From the NCBI GenBank assembly GCA_039938515.1, contig JBDUUL010000011.1, positions 1 through 64,000 of the forward strand: a stretch of DNA of 64,000 bases, read 5' to 3'. The stretch comes from Nitrososphaera sp. Lineage in GTDB: Archaea > Thermoproteota > Nitrososphaeria > Nitrososphaerales > Nitrososphaeraceae. The translations under genes were made by a program, and so were the position numbers. A model generated the notes under the pieces. The model saw only the letters and a program-made list of their open reading frames with translations. It made no database searches and was not told where the DNA came from. Below are positions 1-64,000 of the stretch, one piece after another. Each line of letters starts with the position of its first letter. Position 1 is the stretch's first letter.

Positions 1-128
1 TCATGGCCTTTGCGGGCGCCATCGGGCTTGCAATCGGTGGGATGGTGACTGTAGCTGACCTGATAAACCGCCACAGGGCCAGGGCCAGCACCGCCGGCGC
101 AGGAGGAATAAGCTATACAGAAAGCTAG
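1..128 (+). CDS. C-terminal end of a gene cut by the window edge
   Basis: An open frame enters from the left edge and stops at a TAG at 126-128. The visible 41 residues start with a small-residue hydrophobic stretch (AFAGAIGLAIGG), continue through VTVADLINRH and end in a Gly/Ala/Ser-rich tail. This looks like the end of a membrane protein, but too little is visible to name it. An internal Met at 3-5 could be mistaken for a start; the frame is open to the edge, so I treat it as truncated. The stretch 129-357 holds no gene that I can support. Confidence 0.4.
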   Translation, partial: MAFAGAIGLAIGGMVTVADLINRHRARASTAGAGGISYTES

Positions 129-357
129 AATTAAGGAATGAGCCAGCAGAAAGCCATAGACGTGAAAGAATTACGTCAAAGCTACCAAATCTTGATTCAA
201 TGCGAAACAATTGCGCACGGAGCAGCTTTTGGCTAGGAGTATTAGATCTCACAGGTCATAGAGAGCCGCAAACATGCATGTTAAGACGAACCAGAATTAT
301 TCTATCGATAACCAATAGGCTCGGGCATTAGGCCAGTGATAAAAGCACTATTAGCCG

Positions 358-747
358 CTAGAAGAGTACTGACAGGTCAGAGACAGTCCATGCTTCCTTT
401 ATCTTGTCGCCGTCGAACTGAAATATGTCGACGCCTTCAGCCGCAAACTTTCTGTGCGTTGCTGGAAGACCTGCAAAGTCCTTTTCATGTGTGGCTTTGA
501 GCTGCCATCTTAGCGCGACTTTGTTTTCCTCCCCGAATTCGTCCAACACTGTAATTTTCATGTCTGGAAACGCGTTCAGGTCCTCCGAAACCCACCTTTT
601 CAGGCCATCCAGGGTACGGACCTCCTCCCCAACCCCATGGTAAACTATATCCGGCGTCACATAGTTCTTTGCAGCCTCTGTCTTTCTTTCATTGAATACT
701 TCTTCGACAAATTTTCGAGCTTGTTGCTTATTTTGTGCCTGCGACAT
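358..747 (-). CDS. SnoaL-like (NTF2-fold) ester cyclase family protein
   Basis: A 129-residue protein with the pattern of the SnoaL-like polyketide/ester cyclase family: an N-terminal helix (KFVEEVF), the 'YVTPDIVYHG' strand, 'FPDMKITV', 'RWQLKATHEKDFAGLPAT' and a C-terminal 'DGDKIKEAWTV' strand. Full length matches the family. Members of this NTF2-like fold bind small hydrophobic molecules or act as hydrolases/cyclases; the substrate cannot be told. A paralog lies at 3946-4386 and shares the HDFxGxPAxH-like loop and the C-terminal strand. A weak TATA-like TTAAT lies about 25 bases upstream of the ATG, so the mRNA may be leaderless. Confidence 0.85.
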   Translation of the reverse strand: MSQAQNKQQARKFVEEVFNERKTEAAKNYVTPDIVYHGVGEEVRTLDGLKRWVSEDLNAFPDMKITVLDEFGEENKVALRWQLKATHEKDFAGLPATHRKFAAEGVDIFQFDGDKIKEAWTVSDLSVLF

Positions 748-964
748 GCAGACCGATCTTGCTTTTTACCATTAAGCATTGCTTATCATTTGTTCGAGCA
801 TGCGACGTGACGCGTGGGGAAGAAGAAGGAGGAATGAAATTTTAACATTTCAAGAATGCAAATGCCTGACGCATGCATGCGAAGTCATGGAGTTTCCGTA
901 AAAAAACCTCGTAGAAGGCCTATCTAGCAGAAGTAGAACATTGCCGCGTCTTAGCTTGGCTCTA

Positions 965-1072
965 TTATCTCAGGATGGCCCGCCAGACTAGGATGCCTAC
1001 GATAAGTGCGACTACCATGCCACCAACTCCAGCGGCGATAAGAAGGTAAGAGCCTGCATGTCCCTTTGTCAT
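965..1072 (-). CDS. possible 35-residue single-span membrane protein
   Basis: A short frame starting at ATG (1070-1072) gives MTKGHAGSYLLIAAG, then a glycine/valine-rich hydrophobic span (GGMVVALIVGILVW), then RAILR and stop. The shape is a short polar N-terminus, one transmembrane helix and a basic end, which fits a genuine mini-protein. It is divergent from the plus-strand gene starting at 1074, so the two would share a very tight divergent start region. No homolog was checked and the function is unknown. Confidence 0.35.
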   Translation of the reverse strand: MTKGHAGSYLLIAAGVGGMVVALIVGILVWRAILR

Positions 1073-1073
1073 A

Positions 1074-2147
1074 ATGTCTAGCGCCACATGTTTTGTATTT
1101 AAGAAGCACGCAAAAAGAATAGTACAGAATCAGTCCCGGCGACTCGTAACGCGCTTGAATTGGAAGGATGGCTTCGCAACTCTTTTTGATGCGGCGTGCA
1201 GTTATCAATCGATGAATGCTAGTTATGATGCGGGTGGTAAAGAATTGCTGCGGTTGCAGATGCTTTGTAGGGCAATACGCAAGATAGATTCTTCGACCGA
1301 TACTTTTCATTTCATAAACCAATTTATCAAAGTGGGCAGGTGTTTGGTCGAGATCGAAAGACGTTCTGGCAATTATATGGAACGCCTAGATCATAACGCC
1401 AGCGACCCGACGTACTTTCTTGCCACTTATTACGAGACCGAAAACATAGACCGGTCGCTGGGGGCGTACAGGTTGATAAAGTTATTGACAAGATTTATCA
1501 TACTGTCAGACAAGTTCCATGAAACCTCGAACGAGCAATATGTTGTGCTCGCGAGGCGCATTCATGATTCGATCAAACACCTTCTAAAATCCGAAATGGG
1601 CATGAATTATTTGGCCGACCGTCTGGAATATTCATTGGACCAGTTTTCAGCCTTTTGGAAATTTGAACAATCGGCAAAAAGGCGCGTCCTTACCAGTCAG
1701 CCCTTTTCCTACTCGGAGCTGAGGCACTTTGTTTTGTCAAAATCATCGGACGCTTCACTTGTCTACTCGACGGTTTTAAGCGCCGTGCTGCGAAACTTTA
1801 ATGAAAGCATAACCCTGATTCTCTGGTACAACCAGGCACTACTCGATATCCTAGATGATTTTGAAGACATTGAAGAGGATATCTCATGCGAAATGCCTAA
1901 CGTCTTTGTCATGGCAGGTGTGGGCAATATCCCCTACAGTGAACTGAAGAAAGTCAGTATTGACCAGATCAGAAGCGTTGTTGTGGCCAACGCTTGTTCG
2001 CCTGACGGTCAAGTTGCGGGACTAGTAAATGAGTTGCAGAGCGCTGCAGAAGCGATTTCTGTCCCTGAAACATTTGTTTTCCTCAAGACTCTGTCGCAAC
2101 GCTATGCGGACACCGTGAGAGGCAAGGTGAGTATCTCAAGCGCATAA
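1074..2147 (+). CDS. helical protein with possible isoprenoid-synthase-like aspartate motif
   Basis: A 357-residue protein, apparently almost all alpha-helical. It has no signal peptide or clear membrane span. Around residue 265 it carries an acidic cluster (LLDILDDFEDIEEDI) followed by 'MPNVFVMAG'. This recalls the Asp-rich, metal-binding region of class I isoprenoid synthase folds, but a first DDxxD-type motif is not evident, so enzyme activity is only an inference. The start is uncertain because the first ATG directly abuts the divergent mini-ORF; a later Met at residue 47 is possible. The product cannot be named further. Confidence 0.7.
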   Translation: MSSATCFVFKKHAKRIVQNQSRRLVTRLNWKDGFATLFDAACSYQSMNASYDAGGKELLRLQMLCRAIRKIDSSTDTFHFINQFIKVGRCLVEIERRSGNYMERLDHNASDPTYFLATYYETENIDRSLGAYRLIKLLTRFIILSDKFHETSNEQYVVLARRIHDSIKHLLKSEMGMNYLADRLEYSLDQFSAFWKFEQSAKRRVLTSQPFSYSELRHFVLSKSSDASLVYSTVLSAVLRNFNESITLILWYNQALLDILDDFEDIEEDISCEMPNVFVMAGVGNIPYSELKKVSIDQIRSVVVANACSPDGQVAGLVNELQSAAEAISVPETFVFLKTLSQRYADTVRGKVSISSA

Positions 2148-2320
2148 TTCGTTAGAGTTTCAGTATTCAGAATGTGGGATGTGCAAAATCATCGCCACAA
2201 AAATTCATCGGGCCAAATGACAAGACGCTTTCATAAATCGACATGGCCGCTTTTGGCATCGTCCTTGTGATGAATCTTGCTTCTTAACTCATATTAATTT
2301 GGGACAGTCACTCCGGTAGT

Positions 2321-2626
2321 ATGAGAGGAAGATGGGCTTCCGCAGCAATTGGAGCCGGAGTAGCAAGAAGGCGAGCAGGAGAGCAAATTGAACAGAGCGA
2401 CCAGGCACACGAGCAACAGATGCAACAGGCGCAGCAGCAGATTGAGGCGCAGCAGCGGCAAATAGAGCAGCTACAACAACAACGTGCACAGCCGGCTCAA
2501 CAAGGCCAGCCTGCAAAAGTGGACATTACCGAGAAACTGAAGGAGTACGGTGAGCTCAAAAAGCAGGGTTTATTGACGGAAGAAGAATTTCAGAGGCTAA
2601 AGACAGAATTACTGGCGAGGGCGTAG
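2321..2626 (+). CDS. SHOCT-domain protein with Gln-rich coiled coil
   Basis: A 101-residue protein in three parts: a small-residue N-terminal stretch (WASAAIGAGVARRRAG) that could dip into a membrane, a Gln-rich coiled coil at about 25-60 (repeats of QQ, AQQQIEAQQRQIEQL), and a C-terminal SHOCT domain at about 68-100 (LKEYGELKKQGLLTEEEFQ, then RLKTELL). SHOCT is a short helical module thought to mediate oligomerisation. A paralog of the same design is at 3515-3820 on the other strand, and a membrane version ends the gene at 14647-15345. Confidence 0.85.
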   Translation: MRGRWASAAIGAGVARRRAGEQIEQSDQAHEQQMQQAQQQIEAQQRQIEQLQQQRAQPAQQGQPAKVDITEKLKEYGELKKQGLLTEEEFQRLKTELLARA

Positions 2627-2720
2627 GCGGCATAAAAAGATCAGGGGGGTAGGCTCTGAGCAGAATGCAAATGTTGCATTCAACCCCACGCCTGAAATAT
2701 TTTTCCTTTTATTGGAAGAC

Positions 2721-3176
2721 CTAATGAGCTTCCAGTTTGTGCTTTACGGTTTGAGTATAGTCTTCCATTGCCTGCCTTATTTTGCGATCGGCATCGTTGT
2801 GGCTTACCATTCGCAATAGTTTACCTGTTCGAGGAAGCTCATAGTGAATGGTGTGCTTTATGTGGGTGGAGCTCTCGTTCCCTTCAAATTCCTGGATGCT
2901 CTCCCATGTCTTGAAAGGTCCCTCAGTCTGCCTTGTCGTGAATTTGCTGTTTGGCCACCTTTCAATCACCATCATTCGCATTTCTTGATCTTTGCCAGCA
3001 TAGTGCCCCAGTATCTTGAACGTGGAGCCCTTCTCACCCTTTACACCGGATAATTGTTGGGAAGAAGTCACGATATCTGGTGGCCATGCTTCCTTGATGT
3101 TTTCGGGGTCCGTGCAGTATCCGAAGACCTTTTCCACGGGAGCTTTTATGGTCGTTTCATAAGACAGTGATGTCAT
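2721..3176 (-). CDS. SRPBCC (START-like) family protein
   Basis: About 151 residues with a typical SRPBCC opening (YETTIKAPVEKVFGYCTDPENI), a central mixed beta region (FKILGHYAGKDQEMRMMVIE) and a long C-terminal helix (IRQAMEDYTQTVKHKLEAH). The fold makes a deep hydrophobic cavity for lipids or polyketide-like ligands; the ligand is unknown. I chose the ATG at 3174-3176 over a GTG three codons earlier because a TATTTA box (3199-3204) lies 23-28 bases upstream, the spacing expected for a leaderless archaeal mRNA. Another SRPBCC protein is at 63402-63821. Confidence 0.88.
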   Translation of the reverse strand: MTSLSYETTIKAPVEKVFGYCTDPENIKEAWPPDIVTSSQQLSGVKGEKGSTFKILGHYAGKDQEMRMMVIERWPNSKFTTRQTEGPFKTWESIQEFEGNESSTHIKHTIHYELPRTGKLLRMVSHNDADRKIRQAMEDYTQTVKHKLEAH

Positions 3177-3544
3177 GCACAGCACATGTTGATTTTGTAT
3201 TTACCTGCATCGATACAAAAGGGGGGCAGATTTTGCATTTTCAATGTACTAATGCGACGATTCTGGAAATTGTTCTGCCCGAATGCGCTGCAGACAGGGT
3301 CAAAATTTTAGGTGGCTTGCTGCCAAGAATATTTCAGGAAAATGCGCCAGAGAACCTGCCTGCACGCATCAAGTTAATTATAGAGTCGCGAACAACCGCG
3401 GCCCGAGTCCCACCGCTTTTTGGATCATCGAACGTGTCTTTGTACCAAGCGGATGTAGGGCATTTGAGGCCGCCCGACGCGTACTTCAAATTGAATGGGA
3501 ATTGGGCGGCGCCCCTAACTGCCCGCCAGTATCTGCGCCTTTAA
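3167..3544 (+). CDS. doubtful hypothetical open frame
   Basis: An uninterrupted 125-codon frame fills the interval between two convincing minus-strand genes and overlaps the ends of both by a few tens of bases. Parts look protein-like (ATILEIVLPECAADRVKI, then LPARIKLIIESRTT), but no family is recognised and the start overlaps the start of the SRPBCC gene on the other strand. It could be a decayed gene or chance. Without it, 3177-3514 holds nothing else that I can support. Confidence 0.25.
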   Translation: MMSCTAHVDFVFTCIDTKGGQILHFQCTNATILEIVLPECAADRVKILGGLLPRIFQENAPENLPARIKLIIESRTTAARVPPLFGSSNVSLYQADVGHLRPPDAYFKLNGNWAAPLTARQYLRL

Positions 3545-3820
3545 CTTGGCGAATTCCTCTTCAGATATCAGACCCTGTTGCTTCAGACTGCCCAATTTTT
3601 GAAGTTCTTGCATCGGATCTTTTTTTGGAGTCTGTGGTGCTTGCTGTGACTGAGCTGCCTGCTGGGCCTGTGCCGCCTGCTGCTGTGCAGCAGCAGCCTG
3701 CTGCTGGGCCTGTTGGATTTGTGCCTGTTGGGCTTGTTGAGCCTGCATTTGTTCCATCTGCTTTTTAGCCGAACGTTTGCCTACCGCGCTGCCTACGACA
3801 GCTGCTCCTAGTAATCCCAT
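3515..3820 (-). CDS. SHOCT-domain protein with Ala/Gln-rich coiled coil
   Basis: A 101-residue protein: an N-terminal Gly/Ala stretch (MGLLGAAVVGSAVG), basic KRSAKK, a low-complexity Gln/Ala coiled coil at about 22-62, and a C-terminal SHOCT domain (LQKLGSLKQQGLISEEEFA, then KLKAQILAG). Same design as 2321-2626. Low complexity means the coiled coil may evolve quickly. A TATTTA box at 3843-3848 lies 23-28 bases upstream of the ATG, so the transcript is probably leaderless. Confidence 0.85.
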   Translation of the reverse strand: MGLLGAAVVGSAVGKRSAKKQMEQMQAQQAQQAQIQQAQQQAAAAQQQAAQAQQAAQSQQAPQTPKKDPMQELQKLGSLKQQGLISEEEFAKLKAQILAGS

Positions 3821-3842
3821 GATGATAGTATTTCGATATTCG

Positions 3843-3848
3843 TATTTA
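3843..3848 (-). promoter_or_regulatory. TATA-like box of the SHOCT gene
   Basis: TAAATA on the minus strand, centred about 25 bases before the ATG at 3820. The bases between box and start include a 13-mer (forward AGTATTTCGATAT, 3827-3839) that also occurs upstream of the gene starting at 29681. Confidence 0.55.
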
Positions 3849-3945
3849 ATATTACGTAAATTAGAAATTCTCTAACAAAGCTAACCCCGAATCTATCAGA
3901 AATCATAGGCACAATTGTTAAATTTATCAGATCCGTCTCGGTGGA

Positions 3946-4386
3946 ATGATGTCCACCACTGAGATGAAAGAAAATGCGGTAGCATTCGTCACGGAAGTTT
4001 TGGGCAAGGGCAATTTTGATATGCTTACGAACCTTGTTGCGTCTGACTTTGTCTATCACGCACGAGGGGAGACCATTGAAGGCGTTCAGAATTTCAAAGA
4101 GTGGGTTGCATCCGATCAGAAAGTATTTTCAGACATTCACTATACCGTAGTTGGAACCATTACGGAGTACGGCAGGGTTGCTACGGCCTTTTTAGTCGGC
4201 GCAACACACGACAGGGACTTTCGGGGCATTCCGGCCAGCCACAAAACATTTGAAACAATCGGCGTCACGATATTCCATTTCGATGGAAACAAGATAAAGA
4301 CGGCATGGACCATAGTAGATGGCCTTACTCCAGCCTTGGAGTTAGGACTGGTTAAGGTAATTACTGCGGAAGCTCAGGTTTCCTGA
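3946..4386 (+). CDS. SnoaL-like (NTF2-fold) ester cyclase family protein, paralog
   Basis: A 146-residue protein of the same family as 358-747. It keeps the N-terminal helix (ENAVAFVTEVLG), 'LVASDFVYHARGE', 'HDRDFRGIPASHKTF' and the last strand 'FDGNKIKTAWTI', and adds about 15 residues at the C-terminus. Two ATG codons in tandem open the frame. A TTAAATTTATC box at 3919-3929 sits about 20-27 bases before the start, pointing to a leaderless message. Two paralogs within 3.5 kb, with a SHOCT/SRPBCC block between them, suggest local duplication. Confidence 0.87.
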   Translation: MMSTTEMKENAVAFVTEVLGKGNFDMLTNLVASDFVYHARGETIEGVQNFKEWVASDQKVFSDIHYTVVGTITEYGRVATAFLVGATHDRDFRGIPASHKTFETIGVTIFHFDGNKIKTAWTIVDGLTPALELGLVKVITAEAQVS

Positions 4387-4414
4387 ACAACACGCGACGC
4401 AATCTACGTCGTGC

Positions 4415-4555
4415 TCAACGTAGCGAAGACGTATTGACGACTAACTTTCGCAGTTTGTCGTCTATACTCATGAGCAACCTATTGTTTTCTTTCAAGAGCG
4501 CGGTGTTTTCCCGAATTAACTGTTCTAGCGAAATGGAGAGGTCATTCTTGGTCAC
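4415..4555 (-). CDS. 46-residue coiled-coil mini-protein, GTG start
   Basis: The reading is MTKNDLSISLEQLIRENTA, then LLKENNRLLMSIDDKLRKLV, then VNTSSLR. Leucines recur at near-heptad spacing (L..L..E.L..E.N.LL...L.KL), so it should form a short amphipathic coiled coil. The GTG start at 4553-4555 is supported by a strong TATA box (4579-4585 on this strand TTTTATA) 24-30 bases upstream, which places the transcript start on the GTG. It falls below usual gene-calling length. Function unknown; a small dimeric adaptor or regulator is possible. Confidence 0.55.
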   Translation of the reverse strand: MTKNDLSISLEQLIRENTALLKENNRLLMSIDDKLRKLVVNTSSLR

Positions 4556-4578
4556 GCCGAAGTATTGAAAAGCACAAG

Positions 4579-4585
4579 TATAAAA
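4579..4585 (-). promoter_or_regulatory. TATA box of the coiled-coil mini-protein
   Basis: TTTTATA on the minus strand, 24-30 bases upstream of the GTG at 4555. The spacing matches archaeal leaderless promoters and is the main support for that small gene. Confidence 0.55.
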
Positions 4586-4658
4586 CCAATCTGACTAAGC
4601 ACATCATAGTGCCAAGGTTTCAACGGATAACTATAAAGAAATGCGATCTACTATCAAA

Positions 4659-4889
4659 CTAATCAGCCTTTTGACCTGCTTTATACATGGGGCCAGTCAT
4701 CCGATTGCTGTCAACTTGTTGCCAAACACGTGCTATTCGCCCAACAGCTTGTGCCTTCGGATTGCCAGCTAGGTAAATCATCCCTGTGGACCGCGGCGCA
4801 ATAATACTTGGCGCAAGTATCACCTTACCAACTGTCGCGGTCTTGTGCACTTTTGCAATGTATTCAATCGATGTCAGGTTGAAGCGCAA
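4659..4889 (-). CDS. small hypothetical protein
   Basis: A 76-residue frame beginning MRFNLTSIEYIAKVHK with a 'GKVILAPSIIAPRSTGMIYLAG' centre and a polar end. Composition looks like a real soluble protein with beta strands. No family is recognised and no clear promoter box is seen at the start. It stands alone between the coiled-coil mini-gene and the DUF308 gene. Confidence 0.4.
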   Translation of the reverse strand: MRFNLTSIEYIAKVHKTATVGKVILAPSIIAPRSTGMIYLAGNPKAQAVGRIARVWQQVDSNRMTGPMYKAGQKAD

Positions 4890-4951
4890 ACTTCAGAAAT
4901 AAGAAAAAGAAATTTCATCTGGTCTCAGTCGAGACCAGAGCTTGATAGCGG

Positions 4952-5587
4952 CTAGGCGGCTTCAGATTCCCAGTCTCGCGACTTGCGAAGCGAGTTCATT
5001 CCAACCGGCACATACACCGCCCCCGTAATTCCGGCGATGATGTATGCCGTCCCATTTACTATCAGTATTGTCGCCATCAGTGCCCAGAGCGTCACCAGGC
5101 TCACGCCAGGATAGACAATCATTGGAATTGACAGCCCGATAGCAATACAACCTGTCACGATGTACATCGTCCTTGCCCAGCCGGCCATGAATTTCTCGGA
5201 AGCGCCTTTGGCGATCGACAGTGCGCCTATCACCATGAAAGCCAATGACAAAAGCCAAGCAGCAGTTGCCAGCGTTGCCAACGGGAATGCAATCACGGCT
5301 ATCGACAGTCCGATCGCGATTAACCCTGCAATGACCCTGAGCGCTCTCCTGCTGCCCGATAAGGACTTGGCTGCAGCGCCTAGAATAAGTCCTTCAAGTC
5401 CTGCGAACAGCAATGCTATAGATAAGAATACTATCAAAAGCGATGCTGCAAATGTAGGGTAGACGAGAACGAACGCCCCAAGGGACAGCGTTATTGCGCC
5501 GAGTACAATGTCAATAATTCTCGCGGATTTTGGAGACTTTATCGTTTCCTGTTTCATATTCTTGATCCCGATCCTTGACGTGATCAT
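4952..5587 (-). CDS. HdeD/DUF308 family membrane protein
   Basis: A 211-residue integral membrane protein with six predicted helices in three repeated pairs (IIDIVLGAITLSLGAFVLVY, LLIVFLSIALLFAGLEGLIL, LRVIAGLIAIGLSIAVIAFP and so on). This is the repeat layout of DUF308, the family of bacterial HdeD. In E. coli HdeD is linked to acid resistance; the archaeal role is unknown. An internal Met at residue 11 (MKQETIKSP) is an alternative start. It lies beside two more DUF308-type genes at 5795-8729, which suggests a functional cluster. Confidence 0.88.
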   Translation of the reverse strand: MITSRIGIKNMKQETIKSPKSARIIDIVLGAITLSLGAFVLVYPTFAASLLIVFLSIALLFAGLEGLILGAAAKSLSGSRRALRVIAGLIAIGLSIAVIAFPLATLATAAWLLSLAFMVIGALSIAKGASEKFMAGWARTMYIVTGCIAIGLSIPMIVYPGVSLVTLWALMATILIVNGTAYIIAGITGAVYVPVGMNSLRKSRDWESEAA

Positions 5588-5794
5588 TTACGCATTTAGC
5601 CGCATTATTTCATAACAGGCGTCTGAATAGGCACACCCTATAGGCACTATCCCCCATATTTCTGAACTGTATGTGTAGAAAATTCCCTTCTGCGTGATGC
5701 AGATGCCAAATCTCTGAAGTGGACAGAAGGGTCTCCATATAATGACTAGTGGAAGGTATCCACTACCGATAGCAGATAGATTATTCTCGCGAGC

Positions 5795-8098
5795 TCAGGC
5801 AAAAGTTCCCAGAAGCGAGAGCCGACTTACCGACTTTCTTGCGGCTTCCGGCAGCGAGTCTGCTGCAAGTGTGCTCTGCTTGCCTATGACAAGCTGGTTC
5901 TCCTCAAGTTCTTTCGACGGCATCCAGTGAAGAAGCTGGTTATTCCGGTCCCATTTGACGGCCTTGCCCGTTCCCCACACAGTAAATTGCGGAGTGTAGT
6001 GAATGTTGAATGGTATGTACATGATTGTTGGCGCATCACGAACCGGCCCGCGCAGGACCACTGTCGCATACTTTGACTTGACGTCAAAAAAGAGGAATCT
6101 CGGTTCTGCGGAGCTTCTCATGGGGTATGGTCTGGCAATCACGTCTACATTGCGCAGCTGCCTCTTTGGGCCGAGCACCGAATAGTCTTCAAGGTTCCAG
6201 TTGTCTTTTCCGTCAGCCGTGGAGTACAGGTCGTAATTCCAGTAAGTGGCGTTTAGCAAGTGAGACTCTATCTGTTCAAATAGCAGGTCGATGTAGTCCC
6301 GGACTTCCTCTGCCTCTTGGTATCCGCCGAATTCCGTCAGAAACGGAATGAGGTCCCGCTCGGTCGCAGAGCTTATCATTTGATCAAAAATGGCCGGCCA
6401 CTGCCTTCTGTATGTGTACATACTTTCAGGTATTCGGACGAATGAGCTGGCCACGGCCATCGGGTCATAGTAGTGGAACGAGAGTACGCCGTTTCGCCTG
6501 AACGTGGAAATCGATGCGATGTCCCTTGGCAGGTAGGTGCGTATTTGCTTCGCTTCCACGCTTCCTTCTACAAGAACGTTTTTCACCAAGTCGGTGTGAA
6601 ATGAACTCTTTACCGTAAAGGGTCCCGAACCAAGCAGCCCCTGCTCCTCGCTTTTTGATACAGTCCAGTCCACTCGAGGTTCCATGAAGAGAAATACATC
6701 TGGTCCGTACTTTGCAAGCTCTGTGTTGACGTTGCGGTAATACTCAACCAGGTAAGACTCTTCGAATTTTTCCTTTGGCAGGCCGACCGGATGTGGCTCG
6801 TTGAATGGCTCTATTCCGAGAATTGCAGGGTGTCCGCGGCCATCATTCAGAGAATGAAAGAATTTTTCCACCTGGCCTATCGTAGTTTCCAAGTGTGTTC
6901 TGACGGGAAAGTGCTCGATCCCGGCCTCCTTGTTTGTCAGGTCGTTTCTCCAAAACGAGCTCAGGGTATTCTTGACAGACTTGTTGACTGCATACTTGAG
7001 CAGCCATTTCTTGTCCTTCATTCCCGCCTGAGTCGGCTTCTCGTGATCCTCGTCGATGGCAATAGCCCAGTCCGGAAAACCATCGCCACCGTACACTTCA
7101 TGGGCTATATCCTGGTGGAAATCAAGGATGACGTACAGATTTCGGGCATACAGCTCGTCAATAATTCTCTTGACAGACATCAGGTAATTCCGCCCTTCAG
7201 GCAACAGTTCAGCAGAATCGGAATTGGGACGCGGCTCTATGGCTTTCCAGGAGATCAGCAATCTTACAATGTTAAAACCAAATTCCTTCAAATGGTCAAG
7301 CTCTTCTCTTACCGCAGCAATCTCCTTATCCAGTTCGAGCTTGGACAGGCTCGTGACTTCCAAGGGAGCAATCGGAAGATAGGGCGGAAGCTTGCTCCTT
7401 GAGGCAAAGTTGACTCCCCTAAATAGCACGAACCTGCCCTGCTCGTCGCAGAACCAGGTTCCATTCTTCCATATTCCGCTTGGCGAAAGCCTGCCTCGGA
7501 CCTCAGGTTGAGAGTATGCCCTTGGATTGCTTTCGGAGTAGACATGTTTGGCACCCTTCCTTCCCCTGAGCGCGATGATTATTAGCTGAATGCCGCTGAC
7601 AGCAAGGGCCACCGAAATAATGATCAGAAGCAGGGCAAAGCCAATGAGCGGGAAGGCCAGCGCGATTACGCCGACAGAAATACTGAGGACGCCTGAAATC
7701 AGCGCCGAATACTTTTTAGAATCCGATTCTGCGTGCCGTAGGCCGGCGATTATTCTCAATACGCCGTTGGCGATAAGTCCAAACCCAAGGAACAAAACAA
7801 AGTATTTTGCAATGGCAATGGGGAAGAAGAATCCAGAAAGCATCCAGCCCAGGATGCCTGCCCCGATCGCGACATTGATGACTCTGGTGGATTTTCTGTC
7901 ATTCTTTGACGTTATCCCTGCTGCTATCCTTTCGGCGCCAAGGACCATAAATGCGGTGCCGGCGAACACTAGGACCGCATACGTTCCAAGCTGTGGCGAA
8001 AAAGCAATGAGAATTGAGAAAGCTATACAGGCAGCTCCAACGGCAAGCTGGCCGATTCGAAGCCAGCGGTGTTCGGGCTCTGCCAGCAGATTGCTCAT
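5795..8098 (-). CDS. DUF308-like membrane domain fused to GH5 endoglycoceramidase-like hydrolase
   Basis: About 767 residues. Residues 22-177 hold six membrane helices in DUF308 style. Residues from about 205 on are a glycoside hydrolase family 5 barrel: 'WFCDEQGRFVLFRGVNF', 'FGFNIVRLLISW', 'VILDFHQDIA' with 'GDGFPDWA' (a signature of the endoglycoceramidase branch), the acid/base Glu in 'GIEPFNEPH' (about E434), 'VLSFHYYDP', and the nucleophile Glu in 'LTEFGG' (about E589). A C-terminal beta domain follows. The expected role is cleavage of a glycosidic bond in glycolipid-type substrates at the membrane; the substrate is not known. I prefer the ATG at 8096-8098, preceded by GGTGAC, over the longer frame to 8152 that overlaps the upstream gene. 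Confidence 0.9.
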   Translation of the reverse strand: MSNLLAEPEHRWLRIGQLAVGAACIAFSILIAFSPQLGTYAVLVFAGTAFMVLGAERIAAGITSKNDRKSTRVINVAIGAGILGWMLSGFFFPIAIAKYFVLFLGFGLIANGVLRIIAGLRHAESDSKKYSALISGVLSISVGVIALAFPLIGFALLLIIISVALAVSGIQLIIIALRGRKGAKHVYSESNPRAYSQPEVRGRLSPSGIWKNGTWFCDEQGRFVLFRGVNFASRSKLPPYLPIAPLEVTSLSKLELDKEIAAVREELDHLKEFGFNIVRLLISWKAIEPRPNSDSAELLPEGRNYLMSVKRIIDELYARNLYVILDFHQDIAHEVYGGDGFPDWAIAIDEDHEKPTQAGMKDKKWLLKYAVNKSVKNTLSSFWRNDLTNKEAGIEHFPVRTHLETTIGQVEKFFHSLNDGRGHPAILGIEPFNEPHPVGLPKEKFEESYLVEYYRNVNTELAKYGPDVFLFMEPRVDWTVSKSEEQGLLGSGPFTVKSSFHTDLVKNVLVEGSVEAKQIRTYLPRDIASISTFRRNGVLSFHYYDPMAVASSFVRIPESMYTYRRQWPAIFDQMISSATERDLIPFLTEFGGYQEAEEVRDYIDLLFEQIESHLLNATYWNYDLYSTADGKDNWNLEDYSVLGPKRQLRNVDVIARPYPMRSSAEPRFLFFDVKSKYATVVLRGPVRDAPTIMYIPFNIHYTPQFTVWGTGKAVKWDRNNQLLHWMPSKELEENQLVIGKQSTLAADSLPEAARKSVSRLSLLGTFA

Positions 8099-8120
8099 TA
8101 GCAGGATGTCACCTTGGTTT

Positions 8121-8729
8121 TCACGCTGAAGCACCCAGTACTTTAGGCGCAAAACAAGTAATTGAACGGGGCTGGCCCAGAATCCCTGTCACGATAACGC
8201 TGAGGCTGCAGATGACAAGTGCAAATTCGATCACAGAATCCGTCATTATTAGTCCAAGTACTGGCTGCGCAAATAGCGCTATTGAAACTGCTATTGAAAG
8301 AGCGCCCGCTCCAATTCGGGCTAGCCTTGCTTCTGAATATTCCTTAAACTGGCCCCGGATATTGCTTGCCCAAACCGCAGATATGACGCTTGAGAATCCA
8401 ATGGCCGCTAGTGCCAAGGCCGTTAGCCAAACCACCGAGGCAGTAGCGGGTTCACCAAAAACCAGTGCGACGAGCGCGCAGCCGATTATAGTGAATCCAA
8501 GTCCAGTCCGCCTGAATCCGGAGCGCCGGAAAAGGTACTTGCCAGAAATTACTTGTTCAACGCCAAGCAAGAGCAGTACTCCTGCTACGAGGATTCTCGC
8601 TCCGGCTGAAGAAACGGCATCATGCGTTAGAGCAATTAGAGATATTCCAAAGGCGGCGCTCGCAATTATTATCTGGAAGTTGCGGGCCGGGAGACGGGAT
8701 TTTCTTTGTGAAGTAGCTCTAGCTATCAC
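8121..8729 (-). CDS. DUF308-like membrane protein
   Basis: A 202-residue membrane protein with six hydrophobic spans in pairs (FQIIIASAAFGISLIAL, ILVAGVLLLLGVEQVI, GLGFTIIGCALVALVFG, SVVWLTALALAAIGFSSVI, IGAGALSIAVSIALFA, LVICSLSVIVTGIL) and a basic N-terminus. It resembles the membrane half of the downstream GH5 fusion and is only 22 bases from it, so the two are probably co-transcribed. Function unknown. Confidence 0.82.
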   Translation of the reverse strand: MIARATSQRKSRLPARNFQIIIASAAFGISLIALTHDAVSSAGARILVAGVLLLLGVEQVISGKYLFRRSGFRRTGLGFTIIGCALVALVFGEPATASVVWLTALALAAIGFSSVISAVWASNIRGQFKEYSEARLARIGAGALSIAVSIALFAQPVLGLIMTDSVIEFALVICSLSVIVTGILGQPRSITCFAPKVLGASA

Positions 8730-8923
8730 GTAGCAGTCTAAGAGGTATTCAAGATAAGGATTGGCACTGAAGGTTAACCCAGATTTTGCAGGAACTCAAT
8801 AACCCCTGAAGCTTTGGAATCCAGATACCAACTTGTTGCTACTCGACGGGTTTTGCGACCCTGCACGGGTTGTCTGGAAACCCTGCGAAGACACACCGCA
8901 GGCCAAATTGGACGTCAGTCTGC

Positions 8924-8950
8924 AACTAGTGGCAAAACAATCCACTAGTT
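8924..8950. promoter_or_regulatory. perfect 9-bp inverted repeat before the next gene
   Basis: AACTAGTGG (8924-8932), a 9-base spacer, then CCACTAGTT (8942-8950), a perfect match. It directly abuts the TTG that opens the frame at 8951. It could be an operator for a dimeric regulator, or an RNA hairpin if transcription starts earlier. Confidence 0.45.
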
Positions 8951-9376
8951 TTGCTCGTCTTAACTTTGATAAGCGACTCAGCTTCGTATAATGCACTCAA
9001 CTTGGGCGAAAAGACAGAGCAGGAGATTTGCAAGGAAATAGCAAATCTTCATGAATACATTATTGCTGCCGGCGTGATTGAAAATAGGCAGCTGGCTGCC
9101 AGGTTCTCAAAGGTAGGAGACCCTCCAGCAGGCGAGGAGAGACTAAAGATATTATTCGCACAGCCCGATATCATGTTGAGTATCGCTAGAACAAACGAAG
9201 ATTTTTTCGGAAAGCTGAGATTTCTGATTCTTTGCTTTGAGACTTCAGACATTGCGTTTTTTCCTGCCTACGTCAGAGGCACGGAGAAGACCCTCTTTAT
9301 CAGGATGCAGCGCTCGTTTCGCGGGGAAGAGATTGTCAGAAAGGTCTATGATTACCTTGAGAAAAAATCTCCATAG
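8951..9376 (+). CDS. hypothetical protein resembling small thaumarchaeal roadblock-like proteins
   Basis: A frame of about 141 codons. The body (EICKEIANLHEYIIAAGVIENRQ, read in parts; then AGEERLKILFAQPDIMLSIA and EEIVRKVYDYLEKK) has an alpha/beta pattern like a group of small conserved thaumarchaeal proteins that open with 'I..a.V.d..g' strands, similar in outline to roadblock/LC7 folds. No ATG is in frame near the start, so a TTG (8951 or 8966) must be used or the real start is obscured. The function is not known. Confidence 0.6.
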   Translation: MLVLTLISDSASYNALNLGEKTEQEICKEIANLHEYIIAAGVIENRQLAARFSKVGDPPAGEERLKILFAQPDIMLSIARTNEDFFGKLRFLILCFETSDIAFFPAYVRGTEKTLFIRMQRSFRGEEIVRKVYDYLEKKSP

Positions 9377-9428
9377 GTTCAAGGAAAAATCAAGCAGGTC
9401 TACTACAAAACCTTGCGCGCGAGGTGAA

Positions 9429-10073
9429 TCAGGAAAGAGGATACTCCCTGTAGCCGGAATGGCCCGAGCTTTCGCCGTGCTCCCGAATTTCTGACAAAAA
9501 AACAAAAACTGCATTGCAATCGCTGCAGCGGTAGAACCGATCGATGTATTCTCCTATCTTTTCCTTTGTCGTGCCTTTGATCCTTTCGCCGAATTTTAGC
9601 TCGTAGAACCTGGACTGAGCGGGCTCTGCTTTGTTCCAGAGGGTGTCAAAAACCAATTGCTTTAGGTCGATAATGTCCTGCAGGTTGGTGTCTAGAAACT
9701 GGACTCGAGCTGCGTCTCCGGAGGAAATCGACAAAACCATCCCAAGAAAGCTCTTATCGGAAACTCCAAAGAAGGCCCTCAAACCCGTCAAGTGACGCAA
9801 TTCATCAATCCTGCTGGCCAAGGATTCGCAGTATCTCAGATTTGCCCAGGTGACATCCACTATCTGGTAGATCCTGGTTCCTCTTTTCCGAGCCTCGTCA
9901 GTTTCATGTTTTAGCCATCCTAGTCGCAGTTCAATTTCTGGATGGTATTTGTCCGCGACCAGGCATATTGACTCGCTTGAATTTCGGATAAAACTAGAAA
10001 TGATATCCCGGTTATTTTCATACCCCGCAACCAAGCGGCCCATCGGCACCTTGTATGCGCTGCTCCTCTTCAC
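9429..10073 (-). CDS. stand-alone sensor-type domain with C-terminal C2H2 zinc finger
   Basis: A 214-residue protein. Residues about 10-165 resemble the N-terminal input domain of many thaumarchaeal sensor histidine kinases: a strand/helix start (SICLVADKYHP), 'RGTRIYQIVDVTWANLRYC', 'DELRHLTGLRAFFGVSD' and the ending 'FDTLWNKAEPAQSRFYEL'. No kinase follows. Instead the C-terminus has a C2H2-type finger (C-x2-C-x12-H-x5-H in YRCSDCNAVF to SSGH). It may bind a signal and pass it through nucleic-acid or protein contact; that is inference. The gene stands alone. Confidence 0.78.
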   Translation of the reverse strand: MKRSSAYKVPMGRLVAGYENNRDIISSFIRNSSESICLVADKYHPEIELRLGWLKHETDEARKRGTRIYQIVDVTWANLRYCESLASRIDELRHLTGLRAFFGVSDKSFLGMVLSISSGDAARVQFLDTNLQDIIDLKQLVFDTLWNKAEPAQSRFYELKFGERIKGTTKEKIGEYIDRFYRCSDCNAVFVFLSEIREHGESSGHSGYREYPLS

Positions 10074-10233
10074 AAAGTTGCGACTTTATCATTGCAAATA
10101 TCAGGTTCGGAGCAATATGGTCTAATTAATTTCTCATTATTCGTCAAAAATTGCAATGCCTATTTTGAGACGCGAACTTTCGTGAGTGAAAACAATTCAA
10201 TTTGTCATTGACTCGTACGATGTTGTTTGCAGC

Positions 10234-10430
10234 ATGACAAAATCCGGGCGAGAAACGCCTGGCATTCTTTGTAAGCACTCAGATGCACATCAGAACGGCC
10301 AGCAGAACTAATCGAATCTCGAACGGATCACTTTGGGAAGGACAATGAGGCTGATTGCCCGTTTTGCACAGTCGATGTAGACGAACCGCTGCAAAGACAC
10401 GGAATCAAGAGTCCTCTACTATCAGAATAG
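10234..10430 (+). pseudogene. possible broken small zinc-binding gene
   Basis: An ATG at 10234 opens a 25-codon frame (MTKSGRETPGILCKHSD, then AHQNGQQN and stop). In another frame just downstream a cysteine-knuckle segment (EADCPFCTVDVDEPLQRHG) runs to a stop at 10430. Joined by a frameshift they would make a roughly 65-residue zinc-binding protein, so this may be a decayed gene. It could equally be chance. The rest of 10074-10537 shows no gene or RNA I can support. Confidence 0.2.
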
Positions 10431-10537
10431 GGAATAAGGCGCCCTATGCAAAAGGGTTCGCAGTCCTTAAATCCAATAGCTGCAAGCCAACCGCGTGATT
10501 TCCTTCCGGGCCCCAGTCAGAGGAGAGACTAACTAGC

Positions 10538-12118
10538 ATGTTTGGCTCATCTGGCAAGAAAAGCGGCGACAAGACAGCTCTAGAGACTCCCAAAGTGCCC
10601 GGATATGCCTGGAGAACGTGCATCTTTCTTTGCGCCGGCGTGCTTCTTGTCCTCTTTGTACACACCTCGCTTTCACCTGCACTGCCTCTTTTCGTCAGCG
10701 AGTTTAACATTTCATACACTCTTGCGTCATGGGCACTAACCGCCTACATGGTTTCTGGCGCCGTCATGACCATCATAATCGGGCGCTTAGCCGATTTGGT
10801 TGGCGCGAGAAAAATGCTTTTGGTAGAGATGTCATGTTTCGTTGTAGGGACTGCGCTTGCAGGTTTTACCCATGACTTTTATACGCTCCTTGTATGCAGG
10901 GTGATTCAGGGTGTGGCAGTGGCCAATACCCCCTTGGCTATGAAAATCGTCCGAGAACAGTTTCCCAAGGAGAAATTCCCTCTTGGTGCAAGCCTTATCA
11001 CAGCCTCATTTTCAGGCGGAATGGTACTCGGACTTCTCTTTGGCGCGGAAATTGTGGGCTCGCTTGGCTGGCGCTATGTCTTCTATTTGGCAACCCCAAT
11101 AGCATTGGCACTGCTGCTGATTGCATGGAGATACATTGGAAGACACCGGGGCAAAAAGGCGGAGGTCGTTGCTACACAAGTTAACCGCGCCGATGAGAGC
11201 CTTGGAAACAAACCAAATGACGCTCCCCTTCAAACCGCGGTTCCGGAGAAAAAGAAAATAGGCATACCTATACTAAATACAATTGCGCTCGGCGTTTCAC
11301 TCGCATCGTTTCTCTTGGCAATCACTTTTGCAGGAACCATCCCAACAACTACCGCCCTGTTTATTGGATTCTTGGGGCTCGGGATCGCATCAATCGCTGC
11401 GTTCTTTATACTAGAGAGGCGTACGCCTAACCCGCTAATCAACCCCAAGGTGATGTTCACTAGGTTGATGATTGTTGGTAATCTGATTTTCCTTTTTGCT
11501 GGCATTCTGGAGTATATTATCTTCCAGGCCACCCCAACACTCGCTACTGCGCCTTCTCCCTCCGGATTTGGACTTCCGGTCTCAGCGTCCGGTCTTGTCC
11601 AGATTCCATATGCGGCCATGGTTATTGTCTTTGGTTTATTTTCAGGGATGTATTCAACCAGACACAGCCCTCTGCGTCTGCTACTTCCAGGAGTTGCAAT
11701 AAGCGTCACCTCAGTAGCACTTTTGTTTTTCTTTCATGGCACATTCATACAGACGCTTTTTGCGCTTACACTCCTCGGCATAGGCTTTACGCTCATAATT
11801 ACAGCTGCAAGCATTACCATGGTAATGTCAAACCCACTAGAGTTCACAGGTCTGATTACATCGACAACGACCGACCTCCGGGTTATCGGCGGAGCCATAG
11901 GTCCCGTGATAGCCGGAACCTTCATGTCACTATTCGTGGTACCGTACGAAATAGCAGGACATACTGAATATTATCCCAGTCCAACTTCATTTTACTACAT
12001 ATTTCTAACAGCTCTTATAGTGGCAGTCGTCCAGGCGTTACTTGTAATCCGGTTTAGGCAGAGAGCCCTCAAATTCCAGCAGGCCCGGCAAACGGGAGGA
12101 GCGACAGCAGCGGCATGA
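10538..12118 (+). CDS. MFS transporter, DHA2 (EmrB/QacA-like) drug:H+ antiporter family
   Basis: A 526-residue integral membrane protein with about 14 hydrophobic spans. It shows the MFS signature between helices 2 and 3 (GRLADLVGARKML) and the antiporter-type helix 5 region (GWRYVFYLATPIAL). A central hydrophilic loop falls near residue 210-235. Such pumps export amphipathic compounds in exchange for protons; the substrate is not predictable. The start ATG is preceded by GGAGAG. Its stop overlaps the ATG of the patatin gene (ATGA at 12115-12118), so the two are translationally coupled. Confidence 0.92.
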   Translation: MFGSSGKKSGDKTALETPKVPGYAWRTCIFLCAGVLLVLFVHTSLSPALPLFVSEFNISYTLASWALTAYMVSGAVMTIIIGRLADLVGARKMLLVEMSCFVVGTALAGFTHDFYTLLVCRVIQGVAVANTPLAMKIVREQFPKEKFPLGASLITASFSGGMVLGLLFGAEIVGSLGWRYVFYLATPIALALLLIAWRYIGRHRGKKAEVVATQVNRADESLGNKPNDAPLQTAVPEKKKIGIPILNTIALGVSLASFLLAITFAGTIPTTTALFIGFLGLGIASIAAFFILERRTPNPLINPKVMFTRLMIVGNLIFLFAGILEYIIFQATPTLATAPSPSGFGLPVSASGLVQIPYAAMVIVFGLFSGMYSTRHSPLRLLLPGVAISVTSVALLFFFHGTFIQTLFALTLLGIGFTLIITAASITMVMSNPLEFTGLITSTTTDLRVIGGAIGPVIAGTFMSLFVVPYEIAGHTEYYPSPTSFYYIFLTALIVAVVQALLVIRFRQRALKFQQARQTGGATAAA

Positions 12119-13857
12119 CGAGAAAGACGACGGACGTTCACAATGCGCTGGTCCTTCAAGGGGGCGGTGCTCTTGGCGCTTACGAAGCCGGCACATACCA
12201 GGAAATCTTCAAGCACGCTTTGCGCAAAAACCCCGATGGCCCGGTGTTCGACATTGTTGCAGGCACCTCGATAGGCGCGATAAATTCCTCAGTGCTCGTG
12301 GGCCACTACCTGCGAAACGGGAAAAGTTGGGAGGGATCCGCGGAAAAACTTCTTGAGTTCTGGGACGGTCTGTCGACACCCACGTTTGCGGATGCCGCTA
12401 TTGGTCATAACCCTGCAGTAAGCAGCTGGTGGGATTATCTCCATTCTGCAAATCCGAATATCGCAGACGCAGAGTCGGCGAGGAGATTCTGGTCAATCTT
12501 TGAATTTTCCTTTACCACAATGGGCGTGCCAAAGATGTACCGACCTGTGCCTGAATGGGGTTCAAAGTTTCTTAACCCGTTTGCGGATTTTCTGCCCTGG
12601 TGGCGGTATGACTACACCCCCTTGAGGAAATACCTGGCAGAGTTTGTTGATTTTCCGATAAAGACGAGTTTTGAAAAAGGACAGCCAAGACTGCTCCTTA
12701 CAAGCGTCGACGTACAGGACTACACGACGGCGGTCGTCTTTGACAGCTACGAAAAACTACATCCCGCCTTTGATGGCAATCAGCTTCCCGGCAAGGATGA
12801 ATCGAGCCGAGAGAGCGGACGATGGTATTCGGAGTACGGCGCGACGGATAACCGTCACGTGGTTTATTACGATGGCATAGGTCCGGATCAGGTCCTTGCA
12901 AGTGCGCTTGGAAAATATTCACTTAATCATCCAAGAATTTATGATGTTGTGAGCGGGACAGATCGCGAGCTCTGGGATGGCGGCTACGTGAGCAATACCC
13001 CCCTCCGCGAGATGCTGGTAGCCCATCGCAAATTCTGGCTTGAACACGGAAAAATCAACAAAGGTAATGAAGGCTCCTCCGCCCTAGTAAAGCTGCCCGA
13101 ATTAGAAGTCTACATCGTCAATCTGCATCCCTCATACGCGAAAGACATCCCCGTGGACAAAGACCTGATCGACAATCGCGAGAATGACATACTTTTCCAC
13201 GACAGAACCCTGATAGACGAGATGATGGCATACCTTCGGAACGATTACGTAACTTTGGCTTTGAAGCTAGTCGATCTGGCAAGATCTCGAGGCCTGTCCA
13301 AGGAGGTTGAAGAGATACTAAAGATTGAGGCCAAGAGCATTGCACGTACCGGAGGACAGTTTAGGTTTGCGACCTATCGGGACATAATAGACGGTAAGGG
13401 CAACTTGTCGAAGGTCTGGCGCATTGACAGGCGCGACAGCTCGACTGCGACATTCGGCAAAACGACGGATTTTACCCGGTCGTCTCTCAGAACACTGATT
13501 TCAGAAGGCATTACTGACGCCAAGGTTTCCATCAACAGGATGAAGATATTATTTGCAGTCGAGTCGCTTATCGCGGACGGTTTGGTATCTGCGCAGGACG
13601 GCGAGGAAATGATGAGGCGTGGCCGCGTGCTTTTGACCACGGGAGAACTCTTCAATCTAAGCAACGACGAGATCAAAACTATCAGTAGCAGGTTCCTAAA
13701 GCGCGTGAGTGACCTCGTGCGGGATCCGAAGCGCCGGCTTGAATTTACCGAGCCGTTCGAGGAGATAATGAGATTATTGGCAGAGAGCGCCCGCGCTCCG
13801 GAGAGCACTAAACGCGACGCTGAAGTCGATAAAATCATACATAGCATGACATCATGA
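12115..13857 (+). CDS. patatin-like phospholipase
   Basis: A 580-residue protein with the patatin catalytic dyad. The oxyanion loop is 'LQGGGALGAYEAG' (about 14-26), the nucleophile Ser is in 'GTSIG' (about S52), and the Asp is in 'WDGGYVSNTP' (about residue 288). The C-terminal 250 residues are helical and unlike the catalytic domain. There is no signal peptide, so it likely acts in the cytoplasm or at the inner membrane face on acyl-ester lipids. Coupling to the MFS pump suggests a shared task, such as handling of acyl compounds. Substrates in an archaeon with ether lipids are an open question. Confidence 0.9.
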   Translation: MTRKTTDVHNALVLQGGGALGAYEAGTYQEIFKHALRKNPDGPVFDIVAGTSIGAINSSVLVGHYLRNGKSWEGSAEKLLEFWDGLSTPTFADAAIGHNPAVSSWWDYLHSANPNIADAESARRFWSIFEFSFTTMGVPKMYRPVPEWGSKFLNPFADFLPWWRYDYTPLRKYLAEFVDFPIKTSFEKGQPRLLLTSVDVQDYTTAVVFDSYEKLHPAFDGNQLPGKDESSRESGRWYSEYGATDNRHVVYYDGIGPDQVLASALGKYSLNHPRIYDVVSGTDRELWDGGYVSNTPLREMLVAHRKFWLEHGKINKGNEGSSALVKLPELEVYIVNLHPSYAKDIPVDKDLIDNRENDILFHDRTLIDEMMAYLRNDYVTLALKLVDLARSRGLSKEVEEILKIEAKSIARTGGQFRFATYRDIIDGKGNLSKVWRIDRRDSSTATFGKTTDFTRSSLRTLISEGITDAKVSINRMKILFAVESLIADGLVSAQDGEEMMRRGRVLLTTGELFNLSNDEIKTISSRFLKRVSDLVRDPKRRLEFTEPFEEIMRLLAESARAPESTKRDAEVDKIIHSMTS

Positions 13858-14034
13858 TAGTTGCTGCAACTCGCAGACCGATGTCGGCTACCTGATCCGG
13901 GATTGTGCTGGCAGACATGAACCTTTTTCGCCCCACCTCGCAGAGCAAAATCATACTCAATCCATTAACCCTCTTTCAGTTGTATTATCCCAATCTAATT
14001 GTCAGGGTCGACACCTTCCGATTCAAACAATCCA

Positions 14035-14382
14035 ATGTCAGCAGCTGCAGAATCAATCATTAATTACATTACAGTCGGCATAGACTTGGCGGCTGCATTT
14101 ATCATCGCGGTATCGACTGCACTTGCGCTGATAGGATACATCAAAATTAATTTGCTCTCTAAGAAAGGGGCTGAGGATAGCGACACGATCAGATTCCGTC
14201 TTGCAGGGGGCCTGCTCCTGGCTCTGGACTTTCAGGTCGGAAGCGACCTTTTGAAGATAGTTCTTGTCCCTACATTAAACGACCTGTTGATACTGTCAGT
14301 TGTTGTTGTGTTGAGGATCTTGCTTAGTTGGTCCTTGTCAAAGGAGGCAAATAGGCGCTCAGAGGATCTTTTGAAAAAGTGA
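14035..14382 (+). CDS. DUF1622 family membrane protein
   Basis: About 115 residues with three predicted spans (VGIDLAAAFIIAVSTALALI, GGLLLALDFQVGSDLLKIVL, LLILSVVVVLRILLSW). The 'R.RLAGGLLLALDFQVGSDLLK' region is the conserved core of DUF1622, a family of small membrane proteins of unknown function. I use the ATG at 14035 in place of a TTG 12 codons earlier. The upstream gap after the patatin gene holds nothing recognisable. Confidence 0.8.
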   Translation: MSAAAESIINYITVGIDLAAAFIIAVSTALALIGYIKINLLSKKGAEDSDTIRFRLAGGLLLALDFQVGSDLLKIVLVPTLNDLLILSVVVVLRILLSWSLSKEANRRSEDLLKK

Positions 14383-14646
14383 ACCGCCGAAGAGAATGGT
14401 TCGGGCGATGCTTTTCGCGCCAAAATGGAATTCTAATGCCCAAGAAGACTATCAGGATATAACAATGTCAATGAGGATTCGATTTGCTTATTCATTTACC
14501 AAATTGATTTCGCCTGCACCATTAGACTGAAAAAAATCGTAAAGTGAGGAGCAAATGGCCTAGAAATAACCCATCCGCTGTTGCGGCTTGGCAGATTGGA
14601 GTGTTTAGCAACGCATTTACTGCAAGCGATCAATCTTGGATTGGAT

Positions 14647-15345
14647 ATGGTCCGGACCGCAATTATCCAAAAAACACCGGTATTAACTATCACAATAATG
14701 ATCTCCCTGATTTTGTGCGCATCCGGCGTTGGTCATGGATCGCCTTCAGGGTCCGCTGCTTACGCCCAGCAGAATACCACGGCAGTTCTTCAGGAATTGC
14801 GATCAGCCGAAAAACAGAACCAAGTAGAACTTGCAAATATTAAGAATTTGACTACGTCGGATTTGGCTGCCTCTAAGGACATTTCATCGAGCTCGGCCAG
14901 ATTTGCCACGCAGGCCGCGTACACCGCCCTTAGTGTATTTTTTCTAGGCCTGGCACTGGTTATATTCGGACTGGGATTGACTTCCAAGGCTACAGGGCGC
15001 ATAAGCAAGTATTTTACGCTGATGGTCTGGTCGCTGACTCTCCCTGTTTTGTTCCTAATTGCGACGTTCCAAGTGGGGATTCTGACCAATATTCCATTGA
15101 AAATTTCCAATAGCGATCAGCCATTTTTCCTGCTTTCGATTCTGATGTACATTCCAACCGGGATAGTGTTATTCCTGCTAGTCGCCCAGCGTAAAATGAA
15201 GCCTGCACAGACGCTTGCCTTGCAGCCCGAAAGACCAAAGGACAGCATCAGCCAACTAGAGAGCATCTCACGTCTGAGGCAAACCGGCCTCATAACAGAG
15301 GACGACTATCAGAAACTCAAGGAAAAGGTAATAGCAAATCTCTAG
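14647..15345 (+). CDS. membrane protein with signal peptide and C-terminal SHOCT domain
   Basis: About 232 residues from the ATG at 14647. The order is a signal peptide or first helix (VLTITIMISLILCASG, cleavage plausible near AAYA-QQ), an external helical segment at about 45-90, three membrane spans (about 95-120, 125-150, 160-180), and a cytoplasmic SHOCT domain at the end (SRLRQTGLITEDDYQ, then KLKEKVIANL). SHOCT modules often help multimerise membrane proteins. A longer frame from 14581 adds residues of unlikely composition. No function is recognised. Confidence 0.75.
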   Translation: MVRTAIIQKTPVLTITIMISLILCASGVGHGSPSGSAAYAQQNTTAVLQELRSAEKQNQVELANIKNLTTSDLAASKDISSSSARFATQAAYTALSVFFLGLALVIFGLGLTSKATGRISKYFTLMVWSLTLPVLFLIATFQVGILTNIPLKISNSDQPFFLLSILMYIPTGIVLFLLVAQRKMKPAQTLALQPERPKDSISQLESISRLRQTGLITEDDYQKLKEKVIANL

Positions 15346-15366
15346 CCAGGCGCGAGAGCACAGAGC

Positions 15367-15648
15367 TCAGAATATGTCTCTGACGTGGTCGCGCTGCAGG
15401 TATGCGACGGCGGCTACTAGAATTATGCCTATAACGAAACCCCCGATGTTAGACAGATACATATCGGCCCAGTTCCAAATCGAGCGCCACAAAAATACCA
15501 CGGCAAACAGGCCCAAGATGTATGCCCACGTGGCTCTCCGCCTCTTTCTCTTCGCTTCCTTTCGGTCGAGTTCCTCCGACAATACATAGTCTGGTGAGCC
15601 AATGACTATTGAGGAGTGCGAATAATTCCTTCTGACTTTTGGTCTCAA
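15367..15648 (-). CDS. small two-span membrane protein
   Basis: A 93-residue protein: a polar, basic N-terminal half (KVRRNYSH to KEAKRKRRR) that should stay cytoplasmic, then two hydrophobic spans (TWAYILGLFAVVFLW and IGGFVIGIILVAAVAYL) and a short basic tail. It is convergent with the SHOCT membrane gene. No family is recognised. Confidence 0.65.
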   Translation of the reverse strand: MRPKVRRNYSHSSIVIGSPDYVLSEELDRKEAKRKRRRATWAYILGLFAVVFLWRSIWNWADMYLSNIGGFVIGIILVAAVAYLQRDHVRDIF

Positions 15649-16001
15649 TTCAATCCTAGCAAAAAGGCGACCAACAATTCGGTGTAATGAAAAAGGCGAA
15701 AGGTTAAAGCGAATACGCGCTTCCTGCTTTGAAGCATAAAGAGCGTCCGGTTTCCGGGGCCTGCACTGCGCACAGCGAAGAACTTGATACGGTGATCGGT
15801 TATGCCGTACTGAGCGTCTGGAGGATGCATTGACACGAGAGGCATTTGTCCATAACTAAAGCAGAAAGCTCGCGTGGCGAGGTCATTTATCATGAAATTG
15901 AGCAATGCGCCAACATAATGGTCTTAGGGCGGTTTTTTTCGGCGAATCAATCGGTACTCGACACCACAAGTGTATTTAGAGTCGCCTGCGCCCGGAACTG
16001 C

Positions 16002-16301
16002 ATGAATTACAGAAGTCGGACTGACATTGTGGCGCAAATCCTCGACGCAGCCGCCGGCGGGTCCACGAAAAAGAAGGTCATGTACAAGGCGTTCCTATCC
16101 TATGCACAGCTAATGGACTACCTGTCAATACTGATTCACAGCAGCCTGCTTGAGTATGGCCCGGACAGAGTGTATCGAACCACCCCCAAGGGCTACCGAT
16201 TCCTAGAACTGTATGCAGGCATTAAGGAATTCTTGCCTGAAGAGGCCAACAGAACCAGGCCAAAGAGGCAGTCGCAGACAGAAGTCCTAGACCTCGTGTA
16301 A
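16002..16301 (+). CDS. ArnR1-like winged-helix protein
   Basis: A 99-residue protein of the archaeal winged-helix type abundant in Thaumarchaeota: helix 1 'RTDIVAQILDAAAGG', recognition segment 'KKKVMYKAFLSYAQLMDYLSIL', a wing 'YRTTPKGYRFLELY' and a basic tail. It probably binds DNA as a transcription regulator; the target is unknown. The frame is open further upstream to 15846, but the ATG at 16002 has a TATTTA box (15973-15978) 24-29 bases before it, so this is the likely start of a leaderless mRNA. Confidence 0.82.
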   Translation: MNYRSRTDIVAQILDAAAGGSTKKKVMYKAFLSYAQLMDYLSILIHSSLLEYGPDRVYRTTPKGYRFLELYAGIKEFLPEEANRTRPKRQSQTEVLDLV

Positions 16302-16373
16302 CTGCGTGTCAGTTAACTGATGCTAAGCCGAATGACACGGGCGTCGTCGCGCTCCCGCTAGCGATGCGATAGT

Positions 16374-16976
16374 TCAGCGTTCCACGCCACTTGCTGGGAC
16401 CTCCCGCGGGCTGCTTCCTGCAAGCGCGTAAATACCGCCTGCAGCATACGCAGCGGCAATCAGGAGCCTTGAAAGCATTACTGCAACGTCCTGGCTGGCA
16501 ACAAAAGACGAACTGTCAATAGCAAGGGCTGCTGGGATGCCTGCAAGTGCGATTACGGAGACTATAAGCTGCTCCTTATTGTCCAGCTTGCTGTACCTTC
16601 TCATGAAGACATAAGTAGACAGGTTCCCTAGTCCGATGCCGAGCAGAATCAGGTACTGATAGTAGTGAGGAAAGACTCCAATCAGTGCAAACGGGGCAGC
16701 CCAGCACAGTCCGTTTATCGCCTTCACGGGTGTTGGCCAAGCAATACTGTTTTTCATCCTGGCCCGAATGGCTGGAATGGCTTTGCGAAAACGCGGCATT
16801 ATCGCGCCAAACGTCACCGCAAATGATGCGACCCAAATCAGAATTATTGAATAAAGTGGAAAATGCAGCAAAATTGCCACTTCGCCTATTGCGGCCCCTG
16901 CAGTAACACCTATAGCGACTCCGACAAATAGCAGACCAAAAGATCGCCTTGTGGTGACATCTTCATGACCAATCAA
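16374..16976 (-). CDS. multi-span membrane protein, unknown family
   Basis: A 200-residue protein with about six hydrophobic spans (FGLLFVGVAIGVTAGAAIG, IILIWVASFAVTFGAI, AINGLCWAAPFALIGVF, YLILLGIGLGNLSTYVF, LIVSVIALAGIPAALAI, LLIAAAYAAGGIYALAG). Basic loops fall on one side. No catalytic or binding motif was recognised. It stands alone with its promoter facing the CoA-ligase gene's 3' end. Confidence 0.7.
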   Translation of the reverse strand: MIGHEDVTTRRSFGLLFVGVAIGVTAGAAIGEVAILLHFPLYSIILIWVASFAVTFGAIMPRFRKAIPAIRARMKNSIAWPTPVKAINGLCWAAPFALIGVFPHYYQYLILLGIGLGNLSTYVFMRRYSKLDNKEQLIVSVIALAGIPAALAIDSSSFVASQDVAVMLSRLLIAAAYAAGGIYALAGSSPREVPASGVER

Positions 16977-17135
16977 GACGTTGAATCTTGCGCGCTTGCC
17001 AATTTAAACCAATTTGGATCATGAAGTGAAAATCATGCTTTGTGGGGTTTGTTTTCTAATCACGCTGTACAGAAAATACTATCCAAAACCCGACACGAAT
17101 CCAGTACTTCAAAATGAAAGGAAGGGGCGCGAGCT

Positions 17136-19256
17136 CTACTTTGAACTCTTGCTTACCTGGGCCCACTTTGCCAGCGCGCCAGCCGCCGTGACCCATTCAA
17201 TTACGGAATGGTACACCGGAACGTTTGCCTGTTCTATTCTGAGTGAGATGTTTTTCGTGAACGGGCCGCCCATTGCTCCGACTAGGATCGGCTTTTTCTG
17301 CTGTTTTTGGAACGAAGCTAGGACGTCGACTATCGTCTCCTCAAGGGGGTCGTCCTGGAAAACAAACCAGGGCATTATAATGTCGACATTAGGGTCGTCC
17401 ATAAACGCCTGGATCGCGAACCTGTAGTCGTCGGCGTTCGCGGAGCCCGTAATGTCGCAGGGATTGCCGATGACATACGTCGGCGGGTAATGATCTTTGA
17501 GGGACTTTTTGGTCTGCTCGGAAATTTCGGCAACCTGAAGGCCGAGCCTTTCAAAGTTGTCAATGGCTGCGATGATAGGGCCGGCACCGTTCGTGACAAG
17601 CGCCACCCTGCTACCCGCAGGAACCGGCTGCCAGTTCAGAGCCTTGAGAGCGCTTGTAAGCTCCTCGTAATTGTCAACAGAGATGATCCCTGCTTGATCC
17701 AGCGCGCCCTTGACTACGCCATAAGAGCCCCCAAGCGAGCCAGTGTGAGACTGGGCTTGCTTTGCGCCCCTGGTAGTTCTTCCGTTCTTAAAAACGACGA
17801 TCGGCTTCTGCTTGTCCTTGATTATGCGCTTTGCGGTATTCATGAACTTGCGTCCATCTCCAAGGCCCTCCACGTACAGGCCGATAACCTTCGTTTTCGG
17901 GTCCTGCCCCAGGTACCAGATCATGTCGGCCTCGTCGACGTCTGACCTGTTACCGTATGATATCATTTTGCTCATGCCAAACGAGTCGGAGCTTTCCATG
18001 AAAGCGATTCCGACTGTGCCACTCTGTGAAAGGAAGGCCACGTTGCCGCTCTTCGGGCGGAGCATCCTTGCGTGGCCCTGAAATGCACAGTCCAGCCGGT
18101 TGTCTCCGTTGAACATTCCGATGCAGTTTGGACCGATTATTCTGATCCTAAGCTGCCTTGAAAGGTCCTTAATCTGCGCTTCGATATCGGCGCGCTCGCC
18201 TCCGAGTTCCTTTCCACCGCCGGAGATTATCACAAAGTTGTGAATGCCTTTCTGTGCGGCTGACTTGAGCAGGTCCGGTACGAATTTCAGGTCAACCGTT
18301 ACGACAACTACGTCAACCCTGCTTGGAATTTCGTCAAGGCTCTTGTACGCCTTTATTCCCATGATTTCCGGATACCCTTTTGCGTTGACTGGGTACACCT
18401 TACCCTTGTAATCGTGTTTGACTAGGCTCTCCAGGACAGAGTTGCCCACCTTTCCTGCTTCCGGAGATGCGCCGATAAGAGCGATGGACTCGGCGTTGAA
18501 GAATGTGTCCATGTATTCGGAATCCGGCTGGGCTTTCGAGATGACCTGAAGGTCCGGCTTTTCCCTTAGCAGGATCTTTGCGTCGACTACGGCGTAGTCA
18601 TTTTCATAAACTATCACAGGATTAAAGTCAATGCTTTCGTAGTATTGCGCCATGTCGGTTCCCAGGTTACCAATGCTTACCAGCGCGTTTGCAAGCATGT
18701 CCAAGTTGACGTTCGGGCCTCCTCTAAAGCCCTGAAGGACTTTTTTGCCCTTCAGTTCGCCAATCAGTTCAAGGGCGTCCTGCTTTGTGATCGGAAGTAC
18801 TCTAAACGCCACGTCTTTGAAAATCTCAGTATATATTCCACCCATTCCGGCCATGATAACAGGGCCGAATTGCGGATCGTTTTGAAGTCCGACTATAAGC
18901 TCAATTCCGGGAGCAACCATGTTTTCAAGCAAAACGCCTTTGACCTTGAACTGTTTTGAAAGCCTCCCGTACATTTCGTTAAACACATCCTTGACTTCCT
19001 GCTCAGTCTTGAGCCCGACCTTGACGCCCTTGACATCTGTCTTGTGAAGGATCTCGGTCGAGACTATCTTGGCAACAAGTGGAAAACCCACGTCTTTGGA
19101 CTTTTGAGCAGCCTCTGATTCAGACTTTACCAGCGCGTACTTGGGGACCTTGACCCCGTATTCGGTCAAAACCTGTTTAGCAAGCTCTTCAGTGATTACT
19201 TTTTCTCTTGCAGAGAAAACGTCGTCAAAGATCTTTTGTGCCTTCTCATTAGCCAT
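17136..19256 (-). CDS. ADP-forming acyl-CoA synthetase (3-hydroxypropionate/4-hydroxybutyrate cycle candidate)
   Basis: A 706-residue single-chain NDP-forming CoA ligase. It begins with the ATP-grasp (beta) part, including '[17 protein letters not shown]' with its His, and follows with the CoA-binding Rossmann part ([17 protein letters not shown]) and the ligase domains with the phospho-His loop '[13 protein letters not shown]'. The reaction is acid + CoA + ATP to acyl-CoA + ADP + Pi. In ammonia-oxidising archaea two enzymes of this length and order activate 3-hydroxypropionate and 4-hydroxybutyrate for carbon fixation. I cannot tell which of the two this is, or exclude acetate. The TATA-like TTTTAAAG lies about 35-40 bases upstream, so a short leader is likely. 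Confidence 0.9.
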
Positions 19257-19412
19257 AGCTTGTTTTCAGGTGGAAAGCTTGTTGAGTGCTTTTTAAAGGT
19301 ATGGTAGCAGACTTGCAAAAATTTCACATCATTATGTATCATGTTGCAATGATTATTCATTATCGGAGCACGATCGGTTGGCGAGGTTTGCCACAATGAC
19401 TCAAGAGAACGA

Positions 19413-20120
19413 TCATCTAGCTCGAGAGTCCATTCTAAGGAAGTCAGTTGCAAAATTCTCGTAAAATGCCCGACAGGATCTTGAGAGTTGATCTGCAAGA
19501 AGCGGGCTACCAAGCAAATACTCTTCGCCAATTCCCTCCGAGTACACTTCGCCTCGATACTCATGAGCCCACCTTCTTATCATGTCGGGGCTTACTTCAA
19601 GGTGGAATTGGATGCCGACTGCGCTTGATAACTGGAATGCCTGTACGTAGTGGTCCGAGCGAGCTAGGATCCTGCTGCCTGGCGGCAGGTCAAATGTGTC
19701 CCCGTGCCAGTGAAAGACGCCCAGGGAATCCCCCATGCCCCTGAAAAGTCCAGCCTGGCCTTGCTCTGTAATCGTCACGGCACCCCAGCCGATTTCCTTC
19801 TTAACGCCCTTGTAAACCCGGCCCCCCATTGACTGGGCGATTATCTGCGACCCAAGACAGACACCCAACACAGGGATGTACTGTTTCACGGCGCTCCGCA
19901 CCAGTGTCATCTCACGCTCGATAGTGTCCAATCTGTCATAGACTGCCATGGGCCCTCCGAGGATAATTACTGCCCGGTAGCCGAAGGCATCAACCGGAAC
20001 ACTGTCCTCGCCGGCAAGAATATTTTCGATCGCGTAGCCGTCACTGGATAGCAATTGATCAAGTGTCCCCAGCGTCTCGCATGCGACATTTTGGATGGAC
20101 AGAATGTCCTTGCCTTCCAT
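19413..20120 (-). CDS. class I glutamine amidotransferase (GMP synthase-like)
   Basis: A 235-residue protein with the full class I amidotransferase triad: the nucleophile Cys in 'PVLGVCLGSQIIA', and His and Glu in 'GIQFHLEVS'. The oxyanion region is 'VIILGGPMAVYD'. The closest type is the stand-alone GMP-synthase-like amidotransferase, which releases ammonia from Gln or acts as a gamma-glutamyl hydrolase. No synthetase partner gene is adjacent. It starts divergently from the Toprim gene. Confidence 0.88.
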   Translation of the reverse strand: MEGKDILSIQNVACETLGTLDQLLSSDGYAIENILAGEDSVPVDAFGYRAVIILGGPMAVYDRLDTIEREMTLVRSAVKQYIPVLGVCLGSQIIAQSMGGRVYKGVKKEIGWGAVTITEQGQAGLFRGMGDSLGVFHWHGDTFDLPPGSRILARSDHYVQAFQLSSAVGIQFHLEVSPDMIRRWAHEYRGEVYSEGIGEEYLLGSPLLADQLSRSCRAFYENFATDFLRMDSRAR

Positions 20121-20206
20121 TACGCCGAACCTTCAGTAACCCCGTTTAACTGCGTTTTGGGTAGGAAAATGTTAAATTGTTCTTGCGACTCATCTAAGAC
20201 CGGCCG

Positions 20207-20650
20207 ATGGGGTACCAGTCGAGCATCGACTCAGACAACACCATTGAACGCATCAGAAGCTTTATTGATCTGCTCAACCAGGAATGCGATCGCGGGTCGG
20301 TTGTCGTGGTCGAGGGGAAGCGTGATGCCCAGGCGCTATGCAGCGTCGGGTTCAAGGGCGTGCCAGCAATATTTCACCGCTTCAAGGGGGTGGCAGACTT
20401 TGTCGACAACCACGACGGCTCCCGCTGCAAGATAATATTGCTTCTTGACATGGACAGGACGGGCAAGCACCTCACTTCAAGGCTGATCGCACAGCTTCAG
20501 TCACGCAACGGGAGCGTAAGCCTGTCGTACAAGCGGGAACTGGCAAGGATCACCAATGGGAAGATAAGGCACGTTGAAGATTTAGCGATATTTGCACCAA
20601 AAATTTCGGGCATTACAGGTACGCGCAAGGATCTTTACTTTTATACCTGA
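20207..20650 (+). CDS. small archaeal Toprim-domain protein
   Basis: A 147-residue protein that is essentially one Toprim domain: the Glu motif 'VVVVEGKRDAQAL' at about 30-42 and the DxD motif 'IILLLDMDRTGKHLT' at about 75-90. Toprim domains carry metal-dependent phosphotransfer in primases, topoisomerases and RNase M5-like nucleases. Small archaeal versions are of uncertain role. It sits just before dnaG, in the same direction with an 80-base gap, which hints at a link to replication or RNA processing. The TATA-like GTTAAATTG is about 34 bases before the ATG. Confidence 0.85.
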   Translation: MGYQSSIDSDNTIERIRSFIDLLNQECDRGSVVVVEGKRDAQALCSVGFKGVPAIFHRFKGVADFVDNHDGSRCKIILLLDMDRTGKHLTSRLIAQLQSRNGSVSLSYKRELARITNGKIRHVEDLAIFAPKISGITGTRKDLYFYT

Positions 20651-20733
20651 GAACATTGCGGTCTTTACAAAGCACTTATATTCAAGCAACCGAAAGTGAC
20701 TTTATAAAGGAATTCAGTTAGAGGTTATGAAAA

Positions 20734-22017
20734 GTGCCTAGCACAGGTATCGTCAAGTATCACGTTAAGTTAAAGTTTGAGGTTGACGGGATGGTCGAGA
20801 AGGCCGATATTATCGGTGCTATTTTTGGTCAAACCGAAGGGCTTCTCGGTCCAGAAATGAATCTAAACGAACTTCAAAAGGTTTCCAAAGTTGGAAGAAT
20901 TGAAGTAAACGTAGACACCAAAGGAAGTATGGCAAGGGGCGACGCCCTGATTCCCATGAGCACAGACATTTCAACTGCCGCGCTGATAGCAGCGGCGATT
21001 GAGAGCATCGACAAGGTCGGCCCCTTTCAGGCCAAGTTCAACCTTGTCGGCATTGACGACATCAGGGCCATCAAGAAGAAGGTAATTGTCGACAGGGCCA
21101 AGAAAATAGTCCAGGAATGGGCGACAAAGACAATCAGCGAAGGCGAAGAGATGCTCAAGGACGTCTATGATGCAAGCAAGCCGGGTAAGCTCACTTCTTT
21201 TGGAAAGGCTCAGCTGGCATGCGGGACAGGAGTGTTTGACTCGGACTGGATAATTCTGGTGGAGGGTAGGGCTGATGTGATTAACCTCTTGAGGGCAGGC
21301 TTTGACAATGCAATCGCCATTGAAGGCGCCAAGATTGACGAGACTGTCACAAAGCTTACTGACGGCAAGAAGGTAATTGCATTTCTTGACGGCGACAGGG
21401 CCGGCGACCTAATCCTCAAGGAGCTACATGGGGTCGTAAAGATAGACAAGGTGCTCAGGGCTCCTACCGGAAGAGAGGTCGAAGAGTGCACGCCGATGGA
21501 GATAACCGACATTCTAAAGGACGCGATGGTTCCGATGGAACAACCGCCTGTTATGCGCGAGCGGGAAGACCGGGACAACGGATCATCGGGCGGCCCGAGG
21601 AGGTCGCAGCGAAGGGAGCGTGACGACTATAGGCGCCATCAGGAAGAAGAACAGACGCCGCAGGCTCCAAGCCCGCCGCCGCAGCCATCCGCCCCAAGTC
21701 CTGCAAGCAACGACAGCCCTGAAATCGTCAGCGCGATTCGCGACGTATATCCGCAGATAAACGAAACGCTTGAGGCCATAATCCTTGACGGATCTATGCA
21801 CCAGCTGTTAAAGGTTCCGGTTTCCGAAGTCATAAAGAGGCTGGACACTGCAGAGGGAGCCAAGATGCTTGTGCTGGACGGCATAGTCACCCAGAGGCTA
21901 GTCGACGCTGCCGACAAGGCGGGAATCCAGTATGTAGTAGGCCACAGGACGGCAGAGCTGAAAAAACCAGCCGAGCTTCAGATTAGGACTTTTGGCGACA
22001 TCGGGATCAGCAACTAG
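20734..22017 (+). CDS. dnaG: archaeal DnaG primase
   Basis: A 427-residue DnaG of the archaeal type: an N-terminal domain (KYHVKLKFEVDGMVEKADI), the Toprim core with 'WIILVEGRADVINLL' (about 171-185) and 'KVIAFLDGDRAGDLIL' (about 212-227), an Arg/Glu/Pro-rich linker at about 275-325, and a C-terminal helical domain. Archaeal DnaG can make RNA primers and also associates with the exosome. The GTG start at 20734 is supported by a CTTTATAAAG box about 30 bases upstream, so the mRNA is probably leaderless or nearly so. Confidence 0.95.
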   Translation: MPSTGIVKYHVKLKFEVDGMVEKADIIGAIFGQTEGLLGPEMNLNELQKVSKVGRIEVNVDTKGSMARGDALIPMSTDISTAALIAAAIESIDKVGPFQAKFNLVGIDDIRAIKKKVIVDRAKKIVQEWATKTISEGEEMLKDVYDASKPGKLTSFGKAQLACGTGVFDSDWIILVEGRADVINLLRAGFDNAIAIEGAKIDETVTKLTDGKKVIAFLDGDRAGDLILKELHGVVKIDKVLRAPTGREVEECTPMEITDILKDAMVPMEQPPVMREREDRDNGSSGGPRRSQRRERDDYRRHQEEEQTPQAPSPPPQPSAPSPASNDSPEIVSAIRDVYPQINETLEAIILDGSMHQLLKVPVSEVIKRLDTAEGAKMLVLDGIVTQRLVDAADKAGIQYVVGHRTAELKKPAELQIRTFGDIGISN

Positions 22018-22081
22018 CTAGAGTTTTCCGACAGGAAAGGATGGCTTTGCGTCCCCATGCAACAGAGACGGCAGTACGACA

Positions 22082-22798
22082 ATGGTAGAGATAAAGCTGC
22101 AGCACGTAATCACCCTCATGCAGCTGCTCTCCAAGGGGGCCCGATACAATTTTGTCGAGGTAACCACGACGGAGCTTGGAGACTCGATTGGCAAGTCGCA
22201 GCAGGCTGCCTCGAAGCATCTCCTTGAGCTTGAGAATTCCGGCTACGTTGAGAGATCAAAACGAGGGCAAAAGTTTGCAGTCAGGATAACGGAGAAGGGC
22301 TTTGCAGAAATCCAGAACCTGTACACGGCTTTGCGCTCTGCTCTCGAATCCCAGCCGGGCTCTGTTGATTTTGAAGGAACCGTAGTCTCTGGGATGGGCG
22401 AAGGCGCATACTACATGTCACTTGAGGGCTACCGGCAGCAATTCAAGCAAAAGCTCGGCTATGAGCCGTATCCGGGGACACTTAATGTCCGGCTTTCGAA
22501 TCAGATTTACATGAACGCACGGAGGGAGCTCGGCAAGTATCCGTCAATCTTTGTCGACGGATTTAGGGACGGGACAAGGACGTATGGATGGGTCAAGTGC
22601 TACAGGGCAATTATCAACGACGGCGCAATCCAAAACGCTGCAGTTCTAGTACTTGAGCGCACCCACTACGACGACACGATGCTAGAAGTTGTCGCACCGG
22701 TCTCCATCAAAGAGTCCACTGGAATAAAAAACGGCGACATTGTCAGAGTGCAGGTGCTAATTGACAATTCCAGATACGTCGAGTCGGCTAAATCCTAA
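22082..22798 (+). CDS. ribK: CTP-dependent riboflavin kinase with N-terminal winged helix
   Basis: A 238-residue protein. Residues 1-95 form a winged-helix DNA-binding domain (TTELGDSIGKSQQAASKHLL as recognition helix). Residues about 98-235 are the archaeal RibK barrel: 'GEGAYYMSLEGYR', 'LGYEPYPGTLNVRLS', 'YGWVKCYRAII', and 'VLERTHYDDTMLEVVAP'. It makes FMN from riboflavin using CTP. The attached winged helix suggests that it also regulates transcription, as proposed for similar fusions. It follows dnaG by 64 bases and converges on the FAD synthetase gene. Confidence 0.93.
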   Translation: MVEIKLQHVITLMQLLSKGARYNFVEVTTTELGDSIGKSQQAASKHLLELENSGYVERSKRGQKFAVRITEKGFAEIQNLYTALRSALESQPGSVDFEGTVVSGMGEGAYYMSLEGYRQQFKQKLGYEPYPGTLNVRLSNQIYMNARRELGKYPSIFVDGFRDGTRTYGWVKCYRAIINDGAIQNAAVLVLERTHYDDTMLEVVAPVSIKESTGIKNGDIVRVQVLIDNSRYVESAKS

Positions 22799-22846
22799 GA
22801 ACCCCGGCAGCCGGATTGAAAAATACTATTCTAATCAGCCTGATTA

Positions 22847-23479
22847 TCAGATGCCATAGATTGATTCACCGAGTTCTTCCTTGATGGCAGAACTCTTTGT
22901 GCCGGGCATCGGAGTCGAGAGCCTCAAGACCTGCACTTGGATGCTGCGCTTCTTGCAGTTCTCGGCGACATCTTTTTCACTGTGAGCCTGGTCATAGCCT
23001 AGAGCGATAACATCGGGCCTGACGTATTCGACGCTGTCATACAAGGTACCCTCTCTCCCCACCAGAACAAGGTCGACAAAGCCAAGCGAGGAGACGAGTT
23101 CCTTGCGCAAAGCTTCATCATGGAAGATCCTGCGGCCCTTCTTTATCTTCTGGGCTGTTGATGTTCTCGCTACTATTACCACGAGAACGTCACCCTCCGA
23201 TTTGGCCGCCTTGAGGGTATGTATATGTCCGGGGTGTATCACGTCAAAAACCCCGCCGACAAGAACGACCCGGATGGCATCTCGGCCGAGAAATGAGAGC
23301 CTGACGATATTTTCTGCTGTCTTTTCAAGCAAGCCCCGGTCCATCAAGCGGTTTATGCCGGACTCGTAAATTTCGTCTGAAATCGGAAGCCGGGCCCTGA
23401 GCCTGTCACGCGCAGATACTGAAGGCTCTAGCGTGGCACAATAAACGGCACTCAGGAGAGCCTTGTCAAGAGCATCCAT
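22847..23479 (-). CDS. ribL: archaeal FAD synthetase (RibL type) with N-terminal extension
   Basis: A 210-residue protein. The C-terminal 145 residues are a cytidylyltransferase-fold nucleotidyltransferase: 'VVLVGGVFDVIHPGHIHTL' with the HxGH motif, 'KIKKGRRIFHDEALRKELV', 'DVIALGYDQ', and 'PMPGTKSSAIKEEL'. This matches archaeal RibL, which makes FAD from FMN. The first 68 residues (from MDALDKALLSAVY to 'GLLEKTAENIVRLSFLGRD') look like a small winged-helix-type domain absent from short RibL proteins. It faces ribK tail to tail, so both steps of FMN and FAD formation sit together. Confidence 0.92.
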   Translation of the reverse strand: MDALDKALLSAVYCATLEPSVSARDRLRARLPISDEIYESGINRLMDRGLLEKTAENIVRLSFLGRDAIRVVLVGGVFDVIHPGHIHTLKAAKSEGDVLVVIVARTSTAQKIKKGRRIFHDEALRKELVSSLGFVDLVLVGREGTLYDSVEYVRPDVIALGYDQAHSEKDVAENCKKRSIQVQVLRLSTPMPGTKSSAIKEELGESIYGI

Positions 23480-23544
23480 AAGACTCAGATAATGCGCAGC
23501 AAGGCGATCGGCTTATGCTATGAATGTTTCGTGGCCCTGAGGAA

Positions 23545-23665
23545 CCAGATTTGGAAGTCGCTCCATGGTTCTCCATCCCGTCCCTGTCTGCCGAGCCCCA
23601 GAGCGACTGGAGCGGGCTGCCAGAGCATTAACCCTGGAAGGGGCATGACACGCGCCCATGCCGGC
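23545..23665. other. intergenic stretch rich in hairpins, possible structured RNA
   Basis: Between ribL and the CBS gene. Perfect pairings seen: AGTCGCTC (23556-23563) with GAGCGACT (23601-23608); AGCCC (23594-23598) with GGGCT (23614-23618); CCAG (23620-23623) with CTGG; GGCATG (23642-23647) with CATGCC (23657-23662). The strand is unclear and no known RNA family was recognised. It may be the 3' UTR of the CBS gene or a small RNA. Confidence 0.25.
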
Positions 23666-23684
23666 CGATAGAGACCAAGCAGGA

Positions 23685-24584
23685 TTAGGCCACAACGGCA
23701 CCGCAATTCGGGCAAACCTTCTTGCCCCAGTTTTCGCGCTCGACCAGCTGCGATTCCCTCAGGTCATTTGATTCGAACGCAAGGCAAATATCCCATGGAC
23801 TTATCACCGTGTCTTCGTTCCTAAAGACGACATAGGGATGATCCATCTTGTCCATAAGTACGCAGAGTCGGTTAAGCTCAATGTCATCTTCAATGACCCG
23901 GGCATAGCCGAGCGGCAGCTCTTTGACAGAGAGATCGGTAAAGAACTCGACGTTCTCCTGAAAATTCAATGCCCTCAGCAGGCGATTTAGGATCAGACGG
24001 TCGCTTATAAAATGACTTGATCCTTCAAGCAATAGCTTTCTTGTATTGTACTTGAACATGAGGTCAAGGATGTCTCCCAGATTGCTTTTGTGGCTGAACA
24101 CTGCTGCGTGCGTCGTCTTTGGAATAGAAGAGAGGAAGATGTTGTCATCAAGCCGCATTCCCAGTTCGAGAATCTTTCTGGCGGACAGTGGCGAGTAACC
24201 GCTTTGGTTTTGAACGCAAGCAAAGGCCCTGCGGGTGGCCTTCCATTCGTCTAGTATAGTCCTAAGACGCGTTCGAGCGCTGGGTCTTGGTACTTTGTCA
24301 TACATAATCTCCTCGACGGTAGTCATGTACTGCCATTCACGTCTGGGATTCTCTTTCAGATTGTAGAGCAATTCAAACCCGCCAACCAAGCCCACGGGAT
24401 TATCACCACTCATGACAAGAACCGAGTCTGCAACAGATTCCAAGTACTGGGCGCATATCTGAACAGCTGCCGCAACCTGCTCAGTTTTGCCGATGTATAC
24501 GCAGCTAGTGTCGGTCAAACTTGGTCCAAAAAGCTCTCCCAGCCCCAAGTCCAGTATGCTTCTGTCGTGGTCAGTTGTCCCCAT
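23685..24584 (-). CDS. CBS-domain protein with C-terminal zinc ribbon
   Basis: A 299-residue protein with CBS-type repeats (SVLVMSGDNPVGLVGGFELL; HAAVFSHKSNLGDILDLMFKY; PYVVFRNEDTVISPWDICLAFE) and a short C-terminal metal-binding end (KVCPNCGAVV). CBS pairs bind adenine nucleotides and sense energy state. One repeat at about 130-150 (LDDNIFLSSIPKTTHAAVF) looks degraded. It lies downstream of nothing co-directional, so the partner is unknown. Confidence 0.82.
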   Translation of the reverse strand: MGTTDHDRSILDLGLGELFGPSLTDTSCVYIGKTEQVAAAVQICAQYLESVADSVLVMSGDNPVGLVGGFELLYNLKENPRREWQYMTTVEEIMYDKVPRPSARTRLRTILDEWKATRRAFACVQNQSGYSPLSARKILELGMRLDDNIFLSSIPKTTHAAVFSHKSNLGDILDLMFKYNTRKLLLEGSSHFISDRLILNRLLRALNFQENVEFFTDLSVKELPLGYARVIEDDIELNRLCVLMDKMDHPYVVFRNEDTVISPWDICLAFESNDLRESQLVERENWGKKVCPNCGAVVA

Positions 24585-24929
24585 AGCATTCCCTTTTTGC
24601 GATTCTTGGCATCGCTTTACAGGACTACCATTCAGATGATAATTAAGGGTGCGACAGCTGGACTACCAGAGAATCGGGGATAACATTATGTTCACGTTTA
24701 TGGGGACGTTGATTAGCGGTTGCTTTTTTTCACATCCAGATGGTGCAAAGCGGGGGGCCTGAGCTTGAAAGAGTACTTCAGCAACTTCCTGCGCGATGCG
24801 AATGCGCGCTCCGCATCTGGAAGGGGTACGAACATTCCCTACCTAGGTTTCTCAAGAGAGTCCCGGGGTTTCGCCTACGTAATTATGCTTGCCAGCTGAT
24901 AAATACGAATGCGGTCGAACGTCGTTTGA
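24585..24929. other. gap without a supported gene
   Basis: 345 bases. A plus-strand frame from a TTG at 24765 to a TGA at 24899 would give 44 residues (MKEYFSNFLRDANARS and so on). It reads like protein but has no supported start. A 108-codon frame from 24740 in another phase looks like chance. Otherwise I see nothing here except the promoter zones of the two flanking genes. Confidence 0.3.
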
Positions 24930-25376
24930 ATGCTCAGAGAAAAGCCTACCGGAATCGACCTGCTAGCTATTGTAATGGTCATAAGCGGAATTTTCTGCTT
25001 CTTCAGCGGGATAGATGCATTATTCTTCTCGGCTTACCTCAAGCACGCGGTTCCTTTGGACACTAGCATCCAAGGATTCAGTAGCGCCCTCTCGACGTCC
25101 GCGGCTATATGGGGCTCGGTGCTTCTTGCATTAGGAGTCGGGCAGTTCCTGGCAGCATACGGCCTGTTTGTCGGCAGTTCATGGGCATGGAGCGCATCGG
25201 TGGCACTATGTATTGTCGGAATAATAATACCCTTCATGAACATAATTACAGGTTACTGGCCCTCCATCTTTACGCTGATTCTAAGCGCGGTAATCCTGTA
25301 CTACCTGTCTAGGTCGGACGTCAAGGCGTACTTTGGGAGAACCATCTCCGAGCCATCCGGAGCAGCAGCTGCCTGA
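24930..25376 (+). CDS. four-span membrane protein, unknown family
   Basis: A 148-residue membrane protein: spans at about 10-30 (IDLLAIVMVISGIFCFFSG), 58-80 (AAIWGSVLLALGVGQFLAAY), 84-105 (SWAWSASVALCIVGIIIPF) and 110-128 (SIFTLILSAVILYYL), with a short charged tail (SRSDVKAYFGR). The helix pattern is like that of small uncharacterised archaeal membrane proteins. No motif points to a function. Confidence 0.75.
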   Translation: MLREKPTGIDLLAIVMVISGIFCFFSGIDALFFSAYLKHAVPLDTSIQGFSSALSTSAAIWGSVLLALGVGQFLAAYGLFVGSSWAWSASVALCIVGIIIPFMNIITGYWPSIFTLILSAVILYYLSRSDVKAYFGRTISEPSGAAAA

Positions 25377-25607
25377 AGAATCAAGAAAAAGACCGCAGGC
25401 CACCTGGGCCCACAGTAAAGAAAGACCTCTCAAATTCGAGGCTGCGGCCGTCCCAATCTCAGTTTTATGCAAGCACTATTCATGGGGCAAGGAATGAAGA
25501 ACAAAAGTGACCGATTCCGACAAGGTCAATCGCATGGACAATATGCAAACCAGATTATTCGGTAAAGTGCAGACAGGTTAATTCACTCCCAGATACCTAC
25601 CTGCGTC

Positions 25608-25616
25608 TTAAATAAT
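25608..25616 (+). promoter_or_regulatory. TATA-like box for the GTG-started gene at 25636
   Basis: TTAAATAAT, ending 20 bases and starting 28 bases before the GTG at 25636. It supports a leaderless start at that GTG over an out-of-frame ATG at 25625. Confidence 0.5.
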
Positions 25617-25635
25617 CATTTTTCATGACTAGCGC

Positions 25636-26199
25636 GTGCACAGCGGCGACGAAACAAGCGCCTCATCAGCAGCCCGCGAAACGGTGGAAATGGATGTTAC
25701 TAACGAGTCTGTTCATACAAGCGATGACATAGACATAGGCACGATTGAAGCCATAAACCGAAATTTTATTGTTGTAAGACGCGGTTACGTCCACGTTCAC
25801 TACTACTATATCCCGATGCAGCATGTCGAGGGTTGGGATGAGCATGTGGTGTGGCTAAGGATACCGGAAGAACAGGTGAAGCAAAATTTTGAAAGAGGGT
25901 CGGAACCAAGTCCATCGGAGTATTACGTTCAAGGCACATCTTACGAGCAATCAAGACCATATTTAGATGACGATCTGCCTCTGGTTCCGGTGATTGAGCC
26001 AAAACACAGGAGAACTCTTCACTCCAAGGCGATAGAAACCAAGTCTTCGGGAAAAGCCCTTGCTGCTGAAGAAACTACAAAAAATGAAAGAGAGTTTCCA
26101 TCCGAACCTCCGTCAGGACAAGCTTTCACGTGTCCGCTATGCGAAACCGGTTTTGCATCAAAAGACGAGTTGAGCACTCACGTAGCCTCAAGCCATTAA
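25636..26199 (+). CDS. PRC-barrel/DUF2171-like domain with C2H2 zinc finger
   Basis: A 187-residue protein. Residues about 32-85 (IGTIEAINRNFIVVRRG, then YYYIPMQHVEGWDEHVVWL) form a small beta domain like DUF2171/PRC-barrel. A disordered, charged linker follows. The last 25 residues hold a C2H2 finger (C-x2-C-x12-H-x4-H in FTCPLCETGF to HVASSH). The function is unknown; the layout suggests a small nucleic-acid or protein-binding factor. It lies just upstream of the channel gene on the same strand. Confidence 0.78.
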   Translation: MHSGDETSASSAARETVEMDVTNESVHTSDDIDIGTIEAINRNFIVVRRGYVHVHYYYIPMQHVEGWDEHVVWLRIPEEQVKQNFERGSEPSPSEYYVQGTSYEQSRPYLDDDLPLVPVIEPKHRRTLHSKAIETKSSGKALAAEETTKNEREFPSEPPSGQAFTCPLCETGFASKDELSTHVASSH

Positions 26200-26258
26200 C
26201 TCGACCTGTCAGACTAACTGGAGAGTCACTCACGTTTGAAGAGGCTTGACACTCTAGG

Positions 26259-27227
26259 ATGCAGAAGTTCAAAATAACGCAGAAGCGCTCGGCGGAGCTA
26301 ATTCAGATAGCAATTAGTCTGCTCACTATAGCGTCGATTCTGTGTGCAGTAATCTTGTTCCTGTTTCCGCTGTCCGCGGAAAACAAGCTAGTAATTTTTG
26401 GATTCGATCTATTTGTCGTTGGCGTCCTGGCGGCGGACTTTATCAAAAGGCTCGCAGCATCCGCAGATCGTTCCAGGTTTCTTGCCCGGCACTGGCGAGA
26501 GCTACCCGCGATGCTGCCCTTGGTGCTCCTTGCACTTGTGAACAGCCTTGTGCCCTCGATGGATCTGAGATTTCTGTACTTCATCACGTTTTTCAGGCTC
26601 GTTAGGCTCTATGACATTCTCAAGTACTTTAGGCGTAACGAGTTCATTTACATGAGCGCAATTGTGATTATCACTTTGATCTTCAGCTCTATCAGCGCTT
26701 ATTTTGTGGAGAGACACGCGCCTGGCGCCACAATAACCAGTCCGGGCCTTGCGCTCTGGTGGGCGGCTAGCACCATGACCACCGTAGATTATGGCGACGT
26801 CGTTCCAGTGACTGTGCCCGGAAAGATTATCGCGGTAATTGTAATGATTACTGGCATAGGCGTGTTATGGACCTTCGTCGCGGCAGCGGCATCAACCATC
26901 GTCTCAAAAAGGGTGCCTTCAGAAAAGGCCGCTGACCAATCAAGTGCAGACCCTTCCAAAAAAAACGCGCAGGCCTCCCCGTCCCAGGATTTGTCAAAGC
27001 CGGAAAAAGATACAGGTCTGGACACTCAAGGCAACTCAACAGCCCATCTTGCTCCACCGGGGGACAACAATGTTTTTGAGAATGTGGCCAGTCAGAATGC
27101 AGCAGTTGGATTGGTCGCGGTGCTGAAAAAGCTCGACGCCAACGATCTCGACCAACTCATAGATTTACTGAAGACTCTAAGAGATGAGCGCGAAAAGGTC
27201 GGGAACCTGGGCTCCTCTGCCGTGTGA
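26259..27227 (+). CDS. voltage-gated-type potassium channel with altered selectivity filter
   Basis: A 322-residue protein with six spans. Helices at about 15-35, 45-62, 82-98 and 103-125 form a voltage-sensor-like part whose fourth helix carries few arginines (FFRLVRLYDILKYFRR). A pore region follows at about 130-215. The filter reads T-T-V-D-Y-G-D (about residues 174-180), where the usual family motif is TVGYGD; the first glycine is replaced by Asp. A disordered C-terminus ends in a helical segment (LKKLDANDLDQLIDLLKTLR) suited to oligomer formation. An ion channel is likely; whether it is K+-selective is doubtful. Confidence 0.85.
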   Translation: MQKFKITQKRSAELIQIAISLLTIASILCAVILFLFPLSAENKLVIFGFDLFVVGVLAADFIKRLAASADRSRFLARHWRELPAMLPLVLLALVNSLVPSMDLRFLYFITFFRLVRLYDILKYFRRNEFIYMSAIVIITLIFSSISAYFVERHAPGATITSPGLALWWAASTMTTVDYGDVVPVTVPGKIIAVIVMITGIGVLWTFVAAAASTIVSKRVPSEKAADQSSADPSKKNAQASPSQDLSKPEKDTGLDTQGNSTAHLAPPGDNNVFENVASQNAAVGLVAVLKKLDANDLDQLIDLLKTLRDEREKVGNLGSSAV

Positions 27228-27363
27228 TGGTCATCAAGTCTAAGCCTCGTTAAGAGCAGACCATTCATATGCAGAATGGTTATACCCCATGCTCAGAGTA
27301 ACTTTTCCTTCCTCAAGCTGCCAAATGCGTAAATAACTTTGCCGCTTCAGAGAATCACTCCAA

Positions 27364-27948
27364 TTGCGAAGGATTACATTTCTAATCGCGGTGTCGGCAG
27401 CTGCAGCCGCAGTTGCAATAATCATCGTCATTTCGCTGACGTATTATTCATACCAAAAAGTAGAATTTGCCATTACGGGCATTTCTCTTTCAAATATTGA
27501 ATTTTCCGCCGGCTCTGTTGGCAGTCTTCTCAATCAGGGTCTCAATGCGCTGTCCGGCAATGTGACAGGCTCCTTAGAATCGCTCATTCAAAGCATCACG
27601 GTGAACCTTAGCTTTGCGATTTCCAACCGTGGTGTATTGCCGGTCTATATCCCTGATTTCTCTTATGACCTTTTTATAAACGGCATCAAAATTGGAGAGG
27701 GAAAAGGTTCGGCAAACTTGTGGATTAGCCCCGGAGAAAACAAGACCATTGATATAGCGCAGAACCTTCAGGGGAGCAGTATAAAGTCGACAAGCGAATC
27801 GGTAATCAAGAGTCAGGGCCTCATGAACGTCTCGGCAAACGGCACCGCCCAAGCGCAGGTATTAGGCATCAGCTTCCCTATGCCTTTTAACGTGTCGAAA
27901 CAAATCTCACTGCAAAACGAAGTCTCAAAATACCTGGGCCAGAAGTGA
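27364..27948 (+). CDS. LEA14/WHy-type secreted or membrane-anchored protein
   Basis: A 194-residue protein with an N-terminal membrane anchor (TFLIAVSAAAAAVAIIIVISL) and one beta-sandwich domain. The strands 'VNLSFAISNRGVLPVYIPDFSYDL', read in parts, and 'INGIKIGEGKGSANLWISPGENK' follow the LEA type 2 (WHy) pattern. Such domains sit outside the cell and are linked to stress. The TTG start is supported by a TATA-like TAAATAACTT about 30 bases upstream. Several Asn-x-Ser/Thr sites could be glycosylated. Confidence 0.75.
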   Translation: MRRITFLIAVSAAAAAVAIIIVISLTYYSYQKVEFAITGISLSNIEFSAGSVGSLLNQGLNALSGNVTGSLESLIQSITVNLSFAISNRGVLPVYIPDFSYDLFINGIKIGEGKGSANLWISPGENKTIDIAQNLQGSSIKSTSESVIKSQGLMNVSANGTAQAQVLGISFPMPFNVSKQISLQNEVSKYLGQK

Positions 27949-28163
27949 AAGGAACGTCCAAGTTCGTAAACTCCCTACCGAGGATGTGCGTGACTCGGAA
28001 CGGTTTGTCAGTTCTTGACAGACTAGTATTCTTTGTTTCAGAGATATAGCTGCGCAATGAGATGGGGGCCTCAACTTTTGCTATTTCCGAGACCGGCGCG
28101 TCTTTGAAATAAGAAATAGCCCAACCAATGAATGGCACGGGAACCGGTTTCGGCGGGTTTGGC

Positions 28164-28817
28164 TTATGCTTTCGCCTCGCCAGAAGTATCGCTATTTCGC
28201 AATCTTATGTCGGTTAGCCGAATCAGCGGCGTCATTGCTATCCATACTATGAATCGAAGCGGAATTTTGCCGAGAGTAATCGTCCAAAACAGCGGCAGCG
28301 CGGTCAGTACAAAGATCAACCCGATAACCAGTATCATGTTTCTTCCGCTCTTTATCGGCCGAATCATGCTGCTCTGGACGAGTCCTTTTTCTTCATTGAC
28401 CAAGACGTGTGTAAAGTAGGCCAGAACAAGTCCCATTCCTCCGACATCGAGGGCATAATATGAGCTCGCCACAGGTCCCAGTGACGAAGGAGAGTTTACT
28501 TGGGCGGCCAAAATATTGAAAAGGTACGGCTCTAGTGCGACGAGAAATAACAGGAACACGTTCAGATCAAACAGTATGGCCGTCTGAACAGGCAAAGCAG
28601 ACATTAAAGTCGTATATCTTATCCAGATGCTGATTAGTATAAAGAAACTCAGAGCAAAAGTGCCGATGGCTGTCAGCAGCTGTGAATTGGTCGAAGGCAC
28701 CGATATGTCGAGCAAATATGCCCCTCCAATAGTTATTGCCAGGCCAAACACAAGATCTGATAGGGTCTGTATTTGTACCCTGGGTGCCTTACGCTTCGGC
28801 TTGTTCTCTTTGGACAT
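28164..28817 (-). CDS. TMEM175-like (DUF1211) channel family protein
   Basis: About 217 residues from the ATG at 28817 (MSKENKPKRK); an upstream start would add an odd Cys-rich leader. Six spans are seen. The first helix carries 'TLSDLVFGLAITIG', close to the FSD-containing helix 1 that marks TMEM175-type potassium channels, with an Arg shortly before it (PRVQIQTLSD). Bacterial and archaeal homologs form K+ leak channels. The FSD Phe is Leu here, so function is less sure. Confidence 0.72.
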   Translation of the reverse strand: MSKENKPKRKAPRVQIQTLSDLVFGLAITIGGAYLLDISVPSTNSQLLTAIGTFALSFFILISIWIRYTTLMSALPVQTAILFDLNVFLLFLVALEPYLFNILAAQVNSPSSLGPVASSYYALDVGGMGLVLAYFTHVLVNEEKGLVQSSMIRPIKSGRNMILVIGLIFVLTALPLFWTITLGKIPLRFIVWIAMTPLIRLTDIRLRNSDTSGEAKA

Positions 28818-29024
28818 CTGCTGCGGGCAACACGGCAGCCGTGAAGAACCATCGACGGTAAAACTGCATGGCAAGCATCTGGAGGGTTAACAAACTCGTT
28901 TTTGGATTACGTACTTTTTTCCAGCCTTTCCTGTGCCAGATACATTTGCGAATCTAGGCCTGCTCCCCAGACATTGAAATTTCAACCCACAAAAAGTGGG
29001 AGAATTTGCCCCTCTAGTCTGCTA

Positions 29025-29681
29025 CTAGGAGGCCTCAACCCAAATAATGTCAGAGTCCCTGTCGATCCTCCTGTTGCTCGAATCATACAATGTCGCATAG
29101 ACATTGTAGAATCCTTCCTCCTTTGGTGTAATATGTGCAGTATACGATACTTCCTCGCCGGGAGACAATTTCTTTGTCTTTATTGTCGCAAGCTCCTCAT
29201 ACTTGCCGGAGGGCGTGTCGGCCCAAAACCTCAGGTCCAGCGCGCCACTATTGCTGGTCACTCCCTGAACGGTCGCCTCTACCTCAAGCTCCTTACCTAC
29301 CGCTCCGTAGGGGTTTGATACAAAGATGCTCTCAAGTTTAGCCGGCTCGCCTGTGACTTCCTCTTGGACCCACGGGGAATCCCAGATAAACGGCGGCGCC
29401 CTGCCCTCTTTGTTTCCCTTTACTGTGATATACAGATGGCTCCTTGACGTTGCATTTACCTGAAAGTTCAGGAACCGCTCTTCATTTGGAGCAAGTGCTG
29501 GAATGTAAGCGCTCGGGGTATCCACGGATAGGTGAAACGAGTCAAGCGAATGAAGTTTTACGTCAAGCTTCTGCAGCATGTCCATTCCAGTGTTTTTGAG
29601 CCGCAGCGTCACCCATTGTTCGCCTCTATCCAAGATTTCCGGTGTTATCTCGTATTCGAACGGATCCTTGTTTCTTATCAT
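29025..29681 (-). CDS. two-domain Ig-like (CARDB-type) protein, paralog A
   Basis: A 218-residue protein without signal peptide, made of two beta-sandwich domains. The first (EYEITPEILDRGEQWVTLRLK) has the look of archaeal S-layer/CARDB modules. The second ends with 'LSPGEEVSYTAHITPKEEGFY'. It is a clear paralog of 30739-31395: same length, same opening MIRxKxPFEYE, same phrase SIFVSNPYGAVGKEL. The ATG at 29679-29681 is preferred over the GTG three codons before because the TATA box and spacing match the paralog exactly. Function unknown. Confidence 0.82.
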   Translation of the reverse strand: MIRNKDPFEYEITPEILDRGEQWVTLRLKNTGMDMLQKLDVKLHSLDSFHLSVDTPSAYIPALAPNEERFLNFQVNATSRSHLYITVKGNKEGRAPPFIWDSPWVQEEVTGEPAKLESIFVSNPYGAVGKELEVEATVQGVTSNSGALDLRFWADTPSGKYEELATIKTKKLSPGEEVSYTAHITPKEEGFYNVYATLYDSSNRRIDRDSDIIWVEAS

Positions 29682-29702
29682 AACCACCACTAAGTATTTC
29701 GA

Positions 29703-29763
29703 TATTTACGGATTAAGACTCAACAAACCCTCCTCTTTTGACGGAAAAATCAGGGGGAGAAAA
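29703..29763 (-). promoter_or_regulatory. promoter with TATA box and upstream conserved block, copy A
   Basis: On the minus strand: TATA box TAAATA (29703-29708), 22-27 bases before the ATG, preceded by CTTAATCCG. A second block (29740-29763; TTTCTCCCCCTGATTTTTCC on this strand) lies 32 bases beyond the TATA box. Both blocks and both spacings recur upstream of the paralog at 31395. Confidence 0.55.
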
Positions 29764-29911
29764 TGCATTATTGTTTTCTGATCGAAAAAGCCGGCATGTC
29801 ATAGTCATCATGCTCCGGCACAATGCTAGTTCCACGATAGATACTGAAGCCCGCGCTGCAGGCACAGATTGCAGTGCTGCGCATCGTACACCACTCTGTT
29901 ATTAGGCAATC

Positions 29912-30130
29912 ATGAGAAACGGTATCATGGGGCAAACGACCCACAACAGGCGCCAAACACTCGGCTGGATACTCAAAGGTCTGCTCACCTTGTTTGCCAT
30001 AGTTGCAATTATTGTGATACTTGGTTTCCTAGGCATAGTTGCCATCGCGTCTTTTTTCTTTAATCCCTTCCTCTTAATCATAATAGGGTTGGCCATTCTT
30101 GCAATCTTTGCAATGATGAGCAAACAATAG
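29912..30130 (+). CDS. small two-span membrane protein
   Basis: A 72-residue protein: basic N-terminus (NRRQTLGWILK), then two adjacent hydrophobic helices (LFAIVAIIVILGFLGIVAIA and LLIIIGLAILAIFAMM). It is mostly membrane-embedded. No family is recognised. It lies just before the P-II-like gene on the same strand. Confidence 0.65.
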   Translation: MRNGIMGQTTHNRRQTLGWILKGLLTLFAIVAIIVILGFLGIVAIASFFFNPFLLIIIGLAILAIFAMMSKQ

Positions 30131-30253
30131 GGATTAGACAGGCAGTCTGACGTCAAAAGTTGCAACAAAGACAGGCTTCACCAAATGCAAGCCAGATTAC
30201 CGGAAGACTCCTATCTTACCCTTAAATCAAATCGTAGCTCCCTAATTGAGGCT

Positions 30254-30592
30254 ATGAAGAAAGTCGAAATAATTACACCGAACGGTCACCTGACCGAAGT
30301 GCACGCCGTATTAAGGGACATGAATGTCAGGGGCATGAGCCACTACCCGATAGAGGGGGCGGGAAGAATCAAGGCAGAACCAGTTGTTGAGAGCACGCAT
30401 CCCACTGCAATGCCAGAATACATAATGAGACACAAAGTTGAGGTCGTTGTCAGGGATACACAGGTAGAGCCTCTAATCAAGAAGATCGAGGAAAAGTTTC
30501 GCGACGACCCACAGGGAGGCAAAATATTCGTTATGGACGTCCCACTCGCAGTGGATATATCCTCCGATGCTCGGGGAGAATCTGCGATATAG
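30254..30592 (+). CDS. divergent P-II-like signalling protein
   Basis: A 112-residue protein starting MKKVEIITPNGHLTEVHAVL, with the P-II core strand 'HKVEVVVRDTQVEPLIKKI', 'GGKIFVMDVPLAVDI' and the end 'GESAI'. The T-loop (about 35-60, HYPIEGAGRIKAEPVVEST) lacks the usual Tyr target of uridylylation and differs from GlnB/GlnK. P-II proteins sense ATP/ADP and 2-oxoglutarate. No ammonium transporter is adjacent, so the partner is unknown. I use the ATG at 30254, not the longer frame from 30185, because it aligns with the family start and has a CTTAAATCAA box about 30 bases upstream. Confidence 0.8.
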   Translation: MKKVEIITPNGHLTEVHAVLRDMNVRGMSHYPIEGAGRIKAEPVVESTHPTAMPEYIMRHKVEVVVRDTQVEPLIKKIEEKFRDDPQGGKIFVMDVPLAVDISSDARGESAI

Positions 30593-30738
30593 GCAAAAAA
30601 AGCCCTCAATCAACCTTTTTCAAATCTCAACGCGGAACCAGACTGTTACGATTTTTTCATTAACGCATTGTAAGAAAATGATAACCTGCAAATAACGACT
30701 AAGTGTTTCGAGTAGCGCATACTTGCAGGTCGCTGCAT

Positions 30739-31395
30739 TTAGGACGGCTCGACCCAGATCATGTCTGACGCCCTATCGACTCTCAGATTTTTTGTATCTG
30801 ACAGCGTGGCGTAGATATTGTAGTATCCCACTTCCTTGGGCGTTATTTTTGCGGTGTAGGCTACTTCCTCGCCGGGAGAGAGTTCCTTTGTTTTTATGTT
30901 TGCCAGCTCTTCATACTTGCCGGATGGCGAGTCCGCCCAGAATTGAAGATCTAGTCCTTCTCCGATTTTGCTTTGGCCTCTGACCGTCGCCTCTATTTTG
31001 AGCTCCTTACCTACCGCTCCGTAGGGGTTTGATACAAAGATGCTCTCAATTTCTGCCGCTTGGTCCACAACCCGCGCAGATATCCAGGGTGTCTCCCACT
31101 CGAACCTCTCATTCTTCTCTCCCTTGCGGCACCGGACGCTAGCGTACAAATCGCCGCTTGCGAATACATTTACCTTAAAATAAGCAAAGCCCTGCTCGTT
31201 CGGAGGAAGGTTCGGGAGATAACCTTTCTGCTCGTAGAGAGTGATGCTAAGTGTGTCAAACGAGTGCAGCCTTACATCTAGCTCACGCATTTCCTCGCTG
31301 CCCGAGTTCTTGAGTCGAAGTGTCATCCACTGCTCACCTCTTTCCGGTGATTCTAGCGTTAGTTCATACTCAAATGGAAATTTTGTCCTTATCAT
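30739..31395 (-). CDS. two-domain Ig-like (CARDB-type) protein, paralog B
   Basis: A 218-residue protein, equal in length to 29025-29681 and clearly related along its whole length: MIRTKFPFEYELTLESPE, 'RGEQWMTLRLKNSG', 'SIFVSNPYGAVGKELKIEA', 'FWADSPSGKYEELANIKTK'. Two beta-sandwich domains and no signal peptide. Two copies about 1 kb apart in the same orientation, with a small membrane gene and the P-II gene between, point to a duplication that included the promoter. Function unknown. Confidence 0.82.
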   Translation of the reverse strand: MIRTKFPFEYELTLESPERGEQWMTLRLKNSGSEEMRELDVRLHSFDTLSITLYEQKGYLPNLPPNEQGFAYFKVNVFASGDLYASVRCRKGEKNERFEWETPWISARVVDQAAEIESIFVSNPYGAVGKELKIEATVRGQSKIGEGLDLQFWADSPSGKYEELANIKTKELSPGEEVAYTAKITPKEVGYYNIYATLSDTKNLRVDRASDMIWVEPS

Positions 31396-31416
31396 GTTCT
31401 GCTCTAAATACTTCGG

Positions 31417-31477
31417 TATTTACGGATTAAGAGACATGGCACCCGCTATAACTGATGGAAAAATCTGGGGGCAGAAA
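31417..31477 (-). promoter_or_regulatory. promoter with TATA box and upstream conserved block, copy B
   Basis: TAAATA (31417-31422), 22-27 bases before the ATG at 31395, preceded by CTTAATCCG. The block at 31454-31477 (TTTCTGCCCCCAGATTTTTCC-type on this strand) is again 32 bases beyond the TATA box. The spacing is identical to copy A. Confidence 0.55.
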
Positions 31478-31885
31478 TTAAGGTGCAGTTACTCTGACGC
31501 CAGCCGCCGAGCCATGCCGGCCGTTATGGTGTGAAAAATGTAATCACCAGATATCGAGATATCCCGACGATTCATGTGCACCAAGATTGCCATAATGATC
31601 AGGATTACATTAGTTAGAAATTGTTCGGCCAATCAGTGATTGTACGGACTGTTAGGATTCATTGTAAAAAACCACGTTCGTGCTTATTTCATGTAAGGAC
31701 TAATACAAGATACCTGTCGTCGGGCGCAAGGGGCGGGCAGAAAAAAAGTTACTTCACCAGGATTGCATCTACCCCGACCCCTCGCGCTTTTAAAAAATAT
31801 TTCCGAATTCTTAGATTAACCATTTTCTTATTTTGATTGCGAATTGCACTCATCGATCAAAACACGCGATTTTACAATTGGGTCC
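31478..31885. other. gap without a supported gene
   Basis: About 400 bases. A 71-codon plus-strand frame at 31621-31836 has an unlikely basic composition and I reject it. No tRNA-like fold or repeat was seen. The sequence may be remains of older genes, as the next stretch is a decayed gene. Confidence 0.3.
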
Positions 31886-32277
31886 ATGGCGTTAGCCGTC
31901 ACAGTGTCTGCCTATATTGGAGGCGTCTTGTCATCGAGGGCAGACCGCCTTGCGCAGCAGCGGTTGACACAGTGAGGTCAGAACATGGCATTGATCGCCC
32001 GCCCGCATAGTGTACTGAGTCGGATGTTTTCTTTGCAAACGGCCACCGTCAGCGAGACTGGGCAGATTATTTAATTGCATTTTCTGCCCCACTGTCTGGG
32101 GTCACTGCCGCTTTTGCCACCCTGACTTATAAGGACAAGAAAGACGCAATACACGCCTTGTAACGAGCGGAGTCGCTAAAGCAAGACGCCGAACGCGCGG
32201 GTGGAATGCCACCTACTCTGCTGGCGCGTATAGGTTTTCTAGAAGCATGTGGTAGCAATACTTGGAACTCTCCTTAA
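31886..32277 (+). pseudogene. decayed gene, membrane-type remnants
   Basis: An ATG at 31886 opens MALAVTVSAYIGGVLSSRAD and runs into a stop at 31973. In another frame, 32011-32277 reads SDVFFANGHRQRDWADYLIA, then FSAPLSGVTAAFATLTYKDK, then an in-frame TAA, then RAESLKQDAERAGGMPP and LLARIGFLEACGSN to a final stop. The segments read like one protein broken by at least one frameshift and one nonsense change. The parent family is not recognised. Confidence 0.4.
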
Positions 32278-32305
32278 ATGGAATGTATGACTTCAGATTC
32301 TGCCA

Positions 32306-32941
32306 ATGTTAGGGATGAGAACTTTACTGGCGTTTGTCTCGATAGTCATGCTCGCGGGCGCAGGATTGACGTTTGCCGCCCAGGCACAGCAGAATTCTTC
32401 GACGTCCAATTCCACGTCACCAAGTGCCAATACTTCCATCAACTCTTCCCGGCTGGCAAATGCCACCGCAGGCAGACTGCTGGCCGCAAATAATTCGACA
32501 ACTACGGTAAACGTATCAATCCTACCTAACGCGCAGAACCTTGGAAACCATTCGTATTCTCCGAATCCTGTAAACGTACCTGTAGGAGGAACAGTTCACT
32601 GGACAAATAACGACAGCGTTATGCACACTGTCACTTCCGGTAACGGGAGTTCGGATCCCAGCATGGGAAAGGTATTTGATTCCGGCCTGACAGGTTCTAG
32701 CGTACTAAAGCCGTCGGGAACCTTCTTTCATACCTTCCAGAGCGCTGGGACATACCAGTACTTCTGCCAGGTCCACCCAACAATGGTTGGCAGGGTGATC
32801 GTTGGCGGAGCAACGTCTGCCGTTCCTGAATTTCCCACTGCGAATATAGCGCTCCTGGTGCTAGTCGCAATAATCGGAGCAATCATAATCTTTAGCAGAA
32901 TCAAGAGCCAGGATATTAGTCTGGGCTCCCGTGCAGAATAG
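32306..32941 (+). CDS. secreted type 1 copper protein (plastocyanin-like) with PEF-type tail
   Basis: A 211-residue protein. A signal peptide (LLAFVSIVMLAGAGLTFAAQA) is followed by a Ser/Thr/Asn-rich linker with many glycosylation-type sites. The cupredoxin domain has a His in 'NDSVMHTVTSG' and the Cys-His-Met ligands in 'YFCQVHPTMVG'. The C-terminus has a PEF motif (SAVPEFPTAN), one membrane helix and a basic end (FSRIKSQ), resembling the PEF-CTERM tails that archaeosortases process. It should be an outer-surface electron carrier, as is common in ammonia-oxidising archaea. The start may be Met4. Confidence 0.9.
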   Translation: MLGMRTLLAFVSIVMLAGAGLTFAAQAQQNSSTSNSTSPSANTSINSSRLANATAGRLLAANNSTTTVNVSILPNAQNLGNHSYSPNPVNVPVGGTVHWTNNDSVMHTVTSGNGSSDPSMGKVFDSGLTGSSVLKPSGTFFHTFQSAGTYQYFCQVHPTMVGRVIVGGATSAVPEFPTANIALLVLVAIIGAIIIFSRIKSQDISLGSRAE

Positions 32942-33103
32942 ATATCACGGGCTGCTTTGAATGTTTCATGCCGGCGATACGAAGCAAGGATCAGTGACCG
33001 CCTTAGCACGTGCCAATAATACATCCATCAACCACACATAAAACATTGCACATTTTCGCGTTGTGAAATGTAGAAATATATTCAGAATATTTGTTTTCGC
33101 AAT

Positions 33104-33226
33104 TTACGAAGGCTGTTTTATGATCTTTTGCCTACTGGCAAATTTGAAAGCTAGTACAATGATTATGGCAGTGACGCCGCTCGAGTACGCGGCGATTAGC
33201 AAGAGCGTTTCTGTATTCATTGCCAT
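33104..33226 (-). CDS. possible 40-residue single-span membrane protein
   Basis: MAMNTETLLLIAAYSSGVTA, then IIIVLAFKF, then ASRQKIIKQPS. One hydrophobic helix with a basic cytoplasmic end. The opposite strand has a 135-codon frame (33063-33470) of poor composition, which I reject. The size is below usual gene-calling limits. Otherwise 32942-33531 holds no gene that I can support. Confidence 0.4.
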   Translation of the reverse strand: MAMNTETLLLIAAYSSGVTAIIIVLAFKFASRQKIIKQPS

Positions 33227-33531
33227 GTCTAACCATACTAGGTCGTTTCTGATAGAAAAGCACTTCTGTCTCATTTGCGCGCTGACGAGCAAGTACCAGA
33301 AACTGGGGAGATGGAAAGGTAGTTGCGCAGCCGGAATGAAGTCGGATGGCAACTCCAAAGTTTTTCAAAGGTTATGTTTTGGTCGGTTCATTATCAATAT
33401 ACGTGACAACTATACTTATGAAAAAAGCATATTCGCAAGAGCAAAAGGGCGGTTTAGAAGTCTAAAATAACCGTAATCCGCTGACACAACAGCATCTTTC
33501 GGCTGGCAATTTTCTGTACGGCAGATTTCGG

Positions 33532-33723
33532 ATGACCAAACCCAAGGATTCTAACCCTACAAGCAAGATCCGCGCGGCAAAGGCCGACTCGGTAATCATA
33601 GAGTGTAAACCACCTGAAAGGATTGCAGGCTATTTATCGTTAAATGCGGGCCAGTCGGTTGAATGGATCACCATTGAAAAGGGCGGCGAGCGATGGGTCG
33701 ACCTCAGGCGCATTATAGAGTAA
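33532..33723 (+). CDS. small hypothetical protein
   Basis: A 63-residue soluble protein: MTKPKDSNPTSKIRAAKADS, 'VIIECKPPERIAGYLSLNAG' and 'EWITIEKGGERWVDLRRI'. It looks beta-rich with a basic start. No family is recognised, and it is alone between mini-genes. Confidence 0.5.
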   Translation: MTKPKDSNPTSKIRAAKADSVIIECKPPERIAGYLSLNAGQSVEWITIEKGGERWVDLRRIIE

Positions 33724-33861
33724 ACCACGCTCAAACATCTATGCCTACTTTGCATTTTTGGGCTGCTTTTCCCCCCTACACTGATTCATCATTTTTTGCC
33801 GTTTCCGGCTTGCTTTGATACCTTGCAAAGTTTATGAGCTGTCCGGTGCGGTCTAATTATT

Positions 33862-34221
33862 GTGCCTAGCATAAGTGGCGTGCATTTAATCATCGAGAGC
33901 GAGAATCCAGACGCAGACGCAGCCTTTTTCCGAGACACAATGGCCTTTAAGCACGTTGACGCCGGAAGTGGATTTCTCATCTTCAGACTGCCTCCTGCTG
34001 AAGCAGCATTCCATCCCGTTGATAGCAGCGGTGATGACAAATCACGAAATGGGATTTTCCTAATGTGTAATGACCTTAAGAAAGAAATGGCAAATCTACG
34101 AAGCAAGGGTATCAAATGCAGCAAGCCAATAAACGCACGATGGGGAACCGTTACAAAGATTCAGCTGCCAAGCGGAATCGAGATCGGCCTCTATCAGCCC
34201 AAGCATGTCAGACCGGAATAA
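33862..34221 (+). CDS. VOC (glyoxalase/bleomycin-resistance) superfamily protein
   Basis: A 119-residue protein with the two beta-alpha-beta-beta-beta modules of the vicinal oxygen chelate fold: 'ISGVHLIIESENPDADAAFF', 'FKHVDAGSGFLIFRLPPAE', 'GIFLMCNDLKKEMANLRSKG', 'GTVTKIQLPSGIEIGLYQP'. The metal-ligand positions (His in GVHLII, Glu in GIEIGLYQ) are present. The substrate is unknown. The GTG start is preceded by an AGTTTATG box about 30 bases upstream. Confidence 0.83.
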   Translation: MPSISGVHLIIESENPDADAAFFRDTMAFKHVDAGSGFLIFRLPPAEAAFHPVDSSGDDKSRNGIFLMCNDLKKEMANLRSKGIKCSKPINARWGTVTKIQLPSGIEIGLYQPKHVRPE

Positions 34222-34224
34222 TGC

Positions 34225-34398
34225 TCAAGCCGTCATGACCTTTCCAACTAGATACCTGTCGTAATTGAGCAGGGCCGACTGTTCCTTTTTAAACGTCGCT
34301 TCAGAGCTTGCTTTTCTTCTTGGACCTGCGGCTGTGCGTACTTCTGCCTGCGTGTTCTGGCTCACAGAATAAAATTTATGGCCAGTTTCCTTGTTCAT
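34225..34398 (-). CDS. small basic hypothetical protein
   Basis: A 57-residue protein from the ATG at 34396-34398: MNKETGHKFYSVSQNTQAEV, 'RTAAGPRRKASSEATFKKEQ', 'SALLNYDRYLVGKVMTA'. The composition is that of a small real protein. It is divergent from uvrB, sharing a short AT-rich region, and convergent with the VOC gene. No function is recognised. Confidence 0.5.
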   Translation of the reverse strand: MNKETGHKFYSVSQNTQAEVRTAAGPRRKASSEATFKKEQSALLNYDRYLVGKVMTA

Positions 34399-34433
34399 TA
34401 GCAATATATGCGCGTAAGTTTGATTTTGTTCCC

Positions 34434-36416
34434 TTGACCATCCGTTCTCAGCGCACCTTTGCATTGGCAGAAAACTCTTTTGCTCCAAGTGGTGACCAGC
34501 CCGAGGCTATCGAGAGGCTTGCAAAAGGTGCTTTGTCAAAAGGTAGGCAGACGCTCCTCGGAGTAACGGGGAGCGGCAAGACCTTCACCGTTGCAAACGT
34601 CATTGCAAAGGTTAACAAAAATACGCTTGTAATATCCCATAACAAGACACTCGCCGCGCAGCTGTACGCGGAATTCAAAGAGTTTTTTCCGCACAACAAC
34701 GTGGGATACTTTGTCAGCTTTTACGACTATTACCAGCCGGAGAGCTACTTGCCTCAAACCGATACCTACATCGAAAAGGACACCGATGTCAACGAAAAGA
34801 TAGAGAAGATGCGCCTTGAGGCGACTGCCATGCTGATGTCAGGCGAGCCGACCATTATAATAGCGACGGTGTCATGCATCTATTCTCTAGGCTCCCCGGT
34901 AGAGTGGGAACAGAACGCTCTTACCCTCTCCAAGGGCTCGACGATAGAGCGCAGGCTTCTAATTCACAGTCTTGTCGAGTCGAGGTACGAGCGAAACGAC
35001 CTTTCGCTTGTGCCAGGAAATTTCAGGGTTAAAGGCGATACAATCGACATAATCCCCGGCTATTCTGACGACGTCATCAGGGTGGAGCTTTTCGGCGACG
35101 AAATTGCGCGAATTGGCATATACGATCACGTAACCATGAAAAAGCTTCGAGATGTTGATACGGTCAAGATATTCCCTGCCAAGCACTATATCACGTCAGA
35201 CGACGCAAGAGAGCGCGCAGTGCAATCGATAAACAGGGAGCTTGCCAGTTGGCTTCCGCAGCTCCCGTCAGAACTTGAGCGCCAGAGGCTCGCATCGAGA
35301 ACCAAGTACGACCTTGAAATGATTCAGGAGCTTGGATATTGCTCCGGGATAGAAAACTACTCTCGGCACTTTGACGGCAGGTCGCCCGGACAGCCTCCAT
35401 TTTGCCTCCTTGACTTTTTCGGCAACGACTTTCTGCTTGTAATTGACGAGTCTCATGTCACCCTGCCTCAGCTTCACGGCATGTACAACGGAGACCATAC
35501 GCGCAAAAAGCTCCTCATAGACTACGGGTTCAGGCTGCCAAGCGCGTTTGACAACCGTCCGCTGCGATTTGAGGAGTTCGAGAGATACCTGCAGAACGCA
35601 ATTTTTGTTTCCGCAACTCCGGGACAGTACGAGCTCAGCTCGAGTAAGCAGGTAGTCGAGCAGCTGGTCAGGCCCACGGGGCTTGTCGACCCCAGAGTCG
35701 AGGTGAGGCAGACAAAAGGCCAGATAGAGGACTTGATGGCCGAGATATCGCGCCGGGCGCAGGCGGGTCAGAGGACGCTTGTTACTACGCTTACCAAACG
35801 GATGGCAGAGGACCTGGCGGAGTTTCTTGCCAAGAACAAAATCCGCGTGAGGTACCTGCACTCAGAAATAGAGGGTCTGGAGCGGACTGAGCTTATCCGC
35901 CAGCTGCGTCTTGGCGAATTCGACGCGCTTGTCGGCATCAACCTGCTCCGCGAAGGTCTTGACATCCCAGAGGTCTCGCTCGTTGCGATACTTGACGCAG
36001 ACAAGGAAGGATTTCTGCGAAACACTACCAGCCTCATCCAGACGTTTGGCAGGGCGGCAAGAAATCTTGACGGCCAGGTGATAATGTATTCAAACAACTT
36101 GACTGACTCTATGAGGCAGGCAATGGAAGAGACTGAAAGACGTCGAAAGCGGCAGGTGGAATACAACGTGCGCCACGGCATAACCCCGAGGACTATAATC
36201 AAGCCAGTTCCGGAGGGAAGCGCGGAAATCGACGGAATCGAGGTAAGTACAAAGTCAATGGCAAGAAACGACCTGCTGACCTTGGCTATTGAGACGGAAG
36301 CTACAATGAAAAGGTACGCCGAGGACCTTGACTTTGAAAAGGCAATCTTGTTTAGGGAAAAACTGACCAAAATCCGCAAGGTGCTTGGCGAAGAAAACGC
36401 AATCGAAGCGAGCTGA
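34434..36416 (+). CDS. uvrB: excinuclease ABC subunit B
   Basis: About 660 residues. It has the UvrB opening (FAPSGDQPEAIERL), Walker A 'LLGVTGSGKTFTVANV', the beta-hairpin 'YYQPESYLPQTDTYIEKD', the DEAD-like 'LLVIDESHVTLPQ', the helicase motifs 'INLLREGLDIPEVSLVAILDAD' (in parts) and 'QTFGRAARNLDG', and a C-terminal UVR motif that binds UvrC (MKRYAEDLDFEKAILFREKL). It verifies DNA damage in nucleotide excision repair. I place the start at a TTG (34434) because the family start fits and an AATATATG box lies about 26-30 bases upstream. It begins a uvrB-uvrA-uvrC operon, a set found in Thaumarchaeota and thought to come from bacteria. Confidence 0.95.
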   Translation: MTIRSQRTFALAENSFAPSGDQPEAIERLAKGALSKGRQTLLGVTGSGKTFTVANVIAKVNKNTLVISHNKTLAAQLYAEFKEFFPHNNVGYFVSFYDYYQPESYLPQTDTYIEKDTDVNEKIEKMRLEATAMLMSGEPTIIIATVSCIYSLGSPVEWEQNALTLSKGSTIERRLLIHSLVESRYERNDLSLVPGNFRVKGDTIDIIPGYSDDVIRVELFGDEIARIGIYDHVTMKKLRDVDTVKIFPAKHYITSDDARERAVQSINRELASWLPQLPSELERQRLASRTKYDLEMIQELGYCSGIENYSRHFDGRSPGQPPFCLLDFFGNDFLLVIDESHVTLPQLHGMYNGDHTRKKLLIDYGFRLPSAFDNRPLRFEEFERYLQNAIFVSATPGQYELSSSKQVVEQLVRPTGLVDPRVEVRQTKGQIEDLMAEISRRAQAGQRTLVTTLTKRMAEDLAEFLAKNKIRVRYLHSEIEGLERTELIRQLRLGEFDALVGINLLREGLDIPEVSLVAILDADKEGFLRNTTSLIQTFGRAARNLDGQVIMYSNNLTDSMRQAMEETERRRKRQVEYNVRHGITPRTIIKPVPEGSAEIDGIEVSTKSMARNDLLTLAIETEATMKRYAEDLDFEKAILFREKLTKIRKVLGEENAIEAS

Positions 36417-36422
36417 GAATCA

Positions 36423-39344
36423 TTGCACGACAAGATAATAATCAAGGGTGCAAGGCAGCACAATCTAAAGAACATCAGCCTAGAGATACCAAAGAACAAG
36501 CTGGTCGTAATCACCGGCCTTTCAGGGTCAGGAAAGTCGACGCTTGCTTTTGACACCATATACGCCGAAGGGCAGAGGAGGTACGTAGAATCCCTGTCTG
36601 CCTATGCGAGGCAGTTTCTCGAACTCATGGACAAGCCCGACGTGGATTCCATCGACGGTCTCTCCCCGGCAATATCCATACAGCAAAAGACGACAAGCAA
36701 GAACCCGCGCTCCACTGTGGGGACGGTCACGGAAATTTACGACTATCTCCGGCTGCTCTTTGCCCGCATCGGCATTCCTCACTGCCCCAAATGCGGAAGA
36801 AGAATCGCCAGCCAGTCAGCAGAGTCGATAGCAGAATCGATTATGAAATCCTCTGCAGGAAACACGACAATGATGCTTGCCCCGGTAGTCTCGGCGAAGA
36901 AGGGCACCTACGAGAAAATCTTTGAAGAGCTGCTCCAGCAGGGCTTTTCAAGGATACGGCTTGACGGGGAAATTACTCGGCTTGAACAGGAAGAAGGCGA
37001 TTCAGGACAGGAACGAAAGGGCAGGTCGCGCTTTCCAAAACTTGACAAGCAGAAGAAGCACTCGATTGAGGTCATTGTTGACAGGCTCAAGCCATCCCAG
37101 GAAGAAAAGAGCCGGCTTTTCGAGTCGGTGCAGACCGCGCTCAAGGTTGGAAACGGCGTGGCTCTTGTTTCGATTGACGGCAAAGACTCGATGTACTCGC
37201 AGAGAAATGCATGCCCCATATGCGGCATAAGCCTTGGCGACCTTGAGCCGCGTACGTTTTCATTCAACTCGCCTTTTGGAGCCTGCACCGAGTGCAACGG
37301 GCTTGGCATAAAGACAGAGTTTGACCCGGACCTTGTAATCCCAGACAGGTCAAAAAGCATCCTCGACGGAGCAGTGCGGCCATGGTCCGGTCACTTTGCA
37401 ACCTTTAGATCTTCAATGCTGCGAGACGTCGGCAGGAAATTCGGCTTTGACCTTGCCACCCCTATTTCAAGACTCACTCAAAGGCAGCTTGATGTCATAC
37501 TCTATGGAACAAGCGAGCGTATACAATACAGATACGAGTCCCGCAGCTCCGATAGCCGGTGGGAATACCATGGCGCCTTTGAGGGGGTCATTCCGAACCT
37601 TGAGCGAGTATTCCGCCAGACTGAGTCAGATTCCAAACGCGAAGAACTCTTGGCGTACATGCGCGAGAGGCCCTGCGAGCGCTGCCGCGGCAGGCGGCTG
37701 CGCGACGAGGCACTTTCTGTCCGCCTTGGTGACAAGTCGATAATGGATGTCTGCGACCTGTCGATTGACGAGTGCTACGTCTTCTTTCAAAAGCTCGAGC
37801 TCACCGACACGGAGCGCTACATCGCACGGACCATCCTAAAGGAAATTGTTTCGAGGCTTGATTTTCTGCGAAACGTGGGCCTGGACTACATCTCTCTTAA
37901 CAGAATGACCGCGACGCTCTCCGGTGGCGAGTCGCAGAGGATCAGGCTTGCGACGCAGATAGGCTCGAATCTGACGGGCGTCCTCTACGTCCTTGACGAG
38001 CCCACAATCGGGCTACACCAGCGTGACAACGCCCGCCTGATTGACACGCTAAAGAAGCTGCGTGATTTAGACAATACCCTAATCGTAGTTGAGCACGACG
38101 AGGAGGTGATACGAAACTCGGACTGGATAGTCGATATAGGCCCGGGCGCCGGCGTCCACGGAGGCAGCGTGGTTGCGAGCGGGCCCATTCAGGAAATTCT
38201 GTCAAACCCGGCCTCGGTGACGGGAGCGTATCTAAACGGCAACACCACGGTAATAAGCAGGCGCGAAAGGAGAAAGCCGGCGTCCTGGCTCACCGTCCAC
38301 GGCGCGTCGGAAAACAACCTAAAGTCAATCGACGTCAGTTTCCCGCTCGGGTGCATGACCGTTGTGACAGGGGTCTCCGGCTCTGGCAAGTCCACCCTCG
38401 TTAACGACATACTTTTCAGGGCCCTGTCGGCACACTTTTTTGACTCCAAGCAGGCCGCAGGAAGGCACTCAAAGCTCACGGGTCTTGAAAACATTGACAA
38501 GGTAATCGGGATTGACCAGTCGCCCATAGGGCGGACACCCCGCTCTAACGCCGCGACTTATGTCGATGCCTTCTCGCCCATCCGCGAGCTGTTTGCAAGA
38601 ACCGTGGCTGCAAGGGAGCGAGGATACAAGCCGGGCAGGTTCTCGTTTAACGTGTCGGATGGAAGGTGTGAGTCGTGCGAGGGGGGAGGCGTCAAAAAAA
38701 TAGAGATGCAGTTTCTGCCCGACGTATATGTGACGTGCGACGAGTGCAAGGGCAAGCGGTACAACTCAGAGACGCTTGAGATAAAATACAAGGGCAAGTC
38801 GGTCTCCGACGTCCTTGACATGACCATCGAAGAAGCAGCGGCGTTTTTTGAAAACAACTTGGCAATTGTCAAAAAGCTGCAGACCCTTGCCGACGTTGGC
38901 CTTGGATACCTGAGGCTCGGACAGCCGGCCACGACGATGTCAGGAGGCGAGGCGCAGCGAATCAAACTTGCCGCAGAATTGTCGCGCCGGGACACAGGCA
39001 GGACGGTTTACATCCTAGACGAGCCGACTACCGGCCTTCACTTCGCGGATGTCAGCAAGCTTTTGCACGTTCTAAAAAGACTCGTCGACATGGGCAACAC
39101 GATTATTGTAATCGAGCACAACCTTGACGTAATCGCCGATGCGGACTGGATAATTGACCTCGGGCCTGAGGGAGGCATGAATGGAGGCACCGTGGTGGCC
39201 CAAGGCACGCCGGAGCAGATTAGTGCCTCGCCGGCAAGTTACACAGGCCGATACCTCAAGCCGAAACTTGCCTCAGACCAGCGCGTGCTTGTCAGGCAGT
39301 CAAAAGAGCGAGAGATGCACAAGAGCGGAATTGACAGCAATTGA
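36423..39344 (+). CDS. uvrA: excinuclease ABC subunit A
   Basis: A 973-residue UvrA with a TTG start six bases after uvrB. Two ABC ATPase units: Walker A1 'VITGLSGSGKSTLAFDT' and Walker A2 'VVTGVSGSGKSTLVNDI', with signatures 'LSGGESQRIRLA' and 'MSGGEAQRIKLA' and Walker B 'LYVLDEPTIGLHQRD' and 'VYILDEPTTGLHFAD'. Zinc modules are visible as C-x2-C pairs (HCPKCGRR; CPICG/CTECNG; CERCRG; CESCEGGG/CDECKG). It dimerises, finds distortions in DNA and loads UvrB. Full length, no defects seen. Confidence 0.97.
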   Translation: MHDKIIIKGARQHNLKNISLEIPKNKLVVITGLSGSGKSTLAFDTIYAEGQRRYVESLSAYARQFLELMDKPDVDSIDGLSPAISIQQKTTSKNPRSTVGTVTEIYDYLRLLFARIGIPHCPKCGRRIASQSAESIAESIMKSSAGNTTMMLAPVVSAKKGTYEKIFEELLQQGFSRIRLDGEITRLEQEEGDSGQERKGRSRFPKLDKQKKHSIEVIVDRLKPSQEEKSRLFESVQTALKVGNGVALVSIDGKDSMYSQRNACPICGISLGDLEPRTFSFNSPFGACTECNGLGIKTEFDPDLVIPDRSKSILDGAVRPWSGHFATFRSSMLRDVGRKFGFDLATPISRLTQRQLDVILYGTSERIQYRYESRSSDSRWEYHGAFEGVIPNLERVFRQTESDSKREELLAYMRERPCERCRGRRLRDEALSVRLGDKSIMDVCDLSIDECYVFFQKLELTDTERYIARTILKEIVSRLDFLRNVGLDYISLNRMTATLSGGESQRIRLATQIGSNLTGVLYVLDEPTIGLHQRDNARLIDTLKKLRDLDNTLIVVEHDEEVIRNSDWIVDIGPGAGVHGGSVVASGPIQEILSNPASVTGAYLNGNTTVISRRERRKPASWLTVHGASENNLKSIDVSFPLGCMTVVTGVSGSGKSTLVNDILFRALSAHFFDSKQAAGRHSKLTGLENIDKVIGIDQSPIGRTPRSNAATYVDAFSPIRELFARTVAARERGYKPGRFSFNVSDGRCESCEGGGVKKIEMQFLPDVYVTCDECKGKRYNSETLEIKYKGKSVSDVLDMTIEEAAAFFENNLAIVKKLQTLADVGLGYLRLGQPATTMSGGEAQRIKLAAELSRRDTGRTVYILDEPTTGLHFADVSKLLHVLKRLVDMGNTIIVIEHNLDVIADADWIIDLGPEGGMNGGTVVAQGTPEQISASPASYTGRYLKPKLASDQRVLVRQSKEREMHKSGIDSN

Positions 39345-41025
39345 CCTTGTAAAGGAAAAGCGGGTTCCCCATTCGCCGGGGGTCTACATCATGAAGGACG
39401 CGCAGGGATGTATTATCTACATCGGCAAGGCAAAGGACCTCTTCAAGCGCGTCGGCTCATACTTCGTGGCAAGCAGAAGTTCTGGGGACAGCTGGAAGAC
39501 CTCAAGGCTTGTCAGCAAAATTGCAGACATTGACTTTATGGTTACTGACAATGAAACAGAGGCGCTCCTGCTAGAGTCAAACCTTATCAAACGCTACAGG
39601 CCGGCGTTTAACATTGAACTCAAAGACCAGCAAAGGTACACTTACTTGAAGATAACAGAAGAGTCCTTCCCCCGTCTCCTGGTGGCCCGCCGAAACCGCG
39701 CCGGCCAGTTTGCCGGCCCAAAGGGCAAAGTATATGGCCCCTTTGTCAGGGGGAGCTCGAAATTTCTCACGGTGGGCCTTCTCCGAAAGCTGTTCAAGAT
39801 CAGAGTGTGCGTGCGCCTTCCAAAAACACCCTGCCTTCAATATTTCATAAAGAACTGCGACGCACCCTGCATTGATCCGGGCGTAATGGAGGCGTACGCC
39901 AGAAACGTCAGGGAGCTTCGAGAAATACTTGAAGGCAAGCGGAACATCGAGCAGTTTGCACAGACACTTGAGCGCGAGATGCGTGAAGCATCAGACCTTG
40001 GGCAGTACGAGCAGGCCAAGGAAATACGCGACACGTTGTTTCGCCTGAACAACCTCAGGGTAAGGCAAAAGATGGAAAAGACCTCGACAAAGAATGCTGA
40101 TGAGGAATTTATCGGCATACTGCGGGACGGGCGCAGGGGCACTGCCCACGTAATGCTCCTCAGACGAAGCCGCGGAGTCATTAGCGACAGAAAGAAGTTT
40201 GAGTTCGACCTCGTGGCGGACAATTCGCTTGATTCGTTTATCCTGCAGTACTATTCGTCGTCACCCAGCATCCCTCATTCAATCTATGCAAGTGAGGCGC
40301 CTGAGTCAGAAAAGGCACTATGCGAAGCGCTTGAACGGCTTTCGGACCACAAGGTGCGAATAATAGCCAATGACAGTAGGACGGGGCCAGAAAAAAAGGC
40401 CATTCTCGACCTTATCATGAAGAACCTCTCAATTTACGTGGACCGTGGCTACAGCCCGAGCGTCTCGGAGCTAAAAAAGGTCCTGGATCTTTCCAAGGCG
40501 CCTGAAGTAATAGACTGCTTTGACGTCTCAAACCTGGGAATGGACATCGCGGTAGGCGCGTGCACCAGGTTTGTCGCAGGCAAGCCAAGCAAGTCGGGGT
40601 ACAGAAAGTTCAAGATAAAGACCGTGTCCGGCCAGGACGATTTTGCAATGGTTGGAGAGCTTGTCGCAAGGAGGTATTCACGTGAGCCTTTTGACGCGCT
40701 GCCGGACCTAGTCGTAATCGACGGTGGGAAGGGCCAGCTTGCAGCCGCCATCACCGCCCTTGAGAACCTTGGAATCGCGGTAATCAGCCACAGCACTTTT
40801 AGAAGCAACGAGATGCCTGCTCACGCTGGAGAGTTCCCCGAGAACTCTATAGAGTGTGTCTCACTTGCAAAGCAAAACGAGGAGATATTTGTGAACGGCA
40901 AGAGCCAGCCACTTCGGATTCCAAGGAGCAACGAGGGATTGCGGCTGCTGCAGCACATCAGGGACGAGGCTCATCGCTTTGGTCTCGCGTACAACCGGCA
41001 GTTGCGCAGGATAGAAAAATCCTGA
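39331..41025 (+). CDS. uvrC: excinuclease ABC subunit C, lacking the C-terminal HhH domain
   Basis: About 564 residues from the TTG at 39331, overlapping uvrA by 14 bases. It has the GIY-YIG nuclease (HSPGVYIMKDAQGCIIYIGKA), the UVR motif that meets UvrB (LGQYEQAKEIRDTLFRL) and the RNase H-like second nuclease domain (IDCFDVSNLGMDIAVGA; DLVVIDGGKGQLAAAI). The protein stops at 'RDEAHRFGLAYNRQLRRIEKS', where most UvrC proteins continue with two helix-hairpin-helix motifs for DNA binding. It makes the two cuts around a lesion. The frame is open upstream to 39181, but that part reads out of phase with uvrA. Confidence 0.94.
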   Translation: MTAIDLVKEKRVPHSPGVYIMKDAQGCIIYIGKAKDLFKRVGSYFVASRSSGDSWKTSRLVSKIADIDFMVTDNETEALLLESNLIKRYRPAFNIELKDQQRYTYLKITEESFPRLLVARRNRAGQFAGPKGKVYGPFVRGSSKFLTVGLLRKLFKIRVCVRLPKTPCLQYFIKNCDAPCIDPGVMEAYARNVRELREILEGKRNIEQFAQTLEREMREASDLGQYEQAKEIRDTLFRLNNLRVRQKMEKTSTKNADEEFIGILRDGRRGTAHVMLLRRSRGVISDRKKFEFDLVADNSLDSFILQYYSSSPSIPHSIYASEAPESEKALCEALERLSDHKVRIIANDSRTGPEKKAILDLIMKNLSIYVDRGYSPSVSELKKVLDLSKAPEVIDCFDVSNLGMDIAVGACTRFVAGKPSKSGYRKFKIKTVSGQDDFAMVGELVARRYSREPFDALPDLVVIDGGKGQLAAAITALENLGIAVISHSTFRSNEMPAHAGEFPENSIECVSLAKQNEEIFVNGKSQPLRIPRSNEGLRLLQHIRDEAHRFGLAYNRQLRRIEKS

Positions 41026-41033
41026 TTGCCGGC

Positions 41034-41255
41034 CTAATCGACTTTTACGCTTTCGCGCTTGCCAGAGCGCCCGAGCTCCTGCTCACCGAGTTCAATGTAC
41101 TTGCCAATTGCAGCATCGGCCGACTTGGCGCCAATTTGGGCAATTCTCGATAGGGAGACAGTGAGCTGCAGCCCCAGCTCAAGCGCGAGTTTGCCAGCCG
41201 CAAATGGGAGTATAATCCATGACTCGGGACCTTGACCGTTTCTTGTTTCGACCAT
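41034..41255 (-). CDS. small hypothetical helical protein
   Basis: A 73-residue protein from the ATG at 41253-41255: MVETRNGQGPESWIILPFAA, 'GKLALELGLQLTVSLSRIAQ', 'AADAAIGKYIELGEQEL'-like end. It is mostly helical and amphipathic. A CTTTAATTC box about 28 bases upstream supports a leaderless start, so I do not use the longer frame to 41489. It is convergent with uvrC. Function unknown. Confidence 0.55.
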   Translation of the reverse strand: MVETRNGQGPESWIILPFAAGKLALELGLQLTVSLSRIAQIGAKSADAAIGKYIELGEQELGRSGKRESVKVD

Positions 41256-41299
41256 GTCTTTACTATTGCACCTCGACTGAATTAAAGATTGGTGTGACT

Positions 41300-41417
41300 C
41301 CCGCCCGCTGACCCGGAAGCTATTATGAGCCAGCTCCGTGCTTGGCCTTTCTCCCGGGCCTAAATAGCAACAGCCGGTGAACGGAGCCGAAACCCGGCGG
41401 GCCGTTTCGCGGGCGGG
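41300..41417. ncRNA. candidate pseudoknotted structured RNA
   Basis: The ends pair perfectly: CCCGCCCGC (41300-41308) with GCGGGCGGG (41409-41417). Inside are GCTATT (41319-41324) with AATAGC (41363-41368) and GCTCCGT (41333-41339) with ACGGAGC (41381-41387). These two interleave, which is a pseudoknot layout. GCCGG (41373-41377) with CCGGC (41394-41398) and GGCC (41344-41347) with GGCC (41357-41360) add local hairpins. It lies between divergent genes at 41255 and 41554. The strand is not settled, since perfect stems look alike on both. I do not recognise a known riboswitch or RNA family. Confidence 0.4.
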
Positions 41418-41459
41418 CTGACCTAGAACGCGCATTAAGCCATAAAAGAGCTCCTCATG

Positions 41460-41480
41460 CGTGACGGGTTTCCCGTCATG
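41460..41480. other. strong short hairpin upstream of the 41554 gene
   Basis: TGACGGG (41462-41468), loop TTT, CCCGTCA (41472-41478), a perfect 7-bp stem that extends by a G-T and a C-G pair to 9 bp. It has no T-run after it on the plus strand, so it is not a simple terminator. It may belong to the same leader as the candidate RNA at 41300-41417. Confidence 0.4.
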
Positions 41481-41553
41481 GGCAAGCATACTTGCAGACG
41501 GGACTCAAGACTAAAGAGCAGGTTCAACGTATCAGAGGCGGTGGAATGTAGAG

Positions 41554-41859
41554 ATGGACACAGACCATGTTCCGGAGGACGGCTATATGCTCCACTTTGG
41601 CAGTCTGGCAAGCAGGCTTGAGACTTACCTGAGAAAAAACGGCGTCCCTTGCAAGGACGCCGACATAATTATCGAGGAAATTTCTGCCCAGTATGTCTCA
41701 AAGTTTCAAAGCCCGGCCCAGAAGTTCTTGGGGTCAGCTTTGAAACAGGACCCAGCGAAGGTGTTTGTGGACTCTGCCATAGAGGCGATCGAGAAATTCC
41801 TTCCAGAGGCTGCAGACACCTTTGGTTCACGCTCGAGAATTTTCGAATCATTAAAGTAA
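41554..41859 (+). CDS. hypothetical protein
   Basis: A 101-residue soluble, mainly helical protein: 'LHFGSLASRLETYLRKNGV', 'DADIIIEEISAQYVSKF', 'VFVDSAIEAIEKFLPEAADT'. No family is recognised. It lies downstream of the structured intergenic region and 66 bases before alanine dehydrogenase, so co-transcription with ald is possible, though ald seems to have its own TATA-like box. Confidence 0.55.
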   Translation: MDTDHVPEDGYMLHFGSLASRLETYLRKNGVPCKDADIIIEEISAQYVSKFQSPAQKFLGSALKQDPAKVFVDSAIEAIEKFLPEAADTFGSRSRIFESLK

Positions 41860-41925
41860 ACGGAACGGACATGAATAGCAGACCATGCAAAGCAATAATA
41901 GTTGTTTTCAGGCTCACAATTCTGT

Positions 41926-43107
41926 TTGATAGTTGGAGTCCCAAAGGAGATAAAGGACTATGAGAACAGGGTCTCACTCGTTCCAAGGTCGATAAGCTCT
42001 CTTACCAATGCGGGCATCAGAGTCATTGTCGAGGCTGGCGCAGGGGCCAGGAGCGGCTTTTCCGACGACGAGTACTCGGCGGCTGGCGCGACTGTTGTAA
42101 GAACCGCTAGTGAGCTGTATTCAGGCGCAGACCTGATCGTCAAAGTCAAGGAAATCCAGACAGCAAGGGACGAGGCAAAGATGCTCAAGCCCTCGCACGT
42201 GGTATTTGGTTTTAACCATTTCGAGTCGAGCAAGGAGCTGACCGACGTCGCGGTGCGTTCCAAGGCGACTTTCATCTCATTTGAAAAAATAGTAGACGTC
42301 AATGGCCAGACGCCCATCCTGATGCCCATGAGCAGGATTGCAGGCTCGATGGCGGGACTTTGGGGCGGATTTCTGCACAATTATTCCTTCAGACACGCAA
42401 AATCAATCAGGTTAAAGACCGGCGCCGACGAGACTAGGAACAGGTTCGTCAAGGAGTTTGAGCGCATCCTCGACGGCAACATCGACGACGACCTAAAGGT
42501 CAAGCTCTCACTCCAGGACAAATCCGTCGTGATATTCGGAGGCGGCACTGTGGGAGAGGCGGCGGCCAAAATAACTGCCGCTCTTGGCTGCAAGCTCACA
42601 ATCATAGAGAAGAGGGATTCTCGGAGGAAATACCTCGAGGAGCTGCGGTTTCCCCGTCTTTCAGTCAACCAGGCGGCAGACTTTGACACCCTGAGGGGCT
42701 CAACCGTCATTATCGGGGCAACATACGACAGGGACAAGGCGGACAGGATGATTAGCGAAAAACTTCTCAAAGAGATATCAGAGGTGCGCAAGAAGATAAT
42801 TATCGACGTATCCATCGACCAGGGAGGAAACTTTCCCTATTACGACATGGACGGGAAATACTCACCTTCGGCAATGTCGAGCATTCTAAATCCCGCACTA
42901 ATCGACCAGCTTGGAAACATCTTTGTCAGGGTTCCAAACATCCCCTCCATTGTCCCACAGTACGCGTCCTCCGCGCTGTCTTCGGTAGTGAGCAGGTACG
43001 TCATAGACCTTGCTCGCGGAAACGAACCCGGCGAGCTTCACACTGCGATTAGCATCAAGGCGGGCAAGATACTAGACGAATCCATTACAAAAGCGCACAG
43101 CTTGTAG
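41926..43107 (+). CDS. ald: alanine dehydrogenase family protein
   Basis: About 393 residues of the alanine dehydrogenase/NAD(P) transhydrogenase alpha fold. The opening 'VGVPKEIKDYENRVSLVP' carries the conserved KE..ENRV substrate-binding residues, 'FGFNHFESSKEL' follows, the nucleotide site is 'VVIFGGGTVGEAAAKI', and 'IDVSIDQGGNFP' matches the family DQGG motif. It converts alanine to pyruvate and ammonia with NAD+, or the reverse. The TTG at 41926 matches the family start, with a CAATAATAG box about 26-33 bases upstream. A less usual residue set around the Ala pocket cannot be excluded. Confidence 0.88.
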   Translation: MIVGVPKEIKDYENRVSLVPRSISSLTNAGIRVIVEAGAGARSGFSDDEYSAAGATVVRTASELYSGADLIVKVKEIQTARDEAKMLKPSHVVFGFNHFESSKELTDVAVRSKATFISFEKIVDVNGQTPILMPMSRIAGSMAGLWGGFLHNYSFRHAKSIRLKTGADETRNRFVKEFERILDGNIDDDLKVKLSLQDKSVVIFGGGTVGEAAAKITAALGCKLTIIEKRDSRRKYLEELRFPRLSVNQAADFDTLRGSTVIIGATYDRDKADRMISEKLLKEISEVRKKIIIDVSIDQGGNFPYYDMDGKYSPSAMSSILNPALIDQLGNIFVRVPNIPSIVPQYASSALSSVVSRYVIDLARGNEPGELHTAISIKAGKILDESITKAHSL

Positions 43108-43199
43108 CAGCCAGTACTCGGCCTCACTGTCCGAAGAATCTATCTGAAAACGGTTCCGTTTACGATTTAAGCAGGCAGGCAAGCTTTGTCTCGGATTAT

Positions 43200-43310
43200 A
43201 TGCTTTGCAGAAAATGCCAAATGCTTATTGAAACGGCCTACAACGACCTCTGCTTTGACTGCTACAAAAAGGAAAGGACCCAGCGCATACACGCAAGCTC
43301 GGCGCATTAG
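43200..43310 (+). CDS. 36-residue zinc-ribbon mini-protein
   Basis: The reading is MLCRKCQMLIETAYNDLC, then FDCYKKERTQRIHASSAH. Two C-x2-C knuckles (C3/C6 and C18/C21) make a compact zinc ribbon. An ACGATTTAAGC box lies about 30-38 bases before the ATG. Such short knuckle proteins often bind RNA, DNA or the ribosome. It overlaps no better frame and is too short for routine gene calling. Confidence 0.55.
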   Translation: MLCRKCQMLIETAYNDLCFDCYKKERTQRIHASSAH

Positions 43311-43346
43311 AACAGTCAGGACGAGAAAAGGAAAGGGCTGTGCCTT

Positions 43347-43643
43347 TCAGCTCCTTCCGCCCTTGCTGGCGCTTTCCTTCCTCTTGTCTTCTGACATACC
43401 GGCGGACCCTCTGCCGCCTTGGCCTGAACCGCCACGATTCGATCCGCCGCCATGAGAGGCTTCACCGCCCTTTCTGCCTATCTCTGCCATATGCTGCAGG
43501 TCCTGCGAAACAGCTTCTCCGCCTTTGCGACCGATTTCAGCCATGTGCTCTCTGTCCTGCGACACGGCCTCGCCTCCCTTTCTTGCGACGCGCTCCTTTG
43601 TCTCTTCGTCTGCCGATGCCAATCCCCTATTGTCTGATGTCAT
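43347..43643 (-). CDS. KGG-repeat stress protein (GsiB/Con-10 type)
   Basis: A 98-residue hydrophilic protein from the ATG at 43643 (MTSDNRGLASADEETKER). It is made of about four repeats around 'RKGGEAVSQDxxHMAEIG', a Gly/Ser-rich stretch and a last KGG. KGG-repeat proteins are glycine-rich, disordered hydrophilins induced by stress in bacteria such as GsiB of Bacillus. It is probably protective under desiccation or heat. Before integration of the element, it was the first gene downstream of tRNA-Trp. Confidence 0.85.
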   Translation of the reverse strand: MTSDNRGLASADEETKERVARKGGEAVSQDREHMAEIGRKGGEAVSQDLQHMAEIGRKGGEASHGGGSNRGGSGQGGRGSAGMSEDKRKESASKGGRS

Positions 43644-43778
43644 GACCAAGTCTCCTAACCATAGTATTAAGTCGCTGTAGAGGAACATGATGAACCAGCA
43701 CTTTAGAACAGCAGTCAGTCGCCGTAATTGGGATTCTTCTCTGACGGATGTTTTTCAGAAATGTATTTGAAAATAAGA

Positions 43779-43793
43779 GTGGGGCCGAAGGGA
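43779..43793. repeat. left attachment site (att core copy)
   Basis: GTGGGGCCGAAGGGA. On the minus strand it reads TCCCTTCGGCCCCAC and then TCTTATTTTC, i.e. the original tRNA-Trp end with discriminator A and a T-rich terminator, without an encoded CCA. Confidence 0.85.
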
Positions 43794-43872
43794 CTTGTCG
43801 CAAATTTGAGGTGAAGCCCAAAATGGTGTCAGTTCATGCAAAAACTAGTAGTTGCTAATACGCACGCTCTAC

Positions 43873-44097
43873 TTACTTGTTTCCAAAGCCAAATTCCTGG
43901 TCAAGCAGCCTAGAGAATACTGTTATTCTTGATAGAGCCTCGTGTATTGGCAGATAGTCAGGTTCTGCCAGGATAAGGCTCCGCAAGACGCTATGTTCAG
44001 GTAGCATTTTGAGCGCAGTCTTCTTCAGCTCTACTAGGCTGACCATTTCCTTCCATGCGTCCGGTCGCCTGTCTGCTAGAGCCAGTTTCTCCATCAC
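43873..44097 (-). CDS. small hypothetical protein of the element
   Basis: A 74-residue helical protein: MMEKLALADRRPDAWKEMVS, 'LVELKKTALKMLPEHSVLRS', 'LILAEPDYLPIHEALSRIT'. It is the leftmost gene of the element, 80 bases after the ATPase gene and in the same direction. No family is recognised. Confidence 0.55.
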   Translation of the reverse strand: MMEKLALADRRPDAWKEMVSLVELKKTALKMLPEHSVLRSLILAEPDYLPIHEALSRITVFSRLLDQEFGFGNK

Positions 44098-44177
44098 CGA
44101 CGGATATTACAGAGGGACATGCGTGGAATTACTGCGCGCATACCTTGCTCTTTGCATGGCTCACGCAGCAGATTCAT

Positions 44178-46202
44178 TCATACAAACGCGTCACTATTGC
44201 CTTCTTCCTTCTTTCTGAGAGCATTCTCGGACTCCTTTTCATCCGCTTTGAGTGGTCTAGCGGATGTCCGCATGTCTTTGAGCGAGTTTTTCAGCTCCCT
44301 CAGGGTCAGTATGCTTATCCTATTCGGATATTCTTTAACAAAAGCAAGCAGATGCTTGGTGTACTTTGCTTCCTGGTCTTCGTTTGGAACTATTACAACT
44401 TCCGATTTTCCTGGCTCTTGCTTTAGCGTTTCAGTCAGTCTTCTTTCCAGATTTTTCGTATTGTTGTTCGAAAGCCCTGTCTCAATCTCAAAGTTAAAGC
44501 CCTTCGTCTCTAGGTCCGGGTTGCTGAACTCCCCGGAAGTCGCATAATGCTCTATCTTGTAAACTCTGCCTATTGCATCCCTTGTCTTTGCCTGGAGATA
44601 CGAGTGCAACTGACTGACATTGCTCCCGCGCAGATAGCAGAAACTGAACGCGCTTTGCTCCTCGAACTCTTCAATTCTGATTGTCCCAGCTATTCCGGAG
44701 TTTACCAATTTCTTCAGAGTCTGCGAAACGGCAAACTTGACATCGTTGTATGGGACGTCATTGTGCTTCTCAGCTAACTTGTTGATGACATCTTTCTGGT
44801 ATGCAGGGAATAGGCTTGTCAGCTCCTCTTCAGCGATTACAACCTTTTCCTTTGGCTTCTGCTCATCCCCTCCCCCTGCCGCGCCATCACCCTTACCACC
44901 ACTAGCGCTCTGGCCAACCTCTACGCTTGCTGCCTTTTCCTCTTCTTTTTGTTGCTTCCTCACTTCCTGATGTAAATCTGGCTTGGGCTCAAGCTCCAAC
45001 GGGGGCACTTCGACTTCTACTATAGGTGCTACAAACTTGAACACCGGGACATACTCTGAGAATCTCGGAAACTGTATGTCGATGAACTCATACGCGGAGA
45101 GCTGCGATAACGCGTGGTGGAGTATTGGATTGATGCCCCTCACGATGGACAGGTCCGCGCTGCCTGTCTTGAAGCACAGGATGCTCGCAAAGTTCTGAAG
45201 GCTGGCCTCCCGTATCTCGCTCAATGCCTGTGTTACAACTATGAGCCTGCCCCTGTGGCGGATCTCCTTGCTCATTATGTGGATTATCGAGTGCTCCTGT
45301 TTCGTGACCCTGTGCGCTTCGTCCAGAACTATAGTAATTCCTGAGCGTCTGCCTGCCTCGATGTCAGCCCAGAGCTGTCTCAGTGCTAGCTCAGAATAGT
45401 ATGTTTTTGCCTGCGTATTCGGCAAGCCCGAAAAGTCGAGCACCACACTCTGCTTATCGCCAATCTCAATCGGCCTCTTCGCAGTCTCTATCACCAATTG
45501 CTTTGCGTTAAGCTCGATGTTCGCCAGCGTCTCTTGCTGATTCTTTGTCACCTTCTTTTTCATTGCCTCCAGCACTTCGAAGAACTTTTTCCACGACCTA
45601 TCGTTCGACGCATTGGTCTCAGTAACGATTTCACTGAGCAGCGACGCAGTTGCCTGCAGCTGTATCCCGGTAGTGACTCTTTCTAGGAAAGTGGTAAGGT
45701 ATGCTTGAGAGAACGCGTCTGCATCTGCAAAGATGTTAGGAAACGTGCTCGGAGCATCCACCCTCGCGATTCCTGCCTTGAGCGCTTCGTCGTTCGGTTT
45801 GAACGAAAACGCGATGATTTGCTGCTCATCCCTAATCGAAACGATCACGTTTTTGACAAGCACGCTCTTGCCACCGCCAGACGATCCGGCTATCGCTATA
45901 TTGGAATTGGTCTTCGCACGGACCAGCGAGAGCATGTCGATAGGAAGTATGCTGGTGTCGAACCTGGTGAATAGCGATTCGCTTGCTTCCTTGCGCTGTT
46001 CTCTGGCGAGCGCGGACTTTGGGAGTATCACATAGAGAAGTACGACCTCTCCGTTGAATTTCGGACTGATCCTGCGCTCCCTGTAAAGGTCGCCATCCTG
46101 CAAAAATTTGGGCCAATGGAATAACGGCGGCCTAAGCACTTTGTCCCTGTCGAGTAGTTCCTTGTAAGTCAGTCGATGCGTTTGCTCACCTGTGTCTAAC
46201 AT
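44178..46202 (-). CDS. HerA/FtsK-superfamily ATPase (DNA translocase or conjugation-type)
   Basis: About 674 residues from the ATG at 46202. An N-terminal domain of about 100 residues precedes the P-loop ATPase: Walker A 'IAGSSGGGKSVLVKN' (about 106-113) and Walker B 'GITIVLDEAHRVTKQ' (D294/E295), with an Arg-rich 'KEIRHRGRLIVVTQAL' sensor region. This is the HerA/VirB4/TraG style of hexameric motor. A charged, Gly-rich linker at about 415-460 leads to a winged-helix-like segment (AVSQTLKKLVNSGIAG) and a C-terminal alpha/beta part. It probably moves DNA, for transfer or packaging. The two genes just before it (46225-46927) are closely spaced and likely partners. Confidence 0.85.
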   Translation of the reverse strand: MLDTGEQTHRLTYKELLDRDKVLRPPLFHWPKFLQDGDLYRERRISPKFNGEVVLLYVILPKSALAREQRKEASESLFTRFDTSILPIDMLSLVRAKTNSNIAIAGSSGGGKSVLVKNVIVSIRDEQQIIAFSFKPNDEALKAGIARVDAPSTFPNIFADADAFSQAYLTTFLERVTTGIQLQATASLLSEIVTETNASNDRSWKKFFEVLEAMKKKVTKNQQETLANIELNAKQLVIETAKRPIEIGDKQSVVLDFSGLPNTQAKTYYSELALRQLWADIEAGRRSGITIVLDEAHRVTKQEHSIIHIMSKEIRHRGRLIVVTQALSEIREASLQNFASILCFKTGSADLSIVRGINPILHHALSQLSAYEFIDIQFPRFSEYVPVFKFVAPIVEVEVPPLELEPKPDLHQEVRKQQKEEEKAASVEVGQSASGGKGDGAAGGGDEQKPKEKVVIAEEELTSLFPAYQKDVINKLAEKHNDVPYNDVKFAVSQTLKKLVNSGIAGTIRIEEFEEQSAFSFCYLRGSNVSQLHSYLQAKTRDAIGRVYKIEHYATSGEFSNPDLETKGFNFEIETGLSNNNTKNLERRLTETLKQEPGKSEVVIVPNEDQEAKYTKHLLAFVKEYPNRISILTLRELKNSLKDMRTSARPLKADEKESENALRKKEEGNSDAFV

Positions 46203-46224
46203 CAGAAAATCGCCTTTTATCCTA

Positions 46225-46551
46225 TTATTCCTGACCCGGATCTTCGGTTTCTCCTGGCTCTTTCCTTGTGAAACTGATAACCCTGTGGCCCTTGTAAGTG
46301 ACAGACACTTTTGCATCCGGCTCCTCTTCTTCAGACTCAGTGAGGACCGCGACTATGACACCACCAGCGCCGATCACAGAACCGATTCCCGTTAGCACTT
46401 GCCAAGCCCAAAAGTCCTTCAGTGTAAACACCTTGCCGTTGAACACTGTCGGGAGGTATGCGTAATCGCCTGTTTCTGTGTACGGAATAACGAATGCCCA
46501 GGCAGAACCTACAAAGAATAAGGAAGTGTAGAAGAGCAAGCCCTTATCCAT
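46225..46551 (-). CDS. two-span membrane protein, partner of the ATPase
   Basis: A 108-residue protein: span 1 near the N-terminus (LLFYTSLFFVGSAWAFVI), an external loop, span 2 (WAWQVLTGIGSVIGAGGVIVAV), then a long acidic cytoplasmic tail (ESEEEEPDAKVS). It ends 22 bases before the ATPase start. The topology suits a membrane anchor or pore part for the motor. No family is recognised. Confidence 0.65.
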   Translation of the reverse strand: MDKGLLFYTSLFFVGSAWAFVIPYTETGDYAYLPTVFNGKVFTLKDFWAWQVLTGIGSVIGAGGVIVAVLTESEEEEPDAKVSVTYKGHRVISFTRKEPGETEDPGQE

Positions 46552-46561
46552 ACTCTACCAC

Positions 46562-46927
46562 TCAGAACTTCTCGACTTGGATGTCTCTATTCGGTTGCGC
46601 ATTGGTCGAAACTTGAAGTGAGTAGTTGACTTTGCGTATGATGCCCTTCTGCTGCGTAATACTTGCGGTAGAAGTAATGACCGGGTTTGATACTATGACA
46701 AACTTTTTGATGTTCGGGTCTTTGCGGAACGTCTCGGCAATCTGCAGATCTTGCTTTGCGAGAGACACCGCTTTCTCTGAAGTTCCGCACACCTGGTCAA
46801 GTATAGTGTGTATCAGGCTGTCTTCGTGCCTTGCAACTTTGCCGCCCAGAGTGACATACACTTCGGGCCTCGAGATTGTTTCAGAGAGCTCCTCAGAGCT
46901 CAAATTATTTCCTCCATGTGTAGACAC
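46562..46927 (-). CDS. hypothetical soluble protein of the ATPase cluster
   Basis: A 121-residue protein with an N-terminal acidic helix (LSSEELSETISRPEVYVTLG), a helix 'HTILDQVCGTSEKAVSLAK' and a beta-rich end (KKFVIVSNPVITSTASI; IIRKVNYSLQVSTNAQ). It is 10 bases before the membrane gene, so it is in one operon with it and the ATPase. Function unknown. Confidence 0.6.
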   Translation of the reverse strand: MSTHGGNNLSSEELSETISRPEVYVTLGGKVARHEDSLIHTILDQVCGTSEKAVSLAKQDLQIAETFRKDPNIKKFVIVSNPVITSTASITQQKGIIRKVNYSLQVSTNAQPNRDIQVEKF

Positions 46928-46999
46928 TCGAAGTTAATCTATTAGGAGAGTGATGGCGTATGTGTCTAGACGCGCAGTTGTAGATCTATGCGTATTGAA

Positions 47000-47329
47000 C
47001 TATGCCTCTGTTGCTGAAGAGGCGAAGTTTGAATGTCTATACATGTCATTCGGAATAGCTCCTATTTCCCTTAGAATCTTGATATGCCTTGCAATTGTTT
47101 CAGGTGTTACAGAAAGCATTCTGGCAATAATACCCATGCTCCTAGGGGGATTTGCTCTAAGCAGAGGCATCAAATAATCAAAATCGAAGGAATGGCGTCG
47201 TCTTATCTCTATGATCGTAATCTGTCTGCGTGACCTTTTCATCCTATAGTATTCGAGGAGGAGGGTTGCAAGCTCTTCATCATTAGCGAATGTTTTGAGT
47301 CCGGTACCTTCGTCCAAGAAAACCGGCAA
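47000..47329 (-). CDS. winged-helix regulator of the element
   Basis: A 109-residue protein. The middle has 'RSRRQITIIEIRRRHSFD' and a helix-turn-helix (RSMGIIARMLSVTPETIARHIKIL) with the feel of MarR/IclR-type winged helices. A TTG start at 47329 follows a TGAGGACGG stretch that overlaps the end of the zinc protein gene, so the two are co-translated. It probably controls element genes; a tandem operator-like repeat lies just upstream at 47503-47523. Confidence 0.65.
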   Translation of the reverse strand: MPVFLDEGTGLKTFANDEELATLLLEYYRMKRSRRQITIIEIRRRHSFDFDYLMPLLRANPPRSMGIIARMLSVTPETIARHIKILREIGAIPNDMYRHSNFASSATEA

Positions 47330-47335
47330 CCGTCC

Positions 47336-47500
47336 TCACCATACGAGCCCGCTATCAAAATTGGGGTACTTCTGCTTATGGAACCTTAGCCTGTGGTGTA
47401 TGACACAATAATCGTGCACATCCCAGCCATATGGGCCGCAGTCACGACAATACCAAATCTTGAATTCCTTAGAGCAGTTGGGTTCCCGGCACGAACGCAT
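47336..47500 (-). CDS. 54-residue Cys/His-rich zinc-binding protein
   Basis: The reading is MRSCREPNCSKEFKIWYC, then RDCGPYGWDVHDYCVIHH, then RLRFHKQKYPNFDSGLVW. Cys at 4, 9, 18, 21 and 32 with two His after it suggest one or two zinc sites. The ATG (47498-47500) is directly downstream of the tandem repeat at 47503-47523. It ends six bases before the start of the winged-helix gene. Likely a small DNA-binding protein of the element. Confidence 0.55.
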   Translation of the reverse strand: MRSCREPNCSKEFKIWYCRDCGPYGWDVHDYCVIHHRLRFHKQKYPNFDSGLVW

Positions 47501-47502
47501 AT

Positions 47503-47523
47503 GATGTATACCAGATGTATACC
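47503..47523. promoter_or_regulatory. tandem 10-bp repeat, operator-like
   Basis: GATGTATACC at 47503-47512 and again at 47514-47523, period 11 bases, about one helix turn. Each holds the palindrome GTATAC. It abuts the start of the zinc-protein gene (minus strand) and lies between it and the AbrB-like gene, so it is well placed as a binding site for an element regulator. Confidence 0.5.
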
Positions 47524-47535
47524 ATAATAAAAACT

Positions 47536-48273
47536 CTACCCCCTTTTAAGCTCCTTCTTTATGGTCTTCAAATCGGGTTGAGGCACCTTTTCAAAAATCA
47601 ACCGACCATTCTTGTCGACTTTAACGTATAGGTTTGTTTTAGTGGTGATTTTGAGAAATTCCCTCTCCTTTTTAGGGATAGTAATTCCCAAGGTACGCCC
47701 ATGTACAAAGGGCTTAACTATGGGGTATAGCACTTCGGTTTGCACATCCAAATCATCACGGTTTTCTTTTTGGCCGTCTTTTTCAATCAATATATCACCA
47801 AATAAATTCACAATTTCGCGAGATAGCTCCTCTTGTTGTGCATGGTATTCTGCTCGGGTTCTCACATCGAGCTCTTCTAATAGAATGAACTTTTGCCATG
47901 CTACGAAACCTTCTGCTCGGCCGTTCTCATTTTTTCGAAATGAGACAAGAACCTTGCCGTGTTCTACAGCCGGGCGAGCGAACACTTTGACATCCTGAAA
48001 ATCTACGTTTTTTTGACCTTTTTCCTTGCAAAAGACTACAACTCCGTAATCGGTATCAATGAAAAGTGCATCAATTGAGTCCTTGTGCACAATGTTAGTA
48101 AATTCATCAATGTCATCAATCACCATGGGATCCACATACCGTTCGGTTTTTGGTGCGTTCAGAAAGTCTGGTGGAAACTCAAAAGTTCTGATTGATACCT
48201 TTCTTTTTACTTCAATTTGTTTATCAGTCGTTCTCGGTTGCTGAATAGGCAGCTTTGCCTTCTTATCGTCCAA
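47536..48273 (-). CDS. protein with C-terminal AbrB-like DNA-binding domain
   Basis: A 245-residue protein. The last 55 residues (IVKPFVHGRTLGITIPKKER, then 'FLKITTKTNLYVKVDKNGRL') match the AbrB/SpoVT swapped-hairpin fold. The larger N-terminal part (about 40-180) has mixed structure with 'ALFIDTDYGVVVFCKEKGQK' and is not recognised. AbrB-type proteins act as transition-state regulators or antitoxins. No toxin is directly adjacent, although a HEPN-like gene is next upstream. Confidence 0.65.
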   Translation of the reverse strand: MDDKKAKLPIQQPRTTDKQIEVKRKVSIRTFEFPPDFLNAPKTERYVDPMVIDDIDEFTNIVHKDSIDALFIDTDYGVVVFCKEKGQKNVDFQDVKVFARPAVEHGKVLVSFRKNENGRAEGFVAWQKFILLEELDVRTRAEYHAQQEELSREIVNLFGDILIEKDGQKENRDDLDVQTEVLYPIVKPFVHGRTLGITIPKKEREFLKITTKTNLYVKVDKNGRLIFEKVPQPDLKTIKKELKRG

Positions 48274-48427
48274 TTATCAGTGATAAATGATTCTTTATCA
48301 TTCTTATTCTTTCGCTTAAAGTTCGTTTTTACATTGGGATACCCGGATGCAACAGGTGTTTCGCTTAGGGTCGATTCAAGTTGATTAGCAGGTATAAGGA
48401 TGAATCTACAATTTGAATTGCTGATCG

Positions 48428-48889
48428 CTATTCGCTTTTTGCGAGAACGAACAGGGGCCTATCAGCTTCCACAGCATTTGACAGTTCTACGAGAGTCGCA
48501 ACTGCCTTGATCTTGAACTTCGTAAAGATGTCGATCTCGACCTTTTCGTTCAAAGAGCCAGCTGGCGTTGTCTCCATGGCATCGATCATGTTTCTTATCG
48601 CGGCCTCCTCGGGTTCTAAAGTGTGTGCATACCTATTCCTGATTCTTTGGATTTCCCGCACATTGGTGCGATACGGCTCAACTAAAAAACCCGCATGCTC
48701 TGCAATCCTTATCTTCAGTTCTAGATTGAAGGCCGGATCCTCAATTGCCTTTGAGGGAAGCGAGAATTTCCTCTCAAGATATTTGTCGAGTATATTCTCG
48801 AGATATATGCCAGCTTCGATGAAAACGTCACGCGGACTTGAATCGTCTATAACCCGGTGAATATCGGCCATCTGAAAGGAAGGTTCCAT
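48428..48889 (-). CDS. HEPN-like protein (MltR/DUF4145-type)
   Basis: A 153-residue helical protein. 'RDVFIEAGIYLENILDKYLE' and 'LKIRIAEHAGFLV' lead to 'IQRIRNRYAHTLEPEE', where R-N-x3-H fits the Rx4-6H active motif of HEPN RNases, also seen in the MltR/DUF4145 relatives that may lack activity. In a mobile element it could be a toxin, a defence nuclease or an RNA-binding factor. A nucleotidyltransferase antitoxin partner is not seen nearby. Confidence 0.6.
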   Translation of the reverse strand: MEPSFQMADIHRVIDDSSPRDVFIEAGIYLENILDKYLERKFSLPSKAIEDPAFNLELKIRIAEHAGFLVEPYRTNVREIQRIRNRYAHTLEPEEAAIRNMIDAMETTPAGSLNEKVEIDIFTKFKIKAVATLVELSNAVEADRPLFVLAKSE

Positions 48890-49137
48890 TGAAACTACTA
48901 GCGCTAGTTATTGCTCGAAATACTTAATTGCTGCCTCCCGGCTATTTGCTTTGCCATTAGACTTGAAGGCTTCATTCAGCTCCTTTCGTCCGGAATACAA
49001 GCGGTCTGATCAGGCGATATTTTGAGTGAACGATAGAATTTAGAAATATTTGGGACAATAAGGTTGATGGCTGCCCAGGCTAAAGGAAACTTGATGTGCG
49101 CCAATATATAGAAATATAAGTTAACTCTGACTGTCCT

Positions 49138-49404
49138 GTGACCAAAGGTATTTTTGCTCCCAGTCTTAGGATATTGTTGAGAGTTCTCGAGCACTTAATG
49201 GAAGGTCCAAGTAGTTTGTCCTCGATTCAAATGAAAGGGAGAGTGAACCATTCACGTTGCAAAAAGTACATTGAATGGCTAGAGGATCGGGATTTGGTTG
49301 AGTCGCTTGTTGAAAAACGAAAAGCCAAGCTACGACTCACCCCAGGCGGACATCATTTTGCTTTGGTTCTTCTTGGCAAAAAGCCTCAATTGAGGACAAA
49401 ATAG
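49138..49404 (+). CDS. small winged-helix protein (ArnR1-like)
   Basis: An 88-residue protein: 'LRILLRVLEHLMEGPSSLSS', recognition helix 'NHSRCKKYIEWLEDRDLVES', and wing 'KAKLRLTPGGHHFAL'. This is the same thaumarchaeal winged-helix style as 16002-16301. The GTG start has AATATATA and AAATATAAG boxes 19-35 bases upstream, so it is probably leaderless. It is the first of three plus-strand genes in the element and may control the two secreted proteins after it. Confidence 0.7.
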   Translation: MTKGIFAPSLRILLRVLEHLMEGPSSLSSIQMKGRVNHSRCKKYIEWLEDRDLVESLVEKRKAKLRLTPGGHHFALVLLGKKPQLRTK

Positions 49405-49488
49405 ACCTTTTTCCTGACTGAGGAGTCCTATTCTAGGTCGTATCGAACCTCGAACCTTATTAGCTGTGATTTTTCTGAAGAGGCTACC

Positions 49489-50661
49489 ATGAGAACCAAT
49501 TTCGGTCTCGTAAGTTCAGCAGTGTTGATGTCAATGCTTGTTTTGACAGCTGGAATCAGCTTGGCATCACTAAATCAACAAGCACACGCTTCTACAAACA
49601 CCTCTACAATAGTACCGAACATCAACGACCCGGCCTACATAAACAGCGTTCTTCCAGGAGCGATTTCTGATTCGGACCAAGCATTGATGGAACGGATTGC
49701 CCTGGCAAATGTCCAAGTGAAAGATGCCCTCGCAGGTAAGAGCTATGAATTCATGTCAACTAGTTACCTGACTGAGAATGTGATGGCAAGCCCGGTGCAT
49801 TGGGATCCGGTGACTCACCTTAATGTGGCCAACAATACAGAGTTAGCAGTGATCATTGACATGCAGTCCGAGACTGCGAAATCAGTCATATCGGGACCCC
49901 TGACAACGGCTTGTACTGGGGATTGTTTACACCACACCTGGGCAGATAACTGGGTGGGCAATGTGGGGTCAACCCCTAATTATCTAGACGTCCAATCTAC
50001 TGCCCCGTCCTACACCAGAAATCACACTCCGATACACGGCGGACAATCGCTTTATCTTAATGGAATGATGTTAGTATCAGACGACAATCTGCTCTGCACA
50101 TCCGCTGACTATTACTCGGACTATTGGAACCAAGTCGGATTTAACTGGGACACGAGTTCCGATACCACTCTCGTATATACTGACACCAAACTCGGTTGCA
50201 TTAATCAGCTAAGTGGTATGACTTACACTAGCGGGCACAACTACAAATTCGAAGTAAATGGAAACACAAACAATCCCAGCACGCATAAAGGATGGACAGT
50301 TGCGGGGATCGACCTCAATACATTTGTCGCGTTTACCAACCAATTCAATTATGATGTGAGGTACAGCGGGATAAGATACAGCGATCTGAATACGGGTGTA
50401 TTTTTCGAAAACCGCGAGTCTCAGGCAAGCGAACCCAACTGGGATACAAACTTTGCTTCAAATCCAACTGCAACCGCCGCGCACTATTCGACGAACGGGG
50501 GAAGCACAGTATCTAATTGGCCGACGAGTACTACTGAGGACACCACCTGCAGCGGAGGAACCACTACGCCCAGTGCAGTCATGGGAAGTACCAATCTACA
50601 GAGCGGTGGAACAGCGACCTGGACTAAGCACACGATGTACACTAATCTGCCTGCGTGCTAA
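49489..50661 (+). CDS. large secreted cargo protein, unknown family
   Basis: A 390-residue protein with a signal peptide (LVSSAVLMSMLVLTAGISLA, cleavage near HAS-TN). The mature part is beta-rich, full of Asn/Thr/Ser with Trp and Tyr (HWDPVTHLNVANNTELAVII; YYSDYWNQVGFNWDTSSD), and has Cys pairs (TACTGDCLHH; LLCTSADY; LGCIN; a final Cys near the end). There is no C-terminal anchor. It looks like an exported, maybe disulphide-bonded binding protein or adhesin carried as cargo. Confidence 0.75.
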   Translation: MRTNFGLVSSAVLMSMLVLTAGISLASLNQQAHASTNTSTIVPNINDPAYINSVLPGAISDSDQALMERIALANVQVKDALAGKSYEFMSTSYLTENVMASPVHWDPVTHLNVANNTELAVIIDMQSETAKSVISGPLTTACTGDCLHHTWADNWVGNVGSTPNYLDVQSTAPSYTRNHTPIHGGQSLYLNGMMLVSDDNLLCTSADYYSDYWNQVGFNWDTSSDTTLVYTDTKLGCINQLSGMTYTSGHNYKFEVNGNTNNPSTHKGWTVAGIDLNTFVAFTNQFNYDVRYSGIRYSDLNTGVFFENRESQASEPNWDTNFASNPTATAAHYSTNGGSTVSNWPTSTTEDTTCSGGTTTPSAVMGSTNLQSGGTATWTKHTMYTNLPAC

Positions 50662-50806
50662 CGTCCCTCTTTTTTTGATTCGCAAATGATATTGGCTGTG
50701 TTCACGGGCATTTTGGACCGGTGTCTCGACATTTGGCTAAATGCGGCTTAGATTCGCTTGCATAAGGTTATTTAGCAACGCAATCGGAGACCATCAAAGA
50801 CTCAAT

Positions 50807-51802
50807 ATGATGATTCTAAAGTTAATCCATTCAGCACTTCAGTCTGTTTGCTTAGCTCTCGTGCTAAGCGTTATTCTTTTTGGACAATCGACTTTAATGA
50901 ACGGCCGGAAAGATGCTTATGCTAATGAACCGTCTCTCACTATCGCAGTCCATAACACGATGTTGCCAACGGTATTTATTATTGGGAACGTTTCGCATCT
51001 TGAGAATTCTACGACCGAGCTTCCGATTGACCAAGTCAAAATTGACGTGTTGTATGAAAATGGCTCTCTGTTCAAATCAGAAGTTGTTCCACTAGACACA
51101 AAGTCGCATCAATACTCATTGTCGCTTGATTTCACGACTAACGAGACGATTAGTGTTGAAGGCACCAAGGCTTTAGCGCCATCTGGAACCTACAAAATAA
51201 TAGCAACGTATGGCAAACAGAAGGCGGAGACAACTTATGAACTTCAAGAAACACATTCCCAACCACCAGGCGGTTCGATACCAACCTATTCCTTGAAAGT
51301 CGATGGGAAAATGTACACCATTAATTACAAAGTGACCAGCTTTAACGGTAATGGAAGCTCTACTAATTCTCTGAATTCGATCAGCTTGAGCCCCCAGAAT
51401 AGATCGATGATCCTGAGTATAACTTCACCATTTAATGGGTCTATTGACCTCCATCTGCCGAGATCGCTAATCAATTCGACAAGCGATTCTGCTAGGTATG
51501 GCAATGGTAATAGTTCCGACTCTGCATTTCTTGTCGCCGAAGACGGAAGACCTACGCATGAGTTTTTCGACATCGCGGGACCCGAAAATCTAACAAGGGC
51601 GCACTACATCTTTGGCCTGAATGCCGATCCAAACTTCCGAGATCTCGAGATTAATTACCCAGCGGGCACAACTCAAATTAGCATAACTGGCACTGAAGTC
51701 GCTCCCGAGTTTGCTGAAGGTTTAACCATTCCTTTTGCCGGAGTTGCAGCTGCAATTATACTAGCGATATCGCTAATCCGCCGACGCTATCCGAAGCTAT
51801 GA
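50807..51802 (+). CDS. secreted surface protein with PEF-type C-terminal tail
   Basis: About 331 residues from the ATG at 50807. A hydrophobic leader (LALVLSVILFGQS) is followed by beta-sandwich-type domains rich in Asn/Ser/Thr with many N-glycosylation-type sites (LENSTTELP; SFNGNGSSTNSLNS), and a C-terminal sorting-type end: PEF motif (EVAPEFAEG), a membrane helix (FAGVAAAIILAISLI) and basic RRRYPK. The same tail type is on the cupredoxin at 32306-32941. The pair with 49489-50661 is the cargo of the element and would alter the cell surface. Confidence 0.75.
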   Translation: MMILKLIHSALQSVCLALVLSVILFGQSTLMNGRKDAYANEPSLTIAVHNTMLPTVFIIGNVSHLENSTTELPIDQVKIDVLYENGSLFKSEVVPLDTKSHQYSLSLDFTTNETISVEGTKALAPSGTYKIIATYGKQKAETTYELQETHSQPPGGSIPTYSLKVDGKMYTINYKVTSFNGNGSSTNSLNSISLSPQNRSMILSITSPFNGSIDLHLPRSLINSTSDSARYGNGNSSDSAFLVAEDGRPTHEFFDIAGPENLTRAHYIFGLNADPNFRDLEINYPAGTTQISITGTEVAPEFAEGLTIPFAGVAAAIILAISLIRRRYPKL

Positions 51803-51887
51803 GTACTCACAGCCATACGTAACGCGCTCATGTATGCCTCATCAAAGCCTTCTCTTCCGTTACTGCGAACTAGTGCTGACACTACAA

Positions 51888-51938
51888 CACTTTAGAATTG
51901 CATCGTGTGCGCACACTTCAGGCTATACATGCACACAC
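51888..51938. repeat. CACTTTAG / GTGCGCAC repeat module, convergent intergenic copy
   Basis: CACTTTAG (51888-51895), then the 12-bp perfect palindrome GTGTGCGCACAC (51905-51916), then a further GCACACACTT (51931-51940). It is in the 324-base gap between two converging genes (51803-52126), so it is not a plain promoter. The same gap holds TTCAC-TTTG-GTGAA and AGTTAA-N9-TTAACT inverted repeats. It is a candidate replication or recombination site of the element. Confidence 0.5.
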
Positions 51939-52126
51939 TTCAAAAGCACACTAGAAGAGAGTGCAGGTCTCCGCTAGCTGAATAAGACATCACCGCGGGA
52001 TTTCACTTTGGTGAATACTTCCACATATCCAGACTCAAGTTAAATCGCTCGCTTAACTATAGTAAATCACTAGGCTAGCTGGTTCTCCCTCTGTTCCTAT
52101 TCTTTGTCTACCTTCCTATTCCGTCT

Positions 52127-52402
52127 CTATCTTTTCGAAATCAGGAGTTCTCTTTCTAGCTGCTTTGAGGTAATCTGCGGTATGCTGCCAATGCTGATCC
52201 GTTCGCTATCGTCATGACTCAGAAACGCGAATTCTCCGTCTTGCTTCGCCGGCTTATCAGACCAGAAATGCCTTGCATAATCGATTGCAACCTCCTCAGC
52301 ACTCTCGATAGTATTTGCCCTGACTACACGCTTTAGGTAGTATTCATTGTCTGCGTTTGTGACATCGAATACCACCAAGTAAAGCCTGCCTGGCTTGTCC
52401 AT
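52127..52402 (-). CDS. hypothetical protein of the element
   Basis: A 91-residue alpha/beta protein: MDKPGRLYLVVFDVTNADN, 'YYLKRVVRANTIESAEEVAI', 'FAFLSHDDSERISIGS'. The first strand and helix layout suggests a small single-domain protein. It ends the minus-strand operon 54000-52127. No family is recognised. Confidence 0.6.
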   Translation of the reverse strand: MDKPGRLYLVVFDVTNADNEYYLKRVVRANTIESAEEVAIDYARHFWSDKPAKQDGEFAFLSHDDSERISIGSIPQITSKQLERELLISKR

Positions 52403-52406
52403 AGCC

Positions 52407-52814
52407 TCATTGGCCTTCTTTCCGCCTCTCGCTGGCCTTCCTGCCTTTCTTAATTAGCGAGTCTCTGACTAATACTAATTCTTCCTCGCCGAGCTGCCGG
52501 AATACTTCTACAAGCAGTGGCGATACAGCCACAGCCTGCTCTGGCTCTACATCATACTCATATCCCACGATTTGCTTCGCAGTCTCTAACCTCCTTGCAG
52601 TCCTTTTCTCAACCTCACCGAGCTGCTTTTGGTTTAATAGCTCGCCTGGCTCAATCTGAGTTCCACGTGCCCTCCTCGACTCTTCGACCAATTCTTTTAT
52701 CCTGTTGCTTGCTGTCTTCTTGTCTAGTTGTTCTATCTCCGTAGGAGACACACCAAATCTGGCCAAGGTCTCCGCCTGTCGTTCTGTTGGTTTTGTCGTT
52801 ATAGTTCCGTTCAT
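52407..52814 (-). CDS. hypothetical helical protein with TxxQ..L..xGV motif
   Basis: About 135 residues from the ATG at 52814, which has GGTGGG just upstream. The first part (TERQAETLARFGVSPTEIEQ) followed by 'LDKKTASNRIKELVEESRR' is a helical motif seen in various small DNA-related proteins, where a short helix and 'K..As..I..L' follow a Gln. The rest is charged and helical, perhaps a coiled coil. It may bind nucleic acid. Four bases separate it from the next gene. Confidence 0.6.
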   Translation of the reverse strand: MNGTITTKPTERQAETLARFGVSPTEIEQLDKKTASNRIKELVEESRRARGTQIEPGELLNQKQLGEVEKRTARRLETAKQIVGYEYDVEPEQAVAVSPLLVEVFRQLGEEELVLVRDSLIKKGRKASERRKEGQ

Positions 52815-52884
52815 TTTTCCCACCATTAGCACAATCTATGATTTTGAAGTTCCTTAATCCGATGCGTTTGCTTCGGTTTTCAAT

Positions 52885-52915
52885 CACTTTAGCAGAGCGG
52901 TGCGCACACACTTTA
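52885..52915. repeat. CACTTTAG / GTGCGCAC repeat module, promoter copy
   Basis: CACTTTAG (52885-52892), GTGCGCAC (52900-52907), then CACTTTA again (52909-52915). It lies 70-100 bases upstream of the gene starting at 52814 on the minus strand. Confidence 0.55.
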
Positions 52916-52938
52916 CAAAGGCCATGTTCACGGTCATT

Positions 52939-53262
52939 TCATGACACTGCTTCACTCTTCGTTTTTATCCAGATGTTGATTTCATTTTCTTCATTTGAAA
53001 GCCTGTCTTCCTGTTCCAGCATACGCTTGTAAGCATGCAACATTCCAATGCTAAGTTGCGAGTAATCGCCTTCAACGCTTTCTGAAATCGTTTCTATTGC
53101 CTTCTCATAATCCATCGTTGGAATATAGTCAGCGAGTAGCGAGAGCTCAAACTCGTCAAAATTGCATGCCTCGTCACGTTGCTCAAAAGTCAGAGCATTC
53201 AAAGAAGCCTTCCTTCGCTCGAACCTTTGTTCTCGTTCTTCTTTTGTAAGTTTAGATTCCAT
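52939..53262 (-). CDS. hypothetical acidic helical protein
   Basis: A 107-residue charged protein: MESKLTKEEREQRFERRKAS, 'DEACNFDEFELSLLADYIPT', 'AIETISESVEGDYSQLSIGM', 'HAYKRMLEQEDRLSNEENEI'. Helical throughout, with no cysteine motif or membrane span. It follows the 53273-53803 gene by ten bases in the same direction. Unknown family. Confidence 0.58.
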   Translation of the reverse strand: MESKLTKEEREQRFERRKASLNALTFEQRDEACNFDEFELSLLADYIPTMDYEKAIETISESVEGDYSQLSIGMLHAYKRMLEQEDRLSNEENEINIWIKTKSEAVS

Positions 53263-53272
53263 GTGTGCACGC

Positions 53273-53803
53273 CTAGTTCCTCATTCCTTCCCTTGCCTGC
53301 TTTGCCAGCATAGCCTCGTTCTCAACGTCTTCCTTGTCCCATCTCTTCAGATAGTCGATAAACTCTTTGCTTGTGAATTTGCCATCCCATAATTCCAAGT
53401 CGATGTATTTCAGAGAGTTTGTAAACTGCAGTATCGCAGTAGTATTCAGGTATACGTTGGCCAAGGCAACGAACACGTCTCTTTCAGGCTCTGGAGCCTG
53501 CTCACATTCCTGCCTATATCTGCCCTGCAAGCCCATTCCAAGAAAATCGAACACTCTGAACTTTGGTATAGTAAGGTCATAAACTGCCTGCTTTATCCCG
53601 AGCGTTTCGATGCCGAAATACTCTAGCGTTCCTGCAACTGCGAGAACGTCGTAACGGTTAAGGCTATTTCGAACATCAACCGATGAAGGCTCCTTCCTTT
53701 CTCCCTGCTTGATTAATCTGTTCCATAGCTCACTTCTTGGCTCTGCCTTTGCACTTCTTCGTCTATCGATGGTATCACCTTTTGAAACATCCTGATAATG
53801 CAA
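53273..53803 (-). CDS. hypothetical protein of the element
   Basis: A 176-residue frame. From about residue 45 it reads as a globular helical protein ('RYDVLAVAGTLEYFGIETLG', 'VALANVYLNTTAILQFTNSL', 'LWDGKFTSKEFIDYLKRWD'). The first 30 codons overlap the upstream zinc-protein gene by 91 bases. The overlap region contains no other ATG, so either the genes truly overlap or translation starts at a rare codon inside. No family is recognised. Confidence 0.55.
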   Translation of the reverse strand: MHYQDVSKGDTIDRRRSAKAEPRSELWNRLIKQGERKEPSSVDVRNSLNRYDVLAVAGTLEYFGIETLGIKQAVYDLTIPKFRVFDFLGMGLQGRYRQECEQAPEPERDVFVALANVYLNTTAILQFTNSLKYIDLELWDGKFTSKEFIDYLKRWDKEDVENEAMLAKQAREGMRN

Positions 53804-54000
53804 GCGAGTTGGTCTTTGCTTAGAATCAAGTAAGCCCTTCCCAAGCGACTGCCTTCCATAACCTTGAACAGAAATCTGTCATGGTCTGAAATGTCCATCT
53901 CTTCCAGCTCCAGTCTATGGTCAGAGCCGAGTATCAAAATCTGTTTCTTTGGTTCGTTCGGTTCAAGATCACTTCCGCATGTTGCACAGACTCTTGGCAT
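53713..54000 (-). CDS. small protein with N-terminal zinc knuckle
   Basis: A 95-residue protein: MPRVCATCGSDLEPNEPKKQ has one C-x2-C knuckle, then an acidic segment (DHRLELEEMDISDHDRFLFK) and a helix (LSKDQLACIIRMFQKVI). It is the first gene of the minus-strand operon that runs from 54000 to 52127. Its start is preceded by two CACTTTA repeats within 32 bases, which may include its promoter (CTTAAATC lies about 35 bases upstream). Function unknown. Confidence 0.6.
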   Translation of the reverse strand: MPRVCATCGSDLEPNEPKKQILILGSDHRLELEEMDISDHDRFLFKVMEGSRLGRAYLILSKDQLACIIRMFQKVIPSIDEEVQRQSQEVSYGTD

Positions 54001-54005
54001 GGTAT

Positions 54006-54193
54006 CACTTTATACTCTTTAGTCACTTTAGATTTAAGATTCTTGAGAAATGCTTAGGTTTTACATAGCGTGCAGTTGAACATAAATCACTTTAGAATCG
54101 AAAGGTGCACACACATTCTTTAATGCTAGTCTGCTCGATGGGTTTGCTTTAGAAACACGGTGTGCACACAGTTGAGAGACAGGCTGTGCACGC
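54006..54193. repeat. cluster of CACTTTA and GTGCACAC repeats
   Basis: CACTTTA at 54006-54012, CACTTTAG at 54024-54031 and 54088-54095, and a GCTTTAG variant at 54146-54152. GTGCACAC at 54105-54112, the perfect palindrome GTGTGCACAC at 54160-54169 and CTGTGCAC at 54184-54191. A further TGTGTGCAC is at 53263-53271. The cluster fills most of the gap between the recombinase gene and the first operon gene (54001-54314). It could be a multi-site operator or iteron-type origin. Confidence 0.55.
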
Positions 54194-54314
54194 ATTCAAT
54201 ATACGATTTATTATCGATAATACCTTTTGAGATGTCTCGAACATATTCTTACAACCTTAAGCCTCGGATGGGCCCGCCGACCCCACATATCCCGTTATGC
54301 GGCAGGCAGGCCGG

Positions 54315-55649
54315 TCACCTTGGCATCTTGATTATAGCCCTGTTGTTTGGCAGGACAGCGCAAAACTCCCAGCCTTCCAGCAGCCATTTTTCAACTTCTT
54401 CAGCAGCCACTACCTTCTGGTTATTCCTGTTCGCATCAAGCTTTTGCTTCTGCTTTTCCCTGCCCAATTTGTCGATATCGTCAGACGTGAGCGTGGCCAA
54501 GTCTAGCTCCTTTGCTTCTATCTCTTCGTCAGAGTATCCCGCAACTTTGAGGAATTGCCTGTTCATCTGAGACTTCAGCTGGTCGATGTTGCTGCCACTC
54601 TTGTTCCAGGTGACCAGATGCTTGTCCGAAGCCTTGCGGAATGCAAAGCGCATCTTTTCAACTACGTCTTCTGGAAGCTTCTTGTTGAGCGTATAGGTAT
54701 GCTCGATATCGCCAGTGTGGCCCATCCAGAATACGCGGAAATCCCGAATAATGAGGCCGTCCATTTCAGCCACCATCATCCTGGTGTCAAAATACCTGCG
54801 GAGGACATAGGGTCTCCATTTGAAGCCGGCCCTTCTGATTGGGCGCCTTATTGCATCAGACAGGTTCACAGTCCGTAGATGCCCATTGGGCCCTCGGCTT
54901 GACTGATCCTTCCAGCCTTCATTGCCCTTCCACCAGTCCTGTGTAATCACAGCAGCCTTTGCGGTGATCTTTTCTCCCCTCCTGATGCGATATTCTATGT
55001 ACTGTTTCAGGTATTCGCACTCCTCAGCTGGAGCGAATGTGAAGTATTGGTGCCCGGCTTTTGACAGGTTCGCCCTGACAGTAATCATTGCTGGTATTCG
55101 CGCGAACTGGACAGCTCCACTCTGATCGATGACCATCTCTGGAATATCGTCCATGACCAATCCGTCGTTGCCTTCTGCATCTCCCAAGGACTCTGGCCTT
55201 AGTCCTGAGAGTGCTATCAGGCCAGCCGCTGCTTTGGCGCGTGGTGAACCAAAAGAGAATATCTTGTTGGCCTCTTCCTGGCTGGGCACCTTCTCGTCTG
55301 CCACCGTTACAAGCTCGTTTCTCCGCGAGATTTTGATCCGCTGATTTACTTGAATTCCGTTGAACGAGAGCCAGTTCTTTACAGGTTTGACGTTGTTTGA
55401 GATATACGAACCGCTCTTGCCCTCCTTTTCCAGCGCGGTCACCATGTCAAGGAGAAATGCAGAAGCTCTCTTCTGGTTCATCCTTGCGATGTCTTTTGGG
55501 AGGACGTTAAACCGCTTGTGTATCATTCCCATGCGTCTGAACCATTCAAAAGCGGTGTTGGTGCTTCCGCGTTTCACATTTTCATACCATCTTTTGAAAT
55601 TCTCGTCGTCAAAGAGATACACATACGGCGACTTGGCGAGCTCTGTCAC
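54315..55649 (-). CDS. tyrosine recombinase/integrase of the element
   Basis: A 444-residue intact integrase. The N-terminal 120 residues form a SAM-like arm/core-binding domain (AFEWFRRMGMIHKRF; 'ALEKEGKSGSYISNNVKPVK'). The catalytic domain has the first Arg in 'GLIALSGLRPESLG', a second Arg in 'RPYVLRRYFDTRM' (the usual His before it is Tyr here), His in 'WMGHTGDIEHTYT', and the nucleophile Tyr in the same segment. It would cut and join the 15-bp core in tRNA-Trp. It begins 49 bases from the right attachment site and is not split by it, unlike SSV-type integrases. The C-terminal 50 residues are a charged helical tail. Confidence 0.9.
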   Translation of the reverse strand: MTELAKSPYVYLFDDENFKRWYENVKRGSTNTAFEWFRRMGMIHKRFNVLPKDIARMNQKRASAFLLDMVTALEKEGKSGSYISNNVKPVKNWLSFNGIQVNQRIKISRRNELVTVADEKVPSQEEANKIFSFGSPRAKAAAGLIALSGLRPESLGDAEGNDGLVMDDIPEMVIDQSGAVQFARIPAMITVRANLSKAGHQYFTFAPAEECEYLKQYIEYRIRRGEKITAKAAVITQDWWKGNEGWKDQSSRGPNGHLRTVNLSDAIRRPIRRAGFKWRPYVLRRYFDTRMMVAEMDGLIIRDFRVFWMGHTGDIEHTYTLNKKLPEDVVEKMRFAFRKASDKHLVTWNKSGSNIDQLKSQMNRQFLKVAGYSDEEIEAKELDLATLTSDDIDKLGREKQKQKLDANRNNQKVVAAEEVEKWLLEGWEFCAVLPNNRAIIKMPR

Positions 55650-55696
55650 GGCTCAAATACGGACACAGAAGCTAAAAGGGTTTCACTTTGAAAACA

Positions 55697-55837
55697 TGGT
55701 GGGGCCGAAGGGATGTATTCTGACGCGGCGCGAGCCGCAATCATTTGAACCCTTGACCCACGGGTTTCTTCTAATCTACCACTAGCCCTTGTGTTAGATC
55801 TGGAGCCCGTTGCGATGCCTGGCTTCGCTACGACCCC
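55697..55837 (-). tRNA. tRNA-Trp(CCA) with two apparent introns
   Basis: Acceptor GGGGTCG (55837-55831) pairs with CGGCCCC (55707-55701; one G-U). D stem GCGA/TCGC with a GG-containing loop. Anticodon stem ACGGG/CCCGT and loop CTCCAGA, giving anticodon CCA. T stem AAGGG (55754-55750), loop TTCAAAT, and CCCTT (55712-55708). Two insertions break this: about 34 bases in the anticodon loop (about 55766-55799; inner TCTAA/TTAGA helix), and about 30 bases between the T loop and the 3' T stem (about 55713-55742; inner GCGGC/GCCGC hairpin). Removing both restores a standard cloverleaf of about 74 bases. Exact splice sites are not certain, as I could not fold a perfect bulge-helix-bulge for either. 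CCA is encoded at 55699-55697 by the element side. Confidence 0.85.
55699..55713. repeat. right attachment site (att core copy) within tRNA-Trp
   Basis: GTGGGGCCGAAGGGA, identical to 43779-43793. On the minus strand it provides the 3' T stem, acceptor strand and discriminator of the tRNA and continues CATG, so the element side encodes CCA. Confidence 0.85.
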
Positions 55838-56003
55838 ACACCAGGCGGCGTCTGTGCGCATTCCCTACAGAAGCCAAGTACGTATAAGTCTTGCTCGCCG
55901 TTTGCGATTGCAGTTAACCAAAGGAAAGCAGAGGTCTTTTCGCTTAGAATGTTTAGTTAATGCGTTTCGAAATTGATATAGAATTTCGTATTTTATCAGT
56001 CCT

Positions 56004-56549
56004 GTGCCAGAAGAAACCCAGTTGCGGGCCAAGCGGACCCGCATAAAAATTCTCCGGGCACTTGCCAATCGCAACGGATCGGCGGGCTTTTCGGACATAA
56101 AGTCATTGACCGGCCTTTCGACCGGGTCGATATACTATCATCTTGAGCGGATGGACAACTATGTGTCCAAGAGCGAGCGGCACTCGTACAGAATAACAGA
56201 GGAGGGACGGGAGCTTCTCCGCCAGCTTGACAGCTCCAAAACTGCCCATTCAAACGTGCAGAAGAAGAACACCAACCATGACCAGCAAACCGGGGCGGGT
56301 GGCGGCGAAGAAACGCTAAACGGACGCGGCTCCGGCTCGGCCGGGAGATTTTTGGTCGTCCTTGCGCTCGCCGCCGCGGGAATCGCAATCATGCTGTCCG
56401 TCTTGACGGGTGCGACTGTTGCTCCTTCCGGCGGTAGCTTCCACTCTGTGGGCATCCTGCTTTTTACAGCCGCTGGGAGCAGCTCCTGCATTTCGCTTCA
56501 TTGCTTGGCCGCGGCACCTGCATCATATTCGCGGCCTTGGCACTACTGA
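56004..56549 (+). CDS. winged-helix protein with C-terminal membrane helices
   Basis: A frame of 181 codons from a GTG. Residues 1-75 are an ArsR-like winged helix (RIKILRALANRNGSAGFSDI; 'TGLSTGSIYYHLERMDNYVS'; wing 'SYRITEEGRELLRQL'). A polar linker follows, then one clear membrane helix (FLVVLALAAAGIAIMLSVL) and a second weaker one. Membrane-tethered winged helices of this kind are common in Nitrososphaera-like genomes and may sense signals at the membrane. The last 20 residues (Ser/Cys/Ala-rich, ending PASYSRPWHY) are odd, so a frameshift near 56480-56500 is possible. Confidence 0.7.
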   Translation: MPEETQLRAKRTRIKILRALANRNGSAGFSDIKSLTGLSTGSIYYHLERMDNYVSKSERHSYRITEEGRELLRQLDSSKTAHSNVQKKNTNHDQQTGAGGGEETLNGRGSGSAGRFLVVLALAAAGIAIMLSVLTGATVAPSGGSFHSVGILLFTAAGSSSCISLHCLAAAPASYSRPWHY

Positions 56550-56604
56550 AATACCGAGACAAGGGAGTGCCAGCTCGCCGCTTTTTTCACAAAACAACAG
56601 GATT

Positions 56605-57771
56605 CTAGCATACGCCCATGTCGTGAGCAGCGCCACCCAAAAGGAATAGGCCTCTGCCACGGTTTGCCGTTGCACTCTCGGAAGTGCCCGCACGGAGCCG
56701 GCGCATCCTGATTTTGTGTCCTTCCAAAATACTCGGCTCCTGCCCGGCCTGCTGGCGCGTCTTTGCGGGAACTTGATTGATTTGAGCGGAGTTATCTTGG
56801 TGGTTGATGTCTCCCTGAATTATCTGCGAAATTGGCATCGCAGTACCGGAATCCCGCATAAGTTCCAAGAGTTCAAGGCACCTTTTGCGGACTGTTACGG
56901 TACTGACATCTGCCGCAATTGCAATTCTCAACTGCGTCGTGTACTCGTTGCACTCTACCGCAGCGAGGTATAACGCGGCGGCTGCAAGTGACACCGGGTT
57001 CTTGCCGGAGAGCAGCGCATTGTCGCCGGCCCTGCCAAGTATTTCAAGCGCCCTTCGTACAGACCTCTCTGAAAGCTTTGCCTTGTCTGCGATCCTCGAG
57101 ATGCTGTTTGAAGGAACAGGCAGCGGCACCTGGAGCTTCATTTCCCGGAGAAGAAACTTGTAGTAATAGGCGAGATTTCTCTTTTCGGCACCGCCGACAA
57201 CTTCCTGAAGCTCCGCCATAGACCGGGGCGTACCCGAGTCCTTGCAGGCGATGTATACCGCCGCAGCAACTATGCACGAAATTGAGCGTCCCCGAATGAG
57301 GCCGCGGTCCAGAGCCTTTCTGTAAATGTATGCCGAGCGCTCTGCCACCGGCAGGCCGATGCCAAGAATTTCCGTAATCCTGCGTATCTCCCTCATTGCC
57401 TTGTTCAGGTTCTTTGTCTTTGAATTGTTAGAAACGGTAATCTTGTTGAGCCGGCGCAGCCTCTCGATTTCCGTGTAGTCGTGGATGTGCTTGCCGCTTG
57501 CGTCGACGTTTTTCTTGTCAATGAAACTTGAAAGACCCATGTCATACATCATAAGAGAGACGGGTTCGCCGGTGCGATAACGCCTGTCCATCTCTTCAAA
57601 GGAAAAGGCGCGTCGCTCTGATGCCTGTTCAAGGTATTCTCGTGCAACAATCCCACAACTGCCGCAGACTTCCTCTCCAGTATCGGTGTCCAAGATGAGC
57701 TGTCCCTTGCAGACCGAGCATGCTGCGTTTGTCTCTGTTTCTCGCTGTCCGGCTAACATAGGGAGAGACAT
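56605..57771 (-). CDS. tfb: transcription initiation factor IIB (TFB) with extended C-terminus
   Basis: A 388-residue TFB. N-terminal zinc ribbon (AACSVCKGQLILDTD, then EEVCGSCGIV), B-finger region (ERRAFSFEEMDRRYRTGEP), and two cyclin folds with 'GRSISCIVAAAVYIACKDSG' and 'LSGKNPVSLAAAALYLAAVE'. After about residue 315 it has a tail of roughly 70 residues, rich in Gln, Arg and Gly, not found in short TFBs. It recruits RNA polymerase to TBP-bound promoters. Thaumarchaeota carry several TFBs, and this one may be specialised. Confidence 0.93.
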   Translation of the reverse strand: MSLPMLAGQRETETNAACSVCKGQLILDTDTGEEVCGSCGIVAREYLEQASERRAFSFEEMDRRYRTGEPVSLMMYDMGLSSFIDKKNVDASGKHIHDYTEIERLRRLNKITVSNNSKTKNLNKAMREIRRITEILGIGLPVAERSAYIYRKALDRGLIRGRSISCIVAAAVYIACKDSGTPRSMAELQEVVGGAEKRNLAYYYKFLLREMKLQVPLPVPSNSISRIADKAKLSERSVRRALEILGRAGDNALLSGKNPVSLAAAALYLAAVECNEYTTQLRIAIAADVSTVTVRKRCLELLELMRDSGTAMPISQIIQGDINHQDNSAQINQVPAKTRQQAGQEPSILEGHKIRMRRLRAGTSESATANRGRGLFLLGGAAHDMGVC

Positions 57772-57893
57772 GATTGGGTAATAATAAAGGTCTGTGCAGA
57801 AGCGCTTAGGAACGATTCTGCTAAACTATTTCGTGATACAATGCCTTGCCATGCCGTACTAGAATATTATTGCGGTCAAGTCATGTGCGAGCC

Positions 57894-59180
57894 TTAAGTA
57901 CTGGGCGCGCCCCTGCGAAGGGCGCCGTCGCTGTCCTTGTACCTAAAGCTGCTGAGTTTTATCAGCTGATGATAAGAGCCGAACATGGACTCGTCGGCAG
58001 CATCAAGTACAGACCCGTCTTCCTCCTTTTCCACTTCCCTGTCAAATATCCTCAGAAGCCTGTATGACGTTGACCGCTGCGCAGGTGTTCTGCCGGCTGC
58101 GCGTATGAGTCCCCGGATTTCACGCGGACGCATCAGCTGACCGTGCTGCGAGCCGGCGGCAGTCGAGATGCTCTCGTTAATCAGGGTGCCTCCGAAATCA
58201 TTGGCGCCGGCGGCAAGTAGGATTTGCGACATCTTTGGCCCTTCCTTGACCCACGACACCTGGATGTTCGGAATATGGTTATTCAGCATGATGCGCGCGA
58301 TTGCATGCATTCTGAGCACCTCGTTTCCATCTGCGCCAGGCCGCAGGCCTGATACAGTCTGGTGAGAGAACATCGGAGCCTCGGTGTGCACAAAACTCAG
58401 GGGCACAAATTCGGAAAATCCGTGGGTTTCCTGCTGTATCTGACGCAAAAGTTCGATGTGGTTTGCTATCTGCTGCGGGGTTTCTTTGTGCCCGTACATG
58501 ATAGTAGACGTCGTGGGTATGCCCATACCGTGCGCCTCTTTGATTATCCTTACCCAGTCCTGGACTCGAATCCTGCCCGGCGAAATCTCGTCTCGAAGGC
58601 CCTGGTCAAGTATTTCGGCAGCTGTTCCAGGAAGGCTCCCTACACCGGCTTCCTTGAGGCGGCGCAGATACTCCAGAGTCGAGGTCTCCGACCTCTGAGC
58701 CCCGTAAAGCACTTCTTCTGGCGAGAACGCGTGGATGTGGATGTCCGGCAGCTCATTCTTGACGGCCCGGCAGATTTCCACGTAAAGGTTGCCGTCCATC
58801 CTAGGCGGAAGTCCTGCCTGTATGCAGACTTCAGTCGCGCCCAGGCCGGCTGCTTCTTTTGCTCTTCGAACAATTTCGGAGGGGGGAAGCATGTACCCTT
58901 CTTCTTCCCTAAAGTCGCGGCTAAACGCGCAAAAGCCGCACTGCTTGACGCACACGTTTGTAAAGTTGACGTTTCGGTTTACGACATAAGTTACAATGTC
59001 GCCCACTGTCCTTTTCCGCAGTTCGTTGGCCGCGGCAAGGACGAGAGCCAGTTCAAGGCCGTTGCTGCGAAACAGTTCCACTGCCTGAGCAGCAGAGATA
59101 TCCTTGCCGGCTAGGGCGTCGTCGAGGACAGAAGCAATGACGGGGTCTGTGTTTTTCATCAGACCTTCAAATGTCGTCAA
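57894..59180 (-). CDS. cofH: F420 deazaflavin synthase subunit 2 (CofH)
   Basis: A 428-residue radical SAM enzyme. The cluster loop is C-x3-C-x2-C in 'NVCVKQCGFCAFSRDF'. CofH-type segments follow: 'GATEVCIQAGLPPRMDGNLY', 'IHIHAFSPEEVLYG', 'GSLPGTAAEILDQGLRDEIS', 'NDFGGTLINESISTAAGSQH'. It joins a tyrosine-derived radical to 5-amino-6-ribitylaminouracil, the first step to the F420 chromophore Fo. The N-terminal 55 residues are the usual helical cap. It overlaps the end of cofG by 14 bases and is downstream in one operon. Confidence 0.94.
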   Translation of the reverse strand: MTTFEGLMKNTDPVIASVLDDALAGKDISAAQAVELFRSNGLELALVLAAANELRKRTVGDIVTYVVNRNVNFTNVCVKQCGFCAFSRDFREEEGYMLPPSEIVRRAKEAAGLGATEVCIQAGLPPRMDGNLYVEICRAVKNELPDIHIHAFSPEEVLYGAQRSETSTLEYLRRLKEAGVGSLPGTAAEILDQGLRDEISPGRIRVQDWVRIIKEAHGMGIPTTSTIMYGHKETPQQIANHIELLRQIQQETHGFSEFVPLSFVHTEAPMFSHQTVSGLRPGADGNEVLRMHAIARIMLNNHIPNIQVSWVKEGPKMSQILLAAGANDFGGTLINESISTAAGSQHGQLMRPREIRGLIRAAGRTPAQRSTSYRLLRIFDREVEKEEDGSVLDAADESMFGSYHQLIKLSSFRYKDSDGALRRGAPST

Positions 59181-60366
59181 AATATTCCTCCCTTACCAGG
59201 CCTGAACTGTCGACAAACACGGCGGTAAATGCTTCCAGCCGTTCCGATATAAATCCACCTTTGAGAAACTCGGGATAGACTGGCAGCCTGCCACGGAGAT
59301 TCCTGCCCCTTGCTAGCGACACCTCGGCAACCTGCGAGACGGAGGGCCATGGAAATTCGGGATTGACATGGTCTATCGTGACAGGGGAAATTCCGCCCCA
59401 GTCGTTGATTCCGGCGTCAAGGTACAGGCCATAGGATTCCGGATTTAGGTTGGGCGGCGCTTGGATGTTCATTTTCTGCATCACCAATCGCGCGAGTGCC
59501 AGCGTGCGGATGAAGTAGTCCTCGCCTGCAGCAGGCGAGGAGGCCATTCCCGTTCTGGGCTTTGGCGCAAAATTCTGCAGGATAATCTCCTGAACGTGGC
59601 CATACCTCCTGCTCAGGTCCCGTAGCACAAAAAGAGAATCGACCATCTCTTCAAGACTCTCCCCAATGCCTACAAGAAGCCCGGTTGTGGTAGGAATGCC
59701 AAGTTCGCCGGCCGCGCTCAGGGTGTTGAGCCTTACCTTTGGGTGCTTGCTGGGCGCGCCCGCATGGGGCATACCCTTTTCCATCAGCCGCTCGCTTGAT
59801 GACTCTAGCATAACACCGACGCTCACGTTCGTATCCTTTAACTGCGCAAGTTCCGACTTTGAGAGGCTTCCGGCGTTTGTGTGAGGAAGAAGACCGGTAT
59901 TTTGGAGGACAAGTTCTGAGACCTCGCGAATATAGTCTACCAGGCTGGCGTGCCCAAGCGACCAGAGCCAGCTTTTGGCCTGTGCATATTTCTCCTCGGG
60001 CCTCTCCCCTGTCACGATCAGGGCTTCTGTGCAGCGCGTCCGCTGGCCCTGTTTAGCGAGGGCAAGCACTGCATCAGGGCTCATCATCGTGGCCCCCTGG
60101 CTGGACGGCTCCTTCTTGTAGGTGCAGTAAAGGCAGGTATCCCTGCACAGGTTGACAAGGTCGATAAAGATCTTTCGAGAGTAGGTAACGACAGGCTCTG
60201 GCTTGGCCCTGTCCCGGATTCTCGCTGCCGTGCTAACAAGCGCGCTTGTAGGACAGTCCTCGAAGAGGAGGAGTGCATCAGATTTCGCCGGTTCGTGCCC
60301 TTCAAGCGACTGCTGCAAGATTTCCCGAACTCCGGCATCTGCTGCCTCGTGAGCGCGAGTGTACAA
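59167..60366 (-). CDS. cofG: F420 deazaflavin synthase subunit 1 (CofG)
   Basis: A 399-residue radical SAM enzyme with C-x3-C-x2-C in 'NLCRDTCLYCTYKKE'. Family segments: 'TEALIVTGERPEEKYAQAKS', 'LLPHTNAGSLSKSELAQLKD', 'GILVGIGES'-like 'GLLVGIGESLEEMVDSLFVL', 'FAPKPRTGMASSPAAGEDY' and 'GINDWGGISPVTIDHVNPEF'. It closes the ring to give Fo. Together with CofH it makes the core of coenzyme F420. The gene pair is adjacent and overlapping, the usual arrangement. An HtrA gene lies upstream with 39 bases between. Confidence 0.94.
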   Translation of the reverse strand: MYTRAHEAADAGVREILQQSLEGHEPAKSDALLLFEDCPTSALVSTAARIRDRAKPEPVVTYSRKIFIDLVNLCRDTCLYCTYKKEPSSQGATMMSPDAVLALAKQGQRTRCTEALIVTGERPEEKYAQAKSWLWSLGHASLVDYIREVSELVLQNTGLLPHTNAGSLSKSELAQLKDTNVSVGVMLESSSERLMEKGMPHAGAPSKHPKVRLNTLSAAGELGIPTTTGLLVGIGESLEEMVDSLFVLRDLSRRYGHVQEIILQNFAPKPRTGMASSPAAGEDYFIRTLALARLVMQKMNIQAPPNLNPESYGLYLDAGINDWGGISPVTIDHVNPEFPWPSVSQVAEVSLARGRNLRGRLPVYPEFLKGGFISERLEAFTAVFVDSSGLVREEYFDDI

Positions 60367-60405
60367 GTGTATGCTAGACAGGCTCTCGCTATAATAAAGG
60401 ATTTT

Positions 60406-61629
60406 TCAGGGCGAGGTGAGCTGGCTTGGCCTGGAAGCAAGCGTCGGTGTTATGTCGAGCGTCTTTCCGTCGCGGAGTACCGTCAATTTTATCGGGTCGC
60501 CGACTGCCTTTTGGCTTTCGAGATAAACCAAAATGTCGTCAATTTTGCGCACCGGCTTGTCGTCGATGCTGGTTATCACGTCGCCTCCTAGTTTGACATC
60601 AACACCTTCCACCTTTGTGCTTTGCGTCCCGCCCCTGAGTCCAGCCTTGTCCGCCGGCCCGCCCTTGACCACGTCAACGACCAGAAACCCGCGCGGCTCC
60701 TTGAGCCCTATTGCCTGGGCCAGACCTGGGGTCATGTCACGACCGGAAATCCCGAGCCAGGGATGCGAATACCCGCCGGATGTGACCAGCGAAGGTACGA
60801 CCCTTGCCACGGTGTTTGCAGGAATTGCAAATCCGATCCCTGAAAACTGGCCAGTATTGGTATAGATTGCAGTGGTGATCCCAACGACCTCCCCGCGGAG
60901 GTTGAGAAGCGGTCCGCCAGAGTTGCCCGGATTTACAGGCGCATCGGTCTGTATCACACCGGGGATAGAAAACTGGCCTGCCTGATCGTTTGGCAAAAGG
61001 CGGCCGAGGCCGCTTACTATTCCCTCAGTCATAGAGCCGGAAAGGCCAAAAGGATTTCCTATCGCGGCCACCTGCTCGCCTATCCGAAGCTGGGTCGAGT
61101 TTGCAAGAGCAAGCGGCACAAGTTTGTCTTTGGGGACGTCCTTGACGTAAAGAACCGACAGATCGGTATACGGATCGGAACCTATGACCTGGGCGCGATA
61201 AATCGTCCCGTCAAGAAAAGTCACGTCGACGTTTCCAGAGACACTAACCACATGGTTGTTGGTTATCACATGTCCGTTGTCGTCATACACAAACCCCGAG
61301 CCGAGCCTGCTCTTGCTCGGGTCGGTGCTAGAGCTGTCGGTAATCTCAACAACTGATCGCTGGGTCTGGTTAAATAGATCCGGAAGGGAGAGAGGACTCG
61401 TGGAGGCATCGGGATTGGTTATTCTTCCGACCTCAAACGCAGTCTTTTGGAGCCCTGTCCTGTCCACAGAGGTCTGGGCTGCCGGCGCCTGCTGAGACTG
61501 ACCGTTGTCGGTGCTCCCGCCAGGACTGGTCCGGGGGATAATTGACTGAATGCTAAAAAACGGCGAAATGGCTATCGCAATCGCGGCCACCGCGATCGCA
61601 ATAGATACTCCAAGTATCATCTTGTTCAA
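60406..61629 (-). CDS. HtrA/DegP-type serine protease with PDZ domain
   Basis: A 407-residue protein with an N-terminal membrane anchor (ILGVSIAIAVAAIAIAISPF), a Ser/Gln/Pro linker and an S1C protease domain. The triad is His in 'VITNNHVVSVSG', Asp in 'GSDPYTDLSVLYV', and Ser in 'PVNPGNSGGPLLNL'. One PDZ domain ends the protein (WLGISGRDMTPGLAQAIGLK; 'GGDVITSIDDKPV'). It should degrade or refold damaged proteins outside the cytoplasmic membrane. It is close upstream of cofG on the same strand. Confidence 0.93.
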   Translation of the reverse strand: MNKMILGVSIAIAVAAIAIAISPFFSIQSIIPRTSPGGSTDNGQSQQAPAAQTSVDRTGLQKTAFEVGRITNPDASTSPLSLPDLFNQTQRSVVEITDSSSTDPSKSRLGSGFVYDDNGHVITNNHVVSVSGNVDVTFLDGTIYRAQVIGSDPYTDLSVLYVKDVPKDKLVPLALANSTQLRIGEQVAAIGNPFGLSGSMTEGIVSGLGRLLPNDQAGQFSIPGVIQTDAPVNPGNSGGPLLNLRGEVVGITTAIYTNTGQFSGIGFAIPANTVARVVPSLVTSGGYSHPWLGISGRDMTPGLAQAIGLKEPRGFLVVDVVKGGPADKAGLRGGTQSTKVEGVDVKLGGDVITSIDDKPVRKIDDILVYLESQKAVGDPIKLTVLRDGKTLDITPTLASRPSQLTSP

Positions 61630-61686
61630 TGAGGCTCAGCCGGGCTACGGCAGGCTTACAATATTTACCATTCGGATAAGTGCGGA

Positions 61687-62034
61687 TTACCTTCCAAGGT
61701 AAAGCGGGAGTCCATCCTCCCTTTCCTCAAGAAATTCTGCCAGCCGGCGGTAATGCTGCAGGAACTCGCGACCAGACTCGGTCGTCCTGTATACAATGCC
61801 TTCGCTTCCCTTTCCATCCTGTAACAGCAGGCCGCGCTGCAAGAGCTCTCCAAGGTAGAGGTGTACCTGTTCGTAGCTTAGATTGCCGCGGTACATGATG
61901 TGTGTCTTTTTTATTCCGCTTGTCGCAAGACCCAGTATGTCACCCATTATCTGAATCTTGCCACGGTTGTTCTTGCGCTCCGCCAAAGTCTTAGTTGTTG
62001 ACATCATTCCAGTGGGATTTGTGTAACTGTCCAT
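61687..62034 (-). CDS. ArnR1-like winged-helix protein
   Basis: About 115 residues. The core reads 'GKIQIMGDILGLATSGIKKT', 'HIMYRGNLSYEQVHLYLGEL', 'LQRGLLLQDGKGSEGIVYRT' and 'TESGREFLQHYRRLAEFLEE', the standard thaumarchaeal winged-helix repressor layout. The start could be Met6 (62034), Met at the MMST pair, or an upstream frame to 62049. It probably regulates transcription. It lies between the HtrA and glycosyltransferase genes in the same direction. Confidence 0.85.
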   Translation of the reverse strand: MDSYTNPTGMMSTTKTLAERKNNRGKIQIMGDILGLATSGIKKTHIMYRGNLSYEQVHLYLGELLQRGLLLQDGKGSEGIVYRTTESGREFLQHYRRLAEFLEEREDGLPLYLGR

Positions 62035-62113
62035 ACAGATTAGGAGCACGCTCCTGAACCGGCCCGAAACGCCCGTTCCATCGTTTTTTCCGACAAGTAC
62101 GTTCAGAAGAAAA

Positions 62114-63331
62114 TCAGCGCAGTGGGTTCTGCTGCTCTGTTACCGTGTACTGCCTGTCTCGCCAGTTCACTGCGTTTTCCTTCTTGGCATCGGCTAAAGC
62201 CGAAAAGAAGCCAAAGGAGACCATTGCTCCCCCAAGCGGAGCGCCGAGGCCGTATGCAGGCTTTTCATAAATTCCGTACTTGCACTGAGCTACACTCGTA
62301 GTCAGGATAAGGGCGACGGCTGCCAGGTTAAGCGCGAACAATATTCCAGCGCTGGGCTCAAGACCCAAGCCAAAATGCGCAAATGCCGAGTACGGCAGAA
62401 CGACAAACGGCTCGAAAAGAATGAAAAATACCGCTACGGTCATGAGAACCGCGTTTCGGCGATGCTGGTAATACAGCGGTATCATCAGTCGCCTCAGTCC
62501 ATGCCACAGCGAGGGCAAATCGCGCGCCCAGACGGCGCTGACCTGACGCTCGCCGCGGACCATTTTCAATGCAAGCCCCATTTCCTTGACCCGGGCGCCC
62601 AGGGCGCCGTCCTCGACAAGCTCGTGCCGTACTGCAGAATGGGTGCCTGCCTGCTCGTATGCGCGCCGGGATATTATGTAAAAACTTCCAAAGAAATAGC
62701 CTGTCTTTGTCTTGGGGTCGTTTACGCGAAGCGCAGAAAACCGGGTGTGCAAAAAGACGGATAGAATTGGCAGCGTCACTCTTGTCCAGAAATCATTACA
62801 GACTAGTTTTGGAACGGCCGAGAGCGCGTCAAGTTTGTCTGAGAGGAGCCTGTTTACCGCAAGCGATATTGAAGCTGGCGAATGGACGGTGTCCGCGTCG
62901 GTAAATAGCAACAGCTCTCCGCGGGACTGCTGATAGCCCTCAATGCAGGCCCAGTTCTTGCCCGCCCATCCCGGCGGCTTGGGCCTTGCCTCGACGTGGA
63001 CTATCCTCTTGTCCCTGCGCGCATAATCTGACAGAATTCCGGCCGTCCCGTCGGTGGACGAGTCGTTTATGACCACTATCTCAAGGTTGTCATAGTCCTG
63101 ACCAAGCAGGCTCTCAAGGCACTTTGCGATGTACCTTTCCTCGTTTCGGGCCGGCAGAATCACGCTTACAAGCGGATGAGGTGATTGCGCTTTCTGAGCG
63201 TCGTCAAGCCTTGGGGAGCATTTGAACGACTTTGCCATGTAGGACAGGAAATACACCCAGACTCCGGCAACGCCTATCATGATTGCGGCAAGCAAAAAAT
63301 CAATCGCGTCAAGCGCTGAAAAGCCGCTCAT
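62114..63331 (-). CDS. membrane family 2 glycosyltransferase
   Basis: A 405-residue protein. An N-terminal membrane helix (FLLAAIMIGVAGVWVYFLSY) precedes a GT2 domain: 'PLVSVILPARNEERYIAKCL', 'EIVVINDSSTDGTAGILSDY', the DxD-type 'ELLLFTDADTVHSP', the acceptor loop 'ELVEDGALGARVKEMGLALK' with ED, and 'RQVSAVWARDLPSLWHGLRR'. Two or three C-terminal membrane helices follow. The layout is like the HpnB/CruC-type enzymes that glycosylate lipids. It probably transfers a sugar to a membrane lipid; the donor and acceptor are unknown. Confidence 0.9.
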   Translation of the reverse strand: MSGFSALDAIDFLLAAIMIGVAGVWVYFLSYMAKSFKCSPRLDDAQKAQSPHPLVSVILPARNEERYIAKCLESLLGQDYDNLEIVVINDSSTDGTAGILSDYARRDKRIVHVEARPKPPGWAGKNWACIEGYQQSRGELLLFTDADTVHSPASISLAVNRLLSDKLDALSAVPKLVCNDFWTRVTLPILSVFLHTRFSALRVNDPKTKTGYFFGSFYIISRRAYEQAGTHSAVRHELVEDGALGARVKEMGLALKMVRGERQVSAVWARDLPSLWHGLRRLMIPLYYQHRRNAVLMTVAVFFILFEPFVVLPYSAFAHFGLGLEPSAGILFALNLAAVALILTTSVAQCKYGIYEKPAYGLGAPLGGAMVSFGFFSALADAKKENAVNWRDRQYTVTEQQNPLR

Positions 63332-63401
63332 ATTCCCATCCCGCCACCGTCAGGCAGTCCACAATGCATCAATTCGCGACGCAGGCAGGCTGAACCGCAG
63401 A

Positions 63402-63821
63402 CTACTGTTCCGACGCCTTTGCAATCCTTGTCAGCGCCTCTTCGGTTCCCTCGGCAATGTGCTTCTTGACCATTCCTCCGAACATCCCAAGAAAGCCAGC
63501 GAATTTGATGTTCCAGTCGACGTCAACGCGGGTTTTGTTTTCGCCCTGAGGCTCCAGCCGGACCGTCTTGGTTCCGGTAAGCGGGCCGTCGATAATCCGG
63601 ATTTCAACCAGCTTATTTTCTTCAAGCGTTACCGTCTGGCGGCATTTCGAGTCCTTGAACGAGATTATCACCTCGCGTTCGACCGTGTTCCCGTTCCTGC
63701 TAATGTTCTTTACAGACTTTGTCCCGTGCCAATAGGTAGGCTCGTTGTCGATGTCGCCTACAACTTGCCAGACTCTTGAAACCGGGGCCGCAATCTCGCG
63801 GCTGGTCTTTATTTCTACCAA
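63402..63821 (-). CDS. SRPBCC family protein (CoxG/cyclase-like)
   Basis: A 139-residue protein with the START-like layout: 'VEIKTSREIAAPVSRVWQVV' strand and helix, 'GDIDNEPTYWHGTKSVKNIS', 'VEREVIISFKDSKCRQTVTL', 'GPLTGTKTVRLEPQGENKTR' and a C-terminal helix (VKKHIAEGTEEALTRIAK). A hydrophobic cavity for a small ligand is expected. It lies just upstream of the glycosyltransferase on the same strand, so it may serve lipid handling; that is inference. Confidence 0.87.
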   Translation of the reverse strand: MVEIKTSREIAAPVSRVWQVVGDIDNEPTYWHGTKSVKNISRNGNTVEREVIISFKDSKCRQTVTLEENKLVEIRIIDGPLTGTKTVRLEPQGENKTRVDVDWNIKFAGFLGMFGGMVKKHIAEGTEEALTRIAKASEQ

Positions 63822-63865
63822 TTGACAGGATATGCTATGCAGGGCCCACTATATTTGTCATGGGT

Positions 63866-64000
63866 TCAATCACGAAAACGGGGCACCTGTCCTAATTCAA
63901 TGCCGTTTCCCTTCTTCACAATAAATCCGCAGCTCATTTCCGGCTTCAGGCGTCCCCTGACAAGCAGGCACTTCAATCGCCCGCCGAGATAATATTTGCA
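63866..64000 (-). CDS. C-terminal end of a Cys-containing small gene, cut by the window edge
   Basis: A minus-strand frame enters from the right edge and stops at 63866-63868. The visible 44 residues read CKYYLGGRLKCLLVRGRL, then KPEMSCGFIVKKGNGIEL, then GQVPRFRD. Three Cys (1, 11, 24 of the visible part) suggest a metal site. The parent is not named. Confidence 0.45.
   Translation of the reverse strand, partial: CKYYLGGRLKCLLVRGRLKPEMSCGFIVKKGNGIELGQVPRFRD

Follow-up and report, generated by a model that had tools for sequence, protein, structure and literature searches.

A predicted HerA/FtsK/VirB4-type ATPase in an integrated element at the tRNA-Trp gene of Nitrososphaera sp.

Among the integrated elements of ammonia-oxidising archaea, the majority are "cryptic", with a means of movement that is still to be explained. 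The question is raised by a 64-kb stretch of Nitrososphaera sp. DNA (the whole stretch that was analysed, hereafter the window), in which an 11.9-kb insert bounded by 15-bp direct repeats lies at the 3′ end of the host tRNA-Trp gene. Is this block indeed a mobile element and, if so, what might move it?

An insertion in the tRNA-Trp gene

An exact repeat search located the distal, left copy of the att repeat, GTGGGGCCGAAGGGA, at positions 43779-43793 and the right copy at 55699-55713; splicing of the tRNA by hand identified the latter as the last exon of tRNA-Trp. Exact repeats at both ends, one of them forming the tRNA 3′ end, are what the first-pass annotation had described. The repeat is present at exactly two sites in the window, even when up to 2 mismatches are allowed (chance expectation 0.10). 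The G+C content is ~45% in the element vs. ~53% in the flanks.

The tRNA-Trp(CCA) gene, found in orthologous form in 15 of the 18 genomes of the genus, occupies positions 55700-55837 (about) of the minus strand. Two introns interrupt it, the first at the anticodon loop (~55799-55766) and the second at the T loop (~55742-55713), and for this reason the unspliced gene was missed by ARAGORN. The hand-spliced form was recognised by this program and labelled Trp|Leu (ccag) because our manual splicing retained one extra base in the anticodon loop; the actual anticodon reads CCA. The Rfam search returned a chance match only. The att repeat coincides almost exactly with the last exon; this accounts for a repeat of such small length being sufficient to restore the tRNA.

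An empty site with both flanks is present in a related genome, G013 (locus L146), where a homologue of alanine dehydrogenase is followed by 660 bp, tRNA-Trp and then homologues of the right-flank genes (window positions 57894 onward). In the window, the alanine dehydrogenase gene is in the left flank, at 41902-43107, and in three further genomes (G003, G016 and G017), this gene directly adjoins tRNA-Trp. Taken together, these arrangements identify the 43779-55713 block as an insertion. Conservation of the whole block in place without repeats was looked for and was not seen in relatives. We therefore conclude that the block is a real mobile DNA element integrated in tRNA-Trp, as had been proposed. 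A winged-helix gene and a TFIIB paralogue (56004-57771; TFIIB at 56605-57771) lie outside the element, between tRNA-Trp and the conserved right flank; the pair is present at this site in G010 and absent from G013, G014 and G015.

Integrase, remaining genes and an element-specific motif

The element contains 17 credible genes in three transcription blocks (minus, plus, minus); the three blocks are as described earlier, while the count of about 18 genes was not borne out. At the right end is a gene for a 444-aa tyrosine integrase (54315-55649, minus strand), which is divergent and scores under the Pfam cut-off. An alignment with six homologues, in which the R..K..YxxR..H..Y set is invariant, showed that R151, K197, Y281xxR284, H311 and Y319 are kept, so the recombinase is intact, as first noted. 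Members of the same integrase family, 45-47% identical, adjoin tRNA-Ala(CGC) in the same genome (L040, G000:C21 3140-4589) and in G013 (L043, G013:C9) at loci without the ATPase genes described below. They are taken to be other elements that use the same integration module. Two loci from a different family of the order, L111 and L123, combine an integrase of this type with the ATPase. A search for att repeats retrieved none for L040 at tRNA-Ala, none for L043 and none convincing for L111.

The left, minus-strand block starts with a conserved 74-aa protein (43873-44097), whose homologue adjoins the ATPase gene in L113 and L124 (E about 1e-5). Next come the ATPase gene and two small genes that form a trio with it, discussed in the following section, and then genes for a 109-aa winged-helix regulator (47000-47329; PF08279 over the cut-off), a 54-aa Cys-rich protein with CxxC-type cysteines (47336-47500), a 245-aa protein with a C-terminal MazE/AbrB-like domain (47536-48273; PF04014 below the cut-off) and a 153-aa DUF4145-like protein (48428-48889; Pfam match below the cut-off, phrog_5483). 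The plus-strand block encodes an 88-aa winged-helix regulator (49138-49404; PF14947 over the cut-off) and two predicted cargo proteins. The first of these (49489-50661, 390 aa) has an N-terminal hydrophobic, signal-like segment and should be secreted; it has no PDB relative, and its homologues in G014 (39% identity) and G015 lie in a 20-kb stretch without an integrase of the window family. The second (50741-51802, 353 aa) is predicted to be secreted or anchored at the surface by a C-terminal span and matches no Pfam family. Five small genes on the minus strand (52127-54000) encode products of 91, 141, 107, 176 and 95 aa, the last with CxxC cysteines. No window protein other than the integrase, the 74-aa protein and the members of the trio has a detectable homologue in the other ATPase loci retrieved, and this holds for the products of the five small genes too.

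Across the 2.56-Mb genome, the motif CTTTAGMA-N4-9-GTGYRCACA has four copies, each of them in the element, intergenic and on the same strand; a control pattern gave zero matches. One copy, CTTTAGAA-N7-GTGTGCGCACAC (51890-51915), lies in a 324-bp gap (51803-52126) between two converging genes, which makes a promoter role unlikely for it; the second is at 52887-52908 (plus strand), and the third and fourth (54090-54113 and 54147-54168, plus strand) are between the integrase gene and its neighbour. Candidate roles of the motif are those of an operator, an iteron and a transfer site. It was absent from a repeat search of the matching element of genome G020 and is therefore not a trait of the ATPase element family.

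How should the element be classified? Thaumarchaeal cryptic integrated elements (CIEs) have no signature genes, are mostly smaller than 20 kb and have att repeats with a median length of 17 bp (Krupovic 2019, PMC6563490). They occupy tRNA 3′ ends, those of intron-containing tRNAs included, encode a tyrosine integrase and often lack a recognised rep gene (PMC6563490). The window element resembles them in its size, tyrosine integrase, short att repeats, location at the 3′ end of an intron-containing tRNA gene and lack of a recognised rep gene. It combines an integrase with att repeats, and no T4SS pair or capsid was found among its genes; since the published definition of a thaumarchaeal CIE is that of an integrated element other than a provirus, casposon, IS or ICE, the window element belongs to this class and is of an already known kind. 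Thaumarchaeal ICEs carry a VirB4 and VirD4 pair and VirB6-, TFIIB- and ParB-type genes, whereas there is one motor ATPase and no such partners within 43779-55713. A Pfam search of the element for Orc1/Cdc6, RepSA, RepAM and Prim-Pol was negative, and no origin or rep was recognised.

The predicted motor and its probable membrane partner

The largest member of the trio is a 674-aa ATPase (44178-46202, minus strand). The longest frame starts at 46316, but the ATG at 46202 is favoured by where the upstream gene ends and by comparison with homologues. A motor (residues ~46-392), a probable winged helix (~453-527) and a PD-(D/E)XK-like tail (~528-648) can be distinguished. In profile comparisons, the motor matched STIV B204 (the top match in PDB), HerA and VirB4, and in structure comparisons, it matched VirB4 (7e-12), HerA (5e-11) and the coupling protein TrwB (9e-8). 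The CedB, TraC and VirB4 profiles match the ATPase under their cut-offs, and FtsK_SpoIIIE (PF01580) reaches 16.7 bits vs. a cut-off of 24. Profile and structure comparisons thus assign the motor to the HerA/FtsK/VirB4 superfamily, in agreement with the earlier proposal of a HerA-type motor as the core of the element.

The modelled topology of the tail, alpha-beta-beta-beta-alpha-beta, is that of the predicted PD-(D/E)XK core. Its best structure match is the nickase N.BspD6I, with a probability of 0.99 but an E-value of 0.012; the nearest solved structures (N.BspD6I, Mus81 and XisH-type proteins) have E-values of only 0.01 to 0.4. In place of the canonical D...(D/E)xK site, the window ATPase has D...E-x-E, the catalytic Lys being replaced by Glu (E-I-E), and its nuclease activity is therefore doubtful. 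D-x-K is present in the tail of three relatives (L119, L120 and L121).

The second trio member (46225-46551, minus strand) is a 108-aa membrane protein with two spans, and the third (46562-46927, minus strand) is a 121-aa soluble protein. The trio recurs in an element at tRNA-Ile in G020 (locus L008), where the counterpart of the 108-aa protein is a 148-aa protein with two spans, matching in position and topology, and where the homologue of the 121-aa protein (33% identity, or 32% in a separate alignment) occupies the same position with the gene order kept. This is the only other element in which the soluble protein was found, and it has no PDB relative. Neither the window nor the G020 ATPase has a span of its own, and in both elements the two-span gene is directly upstream. 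On the other hand, in the homologues from the Picrophilus plasmid pPO1 and from L125 and L127 (Ferroplasma and another Thermoplasmata locus), the ATPase polypeptide itself carries two membrane spans ahead of the motor. This fusion is the best argument that the 108-aa protein is a probable anchor holding the motor in the membrane. A simple hydropathy scan predicted at least one N-terminal span in 12 of the 22 ATPase family members and none in the other 10. Next to the ATPase gene, several relatives from family f9 (Nitrosopumilaceae-like) encode a 6-span protein without a Pfam family (L092 10776-11681, L122 6868-7761 and similar), which is reminiscent of CedA/VirB6.

The trio had been read as a DNA transfer or packaging unit. 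Its recurrence and the fused spans support a membrane-anchored motor, while packaging is disfavoured. A small provirus whose ATPase packages the genome would account for B204, a packaging ATPase, being the top PDB profile match, and for the matches of phrog_2666, labelled terminase, to 13 of 16 family members. However, no capsid-like gene was found among the element proteins scanned with Pfam and PHROGs, a search that a very divergent capsid would escape. In addition, the ATPase is about three times as long as B204 (210 residues), has the nuclease-like tail and, in half of the family, membrane spans, and there are no relatives among 50,697 phage records or in the IMG/VR pattern scans. We consider packaging very improbable, and a prophage reading was rejected for want of a capsid and of phage relatives.

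Relatives of the ATPase and possible modes of movement

Among 61 genomes of close relatives, only G020 encodes the window ATPase (full length, 53% identical), and of the 400 genomes of the order that a profile search covered, 15 have a family member. When the window ATPase or a 3-member alignment was used for pattern scans, neither IMG/VR nor the GTDB contigs gave a match, and the 16-member alignment was too diverse for pattern scanning. A scan with a closer set retrieved 11 ATPase loci in GTDB contigs and zero matches in IMG/VR; through the GTDB loci, the family extends to Ferroplasma acidarmanus Fer1, other Thermoplasmata, Micrarchaeota and a Nanoarchaeota MAG. A homologue on pPO1 was found by tblastn (29% over 66% of the query, E 3e-19).

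A tyrosine integrase is present in 15 of 15 Nitrososphaerota ATPase loci that exceed 5 kb in length; the locus that departs from this is on a contig of 4.7 kb. Three sister elements, all at tRNA genes, could be delimited with att repeats: those of G020 (14.6 kb, tRNA-Ile, 20-bp repeat, a different-looking integrase), L123 (8.7 kb, tRNA-Ile) and L122 (family f9; 13.6 kb, tRNA-His). Their cargo varies. The G020 element encodes a PF01555 methylase, a putative restriction enzyme, a TIR protein and an Orc1/Cdc6-like protein, and several sister loci encode secreted proteins. L122 also encodes a membrane-anchored peptidase A4 (3623-4624; glutamic-protease type) with an N-terminal zinc ribbon. In Thermoplasmata, a gene for a large surface protein with a signal and a C-terminal span adjoins the ATPase gene (L125 7592-9730, L127 1868-4270 and L133 983-4639); two of these genes, those of L125 and L127, are transcribed divergently, and their products end in a zinc-ribbon-like cytoplasmic tail.

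The absence of a recognised rep, relaxase and capsid had been taken to make the element a candidate for an undescribed family. No rep or capsid was found, but besides the class being known, "no replicon" is not a family trait, since Orc1/Cdc6-like genes are present in G020, L130 and pPO1 (similarity to the pPO1 Cdc6 is 23% for G020 and 44% for L130). A missing relaxase is uninformative because archaeal conjugative plasmids also lack typical relaxases (PMC6563490). What distinguishes the window element from CIEs as described is the shared ATPase, which defines a sub-family that reaches other archaeal groups and a free plasmid. We found no description of this sub-family, its pPO1 link or its spread over several groups in the open-access literature; an arCOG for the ATPase may exist. 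In the ATPase tree, the window and G020 proteins join L130, a Thermoplasmata contig, with 100/100 support and not the other Nitrososphaerota. L130 also encodes a resolvase 58% identical to that of pPO1 and a piece of a window-type integrase. The tree and this gene content suggest that ATPase elements moved between phyla, with the reservation that L130 comes from a metagenome bin that could be mis-assigned.

In the acid-loving archaeon Picrophilus oshimae, pPO1 replicates freely at 12-15 copies; its transfer has not been reported, and its ATPase homologue is annotated as FtsK-related (PMC3177234). Occurrence of the window genes at unrelated, non-integrated loci only, which would have spoken against a mobile element, was not seen, yet the ATPase is not confined to integrated loci either. 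The pPO1 and window ATPases are homologous and share membrane spans (on a separate gene in the window, fused in pPO1), a winged helix and a C-terminal E-x-E-T-G motif, whereas pPO1 differs in its free replication, Orc1/Cdc6, R-M genes, serine resolvase and lack of a tyrosine integrase. The copy number and absence of reported transfer (PMC3177234) would suit a cryptic integrated plasmid that spreads passively or on other elements and whose FtsK/HerA-like ATPase helps to segregate the element, to resolve dimers or to activate the tyrosine recombinase, in the way that FtsK acts on XerCD. The Orc1/Cdc6-like genes of relatives agree with such a maintenance role, and so does the resemblance of a motor with a winged helix adjoining a tyrosine recombinase to FtsK-Xer. 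Yet pPO1 keeps the ATPase although its recombinase is a serine resolvase, FtsK has no nuclease-like tail, and the window element has no recognised origin or rep; on balance, we regard a maintenance role as rather unlikely.

The reading that we favour, to which we give about an even chance, is that of an integrated plasmid-like or minimal integrative-transfer element working like ICETh1 of Thermus thermophilus (TdtA and NurA) or the AICEs of Streptomyces (TraB). ICETh1 is 14.9 kb long, resides at the tRNA-Ile 3′ end, encodes an integrase and forms an apparently non-replicative circle (PMC5365140). Its TdtA, a hexameric HerA/FtsK-type ATPase, is required for DNA donation (PMC5365140). The window element shares with it the tRNA 3′-end site, direct repeats, integrase, similar size, lower GC, a HerA/FtsK-type motor and the absence of known replication; the two thus agree in layout, with a motor gene and an integrase gene on a small unit inserted where a tRNA gene ends. 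The G020 sister element is like ICETh1 in its tRNA-Ile site, PF01555 methylase and putative restriction enzyme. However, ICETh1 is bacterial, has 47-bp repeats and encodes NurA as a separate gene product of another fold, and both TdtA and TraB are compared with the window ATPase on the basis of their published descriptions. In AICEs such as pSAM2, double-stranded DNA is moved by a single FtsK-like protein, TraB (PMC3218068). A tRNA site, a tyrosine integrase and a single FtsK-like DNA translocase are common to AICEs and the window element; AICEs differ in being bacterial and in having an FtsK/SpoIIIE (PF01580) motor and Rep proteins, whereas the window ATPase falls under the PF01580 cut-off and carries a nuclease-like tail. 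Ced/Ted is a host system for DNA import (PMC9905601). It is similar in combining a VirB4/HerA-like ATPase (CedB) with partner membrane proteins, as do the f9 relatives with their 6-span protein, but the window element has no recognised CedA- or CedA1-like protein.

By analogy with these systems, excision by the integrase would release a circle of 11.9 kb. Anchored through the 108-aa protein, the ATPase would assemble into a membrane-held hexamer and drive DNA, probably in double-stranded form, out of the cell or from one cell to another. Recognition of the DNA, and perhaps its nicking or trimming, would fall to the winged helix and the PD-(D/E)XK-like tail of the ATPase, so that neither a relaxase nor a full type IV secretion system would be needed. 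The transferred DNA would reintegrate at tRNA-Trp, while the secreted proteins would serve as cargo or as contact factors.

It should be noted that the motor resembles HerA proteins of defence and repair as much as those of transfer, which speaks against a transfer role. PADLOC mad8 matches over the motor (7.7e-14), HerA-DUF4297 and DptH are also among the structure and profile matches, and restriction-type neighbours are present in relatives: PF01555 methylases in pPO1, G020 and L125, the TIR protein in G020 and, in a Nanoarchaeota MAG, a GmrSD-HNH gene that overlaps the ATPase gene (L128 1672-4849). The last arrangement fits a defence or DNA-processing role. One could thus imagine an element-borne defence module in which the ATPase and its nuclease-like domain degrade or exclude incoming DNA. 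The window element, however, has no effector or methylase, the N-terminal membrane spans in half of the family and the constant integrase linkage do not fit, and ICETh1 also has a methylase, a restriction enzyme and a nuclease (NurA), the last two of which serve transfer (PMC5365140). A defence module therefore appears distinctly unlikely to us.

The transfer reading can be extended, tentatively and as a possibility that we would not put on a par with it, to an unreported archaeal family of minimal self-transmissible elements with a wide distribution. In such elements, a single membrane-anchored polypeptide, made up of a motor, a winged helix and a nuclease-like tail, would take the place of the type IV secretion system and the relaxase; the family would be found in Nitrososphaerota, Thermoplasmatota and DPANN and move between these groups. 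The spread of the ATPase suggests gene exchange among distant archaea. The window element looks like a stripped-down self-transfer element and not an isolated oddity, and a motor that recurs beside integrases and on a free plasmid is a concrete candidate for the means by which cryptic elements move. If true, archaea would have their own equivalent of the DNA pumping without a relaxase that is described in Thermus and Streptomyces.
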